From the NCBI RefSeq assembly GCF_964204865.1, contig NC_135264.1, positions 7,222,001-7,286,000 of the forward strand: a stretch of DNA of 64,000 bases, in the 5' to 3' direction. Under the pieces are notes generated by a model. It was not told the DNA's origin. It made no database searches and was given only the letters and a program-made list of their open reading frames with translations. Both the position numbers and the translations under genes were made by a program. Below are positions 1-64,000 of the stretch, piece after piece. The stretch comes from Styela clava (taxonomy: Eukaryota; Chordata; Ascidiacea; Stolidobranchia; Styelidae). Numbering within the stretch: the stretch's first letter is position 1; the number at the start of each line of letters is the position of its first letter.

Positions 1-56
1 CTTTATCGCCTACAACCATACCACGTTGAATGCACCCGATCTCGTTCGATCTCGGA

Positions 57-71
57 AGTTAAGCAATGTCG
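57..71 (+). promoter_or_regulatory. Intragenic A box of copy 1 (representative)
   Basis: Gene positions 50-64 read AGTTAAGCAATGTCG, aligning with the A box of type 1 polymerase III promoters as known from vertebrate 5S genes. It is present in nearly all copies. Changes inside it recur at 54-57, 60-61, 63 and 64. Confidence 0.8.
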
Positions 72-73
72 GG

Positions 74-79
74 CTCGGT
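74..79 (+). promoter_or_regulatory. Intragenic intermediate element of copy 1 (representative)
   Basis: Gene positions 67-72, CTCGGT, sit where the intermediate element of the TFIIIA-binding internal control region lies. The same bases form helix V with 103-108 (ACCGAG) in the RNA. Confidence 0.65.
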
Positions 80-86
80 TAGTACT

Positions 87-104
87 TGCATGGGTGACCG
101 GCTG
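87..104 (+). promoter_or_regulatory. Intragenic C box of copy 1 (representative)
   Basis: Gene positions 80-97 read TGCATGGGTGACCGGCTG, aligning with the C box bound by TFIIIA zinc fingers in 5S genes. The RNA from this stretch forms helix IV with a GUGA loop (87-90). Relative to human 5S, C82 and G94 are exchanged for G and C, which keeps the pair. Confidence 0.75.
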
Positions 105-125
105 GGAATACCGAGTGTCGTAGGC

Positions 126-129
126 TTTT
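126..129 (+). terminator. T4 polymerase III terminator of copy 1 (representative)
   Basis: Gene positions 119-122 are TTTT directly after the helix I strand GTCGTAGGC, the usual polymerase III stop. The run is T5 in copies with C123T, T8 in nine copies, and broken to TTCT in copies 18, 26 and 34. Confidence 0.85.
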
Positions 130-147
130 CGTCGCCGTTTCATTCGA

Positions 148-161
148 TTTTCCTCTGTTTT
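148..161 (+). terminator. Backup T-runs downstream of copy 1 (representative)
   Basis: Two more T4 runs at 148-151 and 158-161 (unit positions 141-144 and 151-154) recur in nearly every spacer. They would stop polymerase that reads through the first T-run. Backup terminators are common at polymerase III genes; function here is inferred. Confidence 0.5.
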
Positions 162-176
162 CCAACAACTGCGAAA

Positions 177-184
177 TACAAATA
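177..184 (+). promoter_or_regulatory. TATA-like element upstream of copy 2 (representative)
   Basis: TACAAATA lies at -31 to -24 from the gene start and recurs at the same place in almost all spacers. Upstream TATA-like elements near -30 assist 5S transcription in several invertebrates and fungi. Its use here is inferred from position and conservation. Confidence 0.5.
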
Positions 185-207
185 GCCGAATAGACTACTA
201 CTTTATC

Positions 208-316
208 GCCTACAACCATACCACGTTGAATGCACTCGATCTCGGAAGTTAAGCAATGTCGGGCTCGGTTAGTACTTGCATGGGTGACCGGCTGGGAATA
301 CCGAGTGTCGTAGGCT
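208..316 (+). pseudogene. 5S copy 2, short-T form, likely pseudogene
   Basis: Lacks 10 nt of helix III/loop C, leaving CACTCGATCTCGG where the consensus has 23 nt (26-48). The result equals loss of 29-38, or of one unit of a near-perfect internal 10-bp repeat (29-38 and 39-48). The internal promoter is intact and T5 follows, so it may be transcribed, but the RNA should not form the ribosomal protein binding arm. Later short-T copies have the same lesion. Confidence 0.7.
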
Positions 317-397
317 TTTTGTCGCCGTTTCATTCGATTTTGCTCTGTTTTCCAACAACTGCGAAATACAAATAGCCGAATAGACTACTACTTTATC

Positions 398-516
398 GCC
401 TACAACCATACCCCGTTGAATGCACCCGTTATCGTTCGATCTCGGAAGTTAAGCAATGTCAGGCTCGGTTAGTACTTGCATGGGTGACCGGCTGGGAATA
501 CCGAGTGTCGTAGGCT
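398..516 (+). rRNA. 5S rRNA copy 3
   Basis: A16C, A32T, C34A, G64A. The A32T+C34A pair (GTTATC) is a recurring haplotype, and G64A changes the last A-box base. Confidence 0.92.
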
Positions 517-597
517 TTTCGTCGCCGTTTCATTCGATTTTGCTCTGTTTTCCAACAACTGCGAAATACAAATAGCCTAATAGACTACTTCTTTATC

Positions 598-716
598 GCC
601 TACAACCATACCACGTTGAATGCACCCGATCTCGTTCGATCTCGGAAGTTAAGCAATGTCGGGCTCGGTTAGTACTTGCATGGGTGACCGGCTGGGAATA
701 CCGAGTGTCGTAGGCT
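598..716 (+). rRNA. 5S rRNA copy 4
   Basis: Matches consensus. Confidence 0.96.
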
Positions 717-797
717 TTTCGTCGCCGTTTCATTCGATTTTGCTCTGTTTTCCAACAACTGCGAAATACAAATAGCCGAATAGACTAGTACTTTATC

Positions 798-916
798 GCC
801 TACAACCATACCACGTTGAATGCACCCGATCTCGTTCGATCTCGGAAGTTAAGCAATGTCGGGCTCGGTTAGTACTTGCATGGGTGACCGGCTGGGAATA
901 CCGAGTGTCGTAGGCT
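798..916 (+). rRNA. 5S rRNA copy 5
   Basis: Matches consensus; the upstream spacer has GACTAGTAC. Confidence 0.96.
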
Positions 917-997
917 TTTCGTCGCCGTTTCATTCGATTTTGCTCTGTTTTCCAACAACTGCGAAATACAAATAGCCGAATAGACTACTACTTTATC

Positions 998-1116
998 GCC
1001 TACAACCATACCACGTTCAATGCACCCGATCTCGTTCGATCTCGGAAGTTAGGCAATGTCGGGCTCGGTTAGTACTTGCATAGGTGACCGGCTGGGAATA
1101 CCGAGTGTCGTAGGTT
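998..1116 (+). rRNA. 5S rRNA copy 6
   Basis: G21C, A55G, G85A, C118T. Four private changes, one in the A box and one ending helix I, suggest reduced function. Confidence 0.88.
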
Positions 1117-1197
1117 TTTCGTCGCCGTTTCGTTCGATTTTGCTCTGTTTTCCAACAACTGCGAAATACAAATAGCCGAATAGACTACTACTTTATC

Positions 1198-1315
1198 GCC
1201 TACAACCATACCACGTTGAATGCACCCGATCTCGTCGATCTCGGAAGTTAAGCAATGTCGGGTTCGGTTAGTACTTGCATGGGTGACCGGCTGAGAATAC
1301 CGAGTGTCGTAAGCT
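1198..1315 (+). rRNA. 5S rRNA copy 7 (1-nt deletion)
   Basis: One T of 38-39 lost, C67T, G98A, G116A. Founder-type example of a linked haplotype that also has CGTCGTCG and GCTGTG in its spacer. Confidence 0.87.
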
Positions 1316-1396
1316 TTTCGTCGTCGTTTCATTCGATTTTGCTGTGTTTTCTAACAACTGCGAAATATAAATAGCCGAATAGACTACTACTTCATC

Positions 1397-1515
1397 GCCT
1401 ACAACCATACCACGTTGAATGCTCCCGATCTTGTTCGATCTCGGAAGTTAAGCAATGTCGGGCTTGGTTAGAACTTGCATGGGTGACCGGCTGGGAATAC
1501 CGAGTGTCGTAGGCT
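1397..1515 (+). rRNA. 5S rRNA copy 8
   Basis: A27T, C36T, C69T (a recurring trio), T76A. Confidence 0.92.
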
Positions 1516-1596
1516 TTTCGTCGCCGTTTCATTCGATTTTGCTCTGTTTTCCAACAACTGCGAAATACAAATAGCCGAATAGACTACTACTTTATC

Positions 1597-1715
1597 GCCT
1601 ACAACCATACCACGGTGAATGCCCCCGATCTCGTTCGATTTCGGAAGTTAAGCAATGTCGGGCTCGGTGAGTACTTGCATGGGTGACCGGCTGGGAATAC
1701 CGAGTGTCGTAGGCT
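1597..1715 (+). rRNA. 5S rRNA copy 9
   Basis: T19G, A27C, C44T, T73G. T19G breaks the T19-A59 pair of helix II. Confidence 0.9.
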
Positions 1716-1796
1716 TTTCGTCGCCGTTTCATTCGATTTTGCTCTGTTTTCCAACAACTGCGAAATACAAATAGCCGAATAGACTACTACTTTATT

Positions 1797-1914
1797 GCCT
1801 ACAACCATACCACGTTGAATGCACCCGATCTCGTCGATCTCGGAAGTTAAGCAATGTCGGGTTTGGTTAGTACTTGCATGGGTGACCGGCTGGGAATACC
1901 GAGTGTCGTAAGCT
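1797..1914 (+). rRNA. 5S rRNA copy 10 (1-nt deletion)
   Basis: One T of 38-39 lost, C67T, C69T, G116A. Confidence 0.87.
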
Positions 1915-1995
1915 TTTCGTCGTCGTTTCATTCGATTTTGCTGTGTTTTCTAACAACTGCGAAATACAAATAGCCGAATAGACTACTACTTCATC

Positions 1996-2114
1996 GCCTA
2001 CAACCATACCACGTTGAATGCTCCCGATCTTGTTCGATCTCGGAAGTTAAGCAATGTCGGGCTTGGTTAGTACTTGCATGGGTGACCGGCTGGGAATACC
2101 GAGTGTCGTAGGCT
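1996..2114 (+). rRNA. 5S rRNA copy 11
   Basis: A27T, C36T, C69T. Confidence 0.94.
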
Positions 2115-2195
2115 TTTCGTCGCCGTTTCATTCGATTTTGCTCTGTTTTCTAACAACTGCGAAATACAAATAGCCGAATAGACTACTACTTTATC

Positions 2196-2314
2196 GCCTA
2201 CAACCATACCACGGTGAATGCACCCGATCTCGTTCGATCTCGGAAGTTAAGCAATGTCGGGCTCGGTTAGTACTTGCATGGGTGACCGGCTGGGAATACC
2301 GAGTGTCGTAGGCT
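2196..2314 (+). rRNA. 5S rRNA copy 12
   Basis: T19G. Confidence 0.94.
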
Positions 2315-2395
2315 TTTCCTCGCCGTTTCATTCGATTTTGCTCTGTTTTCCAACAGCTGCGAAATACAAATAGCCGAATAGACTACTACTTTATT

Positions 2396-2514
2396 GCCTA
2401 CAACCATACCACGTTGAATGCACCCGATCTCGTTCGATCTCGGAAGTTAAGAAATGTCGGGCTCGGTTAGTACTTGCATGGGTGACCGGCTGGGAATACC
2501 GAGTGTCGTAGGCT
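2396..2514 (+). rRNA. 5S rRNA copy 13
   Basis: C57A in the A box. Followed by a T8 terminator and a diverged spacer (CCGTTCCATTCG), 4 bp longer than usual. Confidence 0.92.
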
Positions 2515-2599
2515 TTTTTTTCGTCGCCGTTCCATTCGTTTTTTCTCTGTTTTCTAACAACTGCAAAATGCAAATAGCAGAACAGACTACTACTTTATC

Positions 2600-2718
2600 G
2601 ACTACAACCATACCACGTTGAATGCACCCGATCTCGTTCGATCTCGGAAGTTAAGCAATGTCGGGCTCGGTTAGTACTTGCATGGGTGACCGGCTGGGAA
2701 TACCGAGTGTCGTAGGCT
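2600..2718 (+). rRNA. 5S rRNA copy 14
   Basis: C2A, opening the second base pair of helix I. Confidence 0.93.
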
Positions 2719-2799
2719 TTTCGTCGCCGCTTCATTCGATTTTGCTCTGTTTTCCAACAACTGCAAAATACAAATAGCCGAATAGACTACTACTTTATC

Positions 2800-2918
2800 G
2801 CCTACAACCATACCACGTTGAATGCACCCGATCTCGTTCGATCTCGGAAGTTAAGCAATGTCGGGCTCGGTTAGTACTTGCATGGGTGACCGGCTGGGAA
2901 TATCGAGTGTCGTAGGAT
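2800..2918 (+). rRNA. 5S rRNA copy 15
   Basis: C104T, C118A. Confidence 0.93.
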
Positions 2919-2999
2919 TTTCGTCGCCGTTTCATTCGATTTTGCTCTGTTTTCCAACAACTGCGAAATACAAATAGCCGAATAGACTACTACTTTATC

Positions 3000-3118
3000 G
3001 CCTACAACCATACCACGTTGAATGCACCCGATCTCGTTCGATCTCGGAAGTTAAGCAATTTCGGGCTCGGTTAGTACTTGCATGGGTGACCGGCTGCGAA
3101 TACCGAGTGTCGTAGGCT
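3000..3118 (+). rRNA. 5S rRNA copy 16
   Basis: G61T, G98C. Confidence 0.93.
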
Positions 3119-3199
3119 TTTCGTCGCCGTTTCATTCGATTTTGCTCTGTTTTCCAACAACTGCGAAATACAAATAGCCGAATAGACTACTACTTTATC

Positions 3200-3318
3200 G
3201 CCTACAACCATACCACGTTGAATGCACCCGATCTCGTTCGATCTCGGAAGTTAAGCAATGTCGGGCTCGGTTAGTACTTGCATGGGTGACCGGCTGGGAA
3301 TACCGAGTGTCGTAGGCT
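3200..3318 (+). rRNA. 5S rRNA copy 17
   Basis: Matches consensus; T5. Confidence 0.96.
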
Positions 3319-3399
3319 TTTTGTCGCCGTTTCATTCGATTTTGCTCTGTTTTCCAACAACTGCGAAATACAAATAGCCGAATAGACTACTACTTTATC

Positions 3400-3518
3400 G
3401 CCTACAACCATACCACGTTGAATGCACCCGATCTCGTTCGATCTCGGAAGTTAAGCAATGTCGGGCTCGGTTAGTACTTGCATGGGTGACCGGCTGGGAA
3501 TACCGAGTGTCGTAGGCT
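3400..3518 (+). rRNA. 5S rRNA copy 18
   Basis: Gene matches consensus, but the first T-run is broken (TTCT). Termination would depend on later T-runs. Confidence 0.94.
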
Positions 3519-3599
3519 TCTCGTCGCCGTTTCATTCGAGTTTGCTCTGTTTTCCAACAACTGCGAGATACAAATAGCCGAATAGACTACTACTTTATC

Positions 3600-3718
3600 G
3601 CCTACAACCATACCACGTTGAATGCACCCGATCTCGTTCGATCTCGGAAGTTAAGCAATGTCGGGCTCGGTTAGTACTTGCATGGGTGACCGGCTGGGAA
3701 TACCGAGTGTCGTAGGCT
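3600..3718 (+). rRNA. 5S rRNA copy 19
   Basis: Matches consensus; T5. Confidence 0.96.
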
Positions 3719-3799
3719 TTTTGTCGCCGTTTCATTCGATTTTGCTCTGTTTTCCAACAACTGCGAAATACAAATAGCCGAATAGACTACTACTTTATC

Positions 3800-3918
3800 G
3801 CCTACAACCATACCACGTTGAATGCACCCGTTATCGTTCGATCTCGGAAGTTAAGCAATGTCGGGCTCGGTTAGTACTTGCATGGGTGACCGGCTGGGAA
3901 TACCGAGTGTCGTAGGCT
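3800..3918 (+). rRNA. 5S rRNA copy 20
   Basis: A32T, C34A. Confidence 0.94.
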
Positions 3919-3999
3919 TTTCGTCGCCGTTTCATTCGATTTTGCTCTGTTTTCCAACAACTGCGAAATACAAATAGCCGAATAGACTACTACTTTATC

Positions 4000-4118
4000 G
4001 CCTACAACCATACCACGTTGAATGCACCCGATCTCGTTCGATCTCGGAAGTTAAGCAATGTCGGGCTCGGTTAGTACTTGCATGGGTGACCGGCTGGGAA
4101 TACCGAGTGTCGTAGGCT
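4000..4118 (+). rRNA. 5S rRNA copy 21
   Basis: Matches consensus; T5. Confidence 0.96.
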
Positions 4119-4199
4119 TTTTGTCGCCGTTTCATTCGATTTTGCTCTGTTTTCCAACAACTGCGAAATACAAATAGCCGAATAGACTACTACTTTATC

Positions 4200-4318
4200 G
4201 CCTACAACCATACCACGTTGAATGCACCCGATCTCGTTCGATCTCGGAAGTTAAGCAATGTCGGGCTCGGTTAGTACTTGCATGGGTGACCGGCTGGGAA
4301 TACCGAGTGTCGTAGGCT
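4200..4318 (+). rRNA. 5S rRNA copy 22
   Basis: Matches consensus. Confidence 0.96.
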
Positions 4319-4399
4319 TTTCGTCGCCGTTTCGTTCGATTTTGCTCTGTTTTCCAACAACTGCGAAATACAAATAGCTGAATAGACTACTACTTTATC

Positions 4400-4517
4400 G
4401 CCTACAACCATACCACGTTGAATGCACCCGATCTCGTCGATCTCGGAAGTTAAGCAATGTCGGGTTCGGTTAGTACTTGCATGGGTGACCGGCTGGGAAT
4501 ACCGGGTGTCGTAAGCT
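4400..4517 (+). rRNA. 5S rRNA copy 23 (1-nt deletion)
   Basis: One T of 38-39 lost, C67T, A107G, G116A. Confidence 0.87.
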
Positions 4518-4598
4518 TTTCGTCGTCGTTTCATTCGATTTTGCTGTGTTTTCTAACAACTGCGAAATACAAATAGCCGAATAGACTACTACTTCATC

Positions 4599-4717
4599 GC
4601 CTACAACCATACCACGTTGAATGCACCCGTTATCGTTCGATCTCGGAAGTTAAGCAATGTCGGGCTCGGTTAGTACTTGCATGGGTGACCGGCTGGGAAT
4701 ACCGAGTGTCGTAGGCT
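4599..4717 (+). rRNA. 5S rRNA copy 24
   Basis: A32T, C34A. Confidence 0.94.
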
Positions 4718-4798
4718 TTTCGTCGCCGTTTCATTCGATTTTGCTCTGTTTTCCAACAACTGCGAAATACAAATAGCCGAATAGACTGCTACTTTATC

Positions 4799-4917
4799 GC
4801 CTACAACCATACCACGTTGAATGCACCCGATCTCGTTCGATCTCGGAAGTTAAGCAATGTCGGGCTCGGTTAGTACTTGCATGGGTGACCGGCTGGGAAT
4901 ACCGAGTGTCGTAGGCT
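4799..4917 (+). rRNA. 5S rRNA copy 25
   Basis: Matches consensus; T5. Confidence 0.96.
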
Positions 4918-4998
4918 TTTTGTCGCCGTTTCATTCGATTTTGCTCTGTTTTCCAACAACTGCGAAATACAAATAGCCGAATAGACTACTACTTTATC

Positions 4999-5117
4999 GC
5001 CTACAACTTTACCACGTTGAATGCACCCGATCTCGTTCGATCTCGGAAGTTAAGCAATGTCGGGCTCGGTTAGTACTTGCATGGGTGACCGGCTGGGAAT
5101 ACCGAGTGTCGTAGGCT
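4999..5117 (+). rRNA. 5S rRNA copy 26
   Basis: C10T, A11T; first T-run broken (TTCT). Confidence 0.92.
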
Positions 5118-5198
5118 TCTCGTCGCCGTTTCATTCGATTTTGCTCTGTTTTCCAACAACTGCGAAATACAAATAGCCGAATAGACTACTACTTTATC

Positions 5199-5317
5199 GC
5201 CTACAACCATACCACGTTGAATGCACCCGATCTCGTTCGATCTCGGAAGTTAAGCAATGTCGGGCTCGGTTAGTACTTGCATGGGTGACCGGCTGGGAAT
5301 ACCGAGTGTCGTAGGCT
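5199..5317 (+). rRNA. 5S rRNA copy 27
   Basis: Matches consensus. Confidence 0.96.
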
Positions 5318-5398
5318 TTTCGTCGCCGTTTCATTCGATTTTGCTCTGTTTTCCAACAACTGCGAAATACAAATAGCCGAATAGACTACTACTTTATC

Positions 5399-5517
5399 GC
5401 CTACAACCATACCACGTTGAATGCACCCGATCTCGTTCGATCTCGGAAGTTAAGCAATGTCGGGCTCGGTTAGTACTTGCATGGGTGACCGGCTGGGAAT
5501 ACCGAGTGTCGTAGGCT
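5399..5517 (+). rRNA. 5S rRNA copy 28
   Basis: Matches consensus; T5. Confidence 0.96.
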
Positions 5518-5598
5518 TTTTGTCGCCGTTTCATTCGATTTTGCTCTGTTTTCCAACAATTGCGAAATACAAATAGCCGAATAGACTACTACTTTATC

Positions 5599-5717
5599 GC
5601 CTACAACCATACCACGTTGAATGCACCCGATCTCGTTCGATCTCGGAAGTTAAGCAACTTCGGGCTCGGTTAGTACTTGCATTGGTGACCGGCTGGGAAT
5701 ACCGAGTGTCGTAGGCT
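5599..5717 (+). rRNA. 5S rRNA copy 29
   Basis: T60C, G61T, G85T. T60C turns the G18-T60 wobble into G-C, while G61T breaks C17-G61. Confidence 0.91.
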
Positions 5718-5798
5718 TTTCGTCGCCGTTTCATTCGATTTTGCTCTGTTTTCCAACAACTGCGAAATACAAATAGCCGAATAGACTACTACTTTATC

Positions 5799-5917
5799 GC
5801 CTACAATCACACCACGTTGAATGCACCCGATCTCGTTCGATCTCGGAAGTTAAGCAATGTCGGGCTCGGTTAGTACTTGCATGGGTGACCGGCTGGGAAT
5901 ACCGAGTGTCGTAGGCT
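5799..5917 (+). rRNA. 5S rRNA copy 30
   Basis: C9T, T12C. Confidence 0.93.
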
Positions 5918-5998
5918 TTTCGTCGCCGTTTCGTTCGATTTTGCTCTGTTTTCCAACAACTGCGAAATACAAATAGCTGAATAGACTACTACTTTATC

Positions 5999-6116
5999 GC
6001 CTACAACCATACCACGTTGAATGCACCCGATCTCGTCGATCTCGGAAGTTAAGCAATGTCGGGTTCGGTTAGTACTTGCATGGGTGACCGGCTGGGAATA
6101 CCGGGTGTCGTAAGCT
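5999..6116 (+). rRNA. 5S rRNA copy 31 (1-nt deletion)
   Basis: One T of 38-39 lost, C67T, A107G, G116A; same gene as copy 23. Confidence 0.87.
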
Positions 6117-6197
6117 TTTCGTCGTCGTTTCATTCGATTTTGCTGTGTTTTCTAACAACTGCAAAATACAAATAGCCGAATAGACTACTACTTCATC

Positions 6198-6316
6198 GCC
6201 TACAACCATACCACGTTGAATGCACCCGTTATCGTTCGATCTCGGAAGTTAAGCAATGTCGGGCTCGGTTAGTACTTGCATGGGTGACCGGCTGGGAATA
6301 CCGAGTGTCGTAGGCT
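6198..6316 (+). rRNA. 5S rRNA copy 32
   Basis: A32T, C34A. Confidence 0.94.
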
Positions 6317-6397
6317 TTTCGTCGCCGTTTCATTCGATTTTGCTCTGTTTTCCAACAACTGCGAAATACAAATAGCCGAATAGACTGCTACTTTATC

Positions 6398-6516
6398 GCC
6401 TACAACCATACCACGTTGAATGCACCCGATCTCGTTCGATCTCGGAAGTTAAGCAATGTCGGGCTCGGTTAGTACTTGCATGGGTGACCGGCTGGGAATA
6501 CCGAGTGTCGTAGGCT
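6398..6516 (+). rRNA. 5S rRNA copy 33
   Basis: Matches consensus; T5. Confidence 0.96.
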
Positions 6517-6597
6517 TTTTGTCGCCGTTTCATTCGATTTTGCTCTGTTTTCCAACAACTGCGAAATACAAATAGCCGAATAGACTACTACTTTATC

Positions 6598-6716
6598 GCC
6601 TACAACTTTACCACGTTGAATGCACCCGATCTCGTTCGATCTCGGAAGTTAAGCAATGTCGGGCTCGGTTAGTACTTGCATGGGTGACCGGCTGGGAATA
6701 CCGAGTGTCGTAGGCT
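6598..6716 (+). rRNA. 5S rRNA copy 34
   Basis: C10T, A11T; first T-run broken (TTCT), as in copy 26. Confidence 0.92.
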
Positions 6717-6797
6717 TCTCGTCGCCGTTTCATTCGATTTTGCTCTGTTTTCCAACAACTGCGAAATACAAATAGCCGAATAGACTACTACTTTATC

Positions 6798-6916
6798 GCC
6801 TACAACCATACCACGTTGAATGCACCCGATCTCGTTCGATCTCGGAAGTTAAGCAATGTCGGGCTCGGTTAGTACTTGCATGGGTGACCGGCTGGGAATA
6901 CCGAGTGTCGTAGGCT
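6798..6916 (+). rRNA. 5S rRNA copy 35
   Basis: Matches consensus. Confidence 0.96.
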
Positions 6917-6997
6917 TTTCGTCGCCGTTTCATTCGATTTTGCTCTGTTTTCCAACAACTGCGAAATACAAATAGCCGAATAGACTACTACTTTATC

Positions 6998-7115
6998 GCC
7001 TACAACCATACCACGTTGAATGCACCCGATCTCGTCGATCTCGGAAGTTAAGCAATGTCGGGTTCGGTTAGTACTTGCATGAGTGACCGGCTGGGAATAC
7101 CGAGTGTCGTAAGCT
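6998..7115 (+). rRNA. 5S rRNA copy 36 (1-nt deletion)
   Basis: One T of 38-39 lost, C67T, G86A, G116A. Confidence 0.87.
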
Positions 7116-7196
7116 TTTCGTCGTCGTTTCATTCGATTTTGCTGTGTTTTCTAACAACTGCGAAATACAAATAGCCGAATAGACTACTACTTCATC

Positions 7197-7315
7197 GCCT
7201 ACAACCATACCACGTTGAATGCTCCCGATCTTGTTCGATCTCGGAAGTTAAGCAATGTCGGGCTTGGTTAGTACTTGCATGGGTGACCGGCTGGGAATAC
7301 CGACTGTCGTAGGCT
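7197..7315 (+). rRNA. 5S rRNA copy 37
   Basis: A27T, C36T, C69T, G108C. Confidence 0.92.
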
Positions 7316-7396
7316 TTTCGTCGCCGTTTCATTCGATTTTGCTCTGTTTTCCAACAACTGCGAAATACAAATAGCCGAATAGACTACTACTTTATC

Positions 7397-7515
7397 GCCT
7401 ACAACCATACCACGGTGAATGCACCCGATCTCGTTCGATTTCGGAAGTTAAGCAATGTCGGGTTCGGTTAGTACTTGCATGGGTGACCGGCTGGGAATAC
7501 CGAGTGTCGTAGGCT
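7397..7515 (+). rRNA. 5S rRNA copy 38
   Basis: T19G, C44T, C67T. Confidence 0.92.
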
Positions 7516-7596
7516 TTTCGTCGCCGTTTCATTCGATTTTGCTCTGTTTTCCAACAACTGCGAAATACAAATAGCCGAATAGACTACTACTTTATT

Positions 7597-7714
7597 GCCT
7601 ACAACCATACCACGTTGAATGCACCCGATCTCGTCGATCTCGGAAGTTAAGCAATGTCGGGTTCGGTTAGTACTTGCATGGGTGACCGGCTGGGAATACC
7701 GAGTGTCGTAAGCT
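7597..7714 (+). rRNA. 5S rRNA copy 39 (1-nt deletion)
   Basis: One T of 38-39 lost, C67T, G116A. Confidence 0.87.
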
Positions 7715-7795
7715 TTTCGTCGTCGTTTCATTCGATTTTGCTGTGTTTTCTAACAACTGCGAAATACAAATAGCCGAATAGACAACTACTTCATC

Positions 7796-7914
7796 TCCTA
7801 CAACCATACCACGTTGAATGCTCCCGATCTTGTTCGATCTCGGAAGTTAAGCAATGTCGGGCTTGGTTAGTACTTGCATGGGTGACCGGCTGGGAATACC
7901 GAGTGTCGTAGGCT
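7796..7914 (+). rRNA. 5S rRNA copy 40
   Basis: G1T, A27T, C36T, C69T. Confidence 0.92.
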
Positions 7915-7995
7915 TTTCGTCGCCGTTTCATTCGATTTTGCTCTGTTTTCTAACAACTGCGAAATACAAATAGCCGAATAGACTACTACTTTATC

Positions 7996-8114
7996 GCCTA
8001 CAACCATACCACGGTGAATGCACCCGATCTCGTTCGATCTCGGAAGTTAAGCAATGTCGGGCTCGGTTAGTACTTGCATGGGTGACCGGCTGGGAATACC
8101 GAGTGTCGTAGGCT
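7996..8114 (+). rRNA. 5S rRNA copy 41
   Basis: T19G; spacer CTTCGCCATTTC. Confidence 0.94.
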
Positions 8115-8195
8115 TTTCTTCGCCATTTCATTCGATTTTGCTCTGTTTTCCAACAACTGCGAAATACAAATAGCCGAATAGACTACTACTTTATT

Positions 8196-8314
8196 GCCTA
8201 CAACCATACCACGTTGAATGCACCCGATCTCGTTCGATCTCGGAAGTTAAGAAATGTCGGGCTCGGTTAGTACTTGCATGGGTGACCGGCTGGGAATACC
8301 GAGTGTCGTAAGCT
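8196..8314 (+). rRNA. 5S rRNA copy 42 (chimeric)
   Basis: C57A as in copies 13 and 45, but G116A and the downstream spacer as in copy 39. It looks like an unequal-crossover junction. Confidence 0.92.
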
Positions 8315-8395
8315 TTTCGTCGTCGTTTCATTCGATTTTGCTGTGTTTTCTAACAACTGCGAAATACAAATAGCCGAATAGACTACTACTTCATC

Positions 8396-8514
8396 TCCTA
8401 CAACCATACCACGTTGAATGCTCCCGATCTTGTTCGATCTCGGAAGTTAAGCAATGTCGGGCTTGGTTAGTACTTGCATGGGTGACCGGCTGGGAATACC
8501 GAGTGTCGTAGGCT
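8396..8514 (+). rRNA. 5S rRNA copy 43
   Basis: G1T, A27T, C36T, C69T; duplicate of copy 40. Confidence 0.92.
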
Positions 8515-8595
8515 TTTCGTCGCCGTTTCATCCGATTTTGCTCTGTTTTCTAACAACTGCGAAATACAAATAGCCGAATAGACTACTACTTTATC

Positions 8596-8714
8596 GCCTA
8601 CAACCATACCACGGTGAATGCACCCGATCTCGTTCGATCTCGGAAGTTAAGCAATGTCGGGCTCGGTTAGTACTTGCATGGGTGACCGGCTGGGAATACC
8701 GAGTGTCGTAGGCT
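8596..8714 (+). rRNA. 5S rRNA copy 44
   Basis: T19G; duplicate of copy 41. Confidence 0.94.
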
Positions 8715-8795
8715 TTTCTTCGCCATTTCATTCGATTTTGCTCTGTTTTCCAACAACTGCGAAATACAAATAGCCGAATAGACTACTACTTTATT

Positions 8796-8914
8796 GCCTA
8801 CAACCATACCACGTTGAATGCACCCGATCTCGTTCGATCTCGGAAGTTAAGAAATGTCGGGCTCGGTTAGTACTTGCATGGGTAACCGGCTGGGAATACC
8901 GAGTGTCGTAGGCT
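8796..8914 (+). rRNA. 5S rRNA copy 45
   Basis: C57A, G89A; T8 terminator and diverged spacer as after copy 13. Confidence 0.91.
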
Positions 8915-8999
8915 TTTTTTTCGTCGCCGTTCCATTCGTTTTTTCTCTGTTTTCTAACAACTGCAAAATACAAATAGCAGAACAGACTACTACTTTATC

Positions 9000-9118
9000 G
9001 ACTACAACCATACCACGTTGAATGCACCCGATCTCGTTCGATCTCGGAAGTTAAGCAATGTCGGGCTCGGTTAGTACTTGCATGGGTGACCAGCTGGGAA
9101 TACCGAGTGTCGTAGGCT
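9000..9118 (+). rRNA. 5S rRNA copy 46
   Basis: C2A, G93A. G93A makes the T84-G93 wobble a Watson-Crick pair. Confidence 0.93.
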
Positions 9119-9199
9119 TTTCGTCGCCGCTTCATTCGATTTTTCTCTGTTTTCCAACAACTGCAAAATACAAATAGCCGAATAGACTACTACTTTATC

Positions 9200-9318
9200 G
9201 CCTACAACCATACCACGTTGAATGCACCCGATCTCGTTCGATCTCGGAAGTTAAGCAATGTCGGGCTCGGTTAGTACTTGCATGGGTGACCGGCTGGGAA
9301 TATCGAGTGTCGTAGGCT
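9200..9318 (+). rRNA. 5S rRNA copy 47
   Basis: C104T. Confidence 0.94.
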
Positions 9319-9399
9319 TTTCGTCGCCGTTTCATTCGATTTTGCTCTGTTTTCCAACAACTGCGAAATACAAATAGCCGAATAGACTACTACTTTATC

Positions 9400-9518
9400 G
9401 CCTACAACCATACCACGTTGAATGCACCCGATCTCGTTCGATCTCGGAAGTTAAGCAATGTCGGGCTCGGTTAGTACTTGCATGGGTGACCGGCTGCGAA
9501 TACCGAGTGTCGTATGCT
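9400..9518 (+). rRNA. 5S rRNA copy 48
   Basis: G98C, G116T; spacer CGTCGCGG. Confidence 0.93.
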
Positions 9519-9599
9519 TTTCGTCGCGGTTTCATTCGATTTTGCTCTGTTTTCAAACAACTGCGAAATACAAATAGCCGAATAGACTACTACTTTATC

Positions 9600-9718
9600 G
9601 CCTACAACCATACCACGTTGAATGCACCCGATCTCGTTCGATCTCGGAAGTTAAGCAATGTCGGGCTCGGTTAGTACTTGCATGGGTGACCGGCTGGGAA
9701 TACCGAGTGTCGTAGGCT
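9600..9718 (+). rRNA. 5S rRNA copy 49
   Basis: Matches consensus; T5. Confidence 0.96.
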
Positions 9719-9799
9719 TTTTGTCGCCGTTTCATTCGATTTTGCTCTGTTTTCCAACAACTGCGAAATACAAATAGCCGAATAGACTACTACTTTATC

Positions 9800-9918
9800 G
9801 CCTACAACCATACCACGTTGAATGCACCCGATCTCGTTCGATCTCGAAAGTTAAGCAATGTCGGGCTCGGTTAGTACTTGCATGGGTGACCGGCTGGGAA
9901 TACCGAGTGTCGTAGGCT
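9800..9918 (+). rRNA. 5S rRNA copy 50
   Basis: G48A; T5. Confidence 0.94.
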
Positions 9919-9999
9919 TTTTGTCGCCGTTTCATTCAATTTTGCTCTGTTTTCCAACAACTGCGAAATACAAATAGCCGAATAGACTACTACCTCATC

Positions 10000-10118
10000 G
10001 CCTACAACCATACCACGTTGAATGCACCCGTTATCGTTCGATCTCGGAAGTTAAGCAATGTCGGGCTCGGTTAGTACTTGCATGGGTGACCGGCTGGGAA
10101 TACCGAGTGTCGTAGGCT
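10000..10118 (+). rRNA. 5S rRNA copy 51
   Basis: A32T, C34A. Confidence 0.94.
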
Positions 10119-10199
10119 TTTCGTCGCCGTTTCATTCGATTTTGCTCTGTTTTCCAACAACTGCGAAATACAAATAGCCGAATAGACTACTACTCTATC

Positions 10200-10318
10200 G
10201 CCTACAACCATACCACGTTGAATGCACCCGATCTCTTTCGATCTCGGAAGTTAATCAATGTCGGGCTCGGTTAGTACTTGCATGGGTGACCGGCTGGGAA
10301 TACCGAGTGTCGTAGGCT
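10200..10318 (+). rRNA. 5S rRNA copy 52
   Basis: G37T, G56T (A box). Confidence 0.93.
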
Positions 10319-10399
10319 TTTCGTCGCCGTTTCATTCGATTTTGCTCTGTTTTCCAACAACTGCGAAATACAAATAGCCGAATAGACTACTACTTTATT

Positions 10400-10508
10400 G
10401 CCTACAATCATACCACGTTGAATGCACTCGATCTCGGAAGTTAAGCAATGTCGGGCTCGGTTAGTACTTGCATGGGTGACCGGCTGGGAATACCGAGTGT
10501 CGTAGGCT
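10400..10508 (+). pseudogene. 5S copy 53, short-T form, likely pseudogene
   Basis: 10-nt loss as in copy 2, plus C9T; T5. Confidence 0.7.
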
Positions 10509-10589
10509 TTTTGTCGCCGTTTCATTCGATTTTGCTCTGTTTTCCAACAACTGCGAAATACAAATAGCCGAATAGACTACTACTTTATC

Positions 10590-10708
10590 GCCTACAACCA
10601 TACCACGTTGAATGCACTCGATCTCGTTCGATCTCGGAAGTTAAGCAATGTCGGGCGCGGTTAGTACTTGCATGGGTGACCGGCTGGGAATACCGAGTGT
10701 CGTAGGCT
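10590..10708 (+). rRNA. 5S rRNA copy 54
   Basis: C29T, T68G. C29T makes the internal 10-bp repeat 9/10 identical. Confidence 0.93.
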
Positions 10709-10789
10709 TTTCGTAGCCGTTTCATTCGATTTTGCTCTGTTTTCCAACAACTGCGAAATACAAATAGCCGAATAGACTACTACTTTATC

Positions 10790-10908
10790 GCCTACAACCA
10801 TACCACGTTGAATGCACCCGATCTCGTTCGATCTCGGAAGTTAAGCAATGTCGGGCTCGGTTAGTACTTGCATGGGTGACCGACTGGGAATACCGAGTGT
10901 CGTAGGCT
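10790..10908 (+). rRNA. 5S rRNA copy 55
   Basis: G94A; C123G after the T4 run. Confidence 0.94.
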
Positions 10909-10989
10909 TTTGGTCGCCGTTTCATTCGATTTTGCTCTGTTTTCCAACAATTGCGAAATACAAATAGCCGAATAGACTACTACTTTATC

Positions 10990-11108
10990 GCCTACAACCA
11001 TACCACGTTGAATGCACCCGATCTCGTTCGATCTCGGAAGTTAAGCAATGTCGGGCTCGGTTAGTACTTGCATGGGTGACCGGCTGGGAATACCGAGTGT
11101 CGTAGGCT
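10990..11108 (+). rRNA. 5S rRNA copy 56
   Basis: Matches consensus. Confidence 0.96.
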
Positions 11109-11189
11109 TTTCGTCGCCGTTTCATTTGATTTTGCTCTGTTTTCCAACAACTGCGAAATACAAATAGCCGAATAGACTACTACTTTATC

Positions 11190-11307
11190 GCCTACAACCA
11201 TACCACGTTGAATGCACCCGATCTCGTTCGATCTCGGAAGTTAAGCAATGTCGGGCTCGGTTAGTACTTGCATGGGTGACCGGCTGGAATACCGAGTGTC
11301 GTAGGCT
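11190..11307 (+). rRNA. 5S rRNA copy 57 (1-nt deletion)
   Basis: One G of 97-99 lost, next to the C box. Confidence 0.87.
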
Positions 11308-11388
11308 TTTCGTCGCCGTTTCGTTCGATTTTGTTCTGTTTTCCAACAACTGCGAAATACAAATAGCCGAATAGACTACTGTTTAATC

Positions 11389-11507
11389 GCCTACAACCAT
11401 ACCACGTTGAATGCACCCGATCTCGTTCGATCTCGGAAGTTAAGCAATGTCGGGCTCGGTTAGTACTTGCATGGGTGACCGGCTGGGAATACCGAGTGTC
11501 GTAGGCT
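11389..11507 (+). rRNA. 5S rRNA copy 58
   Basis: Gene matches consensus; its downstream spacer lacks 11 bp. Confidence 0.96.
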
Positions 11508-11577
11508 TTTCGTCGCCGTTTCATTCGATTTTGCTCTGTTTTCCAACAACTGCGAAATACAAATAGCCGAATTTACC

Positions 11578-11686
11578 GCCTACAACCATACCACGTTGAA
11601 TGCACCCGATCTCGGAAGTTAAGCAATGTCGGGCTCGGTTAGTACTTGCATGGGTGACCGGCTGGGAATACCGAGTGTCGTAGGCT
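11578..11686 (+). pseudogene. 5S copy 59, short-C form, likely pseudogene
   Basis: 10-nt loss leaving CACCCGATCTCGG, explained by slippage between the two CGATCTCG copies at 30-37 and 40-47. T4 follows. An 11-bp loss in the preceding spacer puts its TATA-like element at about -20. Confidence 0.7.
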
Positions 11687-11767
11687 TTTCGTCGCCGTTT
11701 CATTCGATTTTGCTCTGTTTTCTAACAATTGCGAAATACAAATAGCCGCATAGACTACTACTTTATC

Positions 11768-11886
11768 GCCTACAACCATACCACGTTGAATGCACCCGAT
11801 CTTGTTCGATCTCGGAAGTTAAGCAATGTCGGGCTTGGTTAGTACTTGCATGGGTGACCGGCTGGGAATACCGAGTGTCGTAGGCT
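11768..11886 (+). rRNA. 5S rRNA copy 60
   Basis: C36T, C69T. Confidence 0.94.
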
Positions 11887-11967
11887 TTTCGTCGCCGTTT
11901 CATTCGATTTTGCTCTGTTTTCTAACAACTGGGAAATACAAATAGCCGAATAGACTACTACTCCATC

Positions 11968-12086
11968 GCCTACAACCATACCACGGTGAATGCACCCGAT
12001 CTCGTTCGATCTCGGAAGTTAAGCAATGTCGTGCTCGGTTAGTACTTGCATGGGTGACCGTCTGCGAATACCGAGTGTCGTATGCT
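11968..12086 (+). rRNA. 5S rRNA copy 61
   Basis: T19G, G65T, G94T, G98C, G116T. The front resembles copy 81 and the back copy 48, suggesting a crossover chimera. Confidence 0.9.
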
Positions 12087-12167
12087 TTTCGTCGCGGTTT
12101 CATTCGATTTTGCTCTGTTTTCAAACAACTGCGAAATACAAATAGCCGAATAGACTACTACTTTATC

Positions 12168-12286
12168 GCCTACAACCATACCACGTTGAATGCACCCGAT
12201 CTCGTTCGATCTCGGAAGTTAAGCAATGTCGGGCTCGGTTAGTACTTGCATGGGTGACCGGCTGGGAATACCGAGTGTCGTAGGCT
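12168..12286 (+). rRNA. 5S rRNA copy 62
   Basis: Matches consensus; T5. Confidence 0.96.
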
Positions 12287-12367
12287 TTTTGTCGCCGTTT
12301 CATTCGATTTTGCTCTGTTTTCCAACAACTGCGAAATACAAATAGCCGAATAGACTACTACTTTATC

Positions 12368-12486
12368 GCCTACAACCATACCACGTTGAATGCACCCGAT
12401 CTCGTTCGATCTCGAAAGTTAAGCAATGTCGGGCTCGGTTAGTACTTGCATGGGTGACCGGCTGGGAATACCGAGTGTCGTAGGCT
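12368..12486 (+). rRNA. 5S rRNA copy 63
   Basis: G48A; T5. Confidence 0.94.
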
Positions 12487-12567
12487 TTTTGTCGCCGTTT
12501 CATTCAATTTTGCTCTGTTTTCCAACAACTGCGAAATACAAATAGCCGAATAGACTACTACCTCATC

Positions 12568-12686
12568 GCCTACAACCATACCACGTTGAATGCACCCGTT
12601 ATCGTTCGATCTCGGAAGTTGAGCAATGTCGGGCTCGGTTAGTACTTGCATGGGTGACCGGCTGGGAATACCGAGTGTCGTAGGCT
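12568..12686 (+). rRNA. 5S rRNA copy 64
   Basis: A32T, C34A, A54G. Confidence 0.93.
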
Positions 12687-12767
12687 TTTCGTCGCCGTTT
12701 CATTCGATTTTGCTCTGTTTTCCAACAACTGCGAAATACAAATAGCCGAATAGACTACTACTCTATC

Positions 12768-12886
12768 GCCTACAACCATACCACGTTGAATGCACCCGAT
12801 CTCTTTCGATCTCGGAAGTTAATCAATGTCGGGCTCGGTTAGTACTTGCATGGGTGACCGGCTGGGAATACCGAGTGTCGTAGGCT
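12768..12886 (+). rRNA. 5S rRNA copy 65
   Basis: G37T, G56T. Confidence 0.93.
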
Positions 12887-12967
12887 TTTCGTCGCCGTTT
12901 CATTCGATTTTGCTCTGTTTTCCAACAACTGCGAAATACAAATAGCCGAATAGACTACTACTTTATT

Positions 12968-13076
12968 GCCTACAATCATACCACGTTGAATGCACTCGAT
13001 CTCGGAAGTTAAGCAATGTCGGGCTCGGTTAGTACTTGCATGGGTGACCGGCTGGGAATACCGAGTGTCGTAGGCT
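12968..13076 (+). pseudogene. 5S copy 66, short-T form, likely pseudogene
   Basis: 10-nt loss, C9T, T5. The downstream spacer (CTAACAATTGCG) is that of the short-C lineage, so the unit looks chimeric. Confidence 0.7.
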
Positions 13077-13157
13077 TTTTGTCGCCGTTTCATTCGATTT
13101 TGCTCTGTTTTCTAACAATTGCGAAATACAAATAGCCGAATAGACTACTACTTTATC

Positions 13158-13276
13158 GCCTACAACCATACCACGTTGAATGCACCCGATCTTGTTCGAT
13201 CTCGGAAGTTAAGCAATGTCGGGCTTGGTTAGTACTTGCATGGGTGACCGGCTGGGAATACCGAGTGTCGTAGGCT
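13158..13276 (+). rRNA. 5S rRNA copy 67
   Basis: C36T, C69T. Confidence 0.94.
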
Positions 13277-13357
13277 TTTCGTCGCCGTTTCATTCGATTT
13301 TGCTCTGTTTTCTAACAACTGGGAAATACAAATAGCCGAATAGACTACTACTCCATC

Positions 13358-13476
13358 GCCTACAACCATACCACGGTGAATGCACCCGATCTCGTTCGAT
13401 CTCGGAAGTTAAGCAATGTCGTGCTCGGTTAGTACTTGCATGGGTGACCGGCTGCGAATACCGAGTGTCGTATGCT
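13358..13476 (+). rRNA. 5S rRNA copy 68
   Basis: T19G, G65T, G98C, G116T. Confidence 0.91.
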
Positions 13477-13557
13477 TTTCGTCGCGGTTTCATTCGATTT
13501 TGCTCTGTTTTCAAACAACTGCGAAATACAAATAGCCGAATAGACTACTACTTTATC

Positions 13558-13676
13558 GCCTACAACCATACCACGTTGAATGCACCCGATCTCGTTCGAT
13601 CTCGGAAGTTAAGCAATGTCGGGCTCGGTTAGTACTTGCATGGGTGACCGGCTGGGAATACCGAGTGTCGTAGGCT
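13558..13676 (+). rRNA. 5S rRNA copy 69
   Basis: Matches consensus; T5. Confidence 0.96.
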
Positions 13677-13757
13677 TTTTGTCGCCGTTTCATTCGATTT
13701 TGCTCTGTTTTCCAACAACTGCGAAATACAAATAGCCGAATAGACTACTACTTTATC

Positions 13758-13876
13758 GCCTACAACCATACCACGTTGAATGCACCCGATCTCGTTCGAT
13801 CTCGAAAGTTAAGCAATGTCGGGCTCGGTTAGTACTTGCATGGGTGACCGGCTGGGAATACCGAGTGTCGTAGGCT
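13758..13876 (+). rRNA. 5S rRNA copy 70
   Basis: G48A; T5. Confidence 0.94.
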
Positions 13877-13957
13877 TTTTGTCGCCGTTTCATTCAATTT
13901 TGCTCTGTTTTCCAACAACTGCGAAATACAAATAGCCGAATAGACTACTACCTCATC

Positions 13958-14076
13958 GCCTACAACCATACCACGTTGAATGCACCCGTTATCGTTCGAT
14001 CTCGGAAGTTAAGCAATGTCGGGCTCGGTTAGTACTTGCATGGGTGACCGGCTGGGAATACCGAGTGTCGTAGGCT
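13958..14076 (+). rRNA. 5S rRNA copy 71
   Basis: A32T, C34A. Confidence 0.94.
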
Positions 14077-14157
14077 TTTCGTCGCCGTTTCATTCGATTT
14101 TGCTCTGTTTTCCAACAACTGCGAAATACAAATAGCCGAATAGACTACTACTCTATC

Positions 14158-14276
14158 GCCTACAACCATACCACGTTGAATGCACCCGATCTCTTTCGAT
14201 CTCGGAAGTTAATCAATGTCGGGCTCGGTTAGTACTTGCATGGGTGACCGGCTGGGAATACCGAGTGTCGTAGGCT
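14158..14276 (+). rRNA. 5S rRNA copy 72
   Basis: G37T, G56T. Confidence 0.93.
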
Positions 14277-14357
14277 TTTCGTCGCCGTTTCATTCGATTT
14301 TGCTCTGTTTTCCAACAACTGCGAAATACAAATAGCCGAATAGACTACTACTTTATT

Positions 14358-14466
14358 GCCTACAATCATACCACGTTGAATGCACTCGATCTCGGAAGTT
14401 AAGCAATGTCGGGCTCGGTTAGTACTTGCATGGGTGACCGGCTGGGAATACCGAGTGTCGTAGGCT
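14358..14466 (+). pseudogene. 5S copy 73, short-T form, likely pseudogene
   Basis: 10-nt loss, C9T; T5. Confidence 0.7.
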
Positions 14467-14547
14467 TTTTGTCGCCGTTTCATTCGATTTTGCTCTGTTT
14501 TCCAACAACTGCGAAATACAAATAGCCGAATAGACTACTACTTTATC

Positions 14548-14666
14548 GCCTACAACCATACCACGTTGAATGCACTCGATCTCGTTCGATCTCGGAAGTT
14601 AAGCAATGTCGGGCGCGGTTAGTACTTGCGTGGGTGACCGGCTGGGAATACCGAGTGTCGTAGGCT
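14548..14666 (+). rRNA. 5S rRNA copy 74
   Basis: C29T, T68G, A83G. Confidence 0.92.
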
Positions 14667-14747
14667 TTTCGTAGCCGTTTCATTCGATTTTGCTCTGTTT
14701 TCCAACAACTGCGAAATACAAATAGCCGAATAGACTACTACTTTATC

Positions 14748-14866
14748 GCCTACAACCATACCACGTTGAATGCACCCGATCTCGTTCGATCTCGGAAGTT
14801 AAGCAATGTCGGGCTCGGTTAGTACTTGCATGGGTGACCGACTGGGAATACCGAGTGTCGTAGGCT
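14748..14866 (+). rRNA. 5S rRNA copy 75
   Basis: G94A; C123G. Confidence 0.94.
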
Positions 14867-14947
14867 TTTGGTCGCCGTTTCATTCGATTTTGCTCTGTTT
14901 TCCAACAATTGCGAAATACAAATAGCCGAATAGACTACTACTTTATC

Positions 14948-15066
14948 GCCTACAACCATACCACGTTGAATGCACCCGATCTCGTTCGATCTCGGAAGTT
15001 AAGCAATGTCGGGCTCGGTTAGTACTTGCATGGGTGACCGGCTGGGAATACCGAGTGTCGTAGGCT
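14948..15066 (+). rRNA. 5S rRNA copy 76
   Basis: Matches consensus. Confidence 0.96.
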
Positions 15067-15147
15067 TTTCGTCGCCGTTTCATTTGATTTTGCTCTGTTT
15101 TCCAACAACTGCGAAATACAAATAGCCGAATAGACTACTACTTTATC

Positions 15148-15265
15148 GCCTACAACCATACCACGTTGAATGCACCCGATCTCGTTCGATCTCGGAAGTT
15201 AAGCAATGTCGGGCTCGGTTAGTACTTGCATGGGTGACCGGCTGGAATACCGAGTGTCGTAGGCT
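15148..15265 (+). rRNA. 5S rRNA copy 77 (1-nt deletion)
   Basis: One G of 97-99 lost. Confidence 0.87.
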
Positions 15266-15346
15266 TTTCGTCGCCGTTTCGTTCGATTTTGTTCTGTTTT
15301 CCAACAACTGCGAAATACAAATAGCCGAATAGACTACTGTTTAATC

Positions 15347-15465
15347 GCCTACAACCATACCACGTTGAATGCACCCGATCTCGTTCGATCTCGGAAGTTA
15401 AGCAATGTCGGGCTCGGTTAGTACTTGCATGGGTGACCGGCTGGGAATACCGAGTGTCGTAGGCT
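15347..15465 (+). rRNA. 5S rRNA copy 78
   Basis: Matches consensus. Counterpart of copy 58 but with a full-length spacer. Confidence 0.96.
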
Positions 15466-15546
15466 TTTCGTCGCCGTTTCATTCGATTTTGCTCTGTTTT
15501 CCAACAACTGCGAAATACAAATAGCCGAATAGACTACTACTTTACC

Positions 15547-15655
15547 GCCTACAACCATACCACGTTGAATGCACCCGATCTCGGAAGTTAAGCAATGTCG
15601 GGCTCGGTTAGTACTTGCATGGGTGACCGGCTGGGAATACCGAGTGTCGTAGGCT
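15547..15655 (+). pseudogene. 5S copy 79, short-C form, likely pseudogene
   Basis: 10-nt loss as in copy 59. Confidence 0.7.
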
Positions 15656-15736
15656 TTTCGTCGCCGTTTCATTCGATTTTGCTCTGTTTTCTAACAATTG
15701 CGAAATACAAATAGCCGCATAGACTACTACTTTATC

Positions 15737-15855
15737 GCCTACAACCATACCACGTTGAATGCACCCGATCTTGTTCGATCTCGGAAGTTAAGCAATGTCG
15801 GGCTTGGTTAGTACTTGCATGGGTGACCGGCTGGGAATACCGAGTGTCGTAGGCT
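15737..15855 (+). rRNA. 5S rRNA copy 80
   Basis: C36T, C69T. Confidence 0.94.
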
Positions 15856-15936
15856 TTTCGTCGCCGTTTCATTCGATTTTGCTCTGTTTTCTAACAACTG
15901 GGAAATACAAATAGCCGAATAGACTACTACTCCATC

Positions 15937-16055
15937 GCCTACAACCATACCACGGTGAATGCACCCGATCTCGTTCGATCTCGGAAGTTAAGCAATGTCG
16001 TGCTCGGTTAGTACTTGCATGGGTGACCGTCTGCGAATACCGAGTGTCGTAGGCT
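15937..16055 (+). rRNA. 5S rRNA copy 81
   Basis: T19G, G65T, G94T, G98C; T5; downstream spacer gains 2 bp (TTTATATC). Confidence 0.91.
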
Positions 16056-16138
16056 TTTTGTCGCCGTTTCATTCGATTTTGCTCTGTTTTCCAACAACTG
16101 CGAAATACAAATAGCCGAATAGACTACTACTTTATATC

Positions 16139-16257
16139 GCCTACAACCATACCACGTTGAATGCACCCGTTATCGTTCGATCTCGGAAGTTAAGCAATGT
16201 CGGGCTCGGTTAGTACTTGCATGGGTGACCGGCTGGGAATACCGAGTGTCGTAGGCT
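16139..16257 (+). rRNA. 5S rRNA copy 82
   Basis: A32T, C34A. Confidence 0.94.
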
Positions 16258-16338
16258 TTTCGTCGCCGTTTCATTCGATTTTGCTCTGTTTTCCAACAAC
16301 TGCGAAATACAAATAGCCGAATAGACTACTACTTTATC

Positions 16339-16457
16339 GCCTACAACCATACCACGTTGAATGCACCCGATCTCGTTCGATCTCGGAAGTTAATCAATGT
16401 CGGGCTCGGTTAGTACTTGCATGGGTGACCGGCTGGGAATACCGAGTGTCGTAGGCT
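16339..16457 (+). rRNA. 5S rRNA copy 83
   Basis: G56T. Confidence 0.94.
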
Positions 16458-16538
16458 TTTCGTCGCCGTTTCATTCGATTTTGCTCTGTTTTCCAACAAC
16501 TGCGAAATACAAATAGCCGAATAGACTACTACTTTATT

Positions 16539-16647
16539 GCCTACAATCATACCACGTTGAATGCACTCGATCTCGGAAGTTAAGCAATGTCGGGCTCGGT
16601 TAGTACTTGCATGGGTGACCGGCTGGGAATACCGAGTGTCGTAGGCT
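16539..16647 (+). pseudogene. 5S copy 84, short-T form, likely pseudogene
   Basis: 10-nt loss, C9T; T5. Confidence 0.7.
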
Positions 16648-16728
16648 TTTTGTCGCCGTTTCATTCGATTTTGCTCTGTTTTCCAACAACTGCGAAATAC
16701 AAATAGCCGAATAGACTACTACTTTATC

Positions 16729-16847
16729 GCCTACAACCATACCACGTTGAATGCACTCGATCTCGTTCGATCTCGGAAGTTAAGCAATGTCGGGCTCGGT
16801 TAGTACTTGCATGGGTGACCGGCTGGGAATACCGAGTGTCGTAGGCT
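16729..16847 (+). rRNA. 5S rRNA copy 85
   Basis: C29T. Confidence 0.94.
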
Positions 16848-16928
16848 TTTCGTCGCCGTTTCATTCGATTTTGCTCTGTTTTCCAACAACTGCGAAATAC
16901 AAATAGCCGAATAGACTACTACTTTATC

Positions 16929-17047
16929 GCCTACAACCATACCACGTTGAATGCACCCGATCTCGTTCGATCTCGGAAGTTAAGCAATGTCGGGCTCGGT
17001 TAGTACTTGCATGGGTGACCGACTGGGAATACCGAGTGTCGTAGGCT
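16929..17047 (+). rRNA. 5S rRNA copy 86
   Basis: G94A. Confidence 0.94.
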
Positions 17048-17128
17048 TTTCGTCGCCGTTTCATTCGATTTTGCTCTGTTTTCCAACAATTGCGAAATAC
17101 AAATAGCCGAATAGACTACTACTTTATC

Positions 17129-17247
17129 GCCTACAACCATACCACGTTGAATGCACCCGATCTCGTTCGATCTCGGAAGTTAAGCAATGTCGGGCTCGGT
17201 TAGTACTTGCATGGGTGACCGGCTGGGAATACCGAGTGTCGTAGGCT
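17129..17247 (+). rRNA. 5S rRNA copy 87
   Basis: Matches consensus. Confidence 0.96.
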
Positions 17248-17328
17248 TTTCGTCGCCGTTTCATTTGATTTTGCTCTGTTTTCCAACAACTGCGAAATAC
17301 AAATAGCCGAATAGACTACTACTCTATC

Positions 17329-17447
17329 GCCTACAACCATACCACGTTGAATGCACCCGATCTCTTTCGATCTCGGAAGTTAATCAATGTCGGGCTCGGT
17401 TAGTACTTGCATGGGTGACCGGCTGGGAATACCGAGTGTCGTAGGCT
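17329..17447 (+). rRNA. 5S rRNA copy 88
   Basis: G37T, G56T. Confidence 0.93.
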
Positions 17448-17528
17448 TTTCGTCGCCGTTTCATTCGATTTTGCTCTGTTTTCCAACAACTGCGAAATAC
17501 AAATAGCCGAATAGACTACTACTTTATT

Positions 17529-17637
17529 GCCTACAATCATACCACGTTGAATGCACTCGATCTCGGAAGTTAAGCAATGTCGGGCTCGGTTAGTACTTGC
17601 ATGGGTGACCGGCTGGGAATACCGAGTGTCGTAGGCT
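17529..17637 (+). pseudogene. 5S copy 89, short-T form, likely pseudogene
   Basis: 10-nt loss, C9T; T5. Confidence 0.7.
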
Positions 17638-17718
17638 TTTTGTCGCCGTTTCATTCGATTTTGCTCTGTTTTCCAACAACTGCGAAATACAAATAGCCGA
17701 ATAGACTACTACTTTATC

Positions 17719-17837
17719 GCCTACAACCATACCACGTTGAATGCACTCGATCTCGTTCGATCTCGGAAGTTAAGCAATGTCGGGCGCGGTTAGTACTTGC
17801 ATGGGTGACCGGCTGGGAATACCGAGTGTCGTAGGCT
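17719..17837 (+). rRNA. 5S rRNA copy 90
   Basis: C29T, T68G. Confidence 0.93.
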
Positions 17838-17918
17838 TTTCGTAGCCGTTTCATTCGATTTTGCTCTGTTTTCCAACAACTGCGAAATACAAATAGCCGA
17901 ATAGACTACTACTTTATC

Positions 17919-18037
17919 GCCTACAACCATACCACGTTGAATGCACCCGATCTCGTTCGATCTCGGAAGTTAAGCAATGTCGGGCTCGGTTAGTACTTGC
18001 ATGGGTGACCGACTGGGAATACCGAGTGTCGTAGGCT
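17919..18037 (+). rRNA. 5S rRNA copy 91
   Basis: G94A; C123G. Confidence 0.94.
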
Positions 18038-18118
18038 TTTGGTCGCCGTTTCATTCGATTTTGCTCTGTTTTCCAACAATTGCGAAATACAAATAGCCGA
18101 ATAGACTACTACTTTATC

Positions 18119-18237
18119 GCCTACAACCATACCACGTTGAATGCACCCGATCTCGTTCGATCTCGGAAGTTAAGCAATGTCGGGCTCGGTTAGTACTTGC
18201 ATGGGTGACCGGCTGGGAATACCGAGTGTCGTAGGCT
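18119..18237 (+). rRNA. 5S rRNA copy 92
   Basis: Matches consensus. Confidence 0.96.
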
Positions 18238-18318
18238 TTTCGTCGCCGTTTCATTTGATTTTGCTCTGTTTTCCAACAACTGCGAAATACAAATAGCCGA
18301 ATAGACTACTACTTTATC

Positions 18319-18436
18319 GCCTACAACCATACCACGTTGAATGCACCCGATCTCGTTCGATCTCGGAAGTTAAGCAATGTCGGGCTCGGTTAGTACTTGC
18401 ATGGGTGACCGGCTGGAATACCGAGTGTCGTAGGCT
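18319..18436 (+). rRNA. 5S rRNA copy 93 (1-nt deletion)
   Basis: One G of 97-99 lost. Confidence 0.87.
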
Positions 18437-18517
18437 TTTCGTCGCCGTTTCGTTCGATTTTGTTCTGTTTTCCAACAACTGCGAAATACAAATAGCCGAA
18501 TAGACTACTGTTTAATC

Positions 18518-18636
18518 GCCTACAACCATACCACGTTGAATGCACCCGATCTCGTTCGATCTCGGAAGTTAAGCAATGTCGGGCTCGGTTAGTACTTGCA
18601 TGGGTGACCGGCTGCGAATACCGAGTGTCGTAGGCT
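18518..18636 (+). rRNA. 5S rRNA copy 94
   Basis: G98C; T5. Confidence 0.94.
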
Positions 18637-18717
18637 TTTTGTCGCCGTTTCATTCGATTTTGCTCTGTTTTCCAACAACTGCGAAATACAAATAGCCGAA
18701 TAGACTACTACTTTATC

Positions 18718-18836
18718 GCCTACAACCATACCACGTTGAATGCACCCGTTATCGTTCGATCTCGGAAGTTAAGCAATGTCGGGCTCGGTTAGTACTTGCA
18801 TGGGTGACCGGCTGGGAATACCGAGTGTCGTAGTCT
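18718..18836 (+). rRNA. 5S rRNA copy 95
   Basis: A32T, C34A, G117T. Confidence 0.93.
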
Positions 18837-18917
18837 TTTCGTCGCCGTTTCATTCGATTTTGCTCTGTTTTCCAACAACTGCGAAATACAAATAGCCGAA
18901 TAGACTACTACTTTATC

Positions 18918-19036
18918 GCCTACAACCATACCACGTTGAATGCACCCGTTATCGTTCGATCTCGGAAGTTAAGCAATGTCGGGCTCGGTTAGTACTTGCA
19001 TGGGTGACCGGCTGGGAATACCGAGTGTCGTAGGCT
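18918..19036 (+). rRNA. 5S rRNA copy 96
   Basis: A32T, C34A. Confidence 0.94.
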
Positions 19037-19117
19037 TTTCGTCGCCGTTTCATTCGATTTTGCTCTGTTTTCCAACAACTGCAAAATACAAATAGCCGAA
19101 TAGACTACTACTTTATC

Positions 19118-19236
19118 GCCTACAACCATACCACGTTGAATGCACCCGATCTCGTTCGATCTCGGAAGTTAATCAATGTCGGGCTCGGTTAGTACTTGCA
19201 TGGGTGACCGGCTGGGAATACCGAGTGTCGTAGGCT
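19118..19236 (+). rRNA. 5S rRNA copy 97
   Basis: G56T. Confidence 0.94.
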
Positions 19237-19317
19237 TTTCGTCGCCGTTTCATTCGATTTTGCTCTGTTTTCCAACAACTGCGAAATACAAATAGCCGAA
19301 TAGACTACTACTTTATT

Positions 19318-19426
19318 GCCTACAATCATACCACGTTGAATGCACTCGATCTCGGAAGTTAAGCAATGTCGGGCTCGGTTAGTACTTGCATGGGTGACCG
19401 GCTGGGAATACCGAGTGTCGTAGGCT
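19318..19426 (+). pseudogene. 5S copy 98, short-T form, likely pseudogene
   Basis: 10-nt loss, C9T; T5. Confidence 0.7.
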
Positions 19427-19507
19427 TTTTGTCGCCGTTTCATTCGATTTTGCTCTGTTTTCCAACAACTGCGAAATACAAATAGCCGAATAGACTACTA
19501 CTTTATC

Positions 19508-19626
19508 GCCTACAACCATACCACGTTGAATGCACTCGATCTCGTTCGATCTCGGAAGTTAAGCAATGTCGGGCTCGGTTAGTACTTGCATGGGTGACCG
19601 GCTGGGAATACCGAGTGTCGTAGGCT
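19508..19626 (+). rRNA. 5S rRNA copy 99
   Basis: C29T. Confidence 0.94.
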
Positions 19627-19707
19627 TTTCGTCGCCGTTTCATTCGATTTTGCTCTGTTTTCCAACAACTGCGAAATACAAATAGCCGAATAGACTACTA
19701 CTTTATC

Positions 19708-19826
19708 GCCTACAACCATACCACGTTGAATGCACCCGATCTCGTTCGATCTCGGAAGTTAAGCAATGTCGGGCTCGGTTAGTACTTGCATGGGTGACCG
19801 ACTGGGAATACCGAGTGTCGTAGGCT
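19708..19826 (+). rRNA. 5S rRNA copy 100
   Basis: G94A. Confidence 0.94.
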
Positions 19827-19907
19827 TTTCGTCGCCGTTTCATTCGATTTTGCTCTGTTTTCCAACAATTGCGAAATACAAATAGCCGAATAGACTACTA
19901 CTTTATC

Positions 19908-20026
19908 GCCTACAACCATACCACGTTGAATGCACCCGATCTCGTTCGATCTAGGAAGTTAAGCAATGTCGGGCTCGGTTAGTACTTGCATGGGTGACCG
20001 GCTGGGAATACCGAGTGTCGTAGGCT
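19908..20026 (+). rRNA. 5S rRNA copy 101
   Basis: C46A. Confidence 0.94.
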
Positions 20027-20107
20027 TTTCGTCGCCGTTTCATTTGATTTTGCTCTGTTTTCCAACAACTGCGAAATACAAATAGCCGAATAGACTACTA
20101 CTTTATC

Positions 20108-20225
20108 GCCTACAACCATACCACGTTGAATGCACCCGATCTCGTTCGATCTCGGAAGTTAAGCAATGTCGGGCTCGGTTAGTACTTGCATGGGTGACCG
20201 GCTGGAATACCGAGTGTCGTAGGCT
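20108..20225 (+). rRNA. 5S rRNA copy 102 (1-nt deletion)
   Basis: One G of 97-99 lost. Confidence 0.87.
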
Positions 20226-20306
20226 TTTCGTCGCCGTTTCGTTCGATTTTGCTCTGTTTTCCAACAACTGCGAAATACAAATAGCCGAATAGACTACTGT
20301 TTAATC

Positions 20307-20424
20307 GCCTACAACCATACCACGTTGAATGCACCCGATCTCGTTCGATCTCGGAAGTTAAGCAATGTCGGGCTCGGTTAGTACTTGCATGGGTGACCGG
20401 CTGGAATACCGAGTGTCGTAGGCT
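20307..20424 (+). rRNA. 5S rRNA copy 103 (1-nt deletion)
   Basis: One G of 97-99 lost; two such copies in a row only here. Confidence 0.87.
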
Positions 20425-20505
20425 TTTCGTCGCCGTTTCGTTCGATTTTGCTCTGTTTTCCAACAACTGCGAAATACAAATAGCCGAATAGACTACTACT
20501 TTACC

Positions 20506-20614
20506 GCCTACAACCATACCACGTTGAATGCACCCGATCTCGGAAGTTAAGCAATGTCGGGCTCGGTTAGTACTTGCATGGGTGACCGGCTGGGAATACC
20601 GAGTGTCGTAGGCT
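20506..20614 (+). pseudogene. 5S copy 104, short-C form, likely pseudogene
   Basis: 10-nt loss as in copy 59. Confidence 0.7.
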
Positions 20615-20695
20615 TTTCGTCGCCGTTTCATTCGATTTTGCTCTGTTTTCTAACAATTGCGAAATACAAATAGCCGAATAGACTACTACTTTATC

Positions 20696-20814
20696 GCCTA
20701 CAACCATACCACGTTGAATGCACCCGATCTTGTTCGATCTCGGAAGTTAAGCAATGTCGGGCTTGGTTAGTACTTGCATGGGTGACCGGCTGGGAATACC
20801 GAGTGTCGTAGGCT
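20696..20814 (+). rRNA. 5S rRNA copy 105
   Basis: C36T, C69T. Followed directly by a 58-bp tandem duplicate of its 3' half. Confidence 0.93.
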
Positions 20815-20819
20815 TTTCG

Positions 20820-20877
20820 CTTGGTTAGTACTTGCATGGGTGACCGGCTGGGAATACCGAGTGTCGTAGGCTTTTCG
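20820..20877 (+). pseudogene. 58-bp duplicated 3' fragment of 5S copy 105
   Basis: Exact tandem copy of 20762-20819: gene positions 67-119, starting at the intermediate element, plus 5 bases of spacer. It carries the C box and T-run but no A box, so it should not be transcribed alone. It is the only partial gene inside the array. Confidence 0.9.
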
Positions 20878-20953
20878 TCGCCGTTTCATTCGATTTTGCT
20901 CTGTTTTCTAACAACTGGGAAATACAAATAGCCGAATAGACTACTACTTCATC

Positions 20954-21072
20954 GCCTACAACCATACCACGGTGAATGCACCCGATCTCGTTCGATCTCG
21001 GAAGTTAAGCAATGTCGTGCTCGGTTAGTACTTGCATGGGTGACCGGCTGGGAATACCGAGTGTCGTAGGCT
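20954..21072 (+). rRNA. 5S rRNA copy 106
   Basis: T19G, G65T; T8 terminator, spacer +4. Confidence 0.92.
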
Positions 21073-21157
21073 TTTTTTTCGTAGCCGTTCCATTCGTTTT
21101 TGCTCTGTTTTCCAACAACTGCGAAATACAAATAGCCGAATAGACTACTACTTTATC

Positions 21158-21276
21158 GCCTACAACCATACCACGTTGAATGCACCCGATCTCGTTCGAT
21201 CTCGGAAGTTAAGCAATGTCGGGCTCGGTTAGTACTTGCATGGATGACCGGCTGGGAATACCGAGTGTCGTAGGCT
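21158..21276 (+). rRNA. 5S rRNA copy 107
   Basis: G87A in the helix IV loop. Confidence 0.94.
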
Positions 21277-21357
21277 TTTCGTCGCCGTTTCATTCGATTT
21301 TGCTCTGTTTTCCAATAACTGCGAAATACAAATAGCCGAATAGACTACTACTTTATC

Positions 21358-21476
21358 GCCTACAACCATACCACGTTGAATGCACCCGATCTCGTTCGAT
21401 CTCGGAAGTTAAGCAATGTCGGGCTCGGTTAGTACTTGCATGGGTGACCGGCTGGGAATACCGAGTGTCGTAGGCT
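21358..21476 (+). rRNA. 5S rRNA copy 108
   Basis: Matches consensus. Confidence 0.96.
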
Positions 21477-21557
21477 TTTCGTCGCCGTTTCATTCGATTT
21501 TGCTCTGTTTTCCAACAACTGCGAAATACAAATAGCCGAATAGACTACTACTTTATC

Positions 21558-21666
21558 GCCTACAACCATACCACGTTGAATGCACTCGATCTCGGAAGTT
21601 AAGCAATGTCGGGCTCGGTTAGTACTTACATGGGTGACCGGCTGGGAATACCGAGTGTCGTAGGCT
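21558..21666 (+). pseudogene. 5S copy 109, short-T form, likely pseudogene
   Basis: 10-nt loss, G81A; T5. Confidence 0.7.
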
Positions 21667-21747
21667 TTTTGTCGCCGTTTCATTCGATTTTGCTCTGTTT
21701 TCCAACAACTGCGAAATACAAATAGCCGAATAGACTACTACTTTATC

Positions 21748-21856
21748 GCCTACAACCATACCACGTTGAATGCACCCGATCTCGGAAGTTAAGCAATGTC
21801 GGGCTCGGTTAGTACTTGCATGGGTGACCGGCTGGGAATACCGAGTGTCGTAGGCT
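21748..21856 (+). pseudogene. 5S copy 110, short-C form, likely pseudogene
   Basis: 10-nt loss as in copy 59, directly after a short-T copy. Confidence 0.7.
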
Positions 21857-21937
21857 TTTCGTCGCCGTTTCATTCGATTTTCCTCTGTTTTCTAACAATT
21901 GCGAAATACAAATAGCCGAATAGACTACTACTTTATC

Positions 21938-22056
21938 GCCTACAACCATACCACGTTGAATGCACCCGATCTTGTTCGATCTCGGAAGTTAAGCAATGTC
22001 GGGCTTGGTTAGTACTTGCATGGGTGACCGGCTGGGAATACCGAGTGTCGTAGGCT
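21938..22056 (+). rRNA. 5S rRNA copy 111
   Basis: C36T, C69T. Confidence 0.94.
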
Positions 22057-22137
22057 TTTCGTCGCCGTTTCATTCGATTTTGCTCTGTTTTCTAACAACT
22101 GGGAAATACAAATAGCCGAATAGACTACTACTTCATC

Positions 22138-22256
22138 GCCTACAACCATACCACGGTGAATGCACCCGATCTCGTTCGATCTCGGAAGTTAAGCAATGTC
22201 GTGCTCGGTTAGTACTTGCATGGGTGACCGGCTGGGAATACCGAGTGTCGTAGGCT
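22138..22256 (+). rRNA. 5S rRNA copy 112
   Basis: T19G, G65T; T8 terminator, spacer +4. Confidence 0.92.
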
Positions 22257-22341
22257 TTTTTTTCGTCGCCGTTCCATTCGTTTTTGCTCTGTTTTCCAAC
22301 AACTGCGAAATACAAATAGCCGAATAGACTACTACTTTATC

Positions 22342-22460
22342 GCCTACAACCATACCACGTTGAATGCACCCGATCTCGTTCGATCTCGGAAGTTAAGCAA
22401 TGTCGGGCTCGGTTAGTACTTGCATGGGTGACCGGCTGGGAATACCGAGTGTCGTAGGCT
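22342..22460 (+). rRNA. 5S rRNA copy 113
   Basis: Matches consensus. Confidence 0.96.
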
Positions 22461-22541
22461 TTTCGTCGCCGTTTCATTCGATTTTGCTCTGTTTTCCAAT
22501 AACTGCGAAATACAAATAGCCGAATAGACTACTACTTTATC

Positions 22542-22660
22542 GCCTACAACCATACCACGTTGAATGCACCCGATCTCGTTCGATCTCGGAAGTTAAGCAA
22601 TGTCGGGCTCGGTTAGTACTTGCATGGGTGACCGGCTGGGAATACCGAGTGTCGTAGGCT
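22542..22660 (+). rRNA. 5S rRNA copy 114
   Basis: Matches consensus. Confidence 0.96.
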
Positions 22661-22741
22661 TTTCGTCGCCGTTTCATTCGATTTTGCTCTGTTTTCCAAC
22701 AACTGCGAAATACAAATAGCCGAATAGACTACTACTTTATC

Positions 22742-22850
22742 GCCTACAACCATACCACGTTGAATGCACTCGATCTCGGAAGTTAAGCAATGTCGGGCTC
22801 GGTTAGTACTTACATGGGTGACCGGCTGGGAATACCGAGTGTCGTAGGCT
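22742..22850 (+). pseudogene. 5S copy 115, short-T form, likely pseudogene
   Basis: 10-nt loss, G81A; T5. Confidence 0.7.
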
Positions 22851-22931
22851 TTTTGTCGCCGTTTCATTCGATTTTGCTCTGTTTTCCAACAACTGCGAAA
22901 TACAAATAGCCGAATAGACTACTACTTTATC

Positions 22932-23050
22932 GCCTACAACCATACCACGTTGAATGCACCCGATCTCGTTCGATCTCGGAAGTTAAGCAATGTCGGGCTC
23001 GGTTAGTACTTGCATAGGTGACCGGCTGGGAATACCGAGTGTCGTAGGCT
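22932..23050 (+). rRNA. 5S rRNA copy 116
   Basis: G85A. Confidence 0.94.
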
Positions 23051-23131
23051 TTTCGTCGCCGTTTCATTCGATTTTGCTCTGTTTTCCAACAACTGCGAAA
23101 TACAAATAGCCGAATAGACTACTACTTTATC

Positions 23132-23250
23132 GCCTACAACCATACCACGTTGAATGCACCCGACCTCGTTCGATCTCGGAAGTTAAGCAATGTCGGGCTC
23201 GGTTAGTACTTGCATGGGTGACCGGCTGGGAATACCGAGTGTCGTAGGCT
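23132..23250 (+). rRNA. 5S rRNA copy 117
   Basis: T33C. Confidence 0.94.
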
Positions 23251-23331
23251 TTTCGTCGCCGTTTCATTCGATTTTGCTCTGTTTTCCAACAACTGCGAAA
23301 TACAAATAGCCGAATAGACTACTATTTTATC

Positions 23332-23450
23332 GCCTACAACCATACCACGTTGAATGCACCCGATCTCGTTTGATCTCGGAAGTTAAGCAATGTCGGGCTC
23401 GGTTAGTACTTGCATGGGTGACCGGCTGGGAATACCGAGGGTCGCAGGCT
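23332..23450 (+). rRNA. 5S rRNA copy 118
   Basis: C40T, T109G, T114C. Confidence 0.92.
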
Positions 23451-23531
23451 TTTCGTCGCCGTTTCATTCGATTTTCCTCTGTTTTCCAACAACTGCGAAA
23501 TACAAATAGCCGAATAGACTACTACTTTATC

Positions 23532-23650
23532 GCCTACAACCATACCACGTTGAATGCACCCGATCTCGTTCGATCTCGGAAGTTAAGCAATGTCGGGCTC
23601 GGTTAGTACTTGCATGGGTTACCGGCTGGGAATACCGAGTGTCGTAGGCT
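23532..23650 (+). rRNA. 5S rRNA copy 119
   Basis: G89T. Confidence 0.94.
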
Positions 23651-23731
23651 TTTCGTCGCCGTTTCATTTGATTTTGCTCTGTTTTCCAACAACTGCGAAA
23701 TACAAATAGCCGAATAGACTACTACTTTATC

Positions 23732-23850
23732 GCCTACAACCATACCACGTTGAATGCACCCGATCTCGTTCGATCTCGGAAGTTAAGCAATGTCGGGCTC
23801 GGTTAGTACTTGCATGGGTGACCGGCTGGGAATACCGAGAGTCGTAGGCT
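23732..23850 (+). rRNA. 5S rRNA copy 120
   Basis: T109A. Confidence 0.94.
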
Positions 23851-23931
23851 TTTCGTCGCCGTTTCATTCGATTTTGCTCTGTTTTCCAACAACTGCGAAA
23901 TACAAATAGCCAAATAGACTACTACTTTATC

Positions 23932-24050
23932 GCCTACAACCATACCACGTTGAATGCACCCGATCTCGTTCGATCTCGGAAGTTAAGCAATGTCGGGCTC
24001 GGTTAGTACTTGCATCGGTGACCGGCTGGGAATACCGAGTGTCGTAGGCT
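23932..24050 (+). rRNA. 5S rRNA copy 121
   Basis: G85C. Confidence 0.94.
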
Positions 24051-24131
24051 TTTCGTCGCCGTTTCATTTGATTTTGCTCTGTTTTCCAACAACTGCGAAA
24101 TACAAATAGCCGAATAGACTACTACTTCATC

Positions 24132-24250
24132 GCCTACAACCATACCACGTTGAATGCTCCCGATCTTTTTCGATCTCGGAAGTTAAGCAATGTCGGGCTT
24201 GGTTAGTACTTGCATGGGTGACCGGCTGGGAATACCGAGTGTCGTAGGCT
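24132..24250 (+). rRNA. 5S rRNA copy 122
   Basis: A27T, C36T, G37T, C69T. Confidence 0.92.
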
Positions 24251-24331
24251 TTTCGTCGCCGTTTCATTCCATTTTGCTCTGTTTTCTAACAACTGCGAAA
24301 TACAAATAGCCGAATAGACTACTACTTTATC

Positions 24332-24450
24332 GCCTACAACCATACCACGGTGAATGCACCCGTTATCGTTCGATCTCGGATGTTAAGCAATGTCGGGCTC
24401 GGTTAGTACTTGCATGGGTGACCGGCTGGGAATACCGAGTGTCGTAGGCT
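24332..24450 (+). rRNA. 5S rRNA copy 123
   Basis: T19G, A32T, C34A, A50T. Confidence 0.92.
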
Positions 24451-24531
24451 TTTCGTCGCCGTTTCATTCGATTTTGCTCTGTTTTCCAACAACTGCGAAA
24501 TACAAATAGCCGAATAGACTACTACTTTATC

Positions 24532-24650
24532 GCCTACAACCATACCACGTTGAATGCACCCGATCTCGTTCGATCTCGGAAGTTAAGCAATGTCGGGCTC
24601 GGTTAGTACTTGCATGAGTGACCGGCTGGGAATACCGAGTGTCGTAGGCT
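24532..24650 (+). rRNA. 5S rRNA copy 124
   Basis: G86A. Confidence 0.94.
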
Positions 24651-24731
24651 TTTCGTCGCCGTTTCATTCGATTTTGCTCTGTTTTCTAACAACTGGGAAA
24701 TACAAATAGCCGAATAGACTACTACTTCATC

Positions 24732-24850
24732 GCCTACAACCATACCACGGTGAATGCACCCGATCTCGTTCGATCTCGGAAGTTAAGCAATGTCGTGCTC
24801 GGTTAGTACTTGCATGGGTGACCGGCTGGGAATACCGAGTGTCGTAGGCT
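24732..24850 (+). rRNA. 5S rRNA copy 125
   Basis: T19G, G65T; T8 terminator, spacer +4. Duplicate of copy 106. Confidence 0.92.
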
Positions 24851-24935
24851 TTTTTTTCGTAGCCGTTCCATTCGTTTTTGCTCTGTTTTCCAACAACTGC
24901 GAAATACAAATAGCCGAATAGACTACTACTTTATC

Positions 24936-25054
24936 GCCTACAACCATACCACGTTGAATGCACCCGATCTCGTTCGATCTCGGAAGTTAAGCAATGTCGG
25001 GCTCGGTTAGTACTTGCATGGATGACCGGCTGGGAATACCGAGTGTCGTAGGCT
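24936..25054 (+). rRNA. 5S rRNA copy 126
   Basis: G87A. Confidence 0.94.
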
Positions 25055-25135
25055 TTTCGTCGCCGTTTCATTCGATTTTGCTCTGTTTTCCAATAACTGC
25101 GAAATACAAATAGCCGAATAGACTACTACTTTATC

Positions 25136-25254
25136 GCCTACAACCATACCACGTTGAATGCACCCGATCTCGTTCGATCTCGGAAGTTAAGCAATGTCGG
25201 GCTCGGTTAGTACTTGCATGGGTGACCGGCTGGGAATACCGAGTGTCGTAGGCT
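25136..25254 (+). rRNA. 5S rRNA copy 127
   Basis: Matches consensus. Confidence 0.96.
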
Positions 25255-25335
25255 TTTCGTCGCCGTTTCATTCGATTTTGCTCTGTTTTCCAACAACTGC
25301 GAAATACAAATAGCCGAATAGACTACTACTTTATC

Positions 25336-25444
25336 GCCTACAACCATACCACGTTGAATGCACTCGATCTCGGAAGTTAAGCAATGTCGGGCTCGGTTAG
25401 TACTTACATGGGTGACCGGCTGGGAATACCGAGTGTCGTAGGCT
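25336..25444 (+). pseudogene. 5S copy 128, short-T form, likely pseudogene
   Basis: 10-nt loss, G81A; T5. Confidence 0.7.
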
Positions 25445-25525
25445 TTTTGTCGCCGTTTCATTCGATTTTGCTCTGTTTTCCAACAACTGCGAAATACAAA
25501 TAGCCGAATAGACTACTACTTTATC

Positions 25526-25634
25526 GCCTACAACCATACCACGTTGAATGCACCCGATCTCGGAAGTTAAGCAATGTCGGGCTCGGTTAGTACTTGCATG
25601 GGTGACCGGCTGGGAATACCGAGTGTCGTAGGCT
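25526..25634 (+). pseudogene. 5S copy 129, short-C form, likely pseudogene
   Basis: 10-nt loss as in copy 59. Confidence 0.7.
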
Positions 25635-25715
25635 TTTCGTCGCCGTTTCATTCGATTTTCCTCTGTTTTCTAACAATTGCGAAATACAAATAGCCGAATA
25701 GACTACTACTTTATC

Positions 25716-25834
25716 GCCTACAACCATACCACGTTGAATGCACCCGATCTTGTTCGATCTCGGAAGTTAAGCAATGTCGGGCTTGGTTAGTACTTGCATG
25801 GGTGACCGGCTGGGAATACCGAGTGTCGTAGGCT
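25716..25834 (+). rRNA. 5S rRNA copy 130
   Basis: C36T, C69T. Confidence 0.94.
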
Positions 25835-25915
25835 TTTCGTCGCCGTTTCATTCGATTTTGCTCTGTTTTCTAACAACTGGGAAATACAAATAGCCGAATA
25901 GACTACTACTTCATC

Positions 25916-26034
25916 GCCTACAACCATACCACGGTGAATGCACCCGATCTCGTTCGATCTCGGAAGTTAAGCAATGTCGTGCTCGGTTAGTACTTGCATG
26001 GGTGACCGGCTGGGAATACCGAGTGTCGTAGGCT
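25916..26034 (+). rRNA. 5S rRNA copy 131
   Basis: T19G, G65T; T8 terminator, spacer +4. Confidence 0.92.
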
Positions 26035-26119
26035 TTTTTTTCGTCGCCGTTCCATTCGTTTTTGCTCTGTTTTCCAACAACTGCGAAATACAAATAGCCG
26101 AATAGACTACTACTTTATC

Positions 26120-26238
26120 GCCTACAACCATACCACGTTGAATGCACCCGATCTCGTTCGATCTCGGAAGTTAAGCAATGTCGGGCTCGGTTAGTACTTG
26201 CATGGGTGACCGGCTGGGAATACCGAGTGTCGTAGGCT
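26120..26238 (+). rRNA. 5S rRNA copy 132
   Basis: Matches consensus. Confidence 0.96.
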
Positions 26239-26319
26239 TTTCGTCGCCGTTTCATTCGATTTTGCTCTGTTTTCCAATAACTGCGAAATACAAATAGCCG
26301 AATAGACTACTACTTTATC

Positions 26320-26438
26320 GCCTACAACCATACCACGTTGAATGCACCCGATCTCGTTCGATCTCGGAAGTTAAGCAATGTCGGGCTCGGTTAGTACTTG
26401 CATGGGTGACCGGCTGGGAATACCGAGTGTCGTAGGCT
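26320..26438 (+). rRNA. 5S rRNA copy 133
   Basis: Matches consensus. Confidence 0.96.
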
Positions 26439-26519
26439 TTTCGTCGCCGTTTCATTCGATTTTGCTCTGTTTTCCAACAACTGCGAAATACAAATAGCCG
26501 AATAGACTACTACTTTATC

Positions 26520-26628
26520 GCCTACAACCATACCACGTTGAATGCACTCGATCTCGGAAGTTAAGCAATGTCGGGCTCGGTTAGTACTTACATGGGTGAC
26601 CGGCTGGGAATACCGAGTGTCGTAGGCT
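26520..26628 (+). pseudogene. 5S copy 134, short-T form, likely pseudogene
   Basis: 10-nt loss, G81A; T5. Confidence 0.7.
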
Positions 26629-26709
26629 TTTTGTCGCCGTTTCATTCGATTTTGCTCTGTTTTCCAACAACTGCGAAATACAAATAGCCGAATAGACTAC
26701 TACTTTATC

Positions 26710-26828
26710 GCCTACAACCATACCACGTTGAATGCACCCGATCTCGTTCGATCTCGGAAGTTAAGCAATGTCGGGCTCGGTTAGTACTTGCATAGGTGAC
26801 CGGCTGGGAATACCGAGTGTCGTAGGCT
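26710..26828 (+). rRNA. 5S rRNA copy 135
   Basis: G85A. Confidence 0.94.
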
Positions 26829-26909
26829 TTTCGTCGCCGTTTCATTCGATTTTGCTCTGTTTTCCAACAACTGCGAAATACAAATAGCCGAATAGACTAC
26901 TACTTTATC

Positions 26910-27028
26910 GCCTACAACCATACCACGTTGAATGCACCCGACCTCGTTCGATCTCGGAAGTTAAGCAATGTCGGGCTCGGTTAGTACTTGCATGGGTGAC
27001 CGGCTGGGAATACCGAGTGTCGTAGGCT
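26910..27028 (+). rRNA. 5S rRNA copy 136
   Basis: T33C. Confidence 0.94.
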
Positions 27029-27109
27029 TTTCGTCGCCGTTTCATTCGATTTTGCTCTGTTTTCCAACAACTGCGAAATACAAATAGCCGAATAGACTAC
27101 TATTTTATC

Positions 27110-27228
27110 GCCTACAACCATACCACGTTGAATGCACCCGATCTCGTTTGATCTCGGAAGTTAAGCAATGTCGGGCTCGGTTAGTACTTGCATGGGTGAC
27201 CGGCTGGGAATACCGAGGGTCGCAGGCT
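27110..27228 (+). rRNA. 5S rRNA copy 137
   Basis: C40T, T109G, T114C. Confidence 0.92.
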
Positions 27229-27309
27229 TTTCGTCGCCGTTTCATTCGATTTTCCTCTGTTTTCCAACAACTGCGAAATACAAATAGCCGAATAGACTAC
27301 TACTTTATC

Positions 27310-27428
27310 GCCTACAACCATACCACGTTGAATGCACCCGATCTCGTTCGATCTCGGAAGTTAAGCAATGTCGGGCTCGGTTAGTACTTGCATGGGTTAC
27401 CGGCTGGGAATACCGAGTGTCGTAGGCT
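27310..27428 (+). rRNA. 5S rRNA copy 138
   Basis: G89T. Confidence 0.94.
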
Positions 27429-27509
27429 TTTCGTCGCCGTTTCATTTGATTTTGCTCTGTTTTCCAACAACTGCGAAATACAAATAGCCGAATAGACTAC
27501 TACTTTATC

Positions 27510-27628
27510 GCCTACAACCATACCACGTTGAATGCACCCGATCTCGTTCGATCTCGGAAGTTAAGCAATGTCGGGCTCGGTTAGTACTTGCATGGGTGAC
27601 CGGCTGGGAATACCGAGAGTCGTAGGCT
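27510..27628 (+). rRNA. 5S rRNA copy 139
   Basis: T109A. Confidence 0.94.
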
Positions 27629-27709
27629 TTTCGTCGCCGTTTCATTCGATTTTGCTCTGTTTTCCAACAACTGCGAAATACAAATAGCCAAATAGACTAC
27701 TACTTTATC

Positions 27710-27828
27710 GCCTACAACCATACCACGTTGAATGCACCCGATCTCGTTCGATCTCGGAAGTTAAGCAATGTCGGGCTCGGTTAGTACTTGCATCGGTGAC
27801 CGGCTGGGAATACCGAGTGTCGTAGGCT
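27710..27828 (+). rRNA. 5S rRNA copy 140
   Basis: G85C. Confidence 0.94.
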
Positions 27829-27909
27829 TTTCGTCGCCGTTTCATTTGATTTTGCTCTGTTTTCCAACAACTGCGAAATACAAATAGCCGAATAGACTAC
27901 TACTTCATC

Positions 27910-28028
27910 GCCTACAACCATACCACGTTGAATGCTCCCGATCTTTTTCGATCTCGGAAGTTAAGCAATGTCGGGCTTGGTTAGTACTTGCATGGGTGAC
28001 CGGCTGGGAATACCGAGTGTCGTAGGCT
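27910..28028 (+). rRNA. 5S rRNA copy 141
   Basis: A27T, C36T, G37T, C69T. Confidence 0.92.
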
Positions 28029-28109
28029 TTTCGTCGCCGTTTCATTCCATTTTGCTCTGTTTTCTAACAACTGCGAAATACAAATAGCCGAATAGACTAC
28101 TACTTTATC

Positions 28110-28228
28110 GCCTACAACCATACCACGGTGAATGCACCCGTTATCGTTCGATCTCGGATGTTAAGCAATGTCGGGCTCGGTTAGTACTTGCATGGGTGAC
28201 CGGCTGGGAATACCGAGTGTCGTAGGCT
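28110..28228 (+). rRNA. 5S rRNA copy 142
   Basis: T19G, A32T, C34A, A50T. Confidence 0.92.
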
Positions 28229-28309
28229 TTTCGTCGCCGTTTCATTCGATTTTGCTCTGTTTTCCAACAACTGCGAAATACAAATAGCCGAATAGACTAC
28301 TACTTTATC

Positions 28310-28428
28310 GCCTACAACCATACCACGTTGAATGCACCCGATCTCGTTCGATCTCGGAAGTTAAGCAATGTCGGGCTCGGTTAGTACTTGCATGAGTGAC
28401 CGGCTGGGAATACCGAGTGTCGTAGGCT
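28310..28428 (+). rRNA. 5S rRNA copy 143
   Basis: G86A. The downstream spacer differs from that of copy 124, marking the end of the 3,778-bp duplicate. Confidence 0.94.
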
Positions 28429-28509
28429 TTTCGTCGCCGTTTCATTCGATTTTGCTCTGTTTTCCAACAACTGCGAAATACAAATAGCCGAATAGACTAC
28501 TACTTTATC

Positions 28510-28618
28510 GCCTACAACCATACCACGTTGAATGCACTCGATCTCGGAAGTTAAGCAATGTCGGGCTCGGTTAGTACTTACATGGGTGACCGGCTGGGAA
28601 TACCGAGTGTCGTAGGCT
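28510..28618 (+). pseudogene. 5S copy 144, short-T form, likely pseudogene
   Basis: 10-nt loss, G81A; T5. Confidence 0.7.
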
Positions 28619-28699
28619 TTTTGTCGCCGTTTCATTCGATTTTGCTCTGTTTTCCAACAACTGCGAAATACAAATAGCCGAATAGACTACTACTTTATC

Positions 28700-28818
28700 G
28701 CCTACAACCATACCACGTTGAATGCACCCGATCTCGTTCGATCTCGGAAGTTAAGCAATGTCGGGCTCGGTTAGTACTTGCATGGGTGATCGGCTGGGAA
28801 TACCGAGTGTCGTAGGCT
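28700..28818 (+). rRNA. 5S rRNA copy 145
   Basis: C91T. Confidence 0.94.
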
Positions 28819-28899
28819 TTTCGTCGCCGTTTCATTCGATTTTGCTCTGTTTTCCAACAACTGCGAAATACAAATAGCCGAATAGACTACTACTTTATC

Positions 28900-29018
28900 G
28901 CCTACAACCATACCACGTTGAATGCACCCGATCTCGTTCGATCTCGGAAGTTAAGCAATGTCGGGCTCGGTTAGTACTTGCGTGGGTGACCGGCTGGGAA
29001 TACTGAGTGTCGTAGGCT
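28900..29018 (+). rRNA. 5S rRNA copy 146
   Basis: A83G, C105T. Confidence 0.93.
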
Positions 29019-29099
29019 TTTCGTCGCCGTTTCATTCGATTTTGCTCTGTTTTCCAACAACTGCGAAATACAAATAGCCGAATAGACTACTATTTTATC

Positions 29100-29218
29100 G
29101 CCTACAACCATACCACGTTGAATGCACCCGATCTCGTTCGATCTCGGAAATTAAGCAATGTCGGGCTCGGTTAGTACTTGCATGGGTGACCGGCTGGGAA
29201 TACCGAGTGTCGTAGGCT
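29100..29218 (+). rRNA. 5S rRNA copy 147
   Basis: G51A; T5. Confidence 0.94.
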
Positions 29219-29299
29219 TTTTGTCGCCGTTTCATTCGATTTTGCTCTGTTTTCCAACAACTGCGAAATACAAATAGCCGAATAGACTACTAATTTATC

Positions 29300-29418
29300 G
29301 CCTACAACCATACCACGTTGAATGCACCCGTTATCGTTCGATCTCGGAAGTTAAGCAATGTCGGGCTCGGTTAGTACTTGCATGGGTGACCGGCTGGGAA
29401 TACCGAGTGTCGTAGGCT
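29300..29418 (+). rRNA. 5S rRNA copy 148
   Basis: A32T, C34A. Confidence 0.94.
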
Positions 29419-29499
29419 TTTCGTCGCCGTTTCATTCGATTTTGCTCTGTTTTCCAACAACTGCGAAATACAAATATCCGAATAGACTACTACTTTATC

Positions 29500-29618
29500 G
29501 CCTACAACCATACCACGTTGAATGCACCCGATCTCGTTCGATCTCGGAAGTTAAGCAATGTCGGGCTCGGTTAGTACTTGCATGGGTGACCGGCTGGGAA
29601 TACCGAGTGTCGTAGGCT
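29500..29618 (+). rRNA. 5S rRNA copy 149
   Basis: Matches consensus. Confidence 0.96.
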
Positions 29619-29699
29619 TTTCGTCGCCGTTTCATTCGATTTTGCTCTGTTTTCCAACAACTGCGAAATACAAATAGCCGAATAGACTACTACTTTATC

Positions 29700-29808
29700 G
29701 CCTACAACCATACCACGTTGAATGCACTCGATCTCGGAAGTTAAGCAATGTCGGGCTCGGTTAGTACTTACATGGGTGACCGGCTGGGAATACCGAGTGT
29801 CGTAGGCT
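29700..29808 (+). pseudogene. 5S copy 150, short-T form, likely pseudogene
   Basis: 10-nt loss, G81A; T5. Confidence 0.7.
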
Positions 29809-29889
29809 TTTTGTCGCCGTTTCATTCGATTTTGCTCTGTTTTCCAACAACTGCGAAATACAAATAGCCGAATAGACTACTACTTTATC

Positions 29890-30008
29890 GCCTACAACCA
29901 TACCACGTTGAATGCACCCGATCTCGTTCGATCTCGGAAGTTAAGCAATGTCGGGCTCGGTTAGTACTTGCATGGGTGACCGGCTGGGAATACCGAGTGT
30001 CGTAGGCT
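29890..30008 (+). rRNA. 5S rRNA copy 151
   Basis: Matches consensus. Confidence 0.96.
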
Positions 30009-30089
30009 TTTCGTCGCCGTTTCGTTCGATTTTGCTCTGTTTTCCAACAACTGCAAAATACAAATAGCCGAATAGACTACTACTTTATC

Positions 30090-30208
30090 GCCTACAACCA
30101 TACCACGTTGAATGCACCCGATCTCGTTCGATCTCGGAAGTTAAGCAATGTCGGGCTCGGTTAGTACTTGCATGGGTGACCGGCTGGGAATACCGAGTGT
30201 CGTAGGCT
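30090..30208 (+). rRNA. 5S rRNA copy 152
   Basis: Matches consensus. Confidence 0.96.
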
Positions 30209-30289
30209 TTTCGTCGCCGTTTCATTCGATTTTGCTCTGTTTTCCAACAACTGCGAAATACAAATAGCCGAATAGACTACTACTTTATC

Positions 30290-30398
30290 GCCTACAACCA
30301 TACCACGTTGAATGCACTCGATCTCGGAAGTTAAGCAATGTCGGGCTCGGTCAGTACTTACATGGGTGACCGGCTGGGAATACCGAGTGTCGTAGGCT
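30290..30398 (+). pseudogene. 5S copy 153, short-T form, likely pseudogene
   Basis: 10-nt loss, T73C, G81A; T5. Confidence 0.7.
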
Positions 30399-30479
30399 TT
30401 TTGTCGCCGTTTCATTCGATTTTGCTCTGTTTTCCAACAACTGCGAAATACAAATAGCCGAATAGACTACTACTTTATC

Positions 30480-30598
30480 GCCTACAACCATACCACGTTG
30501 AATGCACCCGATCTCGTTCGATCTCGGAAGTTAAGCAATGTCGGGCTCGGTTAGTACTTGCATGGGTGACCGGCTGGGAATACCGAGTGTCGTAGGCT
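30480..30598 (+). rRNA. 5S rRNA copy 154
   Basis: Matches consensus. Confidence 0.96.
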
Positions 30599-30679
30599 TT
30601 TCGTCGCCGTTTCATTCGATTTTGCTCTGTTTTCCAACAACTGCGAAATACAAATAGCCGAATAGACTACTACTTTATC

Positions 30680-30798
30680 GCCTACAACCATACCACGTTG
30701 AATGCACTCGATCTCGTTCGATCTCGGAAGTTAAGCAATGTCGGGCTCGGTTAGTACTTGCATGGGTGACCGGCTGGGAATACCGAGTGTCGTAGGCT
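30680..30798 (+). rRNA. 5S rRNA copy 155
   Basis: C29T. Confidence 0.94.
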
Positions 30799-30879
30799 TT
30801 TCGTCGCCGTTTCATTCGATTTTGCTCTGTTTTCCAACAACTGCGAAATACAAATAGCCGAATAGACTACTATTTTATC

Positions 30880-30998
30880 GCCTACAACCATACCACGTTG
30901 AATGCACCCGATCTCGTTCGATCTCGGAAGTTAAGCAATGTCGGGCTCGGTTAGTACTTGCATGGGTGACCGGCTGGGAATACCGAGGGTCGTAGGCT
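30880..30998 (+). rRNA. 5S rRNA copy 156
   Basis: T109G; T5. Confidence 0.94.
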
Positions 30999-31079
30999 TT
31001 TTGTCGCCGTTTCATTCGATTTTGCTCTGTTTTCCAACAACTGCGAAATACAAATAGCCGAATAGACTACTACTTTATC

Positions 31080-31198
31080 GCCTACAACCATACCACGTTG
31101 AATGCACCCGATCTCGTTCGATCTCGGAAGTTAAGCAATGTCGGGCTCGGTTAGTACTTGCATGGGTGACCGGCTAGGAATACCGAGTGTCGTAGGCT
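31080..31198 (+). rRNA. 5S rRNA copy 157
   Basis: G97A. Confidence 0.94.
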
Positions 31199-31279
31199 TT
31201 TCGTCGCCGTTTCATTTGATTTTGCTCTGTTTTCCAACAACTGCGAAATACAAATAGCCGAATAGACTACTACTTTATC

Positions 31280-31398
31280 GCCTACAACCATACCACGTTG
31301 AATGCACCCGATCTCGTTCGATCTCGGAAGTTAAGCAATGTCGGGCTCGGTTAGTACTTGCATGGGTGACCGGCTGGGAATACCGAGGGTCGTAGGCT
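31280..31398 (+). rRNA. 5S rRNA copy 158
   Basis: T109G. Confidence 0.94.
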
Positions 31399-31479
31399 TT
31401 TCGTCGCCGTTTCATTCGATTTTGCTCTGTTTTCCAACAACTGCGAAATACAAATAGCCGAATAGACTACTACTTTATC

Positions 31480-31598
31480 GCCTACAACCATACCACGTTG
31501 AATGCACCCGATCTCGTTCGATCTCGGAAGTTAAGCAATGTCGGGCTCGGTTTGTACTTGCATGGGTGACCGGCTGGGAATACCGAGTGTCGTAGGGT
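31480..31598 (+). rRNA. 5S rRNA copy 159
   Basis: A74T, C118G. Confidence 0.93.
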
Positions 31599-31679
31599 TT
31601 TCGTCGCCGTTTCATTTGATTTTGCTCTGTTTTCCAACAACTGCGAAATACAAATAGCCGAATAGACTACTACTTCATC

Positions 31680-31798
31680 GCCTACAACCATACCACGTTG
31701 AATGCTCCCGATCTTGTTCGATCTCGGAAGTTAAGCAATGTCGGGCTTGGTTAGTACTTGCATGGGTGACCGGCTGGGAATACCGAGTGTCGTAGGCT
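31680..31798 (+). rRNA. 5S rRNA copy 160
   Basis: A27T, C36T, C69T. Confidence 0.93.
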
Positions 31799-31879
31799 TT
31801 TCGTCGCCGTTTCATTCGATTTTGCTCTGTTTTCTAACAACTGCGAAATACAAATAGCCGAATAGACTACTACTTTATC

Positions 31880-31998
31880 GCCTACAACCATACCACGGTG
31901 AATGCACCCGTTATCGTTCGATCTCGGAAGTTAAGCAATGTCGGGCTCGGTTAGTACTTGCATGGGTGACCGGCTGGGAATACCGAGTGTCGTAGGCT
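31880..31998 (+). rRNA. 5S rRNA copy 161
   Basis: T19G, A32T, C34A. Confidence 0.93.
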
Positions 31999-32079
31999 TT
32001 TCGTCGCCGTTTCATTCGATTTTGCTCTGTTTTCCAACAACTGCGAAATACAAATAGCCGAATAGACTACTACTTTATC

Positions 32080-32198
32080 GCCTACAACCATACCACGTTG
32101 AATGCACCCGATCTCGTTCGATCTCGGAAGTTAAGCAATGTCGGGCTCGGTTAGTACTTGCATGGGTGGCCGGCTGGGAATACCGAGTGTCGTAGGCT
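32080..32198 (+). rRNA. 5S rRNA copy 162
   Basis: A90G. Confidence 0.94.
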
Positions 32199-32279
32199 TT
32201 TCGTCGCCGTTTCATTCGATTTTGCTCTGTTTTCCAACAACTGCGAAATACAAATAGCCGAATAGACTACTACTTTATC

Positions 32280-32398
32280 GCCTACAACCATACCACGTTG
32301 AATGCACTCGATCTCGTTCGATCTCGGAAGTTAAGCAATGTCGGGCTCGGTTAGTACTTGCATGGGTGACCGGCTGGGAATACCGAGTGTCGTAGGCT
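32280..32398 (+). rRNA. 5S rRNA copy 163
   Basis: C29T. Confidence 0.94.
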
Positions 32399-32479
32399 TT
32401 TCGTCGCCGTTTCATTCGATTTTGCTCTGTTTTCCAACAACTGCGAAATACAAATAGCCGAATAGACTACTATTTTATC

Positions 32480-32598
32480 GCCTACAACCATACCACGTTG
32501 AATGCACCCGATCTCGTTCGATCTCGGAAGTTAAGCAATGTCGGGCTCGGTTAGTACTTGCATGGGTGACCGGCTGGGAATACCGAGGGTCGTAGGCT
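32480..32598 (+). rRNA. 5S rRNA copy 164
   Basis: T109G. Confidence 0.94.
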
Positions 32599-32679
32599 TT
32601 TCGTCGCCGTTTCATTCGATTTTGCTCTGTTTTCCAACAACTGCAAAATACAAATAGCCGAATAGACTACTACTTTATC

Positions 32680-32798
32680 GCCTACAACCATACCACGTTG
32701 AATGCACCCGATCTCGTTCGATCTCGGAAGTTAAGCAATGTCGGGCTCGGTTAGTACTTGCATGGGTGACCGGCTGGGAATACCGAGTGTCGTAGGCT
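32680..32798 (+). rRNA. 5S rRNA copy 165
   Basis: Matches consensus. Confidence 0.96.
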
Positions 32799-32879
32799 TT
32801 TCGTCGCCGTTTCGTTCGATTTTGCTCTGTTTTCCAACAACTGCAAAATACAAATAGCCGAATAGACTACTACTTTATC

Positions 32880-32998
32880 GCCTACAACCATACCACGTTG
32901 AATGCACCCGATCTCGTTCGATCTCGGAAGTTAAGCAATGTCGGGCTCGGTTAGTACTTGCATGGGTGACCGGCTGGGAATACCGAGTGTCGTAGGCT
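32880..32998 (+). rRNA. 5S rRNA copy 166
   Basis: Matches consensus. Confidence 0.96.
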
Positions 32999-33079
32999 TT
33001 TCGTCGCCGTTTCATTCGATTTTGCTCTGTTTTCCAACAACTGCGAAATACAAATAGCCGAATAGACTACTACTTTATC

Positions 33080-33188
33080 GCCTACAACCATACCACGTTG
33101 AATGCACTCGATCTCGGAAGTTAAGCAATGTCGGGCTCGGTCAGTACTTACATGGGTGACCGGCTGGGAATACCGAGTGTCGTAGGCT
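33080..33188 (+). pseudogene. 5S copy 167, short-T form, likely pseudogene
   Basis: 10-nt loss, T73C, G81A; T5. Duplicate of copy 153. Confidence 0.7.
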
Positions 33189-33269
33189 TTTTGTCGCCGT
33201 TTCATTCGATTTTGCTCTGTTTTCCAACAACTGCGAAATACAAATAGCCGAATAGACTACTACTTTATC

Positions 33270-33388
33270 GCCTACAACCATACCACGTTGAATGCACCCG
33301 ATCTCGTTCGATCTCGGAAGTTAAGCGATGTCGGGCTCGGTTAGTACTTGCATGGGTGACCGGCTGGGAATACCGAGTGTCGTAGGCT
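33270..33388 (+). rRNA. 5S rRNA copy 168
   Basis: A58G. Confidence 0.94.
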
Positions 33389-33469
33389 TTTCGTCGCCGT
33401 TTCATTCGATTTTGCTCTGTTTTCCAACAACTGCGAAATACAAATAGCCGAATAGACTACTACTTTATC

Positions 33470-33588
33470 GCCTACAACCATACCACGTTGAATGCACTCG
33501 ATCTCGTTCGATCTCGGAAGTTAAGCAATGTCGGGCTCGGTTAGTACTTGCATGGGTGACCGGCTGGGAATACCGAGTGTCGTAGGCT
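33470..33588 (+). rRNA. 5S rRNA copy 169
   Basis: C29T. Confidence 0.94.
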
Positions 33589-33669
33589 TTTCGTCGCCGT
33601 TTCATTCGATTTTGCTCTGTTTTCCAACAACTGCGAAATACAAATAGCCGAATAGACTACTATTTTATC

Positions 33670-33788
33670 GCCTACAACCATACCACGTTGAATGCACCCG
33701 ATCTCGTTCGATCTCGGAAGTTAAGCAATGTCGGGCTCGGTTAGTACTTGCATGGGTGACCGGCTGGGAATACCGAGGGTCGTAGGCT
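33670..33788 (+). rRNA. 5S rRNA copy 170
   Basis: T109G; T5. Confidence 0.94.
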
Positions 33789-33869
33789 TTTTGTCGCCGT
33801 TTCATTCGATTTTGCTCTGTTTTCCAACAACTGCGAAATACAAATAGCCGAATAGACTACTACTTTATC

Positions 33870-33988
33870 GCCTACAACCATACCACGTTGAATGCACCCG
33901 ATCTCGTTCGATCTCGGAAGTTAAGCAATGTCGGGCTCGGTTAGTACTTGCATGGGTGACCGGCTAGGAATACCGAGTGTCGTAGGCT
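33870..33988 (+). rRNA. 5S rRNA copy 171
   Basis: G97A. Confidence 0.94.
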
Positions 33989-34069
33989 TTTCGTCGCCGT
34001 TTCATTTGATTTTGCTCTGTTTTCCAACAACTGCGAAATACAAATAGCCGAATAGACTACTACTTTATC

Positions 34070-34188
34070 GCCTACAACCATACCACGTTGAATGCACCCG
34101 ATCTCGTTCGATCTCGGAAGTTAAGCAATGTCGGGCTCGGTTAGTACTTGCATGGGTGACCGGCTGGGAATACCGAGGGTCGTAGGCT
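34070..34188 (+). rRNA. 5S rRNA copy 172
   Basis: T109G. Confidence 0.94.
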
Positions 34189-34269
34189 TTTCGTCGCCGT
34201 TTCATTCGATTTTGCTCTGTTTTCCAACAACTGCGAAATACAAATAGCCGAATAGACTACTACTTTATC

Positions 34270-34388
34270 GCCTACAACCATACCACGTTGAATGCACCCG
34301 ATCTCGTTCGATCTCGGAAGTTAAGCAATGTCGGGCTCGGTTTGTACTTGCATGGGTGACCGGCTGGGAATACCGAGTGTCGTAGGGT
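34270..34388 (+). rRNA. 5S rRNA copy 173
   Basis: A74T, C118G. Confidence 0.93.
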
Positions 34389-34469
34389 TTTCGTCGCCGT
34401 TTCATTTGATTTTGCTCTGTTTTCCAACAACTGCGAAATACAAATAGCCGAATAGACTACTACTTCATC

Positions 34470-34588
34470 GCCTACAACCATACCACGTTGAATGCTCCCG
34501 ATCTTGTTCGATCTCGGAAGTTAAGCAATGTCGGGCTTGGTTAGTACTTGCATGGGTGACCGGCTGGGAATACCGAGTGTCGTAGGCT
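34470..34588 (+). rRNA. 5S rRNA copy 174
   Basis: A27T, C36T, C69T. Confidence 0.93.
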
Positions 34589-34669
34589 TTTCGTCGCCGT
34601 TTCATTCGATTTTGCTCTGTTTTCTAACAACTGCGAAATACAAATAGCCGAATAGACTACTACTTTATC

Positions 34670-34788
34670 GCCTACAACCATACCACGGTGAATGCACCCG
34701 TTATCGTTCGATCTCGGAAGTTAAGCAATGTCGGGCTCGGTTAGTACTTGCATGGGTGACCGGCTGGGAATACCGAGTGTCGTAGGCT
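34670..34788 (+). rRNA. 5S rRNA copy 175
   Basis: T19G, A32T, C34A. Confidence 0.93.
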
Positions 34789-34869
34789 TTTCGTCGCCGT
34801 TTCATTCGATTTTGCTCTGTTTTCCAACAACTGCGAAATACAAATAGCCGAATAGACTACTACTTTATC

Positions 34870-34988
34870 GCCTACAACCATACCACGTTGAATGCACCCG
34901 ATCTCGTTCGATCTCGGAAGTTAAGCAATGTCGGGCTCGGTTAGTACTTGCATGGGTGGCCGGCTGGGAATACCGAGTGTCGTAGGCT
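34870..34988 (+). rRNA. 5S rRNA copy 176
   Basis: A90G. Confidence 0.94.
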
Positions 34989-35069
34989 TTTCGTCGCCGT
35001 TTCATTCGATTTTGCTCTGTTTTCCAACAACTGCGAAATACAAATAGCCGAATAGACTACTACTTTATC

Positions 35070-35188
35070 GCCTACAACCATACCACGTTGAATGCACTCG
35101 ATCTCGTTCGATCTCGGAAGTTAAGCAATGTCGGGCTCGGTTAGTACTTGCATGGGTGACCGGCTGGGAATACCGAGTGTCGTAGGCT
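35070..35188 (+). rRNA. 5S rRNA copy 177
   Basis: C29T. Confidence 0.94.
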
Positions 35189-35269
35189 TTTCGTCGCCGT
35201 TTCATTCGATTTTGCTCTGTTTTCCAACAACTGCGAAATACAAATAGCCGAATAGACTACTATTTTATC

Positions 35270-35388
35270 GCCTACAACCATACCACGTTGAATGCACCCG
35301 ATCTCGTTCGATCTCGGAAGTTAAGCAATGTCGGGCTCGGTTAGTACTTGCATGGGTGACCGGCTGGGAATACCGAGGGTCGTAGGCT
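35270..35388 (+). rRNA. 5S rRNA copy 178
   Basis: T109G. Confidence 0.94.
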
Positions 35389-35469
35389 TTTCGTCGCCGT
35401 TTCATTCGATTTTGCTCTGTTTTCCAACAACTGCAAAATACAAATAGCCGAATAGACTACTACTTTATC

Positions 35470-35588
35470 GCCTACAACCATACCACGTTGAATGCACCCG
35501 ATCTCGTTCGATCTCGGAAGTTAAGCAATGTCGGGCTCGGTTAGTACTTGCATGGGTGACCGGCTAGGAATACCGAGTGTCGTAGGCT
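35470..35588 (+). rRNA. 5S rRNA copy 179
   Basis: G97A. Confidence 0.94.
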
Positions 35589-35669
35589 TTTCGTCGCCGT
35601 TTCATTTGATTTTGCTCTGTTTTCCAACAACTGCGAAATACAAATAGCCGAATAGACTACTACTTTATC

Positions 35670-35788
35670 GCCTACAACCATACCACGTTGAATGCACCCG
35701 ATCTCGTTCGATCTCGGAAGTTAAGCAATGTCGGGCTCGGTTAGTACTTGCATGGGTGACCGGCTGGGAATACCGAGGGTCGTAGGCT
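35670..35788 (+). rRNA. 5S rRNA copy 180
   Basis: T109G. Confidence 0.94.
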
Positions 35789-35869
35789 TTTCGTCGCCGT
35801 TTCATTCGATTTTGCTCTGTTTTCCAACAACTGCGAAATACAAATAGCCGAATAGACTACTACTTTATC

Positions 35870-35988
35870 GCCTACAACCATACCACGTTGAATGCACCCG
35901 ATCTCGTTCGATCTCGGAAGTTAAGCAATGTCGGGCTCGGTTTGTACTTGCATGGGTGACCGGCTGGGAATACCGAGTGTCGTAGGGT
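35870..35988 (+). rRNA. 5S rRNA copy 181
   Basis: A74T, C118G. Confidence 0.93.
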
Positions 35989-36069
35989 TTTCGTCGCCGT
36001 TTCATTTGATTTTGCTCTGTTTTCCAACAACTGCGAAATACAAATAGCCGAATAGACTACTACTTCATC

Positions 36070-36188
36070 GCCTACAACCATACCACGTTGAATGCTCCCG
36101 ATCTTGTTCGATCTCGGAAGTTAAGCAATGTCGGGCTTGGTTAGTACTTGCATGGGTGACCGGCTGGGAATACCGAGTGTCGTAGGCT
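36070..36188 (+). rRNA. 5S rRNA copy 182
   Basis: A27T, C36T, C69T. Confidence 0.93.
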
Positions 36189-36269
36189 TTTCGTCGCCGT
36201 TTCATTCGATTTTGCTCTGTTTTCTAACAACTGCGAAATACAAATAGCCGAATAGACTACTACTTTATC

Positions 36270-36388
36270 GCCTACAACCATACCACGGTGAATGCACCCG
36301 TTATCGTTCGATCTCGGAAGTTAAGCAATGTCGGGCTCGGTTAGTACTTGCATGGGTGACCGGCTGGGAATACCGAGTGTCGTAGGCT
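36270..36388 (+). rRNA. 5S rRNA copy 183
   Basis: T19G, A32T, C34A. Confidence 0.93.
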
Positions 36389-36469
36389 TTTCGTCGCCGT
36401 TTCATTCGATTTTGCTCTGTTTTCCAACAACTGCGAAACACAAATAGCCGAATGGACTACTACTTTATC

Positions 36470-36588
36470 GCCTACAACCATACCACGTTGAATGCACCCG
36501 ATCTCGTTCGATCTCGGGAGTTAAGCAATGTCGGGCTCGGTTAGTACTTGCATGGGTGGCCGGCTGGGAATACCGAGTGTCGTAGGCT
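36470..36588 (+). rRNA. 5S rRNA copy 184
   Basis: A49G, A90G. Confidence 0.93.
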
Positions 36589-36669
36589 TTTCGTCGCCGT
36601 TTCATTCGATTTTGCTCTGTTTTCCAACAACTGCGAAATACAAATAGCCGAATAGACTACTACTTTATC

Positions 36670-36778
36670 GCCTACAACCATACCACGTTGAATGCACTCG
36701 ATCTCGGAAGTTAAGCAATGTCGGGCTCGGTTAGTACTTGCATGGGTGACCGGCTGGGAATACCGAGTGTCGTAGGCT
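36670..36778 (+). pseudogene. 5S copy 185, short-T form, likely pseudogene
   Basis: 10-nt loss; T5. Confidence 0.7.
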
Positions 36779-36859
36779 TTTTGTCGCCGTTTCATTCGAT
36801 TTTGCTCTGTTTTCCAACAACTGCGAAATACAAATAGCCGAATAGACTACTACTTTATC

Positions 36860-36978
36860 GCCTACAACCATACCACGTTGAATGCACCCGTTATCGTTCG
36901 ATCTCGGAAGTTAAGCAATGTCAGGCTCGGTTAGTACTTGCATGGGTGACCGGCTGGGAATACCGAGTGTCGTAGGAT
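36860..36978 (+). rRNA. 5S rRNA copy 186
   Basis: A32T, C34A, G64A, C118A. Confidence 0.92.
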
Positions 36979-37059
36979 TTTCGTCGCCGTTTCATTCGAT
37001 TTTGCTCTGTTTTCCAACAACTGCGAAATACAAATAGCCGAATAGACTACTACTTTATC

Positions 37060-37177
37060 GCCTACAACCATACCACGTTGAATGCACCCGATCTCGTTCG
37101 ATCTCGAAGTTAAGCAATGTCGGGCTCGGTGAGTACTTGCATGGGTGACCGGCTGGGAATACCGAGTGTCGTAGGCT
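37060..37177 (+). rRNA. 5S rRNA copy 187 (1-nt deletion)
   Basis: One G of 47-48 lost, T73G. Confidence 0.87.
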
Positions 37178-37258
37178 TTTCGTCGCCGTTTCATTCGATT
37201 TTGCTCTGTTTTCCAACAACTGCGAAATACAAATAGCCGAATAGACTACTACTTTATC

Positions 37259-37377
37259 GCCTACAACCATACCACGTTGAATGCACCCGATCTCGTTCGA
37301 TCTCGGAAGTTAAGCAATGTCGGGCTCGGTTAGTACTTGCATGGGTGACCGGCTGGGAATACCGAGTGTCGTAGGCT
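37259..37377 (+). rRNA. 5S rRNA copy 188
   Basis: Matches consensus; T5. Confidence 0.96.
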
Positions 37378-37458
37378 TTTTGTCGCCGTTTCACTCGATT
37401 TTGCTCTGTTTTCCAACAACTGCGAAATACAAATAGCCGAATACACTACTACTTTATC

Positions 37459-37577
37459 GCCTACAACCATACCACGTTGAATGCACCCGATCTTGTTCGA
37501 TCTCGGAAGTTAAGCAATGTCGGGCTTGGTTAGTACTTGCATGGGTGACCGGCTGGGAATACCGAGTGTCGTAGGCT
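37459..37577 (+). rRNA. 5S rRNA copy 189
   Basis: C36T, C69T. Confidence 0.94.
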
Positions 37578-37658
37578 TTTCGTCGCCGTTTCATTCGATT
37601 TTGCTCTGTTTTCTAACAACTGGGAAATACAAATAGCCGAATAGACTACTACTTTATC

Positions 37659-37777
37659 GCCTACAACCATACCACGTCGAATGCACCCGATCTCGTTCGA
37701 TCTCGGAAGTTAAGCAATGTCCGTCTCGGTTAGTACTTGCATGGGTGACCGGCTGGGAATACCGAGTGTCGTAGGCT
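37659..37777 (+). rRNA. 5S rRNA copy 190
   Basis: T20C, G64C, G66T. Confidence 0.92.
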
Positions 37778-37858
37778 TTTCGTCGCCGCTTCATTCGATT
37801 TTGCTCTGTTTTCCAACAACTGCAAAATACAAATAGCCGAATAGACTACTACTTTATC

Positions 37859-37977
37859 GCCTACAACCATACCACGTTGAATGCACCCGATCTCGTTCGA
37901 TCTCGGAAGTTAAGCAATGTCGGGCTCGGTTAGTACTTGCATGGGTGACCGGCTGGGAATACCAAGTGTCGTAGGCT
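37859..37977 (+). rRNA. 5S rRNA copy 191
   Basis: G106A. Confidence 0.94.
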
Positions 37978-38058
37978 TTTCGTCGCCGTTTCATTCGATT
38001 TTGCTCTGTTTTCCAACAACTGCGAAATACAAATAGCCGAATAGACTACTACTTTATT

Positions 38059-38177
38059 GCCTACAACCATACCACGTTGAATGCACCCGATCTCGTTCGA
38101 TCTCGGAAGTTAAGCAATGTCGGGCTCGGTTAGTACTTGCATGGGTGACCGGCTGGGAATACCAAGTGTCGTAGGCT
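38059..38177 (+). rRNA. 5S rRNA copy 192
   Basis: G106A. Confidence 0.94.
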
Positions 38178-38258
38178 TTTCGTCGCCGCTTCATTCGATT
38201 TTGCTCTGTTTTCTAACAACTGCGAAATACAAATAGCCGAATAGACTACTACTTCATC

Positions 38259-38377
38259 TCCTACAACCATACCACGTTGAATGCACCCGATCTCGTTCGA
38301 TCTCGGAAGTTAAGCAATGTCGGGCTCGGTTAGTACTTGCATGGGTGACCGGCTGGGAATACCGAGTGTCGTAGGCT
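38259..38377 (+). rRNA. 5S rRNA copy 193
   Basis: G1T; T5. Confidence 0.93.
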
Positions 38378-38458
38378 TTTTGTCGCCGTTTCACTTGATT
38401 TTGCTCTGTTTTCCAACAACTGCGAAATCCAAATAGCCGAATACACTACTACTTTATC

Positions 38459-38577
38459 GCCTACAACCATACCACGTTGAATGCACCCGTTATCGTTCGA
38501 TCTCGGAAGTTAAGCAATGTCGGGCTCGGTTAGTACTTGCATGGGTGACCGGCTGGGAATACCGAGTGTCGTAGGCT
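38459..38577 (+). rRNA. 5S rRNA copy 194
   Basis: A32T, C34A. Confidence 0.94.
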
Positions 38578-38658
38578 TTTCGTCGCCGTTTCATTCGATT
38601 TTGCTCTGTTTTCCAACAACTGCAAAATACAAATAGCCGAATAGACTACTACTTTATC

Positions 38659-38777
38659 GCCTACAACCATACCACGTTGAATGCACCCGATCTCGTTCGA
38701 TCTCGGAAGTTAAGCAATGTCGGGCTCGGTTAGTACTTGCATGGGTGACCTGCTGAGAATACCGAGTGTCGTAGGCT
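38659..38777 (+). rRNA. 5S rRNA copy 195
   Basis: G93T, G98A. Confidence 0.93.
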
Positions 38778-38858
38778 TTTCGTCGCCGTTTCATTCGATT
38801 TTGCTCTGTTTTCCAACAACTGCGAAATACAAATAGCCGAATAGACTACTACTTTATC

Positions 38859-38967
38859 GCTTACAACCATACCACGTTGAATGCACTCGATCTCGGAAGT
38901 TAAGCAATGTCGGGCTCGGTTAGTACTTGCATGGGTGACCGGCTGGGAATACCGAGTGTCGTAGGCT
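38859..38967 (+). pseudogene. 5S copy 196, short-T form, likely pseudogene
   Basis: 10-nt loss, C3T; T5. Confidence 0.7.
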
Positions 38968-39048
38968 TTTTGTCGCCGTTTCATTCGATTTTGCTCTGTT
39001 TTCCAACAACTGCGAAATACAAATAGCCGAATAGACTACTACTTTATC

Positions 39049-39167
39049 GCCTACAACCATACCACGTTGAATGCACCCGTTATCGTTCGATCTCGGAAGT
39101 TAAGCAATGTCAGGCTCGGTTAGTACTTGCATGGGTGACCGGCTGGGAATACCGAGTGTCGTAGGAT
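39049..39167 (+). rRNA. 5S rRNA copy 197
   Basis: A32T, C34A, G64A, C118A. Confidence 0.92.
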
Positions 39168-39248
39168 TTTCGTCGCCGTTTCATTCGATTTTGCTCTGTT
39201 TTCCAACAACTGCGAAATACAAATAGCCGAATAGACTACTACTTTATC

Positions 39249-39366
39249 GCCTACAACCATACCACGTTGAATGCACCCGATCTCGTTCGATCTCGAAGTT
39301 AAGCAATGTCGGGCTCGGTGAGTACTTGCATGGGTGACCGGCTGGGAATACCGAGTGTCGTAGGCT
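39249..39366 (+). rRNA. 5S rRNA copy 198 (1-nt deletion)
   Basis: One G of 47-48 lost, T73G. Confidence 0.87.
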
Positions 39367-39447
39367 TTTCGTCGCCGTTTCATTCGATTTTGCTCTGTTT
39401 TCCAACAACTGCGAAATACAAATAGCCGAATAGACTACTACTTTATC

Positions 39448-39566
39448 GCCTACAACCATACCACGTTGAATGCACCCGATCTCGTTCGATCTCGGAAGTT
39501 AAGCAATGTCGGGCTCGGTTAGTACTTGCATGGGTGACCGGCTGGGAATACCGAGTGTCGTAGGCT
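39448..39566 (+). rRNA. 5S rRNA copy 199
   Basis: Matches consensus; T5. Confidence 0.96.
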
Positions 39567-39647
39567 TTTTGTCGCCGTTTCACTCGATTTTGCTCTGTTT
39601 TCCAACAACTGCGAAATACAAATAGCCGAATACACTACTACTTTATC

Positions 39648-39766
39648 GCCTACAACCATACCACGTTGAATGCACCCGATCTTGTTCGATCTCGGAAGTT
39701 AAGCAATGTCGGGCTTGGTTAGTACTTGCATGGGTGACCGGCTGGGAATACCGAGTGTCGTAGGCT
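39648..39766 (+). rRNA. 5S rRNA copy 200
   Basis: C36T, C69T. Confidence 0.94.
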
Positions 39767-39847
39767 TTTCGTCGCCGTTTCATTCGATTTTGCTCTGTTT
39801 TCTAACAACTGGGAAATACAAATAGCCGAATAGACTACTACTTTATC

Positions 39848-39966
39848 GCCTACAACCATACCACGTCGAATGCACCCGATCTCGTTCGATCTCGGAAGTT
39901 AAGCAATGTCCGTCTCGGTTAGTACTTGCATGGGTGACCGGCTGGGAATACCGAGTGTCGTAGGCT
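39848..39966 (+). rRNA. 5S rRNA copy 201
   Basis: T20C, G64C, G66T. Confidence 0.92.
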
Positions 39967-40047
39967 TTTCGTCGCCGCTTCATTCGATTTTGCTCTGTTT
40001 TCCAACAACTGCAAAATACAAATAGCCGAATAGACTACTACTTTATC

Positions 40048-40166
40048 GCCTACAACCATACCACGTTGAATGCACCCGATCTCGTTCGATCTCGGAAGTT
40101 AAGCAATGTCGGGCTCGGTTAGTACTTGCATGGGTGACCGGCTGGGAATACCAAGTGTCGTAGGCT
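40048..40166 (+). rRNA. 5S rRNA copy 202
   Basis: G106A. Confidence 0.94.
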
Positions 40167-40247
40167 TTTCGTCGCCGTTTCATTCGATTTTGCTCTGTTT
40201 TCCAACAACTGCGAAATACAAATAGCCGAATAGACTACTACTTTATT

Positions 40248-40366
40248 GCCTACAACCATACCACGTTGAATGCACCCGATCTCGTTCGATCTCGGAAGTT
40301 AAGCAATGTCGGGCTCGGTTAGTACTTGCATGGGTGACCGGCTGGGAATACCGAGTGTCGTAGGCT
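40248..40366 (+). rRNA. 5S rRNA copy 203
   Basis: Gene matches consensus; T8 terminator and diverged spacer, +4. Confidence 0.95.
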
Positions 40367-40451
40367 TTTTTTTCGTCGCCGTTCCATTCGTTTTTTCTCT
40401 GTTTTCTAACAACTGCAAAATACAAATAGCAGAACAGACTACTACTTTATC

Positions 40452-40570
40452 GACTACAACCATACCACGTTGAATGCACCCGATCTCGTTCGATCTCGGA
40501 AGTTAAGCAATGTCGGGCTCGGTTAGTACTTGCATGGGTGACCGGCTGGGAATACCGAGTGTCGTAGGCT
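40452..40570 (+). rRNA. 5S rRNA copy 204
   Basis: C2A. Confidence 0.93.
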
Positions 40571-40651
40571 TTTCGTCGCCGCTTCATTCGATTTTGCTCT
40601 GTTTTCCAACAACTGCAAAATACAAATAGCCGAATAGACTACTACTTTATC

Positions 40652-40770
40652 GCCTACAACCATACCACGTTGAATGCACCCGATCTCGTTCGATCTCGGA
40701 AGTTAAGCAATGTCGGGCTCGGTTAGTACTTGCCTGGGTGACCGGCTGGGAATACCGAGTGTCGTAGGCT
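40652..40770 (+). rRNA. 5S rRNA copy 205
   Basis: A83C. Confidence 0.94.
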
Positions 40771-40851
40771 TTTCGTCGCCGTTTCATTCGATTTTGCTCT
40801 GTTTTCCAACAACTGCGAAATACAAATAGCCGAATAGACTACTACTTTATC

Positions 40852-40970
40852 GCCTACAACCATACCACGTTGAATGCACCCGATCTCGTTCGATCTCGGA
40901 AGTTAAGCAATGTCGGGCTCGGTTAGTACTTGCATGGGTGACCGGCTGGGAATACCGAGTGTCGTAGGCT
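40852..40970 (+). rRNA. 5S rRNA copy 206
   Basis: Matches consensus. Confidence 0.96.
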
Positions 40971-41051
40971 TTTCGTCGCCGTTTCATTCGATTTTGCTCT
41001 GTTTTCCAACAACTGCGAAATACAAATAGCCGAATAGACTACTACTTTATC

Positions 41052-41170
41052 GCCTACAACCATACCACGTTGAATGCACCCGATCTCGTTCGATCTCGGA
41101 AGTTAAGCAATGTCGGGCTCGGTTAGTACTTGCATGGGTGACAGGCTGGGAATACCGAGTGTCGTAGGCT
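41052..41170 (+). rRNA. 5S rRNA copy 207
   Basis: C92A; T5. Confidence 0.94.
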
Positions 41171-41251
41171 TTTTGTCGCCGTTTCATTCGATTTTGCTCT
41201 GTTTTCCAACAACTGCGAAATACAAATAGCCGAATAGACTACTACTTTATC

Positions 41252-41369
41252 GCCTACAACCATACCACGTTGAATGCACCCGATTTCGTTCGATCTCGAA
41301 GTTAAGCAATGTCGGGCTCGGTGAGTACTTGCATGGGTGACCGGCTGGGAATACCGAGTGTCGTAGGCT
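41252..41369 (+). rRNA. 5S rRNA copy 208 (1-nt deletion)
   Basis: C34T, one G of 47-48 lost, T73G. Confidence 0.87.
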
Positions 41370-41450
41370 TTTCGTCGCCGTTTCATTCGATTTTGCTCTG
41401 TTTTCCAACAACTGCAAAATACAAATAGCCGAATAGACTACTACTTTATC

Positions 41451-41569
41451 GCCTTAAACCATACCACGTTGAATGCACCCGATCTCGTTCGATCTCGGAA
41501 GTTAAGCAATGTCGGGCTCGGTTAGTACTTGCATGGGTGACCGGCTGGGAATACCGAGTGTCGTAGGCT
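41451..41569 (+). rRNA. 5S rRNA copy 209
   Basis: A5T, C6A, opening helix I. Confidence 0.92.
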
Positions 41570-41650
41570 TTTCGTCGCCGCTTCATTCGATTTTGCTCTG
41601 TTTTCCAACAACTGCAAAATACAAATAGCCGAATAGACTACTACTTTATC

Positions 41651-41769
41651 GCCTACAACCATACCACGTTGAATGCACCCGATCTCGTTCGATCTCGGAA
41701 GTTAAGCAATGTCGGGCTCGGTTAGTACTTGCCTGGGTGACCGGCTTGGAATACCGAGTGTCGTAGGCT
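41651..41769 (+). rRNA. 5S rRNA copy 210
   Basis: A83C, G97T. Confidence 0.93.
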
Positions 41770-41850
41770 TTTCGTCGCCGTTTCATTCGATTTTGCTCTG
41801 TTTTCCAACAACTGCGAAATACAAATAGCCGAATAGACTACTACTTTATC

Positions 41851-41969
41851 GCCTACAACCATACCACGTTGAATGCACCCGATCTCGTTCGATCTCGGAA
41901 GTTAAGCAATGTCGGGCTCGGTTAGTACTTGCATGGGTGACCGGCTGGGAATACCGAGTGTCGTAGGCT
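41851..41969 (+). rRNA. 5S rRNA copy 211
   Basis: Matches consensus; T5. Confidence 0.96.
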
Positions 41970-42050
41970 TTTTGTCGCCGTTTCATTCGATTTTGCTCTG
42001 TTTTCCAACAACTGCGAAATACAAATAGCCGAATAGACTACTACTTTATC

Positions 42051-42169
42051 GCCTACAACCATACCACGTTGAATGCACCCGATCTCGTTCGATCTCGGAA
42101 GTTAAGCAATGTCGGGCTCGGTTAGTACTTGCATGGGTGACCGGCTGGGAATACCGAGTGTCGTAGGCT
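42051..42169 (+). rRNA. 5S rRNA copy 212
   Basis: Matches consensus; T5. Confidence 0.96.
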
Positions 42170-42250
42170 TTTTGTCGCCGTTTCATTCGATTTTGCCCTG
42201 TTTTCTAACAACTGCAAAATACAAATAGCCGAATAGACTACTACTTTATC

Positions 42251-42369
42251 GCCTACAACCATACCACGTTGAATGCACCCGATCTCGTTCGATCTCGGAA
42301 GTTAAGCAATGTCGGGCTCGGTTAGTACTTGCATGGGTGACCGGCTGGGAATATCGAGTGTCGTAGGCT
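42251..42369 (+). rRNA. 5S rRNA copy 213
   Basis: C104T. Confidence 0.94.
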
Positions 42370-42450
42370 TTTCGTCGCCGTTTCATTCGATTTTGCTCTG
42401 TTTTCCAACAACTGCGAAATACAAATAGCCGAATAGACTACTACTTTATC

Positions 42451-42569
42451 GCCTACAACCATACCACGTTGAATGCACCCGTTATCGTTCGATCTCGGAA
42501 GTTAAGCAATGTCAGGCTCGGTTAGTACTTGCATGGGTGACCGGCTGGGAATACCGAGTGTCGTAGGCT
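42451..42569 (+). rRNA. 5S rRNA copy 214
   Basis: A32T, C34A, G64A. Confidence 0.93.
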
Positions 42570-42650
42570 TTTCGTCGCCGTTTCATTCGATTTTGCTCTG
42601 TTTTCCAACAACTGCGAAATACAAATAGCCGAATAGACTACTACTTTATC

Positions 42651-42769
42651 GCCTACAACCATACCACGTTGAATGCACCCGATCTCGTTCGATCTCGGAA
42701 GTTAAGCAATGTCGGGCTCGGTTAGTACTTGCATGGGTGACCGGCTGGGAATATCGAGTGTCGTAGGCT
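42651..42769 (+). rRNA. 5S rRNA copy 215
   Basis: C104T. Confidence 0.94.
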
Positions 42770-42850
42770 TTTCGTCGCCGTTTCATTCGATTTTGCTCTG
42801 TTTTCCAACAACTGCGAAATACAAATAGCCGAATAGACTACTACTTTATC

Positions 42851-42969
42851 GCCTACAACCATACCACGTTGAATGCACCCGTTATCGTTCGATCTCGGAA
42901 GTTAAGCAATGTCAGGCTCGGTTAGTACTTGCATGGGTGACCGGCTGGGAATACCGAGTGTCGTAGGCT
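42851..42969 (+). rRNA. 5S rRNA copy 216
   Basis: A32T, C34A, G64A. Confidence 0.93.
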
Positions 42970-43050
42970 TTTCGTCGCCGTTTCATTCGATTTTGCTCTG
43001 TTTTCCAACAACTGCGAAATACAAATAGCCGAATAGACTACTACTTTATC

Positions 43051-43159
43051 GCCTACAACCATACCACGTTGAATGCACTCGATCTCGGAAGTTAAGCAAT
43101 GTCGGGCTCGGTTAGTACTTGCATGGGTCACCGGCTGGGAATACCGAGTGTCGTAGGCT
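43051..43159 (+). pseudogene. 5S copy 217, short-T form, likely pseudogene
   Basis: 10-nt loss, G89C. The only complete short-T copy with a T4 instead of T5 terminator. Confidence 0.7.
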
Positions 43160-43240
43160 TTTCGTCGCCGTTTCATTCGATTTTGCTCTGTTTTCCAACA
43201 ACTGCGAAATACAAATAGCCGAATAGACTACTACTTTATC

Positions 43241-43349
43241 GCCTACAACCATACCACGTTGAATGCACTCGATCTCGGAAGTTAAGCAATGTCGGGCTCG
43301 GTTAGTACTTGCATGGGTGACCGGCTGGGAATACCGAGTGTCGTAGGCT
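43241..43349 (+). pseudogene. 5S copy 218, short-T form, likely pseudogene
   Basis: 10-nt loss; T5. Directly follows another short-T copy. Confidence 0.7.
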
Positions 43350-43430
43350 TTTTGTCGCCGTTTCATTCGATTTTGCTCTGTTTTCCAACAACTGCGAAAT
43401 ACAAATAGCCGAATAGACTACTACTTTATC

Positions 43431-43549
43431 GCCTACAACCATACCACGTTGAATGCACCCGTTATCGTTCGATCTCGGAAGTTAAGCAATGTCAGGCTCG
43501 GTTAGTACTTGCATGGGTGACCGGCTGGGAATACCGAGTGTCGTAGGCT
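43431..43549 (+). rRNA. 5S rRNA copy 219
   Basis: A32T, C34A, G64A. Confidence 0.93.
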
Positions 43550-43630
43550 TTTCGTCGCCGTTTCATTCGATTTTGCTCTGTTTTCCAACAACTGCGAAAT
43601 ACAAATAGCCGAATAGACTACTACTTTATC

Positions 43631-43749
43631 GCCTACAACCATACCACGTTGAATGCACCCGATCTCGTTCGATCTCGGAAGTTAAGCAATGTCGGGCTCG
43701 GTTAGTACTTGCATGGGTGACCGGCTGGGAATACCGAGTGTCGTAGGCT
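43631..43749 (+). rRNA. 5S rRNA copy 220
   Basis: Matches consensus. Confidence 0.96.
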
Positions 43750-43830
43750 TTTCGTCGCCGTTTCATTCGATTTTGCTCTGTTTTCCAACAACTGCGAAAT
43801 ACAAATAGCCGAATAGACTACTACTTTATC

Positions 43831-43949
43831 GCCTACAACCATACCACGTTGAATGCACCCGATCTCGTTCGATCTCGGAAGTTAAGCAATGTTGGGCTCG
43901 GTTAGTACTTGCATGGGTGACCGACTGGGAATACCGAGTGTCGTAGGCT
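43831..43949 (+). rRNA. 5S rRNA copy 221
   Basis: C63T, G94A. Confidence 0.93.
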
Positions 43950-44030
43950 TTTCGTCGCCGTTTCATTCAATTTTCCTCTGTTTTCCAACAACTGCGAAAT
44001 ACAAATAGCCGAATAGACTACTACTTTATC

Positions 44031-44149
44031 GCCTACAACCATACCACGTTGAATGCACCCGATCTCGTTCGATCTCGGAAGTTAAGCAATGTCGGGCTTG
44101 GTTAGTACTTGCATGGGTGACCGGCTGGGAATACTGAGTGTCGTAGGCT
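44031..44149 (+). rRNA. 5S rRNA copy 222
   Basis: C69T, C105T; both leave G-U pairs in helix V. Confidence 0.93.
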
Positions 44150-44230
44150 TTTCGTCGCCGTTTCATTCGATTTTGCTCTGTTTTCCAACAACTGCGAAAT
44201 ACAAATAGCCGAATAGACTACTACTTTATC

Positions 44231-44349
44231 GCCTACAACCATACCACGTTGAATGCACCCGTTATCGTTCGATCTCGGAAGTTAAGCAATGTCAGGCTCG
44301 GTTAGTACTTGCATGGGTGACCGGCTGGGAATACCGAGTGTCGTAGGCT
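44231..44349 (+). rRNA. 5S rRNA copy 223
   Basis: A32T, C34A, G64A. Confidence 0.93.
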
Positions 44350-44430
44350 TTTCGTCGCCGTTTCATTCGATTTTGCTCTGTTTTCCAACAACTGCAAAAT
44401 ACAAATAGCCGAATAGACTACTACTTTATC

Positions 44431-44549
44431 GCCTACAACCATACCACGTTGAATGCACCCGATCTCGTTCGATCTCGGAAGTTAAGCAATGTCGGGCTCG
44501 GTTAGTACTTGCATGGGTGACCGGCTGGGAATACCGAGTGTCGTAGGCT
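44431..44549 (+). rRNA. 5S rRNA copy 224
   Basis: Matches consensus. Confidence 0.96.
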
Positions 44550-44630
44550 TTTCGTCGCCGTTTCATTCGATTTTGCTCTGTTTTCCAACAACTGCGAAAT
44601 ACAAATAGCCGAATAGGCTACTACTTTATC

Positions 44631-44749
44631 GCCTACAACCATACCACGTTGAATGCACCCGATCTCGTTCGATCTCGGAAGTTAAGCAATGTTGGGCTCG
44701 GTTAGTACTTGCATGGGTGACCGACTGGGAATACCGAGTGTCGTAGGCT
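44631..44749 (+). rRNA. 5S rRNA copy 225
   Basis: C63T, G94A. Confidence 0.93.
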
Positions 44750-44830
44750 TTTCGTCGCCGTTTCATTCAATTTTGCTCTGTTTTCCAACAACTGCGAAAT
44801 ACAAATAGCCGAATAGACTACTACTTTATC

Positions 44831-44949
44831 GCCTACAACCATTCCACGTTGAATGCACCCGATCTCGTTCGATCTCGGAAGTTAGGCAATGTCGGGCTCG
44901 GTTAGTACTTGCATGGGTGACCGGCTGGGAATACCGAGTGTCGTAGGCT
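44831..44949 (+). rRNA. 5S rRNA copy 226
   Basis: A13T, A55G. Confidence 0.93.
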
Positions 44950-45030
44950 TTTCGTCGCCGTTTCATTCGATTTTGCTCTGTTTTCCAACAACTTCGAAAT
45001 ACAAATAGCCGAATAGACTACTACTTTATC

Positions 45031-45148
45031 GCCTACAACCATACCACGTTGAATGCACCCGATCTCGTCGATCTCGGAAGTTAAGCAATGTCGGGCTCGG
45101 TTAGTACTTGCATGGGTGACCGGCTGGGAATACCGAGTGTCGTAAGCT
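45031..45148 (+). rRNA. 5S rRNA copy 227 (1-nt deletion)
   Basis: One T of 38-39 lost, G116A; lacks the C67T usually seen with this deletion. Confidence 0.87.
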
Positions 45149-45229
45149 TTTCGTCGTCGTTTCATTCGATTTTGCTGTGTTTTCTAACAACTGCGAAATA
45201 CAAATAGCCGAATAGACTACTACTTCATT

Positions 45230-45348
45230 GCCTACAACCATACCACGTTGAATGCTCCCGATCTTGTTCGATCTCGGAAGTTAAGCAATGTCGGGCTTGG
45301 TTAGTACTTGCATGGGTGACCGGCTGGGAATACCGAGTGTCGTAGGCT
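45230..45348 (+). rRNA. 5S rRNA copy 228
   Basis: A27T, C36T, C69T. Confidence 0.93.
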
Positions 45349-45429
45349 TTTCGTCGCCGTTTCATTCGATTTTGCTCTGTTTTCTAACAACTGCGAAATA
45401 CAAATAGCCGAATAGACTACTACTTTATC

Positions 45430-45548
45430 GCCTACAACCATACCACGTTGAATGCACCCGATCTCAATCGATCTCGGAAGTTAAGCAATGTCGGGCTCGG
45501 TTAGTACTTGCATGGGTGACCGGCTGGGAATACCGAGTGTCGTAGGCT
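45430..45548 (+). rRNA. 5S rRNA copy 229
   Basis: G37A, T38A; T5. Confidence 0.93.
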
Positions 45549-45629
45549 TTTTGTCGCCGTTTCACTCGATTTTGCTCTGTTTTCCAACAACTGCGAAATA
45601 CAAATAGCCGAATACACTACTACTTTATC

Positions 45630-45748
45630 GGCTACAACCATACCACGTTGAATGCACCCGTTATCGTTCGATCTCGGAAGTTAAGCAATGTCGGGCTCGG
45701 TTAGTACTTGCATGGGTGACCGGCTGGGAATACCGAGTGTCGTAGGCT
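45630..45748 (+). rRNA. 5S rRNA copy 230
   Basis: C2G, A32T, C34A. Confidence 0.92.
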
Positions 45749-45829
45749 TTTCGTCGCCGTTTCATTCGATTTTGCTCTGTTTTCCAACAACTGCAAAATA
45801 CAAATAGCCGAATAGACTACTACTTTATC

Positions 45830-45948
45830 GCCTACAACCATACCACGTTGAATGCACCCGATCTCGTTCGATCTCGGAAGTTAAGCAATGTCGGGCTCGG
45901 TTAGTACTTGCATGGGTGACCTGCTGAGAATACCGAGTGTCGTAGGCT
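45830..45948 (+). rRNA. 5S rRNA copy 231
   Basis: G93T, G98A. Confidence 0.93.
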
Positions 45949-46029
45949 TTTCGTCGCCGTTTCATTCGATTTTGCTCTGTTTTCCAACAACTGCGAAATA
46001 CAAATAGCCGAATAGACTACTACTTTATC

Positions 46030-46138
46030 GCTTACAACCATACCACGTTGAATGCACTCGATCTCGGAAGTTAAGCAATGTCGGGCTCGGTTAGTACTTG
46101 CATGGGTGACCGGCTGGGAATACCGAGTGTCGTAGGCT
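46030..46138 (+). pseudogene. 5S copy 232, short-T form, likely pseudogene
   Basis: 10-nt loss, C3T; T5. Confidence 0.7.
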
Positions 46139-46219
46139 TTTTGTCGCCGTTTCATTCGATTTTGCTCTGTTTTCCAACAACTGCGAAATACAAATAGCCG
46201 AATAGACTACTACTTTATC

Positions 46220-46338
46220 GCCTACAACCATACCACGTTGAATGCACCCGTTATCGTTCGATCTCGGAAGTTAAGCAATGTCAGGCTCGGTTAGTACTTG
46301 CGTGGGTGACCGGCTGGGAATACCGAGTGTCGTAGGAT
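46220..46338 (+). rRNA. 5S rRNA copy 233
   Basis: A32T, C34A, G64A, A83G, C118A. Confidence 0.91.
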
Positions 46339-46419
46339 TTTCGTCGCCGTTTCATTCGATTTTGCTCTGTTTTCCAACAACTGCGAAATACAAATAGCCG
46401 AATAGACTACTACTTTATC

Positions 46420-46538
46420 GCCTACAACCATACCACGTTGAATGCACCCGATCTCGTTCGATCTCGGAAGTTAAGCAATGTCGGGCTCGGTTAGTACTTG
46501 CATGGGTGACCGGCTGGGAATACCGAGTGTCGTAGGCT
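46420..46538 (+). rRNA. 5S rRNA copy 234
   Basis: Matches consensus. Confidence 0.96.
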
Positions 46539-46619
46539 TTTCGTCGCCGTTTCATTCGATTTTGCTCTGTTTTCCAACAACTGCGAAATACAAATAGCCG
46601 AATAGACTACTACTTTATC

Positions 46620-46738
46620 GCCTACAACCATACCACGTCGAATGCACCCGATCTCGTTCGATCTCGGAAGTTAAGCAATGTCGGGCTCAGTTAGTACTTG
46701 CATGGGTGACCGGCTGGGAATACCGAGTGTCGTAGGCT
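46620..46738 (+). rRNA. 5S rRNA copy 235
   Basis: T20C, G70A. Confidence 0.93.
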
Positions 46739-46819
46739 TTTCGTCGCCGCTTCATTCGATTTTGCTCTGTTTTCCAACAACTGCAAAATACAAATAGCCG
46801 AATAGACTACTACTTTATC

Positions 46820-46938
46820 GCCTACAACCATACCACGTTGAATGCACCCGATCTCGTTCGATCTCGGAAGTTAAGCAATGTCGGGCTCGGTTAGTACTTG
46901 CATGGGTGACCGGCTGGGAATACCGAGTGTCGTAGGCT
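46820..46938 (+). rRNA. 5S rRNA copy 236
   Basis: Matches consensus. Confidence 0.96.
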
Positions 46939-47019
46939 TTTCGTCGCCGTTTCATTCGATTTTGCTCTGTTTTCCAACAACTGCGAAATAAAAATAGCCG
47001 AATAGACTACTACTTTATT

Positions 47020-47138
47020 GCCTACAACCATACCACGTTGAATGCACCCGATCTCGTTCGATCTCGGAAGTTAAGCAATGTCGGGCTCGGTTAGTACTTG
47101 CATGGGTGACCGGCTGGGAATACCGAGTGTCGTAGGAT
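47020..47138 (+). rRNA. 5S rRNA copy 237
   Basis: C118A. Confidence 0.94.
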
Positions 47139-47219
47139 TTTCGTCGCCGTTTCATTCGATTTTGCTCTGTTTTCCAACAACTGCGAAATACAAATAGCCG
47201 AATAGACTACTACTTTATC

Positions 47220-47338
47220 GCCTACAACCATACCACGTTGAATGCACCCGATCTCGTTCGATCTCGGAAGTTAAGCAATGTCGGGCTCGGTTAGTACTTG
47301 CATGGGTGACCGGCTGGGAATACCGAGTGTCGTAGGCT
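47220..47338 (+). rRNA. 5S rRNA copy 238
   Basis: Matches consensus. Confidence 0.96.
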
Positions 47339-47419
47339 TTTCGTCGCCGTTTCATTCGATTTTGCTCTGTTTTCTAACAACTGCGAAGTACAAATAGCCG
47401 AATAGACTACTACTTTATC

Positions 47420-47538
47420 GCCTACAACCATACCACGTTGAATGCACCCGATCTCGTTCGATCTCGGAAGTTAAGCAATGTCGGGCTCGGTTAGTACTTG
47501 CATGGGTGACCGGCTGGGAATACCGAGTGTCGTAGGCT
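47420..47538 (+). rRNA. 5S rRNA copy 239
   Basis: Matches consensus; T5. Confidence 0.96.
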
Positions 47539-47619
47539 TTTTGTAGCCGTTTCACTCGATTTTGCTCTGTTTTCCAACAACTGCGAAATACAAATAGCCG
47601 AAAACACTACTACTTTATC

Positions 47620-47738
47620 GCCTACAACCATACCACGTTGAATGCACCCGTTATCGTTCGATCTCGGAAGTTAAGCAATGTCGGGCTCGGTTAGTACTTG
47701 CATGGGTGACCGGCTGCGAATACCGAGTGTCGTAGGCT
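47620..47738 (+). rRNA. 5S rRNA copy 240
   Basis: A32T, C34A, G98C. Confidence 0.93.
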
Positions 47739-47819
47739 TTTCGTCGCCGTTTCATTCGATTTTGCTCTGTTTTCCAACAACTGCAAAATACAAATAGCCG
47801 AATAGACTACTACTTTATC

Positions 47820-47938
47820 GCCTACAACCATACCACGTTGAATGCACCCGATCTCGTTCGATCTCGGAAGTTAAGCAATGTCGGGCTCGGTTAGTACTTG
47901 CATGGGTGACCTGCTGAGAATACCGAGTGTCGTAGGCT
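47820..47938 (+). rRNA. 5S rRNA copy 241
   Basis: G93T, G98A. Confidence 0.93.
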
Positions 47939-48019
47939 TTTCGTCGCCGTTTCATTCGATTTTGCTCTGTTTTCCAACAACTGCGAAATACAAATAGCCG
48001 AATAGACTACTACTTTATC

Positions 48020-48128
48020 GCTTACAACCATACCACGTTGAATGCACTCGATCTCGGAAGTTAAGCAATGTCGGGCTCGGTTAGTACTTGCATGGGTGAC
48101 CGGCTGGGAATACCGAGTGTCGTAGGCT
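48020..48128 (+). pseudogene. 5S copy 242, short-T form, likely pseudogene
   Basis: 10-nt loss, C3T; T5. Confidence 0.7.
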
Positions 48129-48209
48129 TTTTGTCGCCGTTTCATTCGATTTTGCTCTGTTTTCCAACAACTGCGAAATACAAATAGCCGAATAGACTAC
48201 TACTTTATC

Positions 48210-48328
48210 GCCTACAACCATACCACGTTGAATGCACCCGTTATCGTTCGATCTCGGAAGTTAAGCAATGTCAGGCTCGGTTAGTACTTGCATGGGTGAC
48301 CGGCTGGGAATACCGAGTGTCGTAGGAT
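48210..48328 (+). rRNA. 5S rRNA copy 243
   Basis: A32T, C34A, G64A, C118A. Confidence 0.92.
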
Positions 48329-48409
48329 TTTCGTCGCCGTTTCATTCGATTTTGCTCTGTTTTCCAACAACTGCGAAATACAAATAGCCGAATAGACTAC
48401 TACTTTATC

Positions 48410-48528
48410 GCCTACAACCATACCACGTTGAATGCACCCGATCTCGTTCGATCTCGGAAGTTAAGCAATGTCGGGCTCGGTTAGTACTTGCATGGGTGAC
48501 CGGCTGGGAATACCGAGTGTCGTAGGCT
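48410..48528 (+). rRNA. 5S rRNA copy 244
   Basis: Matches consensus. Confidence 0.96.
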
Positions 48529-48609
48529 TTTCGTCGCCGTTTCATTCGATTTTGCTCTGTTTTCCAACAACTGCGAAATACAAATAGCCGAATAGACTAC
48601 TACTTTATC

Positions 48610-48728
48610 GCCTACAACCATACCACGTCGAATGCACCCGATCTCGTTCGATCTCGGAAGTTAAGCAATGTCGGGCTCGGTTAGTACTTGCATGGGTGAC
48701 CGGCTGGGAATACCGAGTGTCGAAGGCT
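48610..48728 (+). rRNA. 5S rRNA copy 245
   Basis: T20C, T114A. Confidence 0.93.
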
Positions 48729-48809
48729 TTTCGTCGCCGCTTCATTCGATTTTGCTCTGTTTTCCAACAACTGCAAAATACAAATAGCCGAATAGACTAC
48801 TACTTTATC

Positions 48810-48928
48810 GCCTACAACCATACCACGTTGAATGCACCCGATCTCGTTCGATCTCGGAAGTTAAGCAATGTCGGGCTCGGTTAGTACCTGCATGGGTGAC
48901 CGGCTGGGAATACCGAGTGTCGTAGGCT
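48810..48928 (+). rRNA. 5S rRNA copy 246
   Basis: T79C. Confidence 0.94.
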
Positions 48929-49009
48929 TTTCGTCGCCGTTTCATTCGATTTTGCTCTGTTTTCCAACAACTGCGAAATAAAAATAGCCGAATAGACTAC
49001 TACTTTATT

Positions 49010-49128
49010 GCCTACAACCATACCACGTTGAATGCACCCGATCTCGTTCGATCTCGGAAGTTAAGCAATGTCGGGCTCGGTTAGTACTTGCATGGGTGAC
49101 CAGCTGGGAATACCGAGTGTCGTAGGCT
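49010..49128 (+). rRNA. 5S rRNA copy 247
   Basis: G93A. Confidence 0.94.
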
Positions 49129-49209
49129 TTTCGTCGCCGTTTCATTCGATTTTGCTCTGTTTTCCAACAACTGCGAAATACAAATAGCCGAATAAACTAC
49201 TACTTTATC

Positions 49210-49328
49210 GCCTACAACCATACCACGTCGAATGCACCCGATCTCGTTCGATCTCGGAAGTTAAGCAATGTCGGGCTCAGTTAGTACTTGCATGGGTGAC
49301 CGGCTGGGAATACCGAGTGTCGTAGGCT
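49210..49328 (+). rRNA. 5S rRNA copy 248
   Basis: T20C, G70A. Confidence 0.93.
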
Positions 49329-49409
49329 TTTCGTCGCCGCTTCATTCGATTTTGCTCTGTTTTCCAACAACTGCAAAATACAAATAGCCGAATAGACTAC
49401 TACTTTATC

Positions 49410-49528
49410 GCCTACAACCATACCACGTTGAATGCACCCGATCTCGTTCGATCTCGGAAGTTAAGCAATGTCGGGCTCGGTTAGTACTTGCATGGGTGAC
49501 CGGCTGGGAATACCGAGTGTCGTAGGCT
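49410..49528 (+). rRNA. 5S rRNA copy 249
   Basis: Matches consensus. Confidence 0.96.
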
Positions 49529-49609
49529 TTTCGTCGCCGTTTCATTCGATTTTGCTCTGTTTTCCAACAACTGCGAAATAAAAATAGCCGAATAGACGAC
49601 TACTTTATT

Positions 49610-49728
49610 GCCTACAACCATACCACGTTGAATGCACCCGATCTCGTTCGATCTCGGAATTTAAGCAATGTCGGGCTCGGTTAGTACTTGCATGGGTGAC
49701 CGGCTGGGAATACCGAGTGTCGTAGGAT
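49610..49728 (+). rRNA. 5S rRNA copy 250
   Basis: G51T, C118A. Confidence 0.93.
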
Positions 49729-49809
49729 TTTCGTCGCCGTTTCATTCGATTTTGCTCTGTTTTCCAACAACTGCGAAATACAAATAGCCGAATAGACTAC
49801 TACTTTATC

Positions 49810-49928
49810 GCCTACAACCATACCACGTTGAATGCACCCGATCTCGTTCGATCTCGGAAGTTAAGCAATGTCGGGCTCGGTTAGTACTTGCATGGGTGAC
49901 CGGCTGGGAATACCGAGTGTCGTAGGCT
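49810..49928 (+). rRNA. 5S rRNA copy 251
   Basis: Matches consensus. Confidence 0.96.
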
Positions 49929-50009
49929 TTTCGTCGCCGTTTCATTCGATTTTGCTCTGTTTTCTAACAACTGCGAAGTACAAATAGCCGAATAGACTAC
50001 TACTTTATC

Positions 50010-50128
50010 GCCTACAACCATACCACGTTGAATGCACCCGATCTCGTTCGATCTCGGAAGTTAAGCAATGTCGGGCTCGGTTAGTACTTGCATGGGTGAC
50101 CGGCTGGGAATACCGAGTGTCGTAGGCT
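50010..50128 (+). rRNA. 5S rRNA copy 252
   Basis: Matches consensus; T5. Confidence 0.96.
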
Positions 50129-50209
50129 TTTTGTCGCCGTTTCACTCGATTTTGCTCTGTTTTCCAACAACTGCGAAATACAAATAGCCGAAAACACTAC
50201 TACTTTATC

Positions 50210-50328
50210 GCCTACAACCATACCACGTTGAATGCACCCGTTATCGTTCGATCTCGGAAGTTAAGCAATGTCGGGCTCGGTTAGTACTTGCATGGGTGAC
50301 CGGCTGCGAATACCGAGTGTCGTAGGCT
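50210..50328 (+). rRNA. 5S rRNA copy 253
   Basis: A32T, C34A, G98C. Confidence 0.93.
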
Positions 50329-50409
50329 TTTCGTCGCCGTTTCATTCGATTTTGCTCTGTTTTCCAACAACTGCAAAATACAAATAGCCGAATAGACTAC
50401 TACTTTATC

Positions 50410-50528
50410 GCCTACAACCATACCACGTTGAATGCACCCGATCTCGTTCGATCTCGGAAGTTAAGCAATGTCGGGCTCGGTTAGTACTTGCATGGGTGAC
50501 CTGCTGAGAATACCGAGTGTCGTAGGCT
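50410..50528 (+). rRNA. 5S rRNA copy 254
   Basis: G93T, G98A. Confidence 0.93.
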
Positions 50529-50609
50529 TTTCGTCGCCGTTTCATTCGATTTTGCTCTGTTTTCCAACAACTGCGAAATACAAATAGCCGAATAGACTAC
50601 TACTTTATC

Positions 50610-50728
50610 GCCTACAACCATACCACGTTGAATGCACCAGATCTCGTTCGATCTCGGAAGTTAAGCAATGTCGGGCTCGGTTAGTACTTGCATGGGTGAC
50701 CGGCTGGGAATACCGAGTGTCGTAGGCT
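50610..50728 (+). rRNA. 5S rRNA copy 255
   Basis: C30A; T5. Confidence 0.94.
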
Positions 50729-50809
50729 TTTTGTCGCCGTTTCATTCGATTTTGCTCTGTTTTCCAACAACTGCAAAATACAAATAGCCGAATAGACTAC
50801 TACTTTATC

Positions 50810-50928
50810 GCCTACAACCATACCACGTTGAATGCACCCGATCTCGTTCGATCTCGGAAGTTAAGCAATGTCGGGCTCGGTTAGTACTTGCATGGGTGAC
50901 CTGCTGAGAATACCGAGTGTCGTAGGCT
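50810..50928 (+). rRNA. 5S rRNA copy 256
   Basis: G93T, G98A; T5. Confidence 0.93.
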
Positions 50929-51009
50929 TTTTGTCGCCGTTTCATTCGATTTTGCTCTGTTTTCCAACAACTGCGAAATACAAATAGCCGAATAGACTAC
51001 TACTTTATC

Positions 51010-51128
51010 GCCTACAACCATACCACGTTGAATGCACCCGTTATCGTTCGATCTCGGAAGTTAAGCAATGTCAGGCTCGGTTAGTACTTGCATGGGTGAC
51101 CGGCTGGGAATACCGAGTGTCGTAGGAT
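51010..51128 (+). rRNA. 5S rRNA copy 257
   Basis: A32T, C34A, G64A, C118A. Confidence 0.92.
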
Positions 51129-51209
51129 TTTCGTCGCCGTTTCATTCGATTTTGCTCTGTTTTCCAACAACTGCGAAATACAAATAGCCGAATAGACTAC
51201 TACTTTATC

Positions 51210-51328
51210 GCCTACAACCATACCACGTTGAATGCACCAGATCTCGTTCGATCTCGGAAGTTAAGCAATGTCGGGCTCGGTTAGTACTTGCATGGGTGAC
51301 CGGCTGGGAATACCGAGTGTCGTAGGCT
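51210..51328 (+). rRNA. 5S rRNA copy 258
   Basis: C30A. Confidence 0.94.
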
Positions 51329-51409
51329 TTTCGTCGCCGTTTCATTCGATTTTGCTCTGTTTTCCAACAACTGCGAAATACAAATAGCCGAATAGACTAC
51401 TACTTTATC

Positions 51410-51528
51410 GCCTACAACCATACCACGTCGAATGCACCCGATCTCGTTCGATCTCGGAAGTTAAGCAATGTCGGGCTCGGTTAGTACTTGCATGGGTGAC
51501 CGGCTGGGAATACCGAGTGTCGTAGGCT
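51410..51528 (+). rRNA. 5S rRNA copy 259
   Basis: T20C. Confidence 0.94.
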
Positions 51529-51609
51529 TTTCGTCGCCGCTTCATTCGATTTTGCTCTGTTTTCCAACAACTGCAAAATACAAATAGCCGAATAGACTAC
51601 TACTTTATC

Positions 51610-51728
51610 GCCTACAACCATACCACGTTGAATGCACCCGATCTCGTTCGATCTCGGAAGTTAAGCAATGTCGGGCTCGGTTAGTACTTGCATGGGTGAC
51701 CGGCTGGGAATACCGAGTGTCGTAGGCT
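51610..51728 (+). rRNA. 5S rRNA copy 260
   Basis: Matches consensus. Confidence 0.96.
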
Positions 51729-51809
51729 TTTCGTCGCCGTTTCATTCGATTTTGCTCTGTTTTCCAACAACTGCGAAATAAAAATAGCCGAATAGACTAC
51801 TACTTTATT

Positions 51810-51928
51810 GCCTACAACCATACCACGTTGAATGCACCCGATCTCGTTCGATCTCGGAAGTTAAGCAATGTCGGGCTCGGTTAGTACTTGCATGGGTGAC
51901 CGGCTGGGAATACCGAGTGTCGTAGGCT
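51810..51928 (+). rRNA. 5S rRNA copy 261
   Basis: Matches consensus. Confidence 0.96.
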
Positions 51929-52009
51929 TTTCGTCGCCGCTTCATTCGATTTTGCTCTGTTTTCCAACAACTGCAAAATACAAATAGCCGAATAGACTAC
52001 TACTTTATC

Positions 52010-52128
52010 GCCTACAACCATACCACGTTGAATGCACCCGATCTCGTTCGATCTCGGAAGTTAAGCAATGTCGGGCTCGGTTAGTACTTGCATGGGTGAC
52101 CGGCTGGGAATACCGAGTGTCGTAGGCT
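52010..52128 (+). rRNA. 5S rRNA copy 262
   Basis: Matches consensus. Confidence 0.96.
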
Positions 52129-52209
52129 TTTCGTCGCCGTTTCATTCGATTTTGCTCTGATTTCCAACAACTGCGAAATACAAATAGCCGAATAGACTAC
52201 TACTTTATC

Positions 52210-52328
52210 GCCTACAACCATACCACGTCGAATGCACCCGATCTCGTTCGATCTCGGAAGTTAAGCAATGTCGGGCTCGGTTAGTACTTGCATGGGTGAC
52301 CGGCTGGGAATACCGAGTGTCGTAGGCT
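52210..52328 (+). rRNA. 5S rRNA copy 263
   Basis: T20C; T5. Confidence 0.94.
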
Positions 52329-52409
52329 TTTTGTCGCCGTTTCATTCGATTTTGCTCTGTTTTCCAACAACTGCGAAATACAAATAGCCGAATAGACTAC
52401 TACTTTATC

Positions 52410-52528
52410 GCCTACAACCATACCACGTTGAATGCACCCGTTATCGTTCGATCTCGGAAGTTAAGCAATGTCGGGCTCAGTTAGTACTTGCATGGGTGAC
52501 CGGCTGGGAATACCGAGTGTCGTAGGCT
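52410..52528 (+). rRNA. 5S rRNA copy 264
   Basis: A32T, C34A, G70A. Confidence 0.93.
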
Positions 52529-52609
52529 TTTCGTCGCCGTTTCATTCGATTTTGCTCTGATTTCCAACAACTGCGAAATACAAATAGCCGAATAGACTAC
52601 TACTTTATC

Positions 52610-52728
52610 GCCAACAACCATACCACGTCGAATGCACCCGATCTCGTTCGATCTCGGAAGTTAAGCAATGTCGGGCTCGGTTAGTACTTGCATGGGTGAC
52701 CGGCTGGGAATACCGAGTGTCGTAGGCT
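52610..52728 (+). rRNA. 5S rRNA copy 265
   Basis: T4A, T20C. Confidence 0.93.
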
Positions 52729-52809
52729 TTTCGTCGCCGCTTCATTCGATTTTGCTCTGTTTTCCAACAACTGCAAAATACAAATAGCCGAATAGACTAC
52801 TACTTTATT

Positions 52810-52928
52810 GCCTACAACCATACCACGTTGAATGCACCCGATCTCGTTCGAACTCGGAAGTTAAGCAATGTCGGGCTCGGTTAGTACTTGCATGGGTGAC
52901 CGGCTGGGAATACCGAGTGTCGTAGGCT
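52810..52928 (+). rRNA. 5S rRNA copy 266
   Basis: T43A. Confidence 0.94.
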
Positions 52929-53009
52929 TTTCGTCGCCGTTTCATTCGATTTTGCTCTGTTTTCCAACAACTGCGAAATACAAATAGCCGAATAGACTAC
53001 TACTTTATC

Positions 53010-53128
53010 GCCTACAACCATACCACGTCGAATGCACCCGATCTCGTTCGATCTCGGAAGTTAAGCAATGTCGGGCTCGGTTAGTACTTGCATGGGTGAC
53101 CGGCTGGGAATACCGAGTGTCGTAGGCT
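53010..53128 (+). rRNA. 5S rRNA copy 267
   Basis: T20C. Confidence 0.94.
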
Positions 53129-53209
53129 TTTCGTCGCCGCTTCATTCGATTTTGCTCTGTTTTCCAACAACTGCAAAATACAAATAGCCGAATAGACTAC
53201 TACTTTATC

Positions 53210-53328
53210 GCCTACAACCATACCACGTTGAATGCACCCGATCTCGTTCGATCTCGGAAGTTAAGCAATGTCGGGCTCGGTTAGTACTTGCATGGGTGAC
53301 CGGCTGGGAATACCGAGTGTCGTAGGCT
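53210..53328 (+). rRNA. 5S rRNA copy 268
   Basis: Matches consensus. Confidence 0.96.
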
Positions 53329-53409
53329 TTTCGTCGCCGTTTCATTCGATTTTGCTCTGTTTTCCAACAACTGCGAAATAAAAATAGCCGAATAGACTAC
53401 TACTTTATT

Positions 53410-53528
53410 GCCTACAACCATACCACGTTGAATGCACCCGATCTCGTTCGATCTCGGAAGTTAAGCAATGTCGGGCTCGGTTAGTACTTGCATGGGTGAC
53501 CGGCTGGGAATACCGAGTGTCGTAGGCT
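53410..53528 (+). rRNA. 5S rRNA copy 269
   Basis: Matches consensus. Confidence 0.96.
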
Positions 53529-53609
53529 TTTCGTCGCCGTTTCATTCGATTTTGCTCTGTTTTCCAACAACTGCGAAATAAAAATAGCCGAATAGACTAC
53601 TACTTTATC

Positions 53610-53728
53610 GCCTACAACCATACCACGTCGAATGCACCCGATCTCGTTCGATCTCGGAAGTTAAGCAATGTCGGGCTTGGTTAGTACTTGCATGGGTGAC
53701 CGGCTGGGAATACCGAGTGTCGTAGGCT
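53610..53728 (+). rRNA. 5S rRNA copy 270
   Basis: T20C, C69T. Confidence 0.93.
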
Positions 53729-53809
53729 TTTCGTCGCCGTTTCATTCGATTTTGCTCTGTTTTCCAACAACTGCGAAATAAAAATAGCCGAATAGACTAC
53801 TACTTTATT

Positions 53810-53928
53810 GCCTACAACCATACCACGTTGAATGCACCCGATCTCGTTCGATCTCGGAAGTTAAGCAATGTCGGGCTCGGTTAGTACTTGCATGGGTGAC
53901 CGGCTGGGAATACCGAGTGTCGTAGGCT
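53810..53928 (+). rRNA. 5S rRNA copy 271
   Basis: Matches consensus. Confidence 0.96.
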
Positions 53929-54009
53929 TTTCGTCGCCGCTTCATTCGATTTTGCTCTGTTTTCCAACAACTGCAAAATACAAATAGCCGAATAGACTAC
54001 TACTTTATC

Positions 54010-54128
54010 GCCTACAACCATACCACGTTGAATGCACCCGATCTCGTTCGATCTCGGAAGTTAAGCAATGTCGGGCTCGGTTAGTACTTGCATGGGTGAC
54101 CGGCTGGGAATACCGAGTGTCGTAGGCT
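54010..54128 (+). rRNA. 5S rRNA copy 272
   Basis: Matches consensus. Confidence 0.96.
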
Positions 54129-54209
54129 TTTCGTCGCCGTTTCATTCGATTTTGCTCTGATTTCCAACAACTGCGAAATACAAATAGCCGAATAGACTAC
54201 TACTTTATC

Positions 54210-54328
54210 GCCTACAACCATACCACGTCGAATGCACCCGATCTCATTCGATCTCGGAAGTTAAGCAATGTCGGACTCGGTTAGTACTTGCATGGGTGAC
54301 CGGCTGGGAATACCGAGTGTCGTAGGCT
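54210..54328 (+). rRNA. 5S rRNA copy 273
   Basis: T20C, G37A, G66A. Confidence 0.92.
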
Positions 54329-54409
54329 TTTCGTCGCCGCTTCATTCGATTTTGCTCTGTTTTCCAACAACTGCAAAATACAAATAGCCGAATAGACTAC
54401 TACTTTATC

Positions 54410-54528
54410 GCCTACAACCATACCACGTTGAATGCACCCGATCTCGTTCGATCTCGGAAGTTAAGCAATGTCGGGCTCAGTTAGTACTTGCATGGGTGAC
54501 AGGCTGGGAATACCGAGTGTCGTAGGCT
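54410..54528 (+). rRNA. 5S rRNA copy 274
   Basis: G70A, C92A; T5. Confidence 0.93.
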
Positions 54529-54609
54529 TTTTGTCGCCGTTTCATTCGATTTTGCTCTGTTTTCCAACAACTGCGAAATACAAATAGCCGAATAGACTAC
54601 TACTTTATC

Positions 54610-54727
54610 GCCTACAACCATACCACGTTGAATGCACCCGATCTCGTTCGATCTCGAAGTTAAGCAATGTGGGGCTCGGTTAGTACTTGCATGGGTGACC
54701 GGCTGGGAATACCGAGTGTCGTAGGCT
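54610..54727 (+). rRNA. 5S rRNA copy 275 (1-nt deletion)
   Basis: One G of 47-48 lost, C63G. The following spacer lacks 18 bp, including both backup T-runs. Confidence 0.87.
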
Positions 54728-54790
54728 TTTCGTCGCCGTTTCATTCAACAACTGCGAAATACAAATAGCCGAATAGACTACTACTTTATC

Positions 54791-54899
54791 GCCTACAACC
54801 ATACCACGTTGAATGCACTCGATCTCGGAAGTTAAGCAATGTCGGGCTCGGTTAGTACTTGCATGGGTGACCGGCTGGGAATACCGAGTGTCGTAGGCT
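54791..54899 (+). pseudogene. 5S copy 276, short-T form, likely pseudogene
   Basis: 10-nt loss; T5. Confidence 0.7.
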
Positions 54900-54980
54900 T
54901 TTTGTCGCCGTTTCATTCGATTTTGCTCTGTTTTCCAACAACTGCGAAATACAAATAGCCGAATAGACTACTACTTTATC

Positions 54981-55099
54981 GCCTACAACTATACCACGTT
55001 GAATGCACCCGTTATCGTTCGATCTCGGAAGTTAAGCAATGTCAGGCTCGGTTAGTACTTGCATGGGTGACCGGCTGGGAATACCGAGTGTCGTAGGCT
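54981..55099 (+). rRNA. 5S rRNA copy 277
   Basis: C10T, A32T, C34A, G64A. Confidence 0.92.
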
Positions 55100-55180
55100 T
55101 TTCGTCGCCGTTTCATTCGATTTTGCTCTGATTTCCAACAACTGCGAAATACAAATAGCCGAATAGACTACTACTTTATC

Positions 55181-55299
55181 GCCTACAACCATACCACGTC
55201 GAATGCACCCGATCTCGTTCGATCTCGGAAGTTAAGCAATGTCGGGCTCGGTTAGTACTTGCATGGGTGACCGGCTGGGAATACCGAGTGTCGTAGGCT
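55181..55299 (+). rRNA. 5S rRNA copy 278
   Basis: T20C. Confidence 0.94.
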
Positions 55300-55380
55300 T
55301 TTCGTCGCCGCTTCATTCGATTTTGCTCTGTTTTCCAACAACTGCAAAATACAAATAGCCGAATAGACTACTACTTTATT

Positions 55381-55499
55381 GCCTGCAACCATACCACGTT
55401 GAATGCACCCGATCTCGTTCGAACTCGGAAGTTAAGCAATGTCGGGCTCGGTTAGTACTTGCATGGGTGACCGGCTGGGAATACCGAGTGTCGTAGGCT
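55381..55499 (+). rRNA. 5S rRNA copy 279
   Basis: A5G, T43A. Confidence 0.93.
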
Positions 55500-55580
55500 T
55501 TTCGTCGCCGTTTCATTCGATTTTGCTCTGTTTTCCAACAACTGCGAAATACAAATAGCCGAATAGACTACTACTTTATT

Positions 55581-55699
55581 GCCTACAACCATACCACGTT
55601 GAATGCACCCGATCTCGTTCGATCTCGGAAGTTAAGCAATGTCGGGCTCGGTTAGTACTTGCATGGGTGACCGGCTGGGAATACCGAGTGTCGTAGGCT
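55581..55699 (+). rRNA. 5S rRNA copy 280
   Basis: Matches consensus. Confidence 0.96.
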
Positions 55700-55780
55700 T
55701 TTCGTCGCCGCTTCATTCGATTTTGCTCTGTTTTCCAACAACTGCAAAATACAAATAGCCGAATAGACTACTACTTTATC

Positions 55781-55899
55781 GCCTACAACCATACCACGTT
55801 GAATGCACCCGATCTCGTTCGATCTCGGAAGTTAAGCAATGTCGGGCTCGGTTAGTACTTGCATGGGTGACCGGCTGGGAATACCGAGTGTCGTAGGCT
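55781..55899 (+). rRNA. 5S rRNA copy 281
   Basis: Matches consensus. Confidence 0.96.
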
Positions 55900-55980
55900 T
55901 TTCGTCGCCGTTTCATTCGATTTTGCTCTGTTTTCCAACAACTGCGAAATACAAATAGCCGAATAGACTACTACTTTATC

Positions 55981-56099
55981 GCCTACAACCATACCACGTT
56001 GAATGCACCCGATCTCGTTCGATCTCGGAAGTTAAGCAATGTCGGGCTTGGTTAGTACTTGCATGGGTGACCGGCTGGGAATACCGAGTGTCGTAGGCT
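55981..56099 (+). rRNA. 5S rRNA copy 282
   Basis: C69T. Confidence 0.94.
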
Positions 56100-56180
56100 T
56101 TTCGTCGCCGTTTCATTCGATTTTGCTCTGTTTTCTAACAGCTGCGAAATACAAATAGCCGAATAGACTACTACTTTATC

Positions 56181-56299
56181 GCCTACAACCATACCACGGT
56201 GAATGCACCCGATCTCGTTCGATCTCGGAAGTTAAGCAATGTCGGGCTAGGTTAGTACTTGCATGGGTGACCGGCTGGGAATACCGAGTGTCGTAGGCT
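56181..56299 (+). rRNA. 5S rRNA copy 283
   Basis: T19G, C69A. Confidence 0.93.
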
Positions 56300-56380
56300 T
56301 TTCGTCGCCGTTTCATTCGATTTTGCTCTGTTTTCTAACAACTGCGAAATACAAATAGCCGAATAGACTACTACTTTATT

Positions 56381-56499
56381 GCCTACAACCATACCACGTT
56401 GAATGCACCCGATCTCGTTCGATCTCGGAAGTTAAGCAATGTCGGGCTCGGTTAGTACTTGCATGGGTGACCGGCTGGGAATACCGAGTGTCGTAGGCT
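56381..56499 (+). rRNA. 5S rRNA copy 284
   Basis: Matches consensus. Confidence 0.96.
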
Positions 56500-56580
56500 T
56501 TTCGTCGCCGTTTCATTCGATTTTGCTCTGTTTTCCAACAACTGCGAAATACAAATAGCCGAATAGACTACTACTTTATC

Positions 56581-56699
56581 GCCTACAACCATACCACGTT
56601 GAATGCACCCGATCTCGTTCGATCTCGGAAGTTAAGCAATGTCGGGCTTGGTTAGTACTTGCATGGGTGACCGGCTGGGAATACCGAGTGTCGTAGGCT
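56581..56699 (+). rRNA. 5S rRNA copy 285
   Basis: C69T. Confidence 0.94.
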
Positions 56700-56780
56700 T
56701 TTCGTCGCCGTTTCATTCGATTTTGCTCTGTTTTCTAACAGCTGCGAAATACAAATAGCCGAATAGACTACTACTTTATC

Positions 56781-56899
56781 GCCTACAACCATACCACGGT
56801 GAATGCACCCGATCTCGTTCGATCTCGGAAGTTAAGCAATGTCGGGCTTGGTTAGTACTTGCATGGGTGACCGGCTGGGAATACCGAGTGTCGTAGGCT
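56781..56899 (+). rRNA. 5S rRNA copy 286
   Basis: T19G, C69T. Confidence 0.93.
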
Positions 56900-56980
56900 T
56901 TTCGTCGCCGTTTCATTCGATTTTGCTCTGTTTTCTAACAACTGGGAAATACAAACAGCCGAATAGACTACTACTTTATC

Positions 56981-57099
56981 GCCTACAACCATACCACGGT
57001 GAATGCACCCGATCTCGTTCGATCTCGGAAGTTAAGCAATGTCGTGCTCGGTTAGTACTTGCATGGGTGACCGGCTGGGAATACCGAGTGTCGTAGGCT
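56981..57099 (+). rRNA. 5S rRNA copy 287
   Basis: T19G, G65T; following spacer lacks 18 bp. Confidence 0.92.
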
Positions 57100-57162
57100 T
57101 TTCGTCGCCGTTTCATTCAACAACTGCGAAATACAAATAGCCGAATAGACTACTACTTTATC

Positions 57163-57271
57163 GCCTACAACCATACCACGTTGAATGCACTCGATCTCGG
57201 AAGTTAAGCAATGTCGGGCTCGGTTAGTACTTGCATGGGTGACCGGCTGGGAATACCGAGTGTCGTAGGCT
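57163..57271 (+). pseudogene. 5S copy 288, short-T form, likely pseudogene
   Basis: 10-nt loss; T5. Confidence 0.7.
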
Positions 57272-57352
57272 TTTTGTCGCCGTTTCATTCGATTTTGCTC
57301 TGTTTTCCAACAACTGCAAAATACAAATAGCCGAATAGACTACTACTTTATC

Positions 57353-57471
57353 GCCTACAACTATACCACGTTGAATGCACCCGTTATCGTTCGATCTCGG
57401 AAGTTAAGCAATGTCAGGCTCGGTTAGTACTTGCATGGGTGACCGGCTGGGAATACCGAGTGTCGTAGGCT
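57353..57471 (+). rRNA. 5S rRNA copy 289
   Basis: C10T, A32T, C34A, G64A. Confidence 0.92.
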
Positions 57472-57552
57472 TTTCGTCGCCGTTTCATTCGATTTTGCTC
57501 TGATTTCCAACAACTGCGAAATACAAATAGCCGAATAGACTACTACTTTATC

Positions 57553-57671
57553 GCCTACAACCATACCACGTCGAATGCACCCGATCTCGTTCGATCTCGG
57601 AAGTTAAGCAATGTCGGGCTCGGTTAGTACTTGCATGGGTGACCGGCTGGGAATACCGAGTGTCGTAGGCT
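57553..57671 (+). rRNA. 5S rRNA copy 290
   Basis: T20C. Confidence 0.94.
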
Positions 57672-57752
57672 TTTCGTCGCCGCTTCATTCGATTTTGCTC
57701 TGTTTTCCAACAACTGCAAAATAAAAATAGCCGAATAGACTACTACTTTATT

Positions 57753-57871
57753 GCCTACAACCATACCACGTTGAATGCACCCGATCTCGTTCGAACTCGG
57801 AAGTTAAGCAATGTCGGGCTCGGTTAGTACTTGCATGGGTGACCGGCTGGGAATACCGAGTGTCGTAGGCT
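57753..57871 (+). rRNA. 5S rRNA copy 291
   Basis: T43A. Confidence 0.94.
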
Positions 57872-57952
57872 TTTCGTCGCCGTTTCATTCGATTTTGCTC
57901 TGTTTTCCAACAACTGCGAAATACAAATAGCCGAATAGACTACTACTTTATT

Positions 57953-58071
57953 GCCTACAACCATACCACGTTGAATGCACCCGATCTCGTTCGATCTCGG
58001 AAGTTAAGCAATGTCGGGCTCGGTTAGTACTTGCATGGGTGACCGGCTGGGAATACCGAGTGTCGTAGGCT
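57953..58071 (+). rRNA. 5S rRNA copy 292
   Basis: Matches consensus. Confidence 0.96.
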
Positions 58072-58152
58072 TTTCGTCGCCGCTTCATTCGATTTTGCTC
58101 TGTTTTCCAACAACTGCAAAATACAAATAGCCGAATAGACTACTACTTTATC

Positions 58153-58271
58153 GCCTACAACCATACCACGTTGAATGCACCCGATCTCGTTCGATCTCGG
58201 AAGTTAAGCAATGTCGGGCTCGGTTAGTACTTGCATGGGTGACCGGCTGGGAATACCGAGTGTCGTAGGCT
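58153..58271 (+). rRNA. 5S rRNA copy 293
   Basis: Matches consensus. Confidence 0.96.
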
Positions 58272-58352
58272 TTTCGTCGCCGTTTCATTCGATTTTGCTC
58301 TGTTTTCCAACAACTGCGAAATACAAATAGCCGAATAGACTACTACTTTATC

Positions 58353-58471
58353 GCCTACAACTATACCACGTTGAATGCACCCGATCTCGTTCGATCTCGG
58401 AAGTTAAGCAATGTCGGGCTTGGTTAGTACTTGCATGGGTGACCGGCTGGGAATACCGAGTGTCGTAGGCT
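58353..58471 (+). rRNA. 5S rRNA copy 294
   Basis: C10T, C69T. Confidence 0.93.
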
Positions 58472-58552
58472 TTTCGTCGCCGTTTCATTCGATTTTGCTC
58501 TGTTTTCTAACAGCTGCGAAATACAAATAGCCGAATAGACTACTACTTTATC

Positions 58553-58671
58553 GCCTACAACCATACCACGGTGAATGCACCCGATCTCGTTCGATCTCGG
58601 AAGTTAAGCAATGTCGGGCTTGGTTAGTACTTGCATGGGTGACCGGCTGGGAATACCGAGTGTCGTAGGCT
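58553..58671 (+). rRNA. 5S rRNA copy 295
   Basis: T19G, C69T. Confidence 0.93.
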
Positions 58672-58752
58672 TTTCGTCGCCGTTTCATTCGATTTTGCTC
58701 TGTTTTCTAACAGCTGCGAAATACAAATAGCCGAATAGACTATTACTTTATC

Positions 58753-58871
58753 GCCTACAACCATACCACGGTGAATGCACCCGATCTCGTTCGATCTCGG
58801 AAGTTAAGCAATGTCGGGCTTGGTTAGTACTTGCATGGGTGACCGGCTGGGAATACCGAGTGTCGTAGGCT
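58753..58871 (+). rRNA. 5S rRNA copy 296
   Basis: T19G, C69T. Confidence 0.93.
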
Positions 58872-58952
58872 TTTCGTCGCTGTTTCATTCGATTTTGCTC
58901 TGTTTTCTAACAACTGGGAAATACAAATAGCCGAATAGACTACTACTTTATC

Positions 58953-59071
58953 GCCTACAACCATACCACGGTGAATGCACCCGATCTCGTTCGATCTCGG
59001 AAGTTAAGCAATGTCGTGCTCGGTTAGTACTTGCATGGGTGACCGGCTGGGAATACCGAGTGTCGTAGGCT
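58953..59071 (+). rRNA. 5S rRNA copy 297
   Basis: T19G, G65T; T8 terminator, spacer +4. Confidence 0.92.
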
Positions 59072-59156
59072 TTTTTTTCGTCGCCGTTCCATTCGTTTTT
59101 GCTCTGTTTTCTAACAACTGCGAAATACAAATAGCCGAATAGACTACTACTTTATC

Positions 59157-59275
59157 GCCTACAACCGTACCACGTTGAATGCACCCGATCTCGTTCGATC
59201 TCGGAAGTTAAGCAATGTCGGGCTCGGTTAGTACTTGCATTGGTGACCGGCTGGGAATACCGAGTGTCGTAGGCT
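59157..59275 (+). rRNA. 5S rRNA copy 298
   Basis: A11G, G85T. Confidence 0.93.
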
Positions 59276-59356
59276 TTTCGTCGCCGTTTCATTCGATTTT
59301 GCTCTGTTTTCCAACAACTGCGAAATACAAATAGCCGAATAGACTACTACTTTATC

Positions 59357-59475
59357 GCCTACAACCATACCACGGTGAATGCACCCGATCTCGTTCGATC
59401 TCGGAAGTTAAGCAATGTCGGGCTTGGTTAGTACTTGCATGGGTGACCGGCTGGGAATACCGAGTGTCGTAGGCT
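59357..59475 (+). rRNA. 5S rRNA copy 299
   Basis: T19G, C69T. Confidence 0.93.
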
Positions 59476-59556
59476 TTTCGTCGCCGTTTCATTCGATTTT
59501 GCTCTGTTTTCTAACAACTGGGAAATACAAACAGCCGAATAGACTACTACTTTATC

Positions 59557-59675
59557 GCCTACAACCATACCACGGTGAATGCACCCGATCTCGTTCGATC
59601 TCGGAAGTTAAGCAATGTCGTGCTCGGTTAGTACTTGCATGGGTGACCGGCTGGGAATACCGAGTGTCGTAGGCT
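59557..59675 (+). rRNA. 5S rRNA copy 300
   Basis: T19G, G65T; following spacer lacks 18 bp. Confidence 0.92.
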
Positions 59676-59738
59676 TTTCGTCGCCGTTTCATTCAACAAC
59701 TGCGAAATACAAATAGCCGAATAGACTACTACTTTATC

Positions 59739-59847
59739 GCCTACAACCATACCACGTTGAATGCACTCGATCTCGGAAGTTAAGCAATGTCGGGCTCGGT
59801 TAGTACTTGCATGGGTGACCGGCTGGGAATACCGAGTGTCGTAGGCT
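59739..59847 (+). pseudogene. 5S copy 301, short-T form, likely pseudogene
   Basis: 10-nt loss; T5. Confidence 0.7.
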
Positions 59848-59928
59848 TTTTGTCGCCGTTTCATTCGATTTTGCTCTGTTTTCCAACAACTGCGAAATAC
59901 AAATAGCCGAATAGACTACTACTTTATC

Positions 59929-60047
59929 GCCTACAACTATACCACGTTGAATGCACCCGTTATCGTTCGATCTCGGAAGTTAAGCAATGTCAGGCTCGGT
60001 TAGTACTTGCATGGGTGACCGGCTGGGAATACCGAGTGTCGTAGGCT
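59929..60047 (+). rRNA. 5S rRNA copy 302
   Basis: C10T, A32T, C34A, G64A. Confidence 0.92.
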
Positions 60048-60128
60048 TTTCGTCGCCGTTTCATTCGATTTTGCTCTGATTTCCAACAACTGCGAAATAC
60101 AAATAGCCGAATAGACTACTACTTTATC

Positions 60129-60247
60129 GCCTACAACCATACCACGTCGAATGCACCCGATCTCGTTCGATCTCGGAAGTTAAGCAATGTCGGGCTCGGT
60201 TAGTACTTGCATGGGTGACCGGCTGGGAATACCGAGTGTCGTAGGCT
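60129..60247 (+). rRNA. 5S rRNA copy 303
   Basis: T20C. Confidence 0.94.
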
Positions 60248-60328
60248 TTTCGTCGCCGCTTCATTCGATTTTGCTCTGTTTTCCAACAACTGCAAAATAC
60301 AAATAGCCGAATAGACTACTACTTTATT

Positions 60329-60447
60329 GCCTACAACCATACCACGTTGAATGCACCCGATCTCGTTCGAACTCGGAAGTTAAGCAATGTCGGGCTCGGT
60401 TAGTACTTGCATGGGTGACCGGCTGGGAATACCGAGTGTCGTAGGCT
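60329..60447 (+). rRNA. 5S rRNA copy 304
   Basis: T43A. Confidence 0.94.
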
Positions 60448-60528
60448 TTTCGTCGCCGTTTCATTCGATTTTGCTCTGTTTTCCAACAACTGCGAAATAC
60501 AAATAGCCGAATAGACTACTACTTTATT

Positions 60529-60647
60529 GCCTACAACCATACCACGTTGAATGCACCCGATCTCGTTCGATCTCGGAAGTTAAGCAATGTCGGGCTCGGT
60601 TAGTACTTGCATGGGTGACCGGCTGGGAATACCGAGTGTCGTAGGCT
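60529..60647 (+). rRNA. 5S rRNA copy 305
   Basis: Matches consensus. Confidence 0.96.
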
Positions 60648-60728
60648 TTTCGTCGCCGCTTCATTCGATTTTGCTCTGTTTTCCAACAACTGCAAAATAC
60701 AAATAGCCGAATAGACTACTACTTTATC

Positions 60729-60847
60729 GCCTACAACCATACCACGTTGAATGCACCCGATCTCGTTCGATCTCGGAAGTTAAGCAATGTCGGGCTCGGT
60801 TAGTACTTGCATGGGTGACCGGCTGGGAATACCGAGTGTCGTAGGCT
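60729..60847 (+). rRNA. 5S rRNA copy 306
   Basis: Matches consensus. Confidence 0.96.
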
Positions 60848-60928
60848 TTTCGTCGCCGTTTCATTCGATTTTGCTCTGTTTTCCAACAACTGCGAAATAC
60901 AAATAGCCGAATAGACTACTACTTTATC

Positions 60929-61047
60929 GCCTACAACCATACCACGTTGAATGCACCCGATCTCGTTCGATCTCGGAAGTTAAGCAATGTCGGGCTTGGT
61001 TAGTACTTGCATGGGTGACCGGCTGGGAATACCGAGTGTCGTAGGCT
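60929..61047 (+). rRNA. 5S rRNA copy 307
   Basis: C69T. Confidence 0.94.
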
Positions 61048-61128
61048 TTTCGTCGCCGTTTCATTCGATTTTGCTCTGTTTTCTAACAGCTGCGAAATAC
61101 AAATAGCCGAATAGACTACTACTTTATC

Positions 61129-61247
61129 GCCTACAACCATACCACGGTGAATGCACCCGATCTCGTTCGATCTCGGAAGTTAAGCAATGTCGGGCTTGGT
61201 TAGTACTTGCATGGGTGACCGGCTGGGAATACCGAGTGTCGTAGGCT
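61129..61247 (+). rRNA. 5S rRNA copy 308
   Basis: T19G, C69T. Confidence 0.93.
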
Positions 61248-61328
61248 TTTCGTCGCCGTTTCATTCGATTTTGCTCTGTTTTCTAACAGCTGCGAAATAC
61301 AAATAGCCGAATAGACTACTACTTTATC

Positions 61329-61447
61329 GCCTACAACCATACCACGGTGAATGCACCCGATCTCGTTCGATCTCGGAAGTTAAGCAATGTCGGGCTTGGT
61401 TAGTACTTGCATGGGTGACCGGCTGGGAATACCGAGTGTCGTAGGCT
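61329..61447 (+). rRNA. 5S rRNA copy 309
   Basis: T19G, C69T. Confidence 0.93.
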
Positions 61448-61528
61448 TTTCGTCGCTGTTTCATTCGATTTTGCTCTGTTTTCTAACAACTGGGAAATAC
61501 AAATAGCCGAATAGACTACTACTTTATC

Positions 61529-61647
61529 GCCTACAACCATACCACGGTGAATGCACCCGATCTCGTTCGATCTCGGAAGTTAAGCAATGTCGTGCTCGGT
61601 TAGTACTTGCATGGGTGACCGGCTGGGAATACCGAGTGTCGTAGGCT
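61529..61647 (+). rRNA. 5S rRNA copy 310
   Basis: T19G, G65T; T8 terminator, spacer +4. Confidence 0.92.
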
Positions 61648-61732
61648 TTTTTTTCGTCGCCGTTCCATTCGTTTTTGCTCTGTTTTCTAACAACTGCGAA
61701 ATACAAATAGCCGAATAGACTACTACTTTATC

Positions 61733-61851
61733 GCCTACAACCGTACCACGTTGAATGCACCCGATCTCGTTCGATCTCGGAAGTTAAGCAATGTCGGGCT
61801 CGGTTAGTACTTGCATTGGTGACCGGCTGGGAATACCGAGTGTCGTAGGCT
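61733..61851 (+). rRNA. 5S rRNA copy 311
   Basis: A11G, G85T. Confidence 0.93.
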
Positions 61852-61932
61852 TTTCGTCGCCGTTTCATTCGATTTTGCTCTGTTTTCCAACAACTGCGAA
61901 ATACAAATAGCCGAATAGACTACTACTTTATC

Positions 61933-62041
61933 GCCTACAACCATACCACGTTGAATGCACTCGATCTCGGAAGTTAAGCAATTTCGGGCTCGGTTAGTAC
62001 TTGCATGGGTGACCGGCTGGGAATACCGAGTGTCGTAGGCT
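61933..62041 (+). pseudogene. 5S copy 312, short-T form, likely pseudogene
   Basis: 10-nt loss, G61T; T5. Confidence 0.7.
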
Positions 62042-62122
62042 TTTTGTCGCCGTTTCATTCGATTTTGCTCTGTTTTCCAACAACTGCGAAATACAAATAG
62101 CCGAATAGACTACTACTTTATC

Positions 62123-62241
62123 GCCTACAACCATACCACGTTGAATGCACCCGTTATCGTTCGATCTCGGAAGTTAAGCAATGTCAGGCTCGGTTAGTAC
62201 TTGCATGGGTGACCGGCTGGGAATACCGAGTGTCGTAGGCT
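62123..62241 (+). rRNA. 5S rRNA copy 313
   Basis: A32T, C34A, G64A. Confidence 0.93.
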
Positions 62242-62322
62242 TTTCGTCGCCGTTTCATTCGATTTTGCTCTGTTTTCCAACAACTGCGAAATACAAATAG
62301 CCGAATAGACTACTACTTTATC

Positions 62323-62441
62323 GCCTACAACCATACCACGTTGAATGCACCCGATCTCGTTCGATCTCGGAAGTTAAGCAATGTCGGGCTCGGTTAGTAC
62401 TTGCATGGGTGACCGACTGGGAATACCGAGTGTCGTAGGCT
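62323..62441 (+). rRNA. 5S rRNA copy 314
   Basis: G94A. Confidence 0.94.
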
Positions 62442-62522
62442 TTTCGTCGCCGTTTCATTCGATTTTGCTCTGTTTTCCAACAACTGCGAAATACAAATAG
62501 CCGAATAGACTACTACTTTATC

Positions 62523-62641
62523 GCCTACAACCATACCACGTTGAATGCACCCGATCTCGTTCGATCTCGGAAGTTAAGCAATGTCGGGCTCGGTTAGTAC
62601 TTGCATGGGTGACCAGCTGGGAATACCGAGTGTCGTAGGCT
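62523..62641 (+). rRNA. 5S rRNA copy 315
   Basis: G93A. Confidence 0.94.
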
Positions 62642-62722
62642 TTTCGTCGCCGTTTCATTCGATTTTGCTCTGTTTTCCAACAACTGTGAAATACAAATAG
62701 CCGAATAGACTACTACTTTATC

Positions 62723-62841
62723 GCCTACAACCATACCACGTTGAATGCACCCGATCTCGTTCGATCTCGGAAGTTAAGCAATGTCGGGCTCGGTTAGTAC
62801 TTGCATGGGTGACCGGCTGGGAATACCGAGTGTCCCAGGCT
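62723..62841 (+). rRNA. 5S rRNA copy 316
   Basis: G113C, T114C, breaking two helix I pairs. Confidence 0.92.
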
Positions 62842-62922
62842 TTTCGTCGCCGTTTCGTTCGATTTTGCTCTGCTTTCCAACAACTGCGAAATACAAATAG
62901 CCGAATAGACTACTACTTTATC

Positions 62923-63040
62923 GCCTACAACCATACCACGTTGAATGCACCCGATATCGTCGATCTCGGAAGTTAAGCAATGTCGGGTTCGGTTAGTACT
63001 TGCATGGGTGACCGGGTGGGAATACCGAGTGTCGTAAGCT
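62923..63040 (+). rRNA. 5S rRNA copy 317 (1-nt deletion)
   Basis: C34A, one T of 38-39 lost, C67T, C95G, G116A. Confidence 0.86.
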
Positions 63041-63121
63041 TTTCGTCGTCGTTTCATTCGATTTTGCTGTGTTTTCTAACAACTGCGAAATACAAATAGC
63101 CGAATAGACTACTACTTCATC

Positions 63122-63239
63122 GCCTACAACCATACCACGTTGAATGCTCCCGATCTTGTTCGATCTCGGAAGTTAAGCAATGTCGGGCTTGGTTTGTACT
63201 TGCATGGGTGACCGGCTGGGAATACCGAGTGTCGTGGCT
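63122..63239 (+). rRNA. 5S rRNA copy 318 (1-nt deletion)
   Basis: A27T, C36T, C69T, A74T, and loss of A115 in helix I. Confidence 0.86.
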
Positions 63240-63320
63240 TTTCGTCGCCGTTTCATTCGATTTTGCTCTGTTTTCTAACAACTGCGAAATATAAATAGCC
63301 GAATAGACTACTACTTTATA

Positions 63321-63439
63321 GCCTACAACCATACCACGTTGAATGCACCCGATCTCGTTCGATCTCGGAAGTTAAGCAATGTCGGGCTCGGTTAGTACTT
63401 GCATGGGTGACCGGCTGGGAATACCGAGTGTCGTAGGCT
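63321..63439 (+). rRNA. 5S rRNA copy 319
   Basis: Matches consensus; the base before the start is A; T5. Confidence 0.96.
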
Positions 63440-63520
63440 TTTTGTCGCCGTTTCACTCGATTTTGCTCTGTTTTCCAACAACTGCGAAATACAAATAGCC
63501 GAATACACTACTACTTTATC

Positions 63521-63639
63521 GCCTACAACCATACCACGTTGAATGCACCCGTTATCGTTCGATCTCGGAAGTTAAGCAATGTCGGGCTCGGTTAGCACTT
63601 GCATGGGTGACCGGCTGGAAATACCGAGTGTCGTAGGCT
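63521..63639 (+). rRNA. 5S rRNA copy 320
   Basis: A32T, C34A, T76C, G99A. Confidence 0.92.
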
Positions 63640-63720
63640 TTTCGTCGCCGTTTCATTCGATTTTGCTCTGTTTTCCAACAACTGCGAAATACAAATAGCC
63701 GAATAGACTACTACTTTATC

Positions 63721-63839
63721 GCCTACAACCATACCACGTTGAATGCACCCGATCTCGTTCGATCTCGGAAGTTAAGCAATGTCGGGCTCGGTTAGTACTT
63801 GCATGGGTGACCTGCTGAGAATACCGAGTGTCGTAGGCT
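63721..63839 (+). rRNA. 5S rRNA copy 321
   Basis: G93T, G98A. Confidence 0.93.
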
Positions 63840-63920
63840 TTTCGTCGCCGTTTCATTCGATTTTGCTCTGTTTTCCAACAACTGCGAAATACAAATAGCC
63901 GAATAGACTACTACTTTATC

Positions 63921-64000
63921 GCTTACAACCATACCACGTTGAATGCACTCGATCTCGGAAGTTAAGCAATGTCGGGCTCGGTTAGTACTTGCATGGGTGA
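63921..64000 (+). pseudogene. 5S copy 322, short-T form, cut by the window edge
   Basis: 10-nt loss and C3T, as in copies 196, 232 and 242. Only the first 80 nt are inside the window. Confidence 0.65.

Follow-up and report, generated by a model that had tools for sequence, protein, structure and literature searches.

Short 5S rRNA genes in a Styela clava tandem array as probable repeat-mediated deletion variants carried in duplicated blocks

The window, the whole 64,000-nt stretch of DNA analyzed here (contig positions 7222001-7286000), is a single head-to-tail 5S rDNA array in which 31 of 322 aligned units (9.6%) carry a 10-nt deletion in helix III and loop C of the gene. The deletion is real, correctly counted, and ordinary, most likely a repeat-mediated loss multiplied by array dynamics. 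The short copies are very probably deletion variants that formed between direct repeats and then increased in number as passengers of multi-unit blocks, which unequal crossover or conversion duplicated. What was observed comprises two junctions, a repeat whose offset is 10 nt, the block duplications, a preferred neighbor, and one mixed copy; the slippage event is one that we infer. A sequence-only reading had counted 31 copies with the same deletion, about one in ten, and this count held; the 31st copy (63921) is cut by the window end, with its deletion still visible.

The array and its short copies

Tandem Repeats Finder assigned the whole window a period of 200 bp (321.5 copies). We obtained 322 gene starts by stepping along the array and then aligned the units. 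Gene-start spacings in the window were 200 (259 cases), 190 (30), 199 (17), and 204 (9), with a few others, and the gene consensus was matched exactly by 65 of 321 genes.

1..64000 (+): tandem 5S rDNA array, period 200, with a 118-nt gene and a spacer of about 82 nt; 322 gene starts

The repeated gene is 5S rRNA. Rfam family RF00001 gave 30 matches in the first 6 kb, where 30 complete genes sit; scoring took in positions 1 to 6000, the other 30 deletion copies lying outside it, and all 30 complete copies there, including one deletion copy, passed the gathering cutoff of 38. Copy 2 (208-315), without the 10 nt, matched at 208-316 with 84.2 bits versus 104.9 for a full-length neighbor, a loss of 20.7 bits. 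The complete helix III and loop C expected of a 5S gene are lacking in 31 of the 322 copies, and these defective copies are interspersed among intact units with the same spacers, as in pseudogene variants. Other irregular units were also seen. In one (20696-20953), 58 bp from the 3′ part of the gene, with the C box region and the T-run among them, are duplicated in tandem. In nine units the gene is followed by four additional T's, so that the run there is eight T's long, and each of the nine has T133C and A140T in its spacer.

Units with four extra T's: 2396, 8796, 20954, 22138, 24732, 25916, 40248, 58953, 61529

The sequence-only reading had assumed one shared junction, which proved incorrect. 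Two junctions occur in the window, CACTCGATCTCGG in 26 of 31 copies (class A) and CACCCGATCTCGG in the other 5 (class B), the latter on a different linked haplotype: all class B copies (11578, 15547, 20506, 21748, and 25526) carry the spacer variants C156T and C162T. C123T was found in 24 of 26 class A copies, the exceptions being 43051, which lacks it, and 63921, truncated where the window stops. A C box region variant, G81A, is common to eight deletion copies. The deletion copies are as follows.

208..315 (+): first-noted deletion copy, class A, 108 nt (alignment, Rfam)
233..245 (+): class A junction CACTCGATCTCGG, with a predicted mini helix III at 236-238/243-245 and its loop at 239-242
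10400..10507 (+): C9T subgroup of class A
11578..11685 (+): class B, junction CACCCGATCTCGG
12968..13075 (+): probable crossover product, with C9T-like gene and left neighbors and class B-like C156T/C162T and right neighbor
14358..14465 (+): C9T subgroup of class A
15547..15654 (+): class B
16539..16646 (+): C9T subgroup of class A
17529..17636 (+): C9T subgroup of class A
19318..19425 (+): C9T subgroup of class A
20506..20613 (+): class B
21558..21665 (+): G81A subgroup of class A
21748..21855 (+): class B, immediately behind a class A copy
22742..22849 (+): G81A subgroup of class A
25336..25443 (+): G81A subgroup of class A; block copy of 21558 at an offset of 19 units
25526..25633 (+): class B; block copy of 21748 at an offset of 19 units
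26520..26627 (+): G81A subgroup of class A
28510..28617 (+): G81A subgroup of class A
29700..29807 (+): G81A subgroup of class A
30290..30397 (+): G81A subgroup of class A
33080..33187 (+): G81A subgroup of class A
36670..36777 (+): class A; right neighbor with A32T, C34A, and G64A
38859..38966 (+): C3T subgroup of class A
43051..43158 (+): class A, with G89C
43241..43348 (+): class A, immediately behind the 43051 copy
46030..46137 (+): C3T subgroup of class A
48020..48127 (+): C3T subgroup of class A
54791..54898 (+): class A
57163..57270 (+): class A
59739..59846 (+): class A; 13-unit block copy of 57163
61933..62040 (+): class A, with G61T (A box region)
63921..64000 (+): C3T subgroup of class A, truncated where the window stops

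A direct repeat at the site of the deletion

The full-length copy reads CACC-CGATCTCG-TT-CGATCTCG-G across the affected region, placing one copy of an 8-bp repeat on each side of helix III. Among offsets of up to 60, the 200-bp unit has no other direct repeat of 7 bp or longer, and the next in length is 6 bp. In a full-length consensus copy (gene 598-715), the repeats lie as follows.

627..634 (+): left direct repeat CGATCTCG, gene positions 30-37
637..644 (+): right direct repeat CGATCTCG, gene positions 40-47; the offset of 10 equals the deletion size

The deletion would have arisen between the two repeats, by slippage or by short-repeat recombination. The class B junction is the exact product of removing one CGATCTCG together with TT. 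The class A junction (CACT...) has T in place of C beside the repeat and is not a clean product of the 8-bp repeat; it could have come from a C29T precursor, a later change, or mismatch correction. Nine intact copies with C29T occur in the window, but they carry other linked variants, so we propose a C29T source for class A only tentatively.

Block duplication in the window, and deletion copies beyond it

Comparison of unit haplotypes identified 25 duplicated runs, each at least four units long. Together they take in 199 of 322 units and 21 of 31 deletion copies; when unit order was shuffled (100 shuffles), 0.01 such runs were found on average. The longest run comprises 18 units at a 19-unit offset (units 106-123 and 125-142) and includes three deletion copies, among them a class A copy with a class B copy directly after it. 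In the window, the unit after a class A copy has G64A 10 times out of 25 (hypergeometric P of about 1e-9). Copy 12968, in which the gene and left neighbors of the C9T group are joined to class B spacer variants and a class B right neighbor, is a probable product of unequal crossover, judging by these linked variants. Clustering of all 31 copies as a set was not significant (mean distance of 97.3 units versus 107.6 under the null; P = 0.12), and neither was that of the C3T subgroup (P = 0.14); local subfamilies were evident for C9T (P = 0.0006), G81A (0 of 5,000 shuffles), and class B (P = 0.008).

These block duplications, the preferred neighbor, and the crossover-like copy give good support to one option that the sequence-only reading had raised, that the short copies are passengers spread by unequal crossover. 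Blocks of several units would have been duplicated by unequal crossover or conversion, carrying deletion copies passively. The same reading had called the number and spread of these copies notable, a view that comparison with other variants does not bear out. The deletion is the seventh commonest among 197 called variants (a few of which come from the cut last unit or from alignment), so its count needs no special cause. Other common variants fall inside duplicated runs at similar rates: A32T in 23 of 35 copies, C36T in 12 of 20, T19G in 20 of 28, C69T in 21 of 33, G166A in 23 of 39, and C123T in 32 of 55. The deletion is a convenient marker, its junctions and linked variants allowing the copying and exchange of 5S array blocks to be traced. 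An 18-bp spacer deletion is common to three units (54610, 56981, and 59557), each directly before a class A copy.

We added flanks of 100 kb on each side of the window, which together with it make 264 kb, and 30 kb more on the right. The 264 kb hold three 5S blocks, at 7172172-7174438, at 7186664-7312894, and from 7349361 to the end of the stretch. With the window included, 824 units were counted, leaving out 11 partial BLAST matches without a gene start; four of the 824 were uncallable, and the 10-nt deletion was present in 70 of the remaining 820. Its share by stretch was 2/11, 10/130, 4/45, 31/322 (the window), 10/132, 11/115, and 2/65. Four junction forms were found, 39 of ACTCGATCTC, 25 of ACCCGATCTC, 5 of ACCCAATCTC, and 1 of ACTCAATCTC, with visibly different linked variants. 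Class A is confined to 7213633-7372087. Its G64A right-hand neighbor follows 23 of 40 class A copies over 158 kb, in both large blocks, and also two deletion copies outside class A. Farther right, at 7386001-7416000, no 10-nt deletion was found among 142 5S genes, and nine spacings were 348 bp; thus, the composition of the array changes along its length.

Tandem arrays are hard to assemble, and the deletion is known here from assembled sequence, which would be the case for regarding it as an assembly or sequencing artifact. We consider this exceedingly improbable: the two main junctions, which have separate sets of linked variants, are seen again in different blocks and also in a further 5S block on the same contig.

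Other features of the flanks were recorded. An 84-bp insertion around gene position 26 interrupts the 5S gene of four units within 7299305-7307370, which form two pairs with about 7 kb between them. Between two of the 5S blocks (7313000-7349300) lie two copies of a transposon-like coding stretch, about 14.6 kb apart. One (7336828-7340196) is an open frame of 1,123 residues with a match to reverse transcriptase (RVT_1, E value of 2.4e-31) and one to an endonuclease family that falls just under the curated cutoff; the other (7322180-7325547) reads as two frames. The stretch looks like a non-LTR retrotransposon.

On a tree built from the rest of the unit (819 units), the 70 deletion copies required 34 steps. 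The corresponding values were 37 steps for 72 copies with A32T+C34A, 12 for 58 with C36T, and 4 for 41 with a one-base deletion at position 38. Since A32T+C34A needs a similar number of steps, the scatter may equally be due to units exchanging sequence, and we do not claim many separate origins; recurrent deletion on many backgrounds was set aside. We claim that the deletion arose at least once and probably two or three times, and we go no further than that. Within helix III, the A32T+C34A pair is itself about as common as the deletion in the window (A32T in 35 and C34A in 36 of 322 copies, nearly always together; copy 398 is an example), and several of the commonest gene variants lie at positions 29-38.

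Promoters, predicted RNAs, and known truncated 5S genes

The limits of the A box, intermediate element, and C box in this array are assumed here to be those of Xenopus, shifted by one. With these limits, all three boxes were at the array consensus in 21 of 31 deletion copies and in 179 of 291 others (Fisher P = 0.56), the cut last copy (63921) being judged on its visible part; in the larger set, the values were 47 of 70 and 428 of 750 (P = 0.13). The sequence-only reading had described the promoter as kept. By the limits assumed here this would hold for the 21 copies; in the rest, not all boxes are at consensus, and undeleted copies are much alike. The same comparison gave no support for boxes specially preserved in deletion copies. 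Upstream, the TATA-like stretch AATACAAATAG (unit positions 168-178) is unchanged before 31 of 31 deletion copies and 271 of 290 others. All 40 nt upstream are unchanged in 22 of 31 deletion copies versus 143 of 290 others (Fisher P = 0.024), a difference that we do not read as selection because block-duplicated copies are not independent.

The distance from the start to the A box is 10 nt shorter in deletion copies. 5S genes start on average about 50 bp upstream of the A box in one account (PMC12409998). Given this spacing and a deletion that lies between start site and A box, a start set by the internal promoter could shift about 10 nt upstream, while one set by the TATA-like AATACAAATAG would not. 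The 109-nt transcript that the sequence-only reading expected would thus be one of two expectations and is not assured.

RNAfold predicted the usual 5S layout for deletion copies, with a 3-bp stem closed by an AUCU loop. Minimum energies were -34.1 kcal/mol for class A and -37.2 for class B, compared to -39.6 for the full gene. Pair probabilities in the small stem were 0.97 to 1.0 in class B and 0.48 to 0.69 in class A, so that in this model the stem is likely in class B and weaker in class A. The short stem can refold because repeats lie on both sides of helix III and losing one leaves nearly the same letters. The copies had been said to lack the arm, which is too strong; the deletion takes away most of loop C and one of the two strands of helix III, and a short stem is predicted to re-form. 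According to PMC3257258, which cites Scripture and Huber 1995, the main determinants for ribosomal protein L5 in other eukaryotes lie in loop C and stem III, and loop A is the main TFIIIA site. Since most of loop C is gone, poor L5 binding by RNAs from deletion copies would be a fair expectation by analogy. A consensus promoter and a good Rfam score are no guarantee that a 5S gene has the L5-binding loop.

Distinct substitutions per site were nearly equal in gene and spacer (0.90 and 0.91). The same was true of singletons (0.31 and 0.32); for variants present at least 8 times, the values were 0.14 and 0.20. These patterns suggest little visible purifying selection on single copies, so neutral carriage of a broken copy would not be surprising. 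In undeleted copies, the gene was less diverse (0.020, not counting region 29-38) than the spacer (0.034), which tells somewhat against that view and may reflect some constraint or conversion bias. Within class A, diversity was higher in the gene (0.013) than in the spacer (0.004), and over all deletion copies the two were about equal (0.014 and 0.016). We considered that the deletion copies might be decayed pseudogenes, which the counts did not bear out, as they have fewer other gene changes than undeleted copies (mean of 0.70, n = 30, versus 1.23, n = 291; positions 29-39 left out of both means), which is as expected of a recently multiplied variant; decay of this kind is not required of every pseudogene.

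Several readings would give the short genes a role. One, that ribosomes still accept their RNA despite its reduced helix III, draws on the lower three pairs of that helix, which can re-form with the repeat supplying nearly the same letters at the energies given above; most of loop C, the L5 contact, is missing, however, and the Rfam score falls by 20.7 bits, making this reading very unlikely. It is harder still to credit that the short genes are transcribed into a decoy or regulator, for example one that binds TFIIIA but not L5. The consensus boxes, intact AATACAAATAG, and upstream 40 nt would suit such a role, as would the general 5S fold kept in the RNAfold prediction, the separate binding sites of L5 and TFIIIA, and a T5 run present in 24 of 30 readable deletion copies versus 32 of 273 readable others. 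Yet boxes and TATA-like stretch are kept at similar rates in undeleted copies, and the T5 run goes with the linked C123T, which is also in 31 non-deletion copies, and the copies are not independent of one another. Nor does any deletion copy occur among the 142 genes in the 30 kb to the right of the fetched stretch.

A broader proposal, also very unlikely though slightly easier to entertain than these, is that the helix III repeat is a recurrent deletion site and that RNAs without loop C, made from deletion genes or started about 10 nt upstream, persist as a minor class that binds TFIIIA but L5 poorly. The repeat does offer a testable reason why a 5S gene might lose this arm repeatedly. One point against passive spread concerns positions 29-38, the most diverse region in undeleted copies (0.071): of the 17 gene substitutions that occur at least 8 times, 4 fall there, which passive drift does not account for by itself. 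We nonetheless prefer repeat-mediated deletion followed by passive multiplication in duplicated blocks. The deletion copies would then yield no functional 5S RNA and would be tolerated given the many other copies.

No report of a 10-bp deletion or slippage like this one in 5S genes was found among open-license PMC papers, and the exact deletion patterns had no match in collections of genome contigs and viral contigs. Truncated 5S copies are known, and a similar case has been described in the 5S arrays of Tribolium (PMC11202950), which we regard as a close precedent. The T. castaneum array has a 121-bp gene and a 71-bp spacer, with about 20 truncated pseudogenes described as randomly placed among complete genes; in T. 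freemani, 32 of 113 5S copies share a deletion and are pseudogenes according to the authors. As here, one deletion is common to many copies of a short-unit array. The Tribolium deletions are 30 bp and lie at a gene end, and the short T. freemani copies go with a Jockey-like element arrangement (PMC11202950), whereas the deletion described here removes 10 nt in helix III/loop C between direct repeats, upstream of the internal promoter boxes. In Pollicipes, two short 5S sequences were called pseudogenes for partial loss of the transcribed region (PMC3215682). The long 5S arrays of pike have a higher-order structure and resemble the present one in the uneven spread of variant units; there, spacer variants were followed in single reads and the authors judged most repeats probably functional, whereas here a gene variant is traced through duplicated blocks (PMC5437419). 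The present array adds a further case to these, one with a likely mechanism of deletion; its short genes illustrate a process already known and do not make up a gene type of their own.
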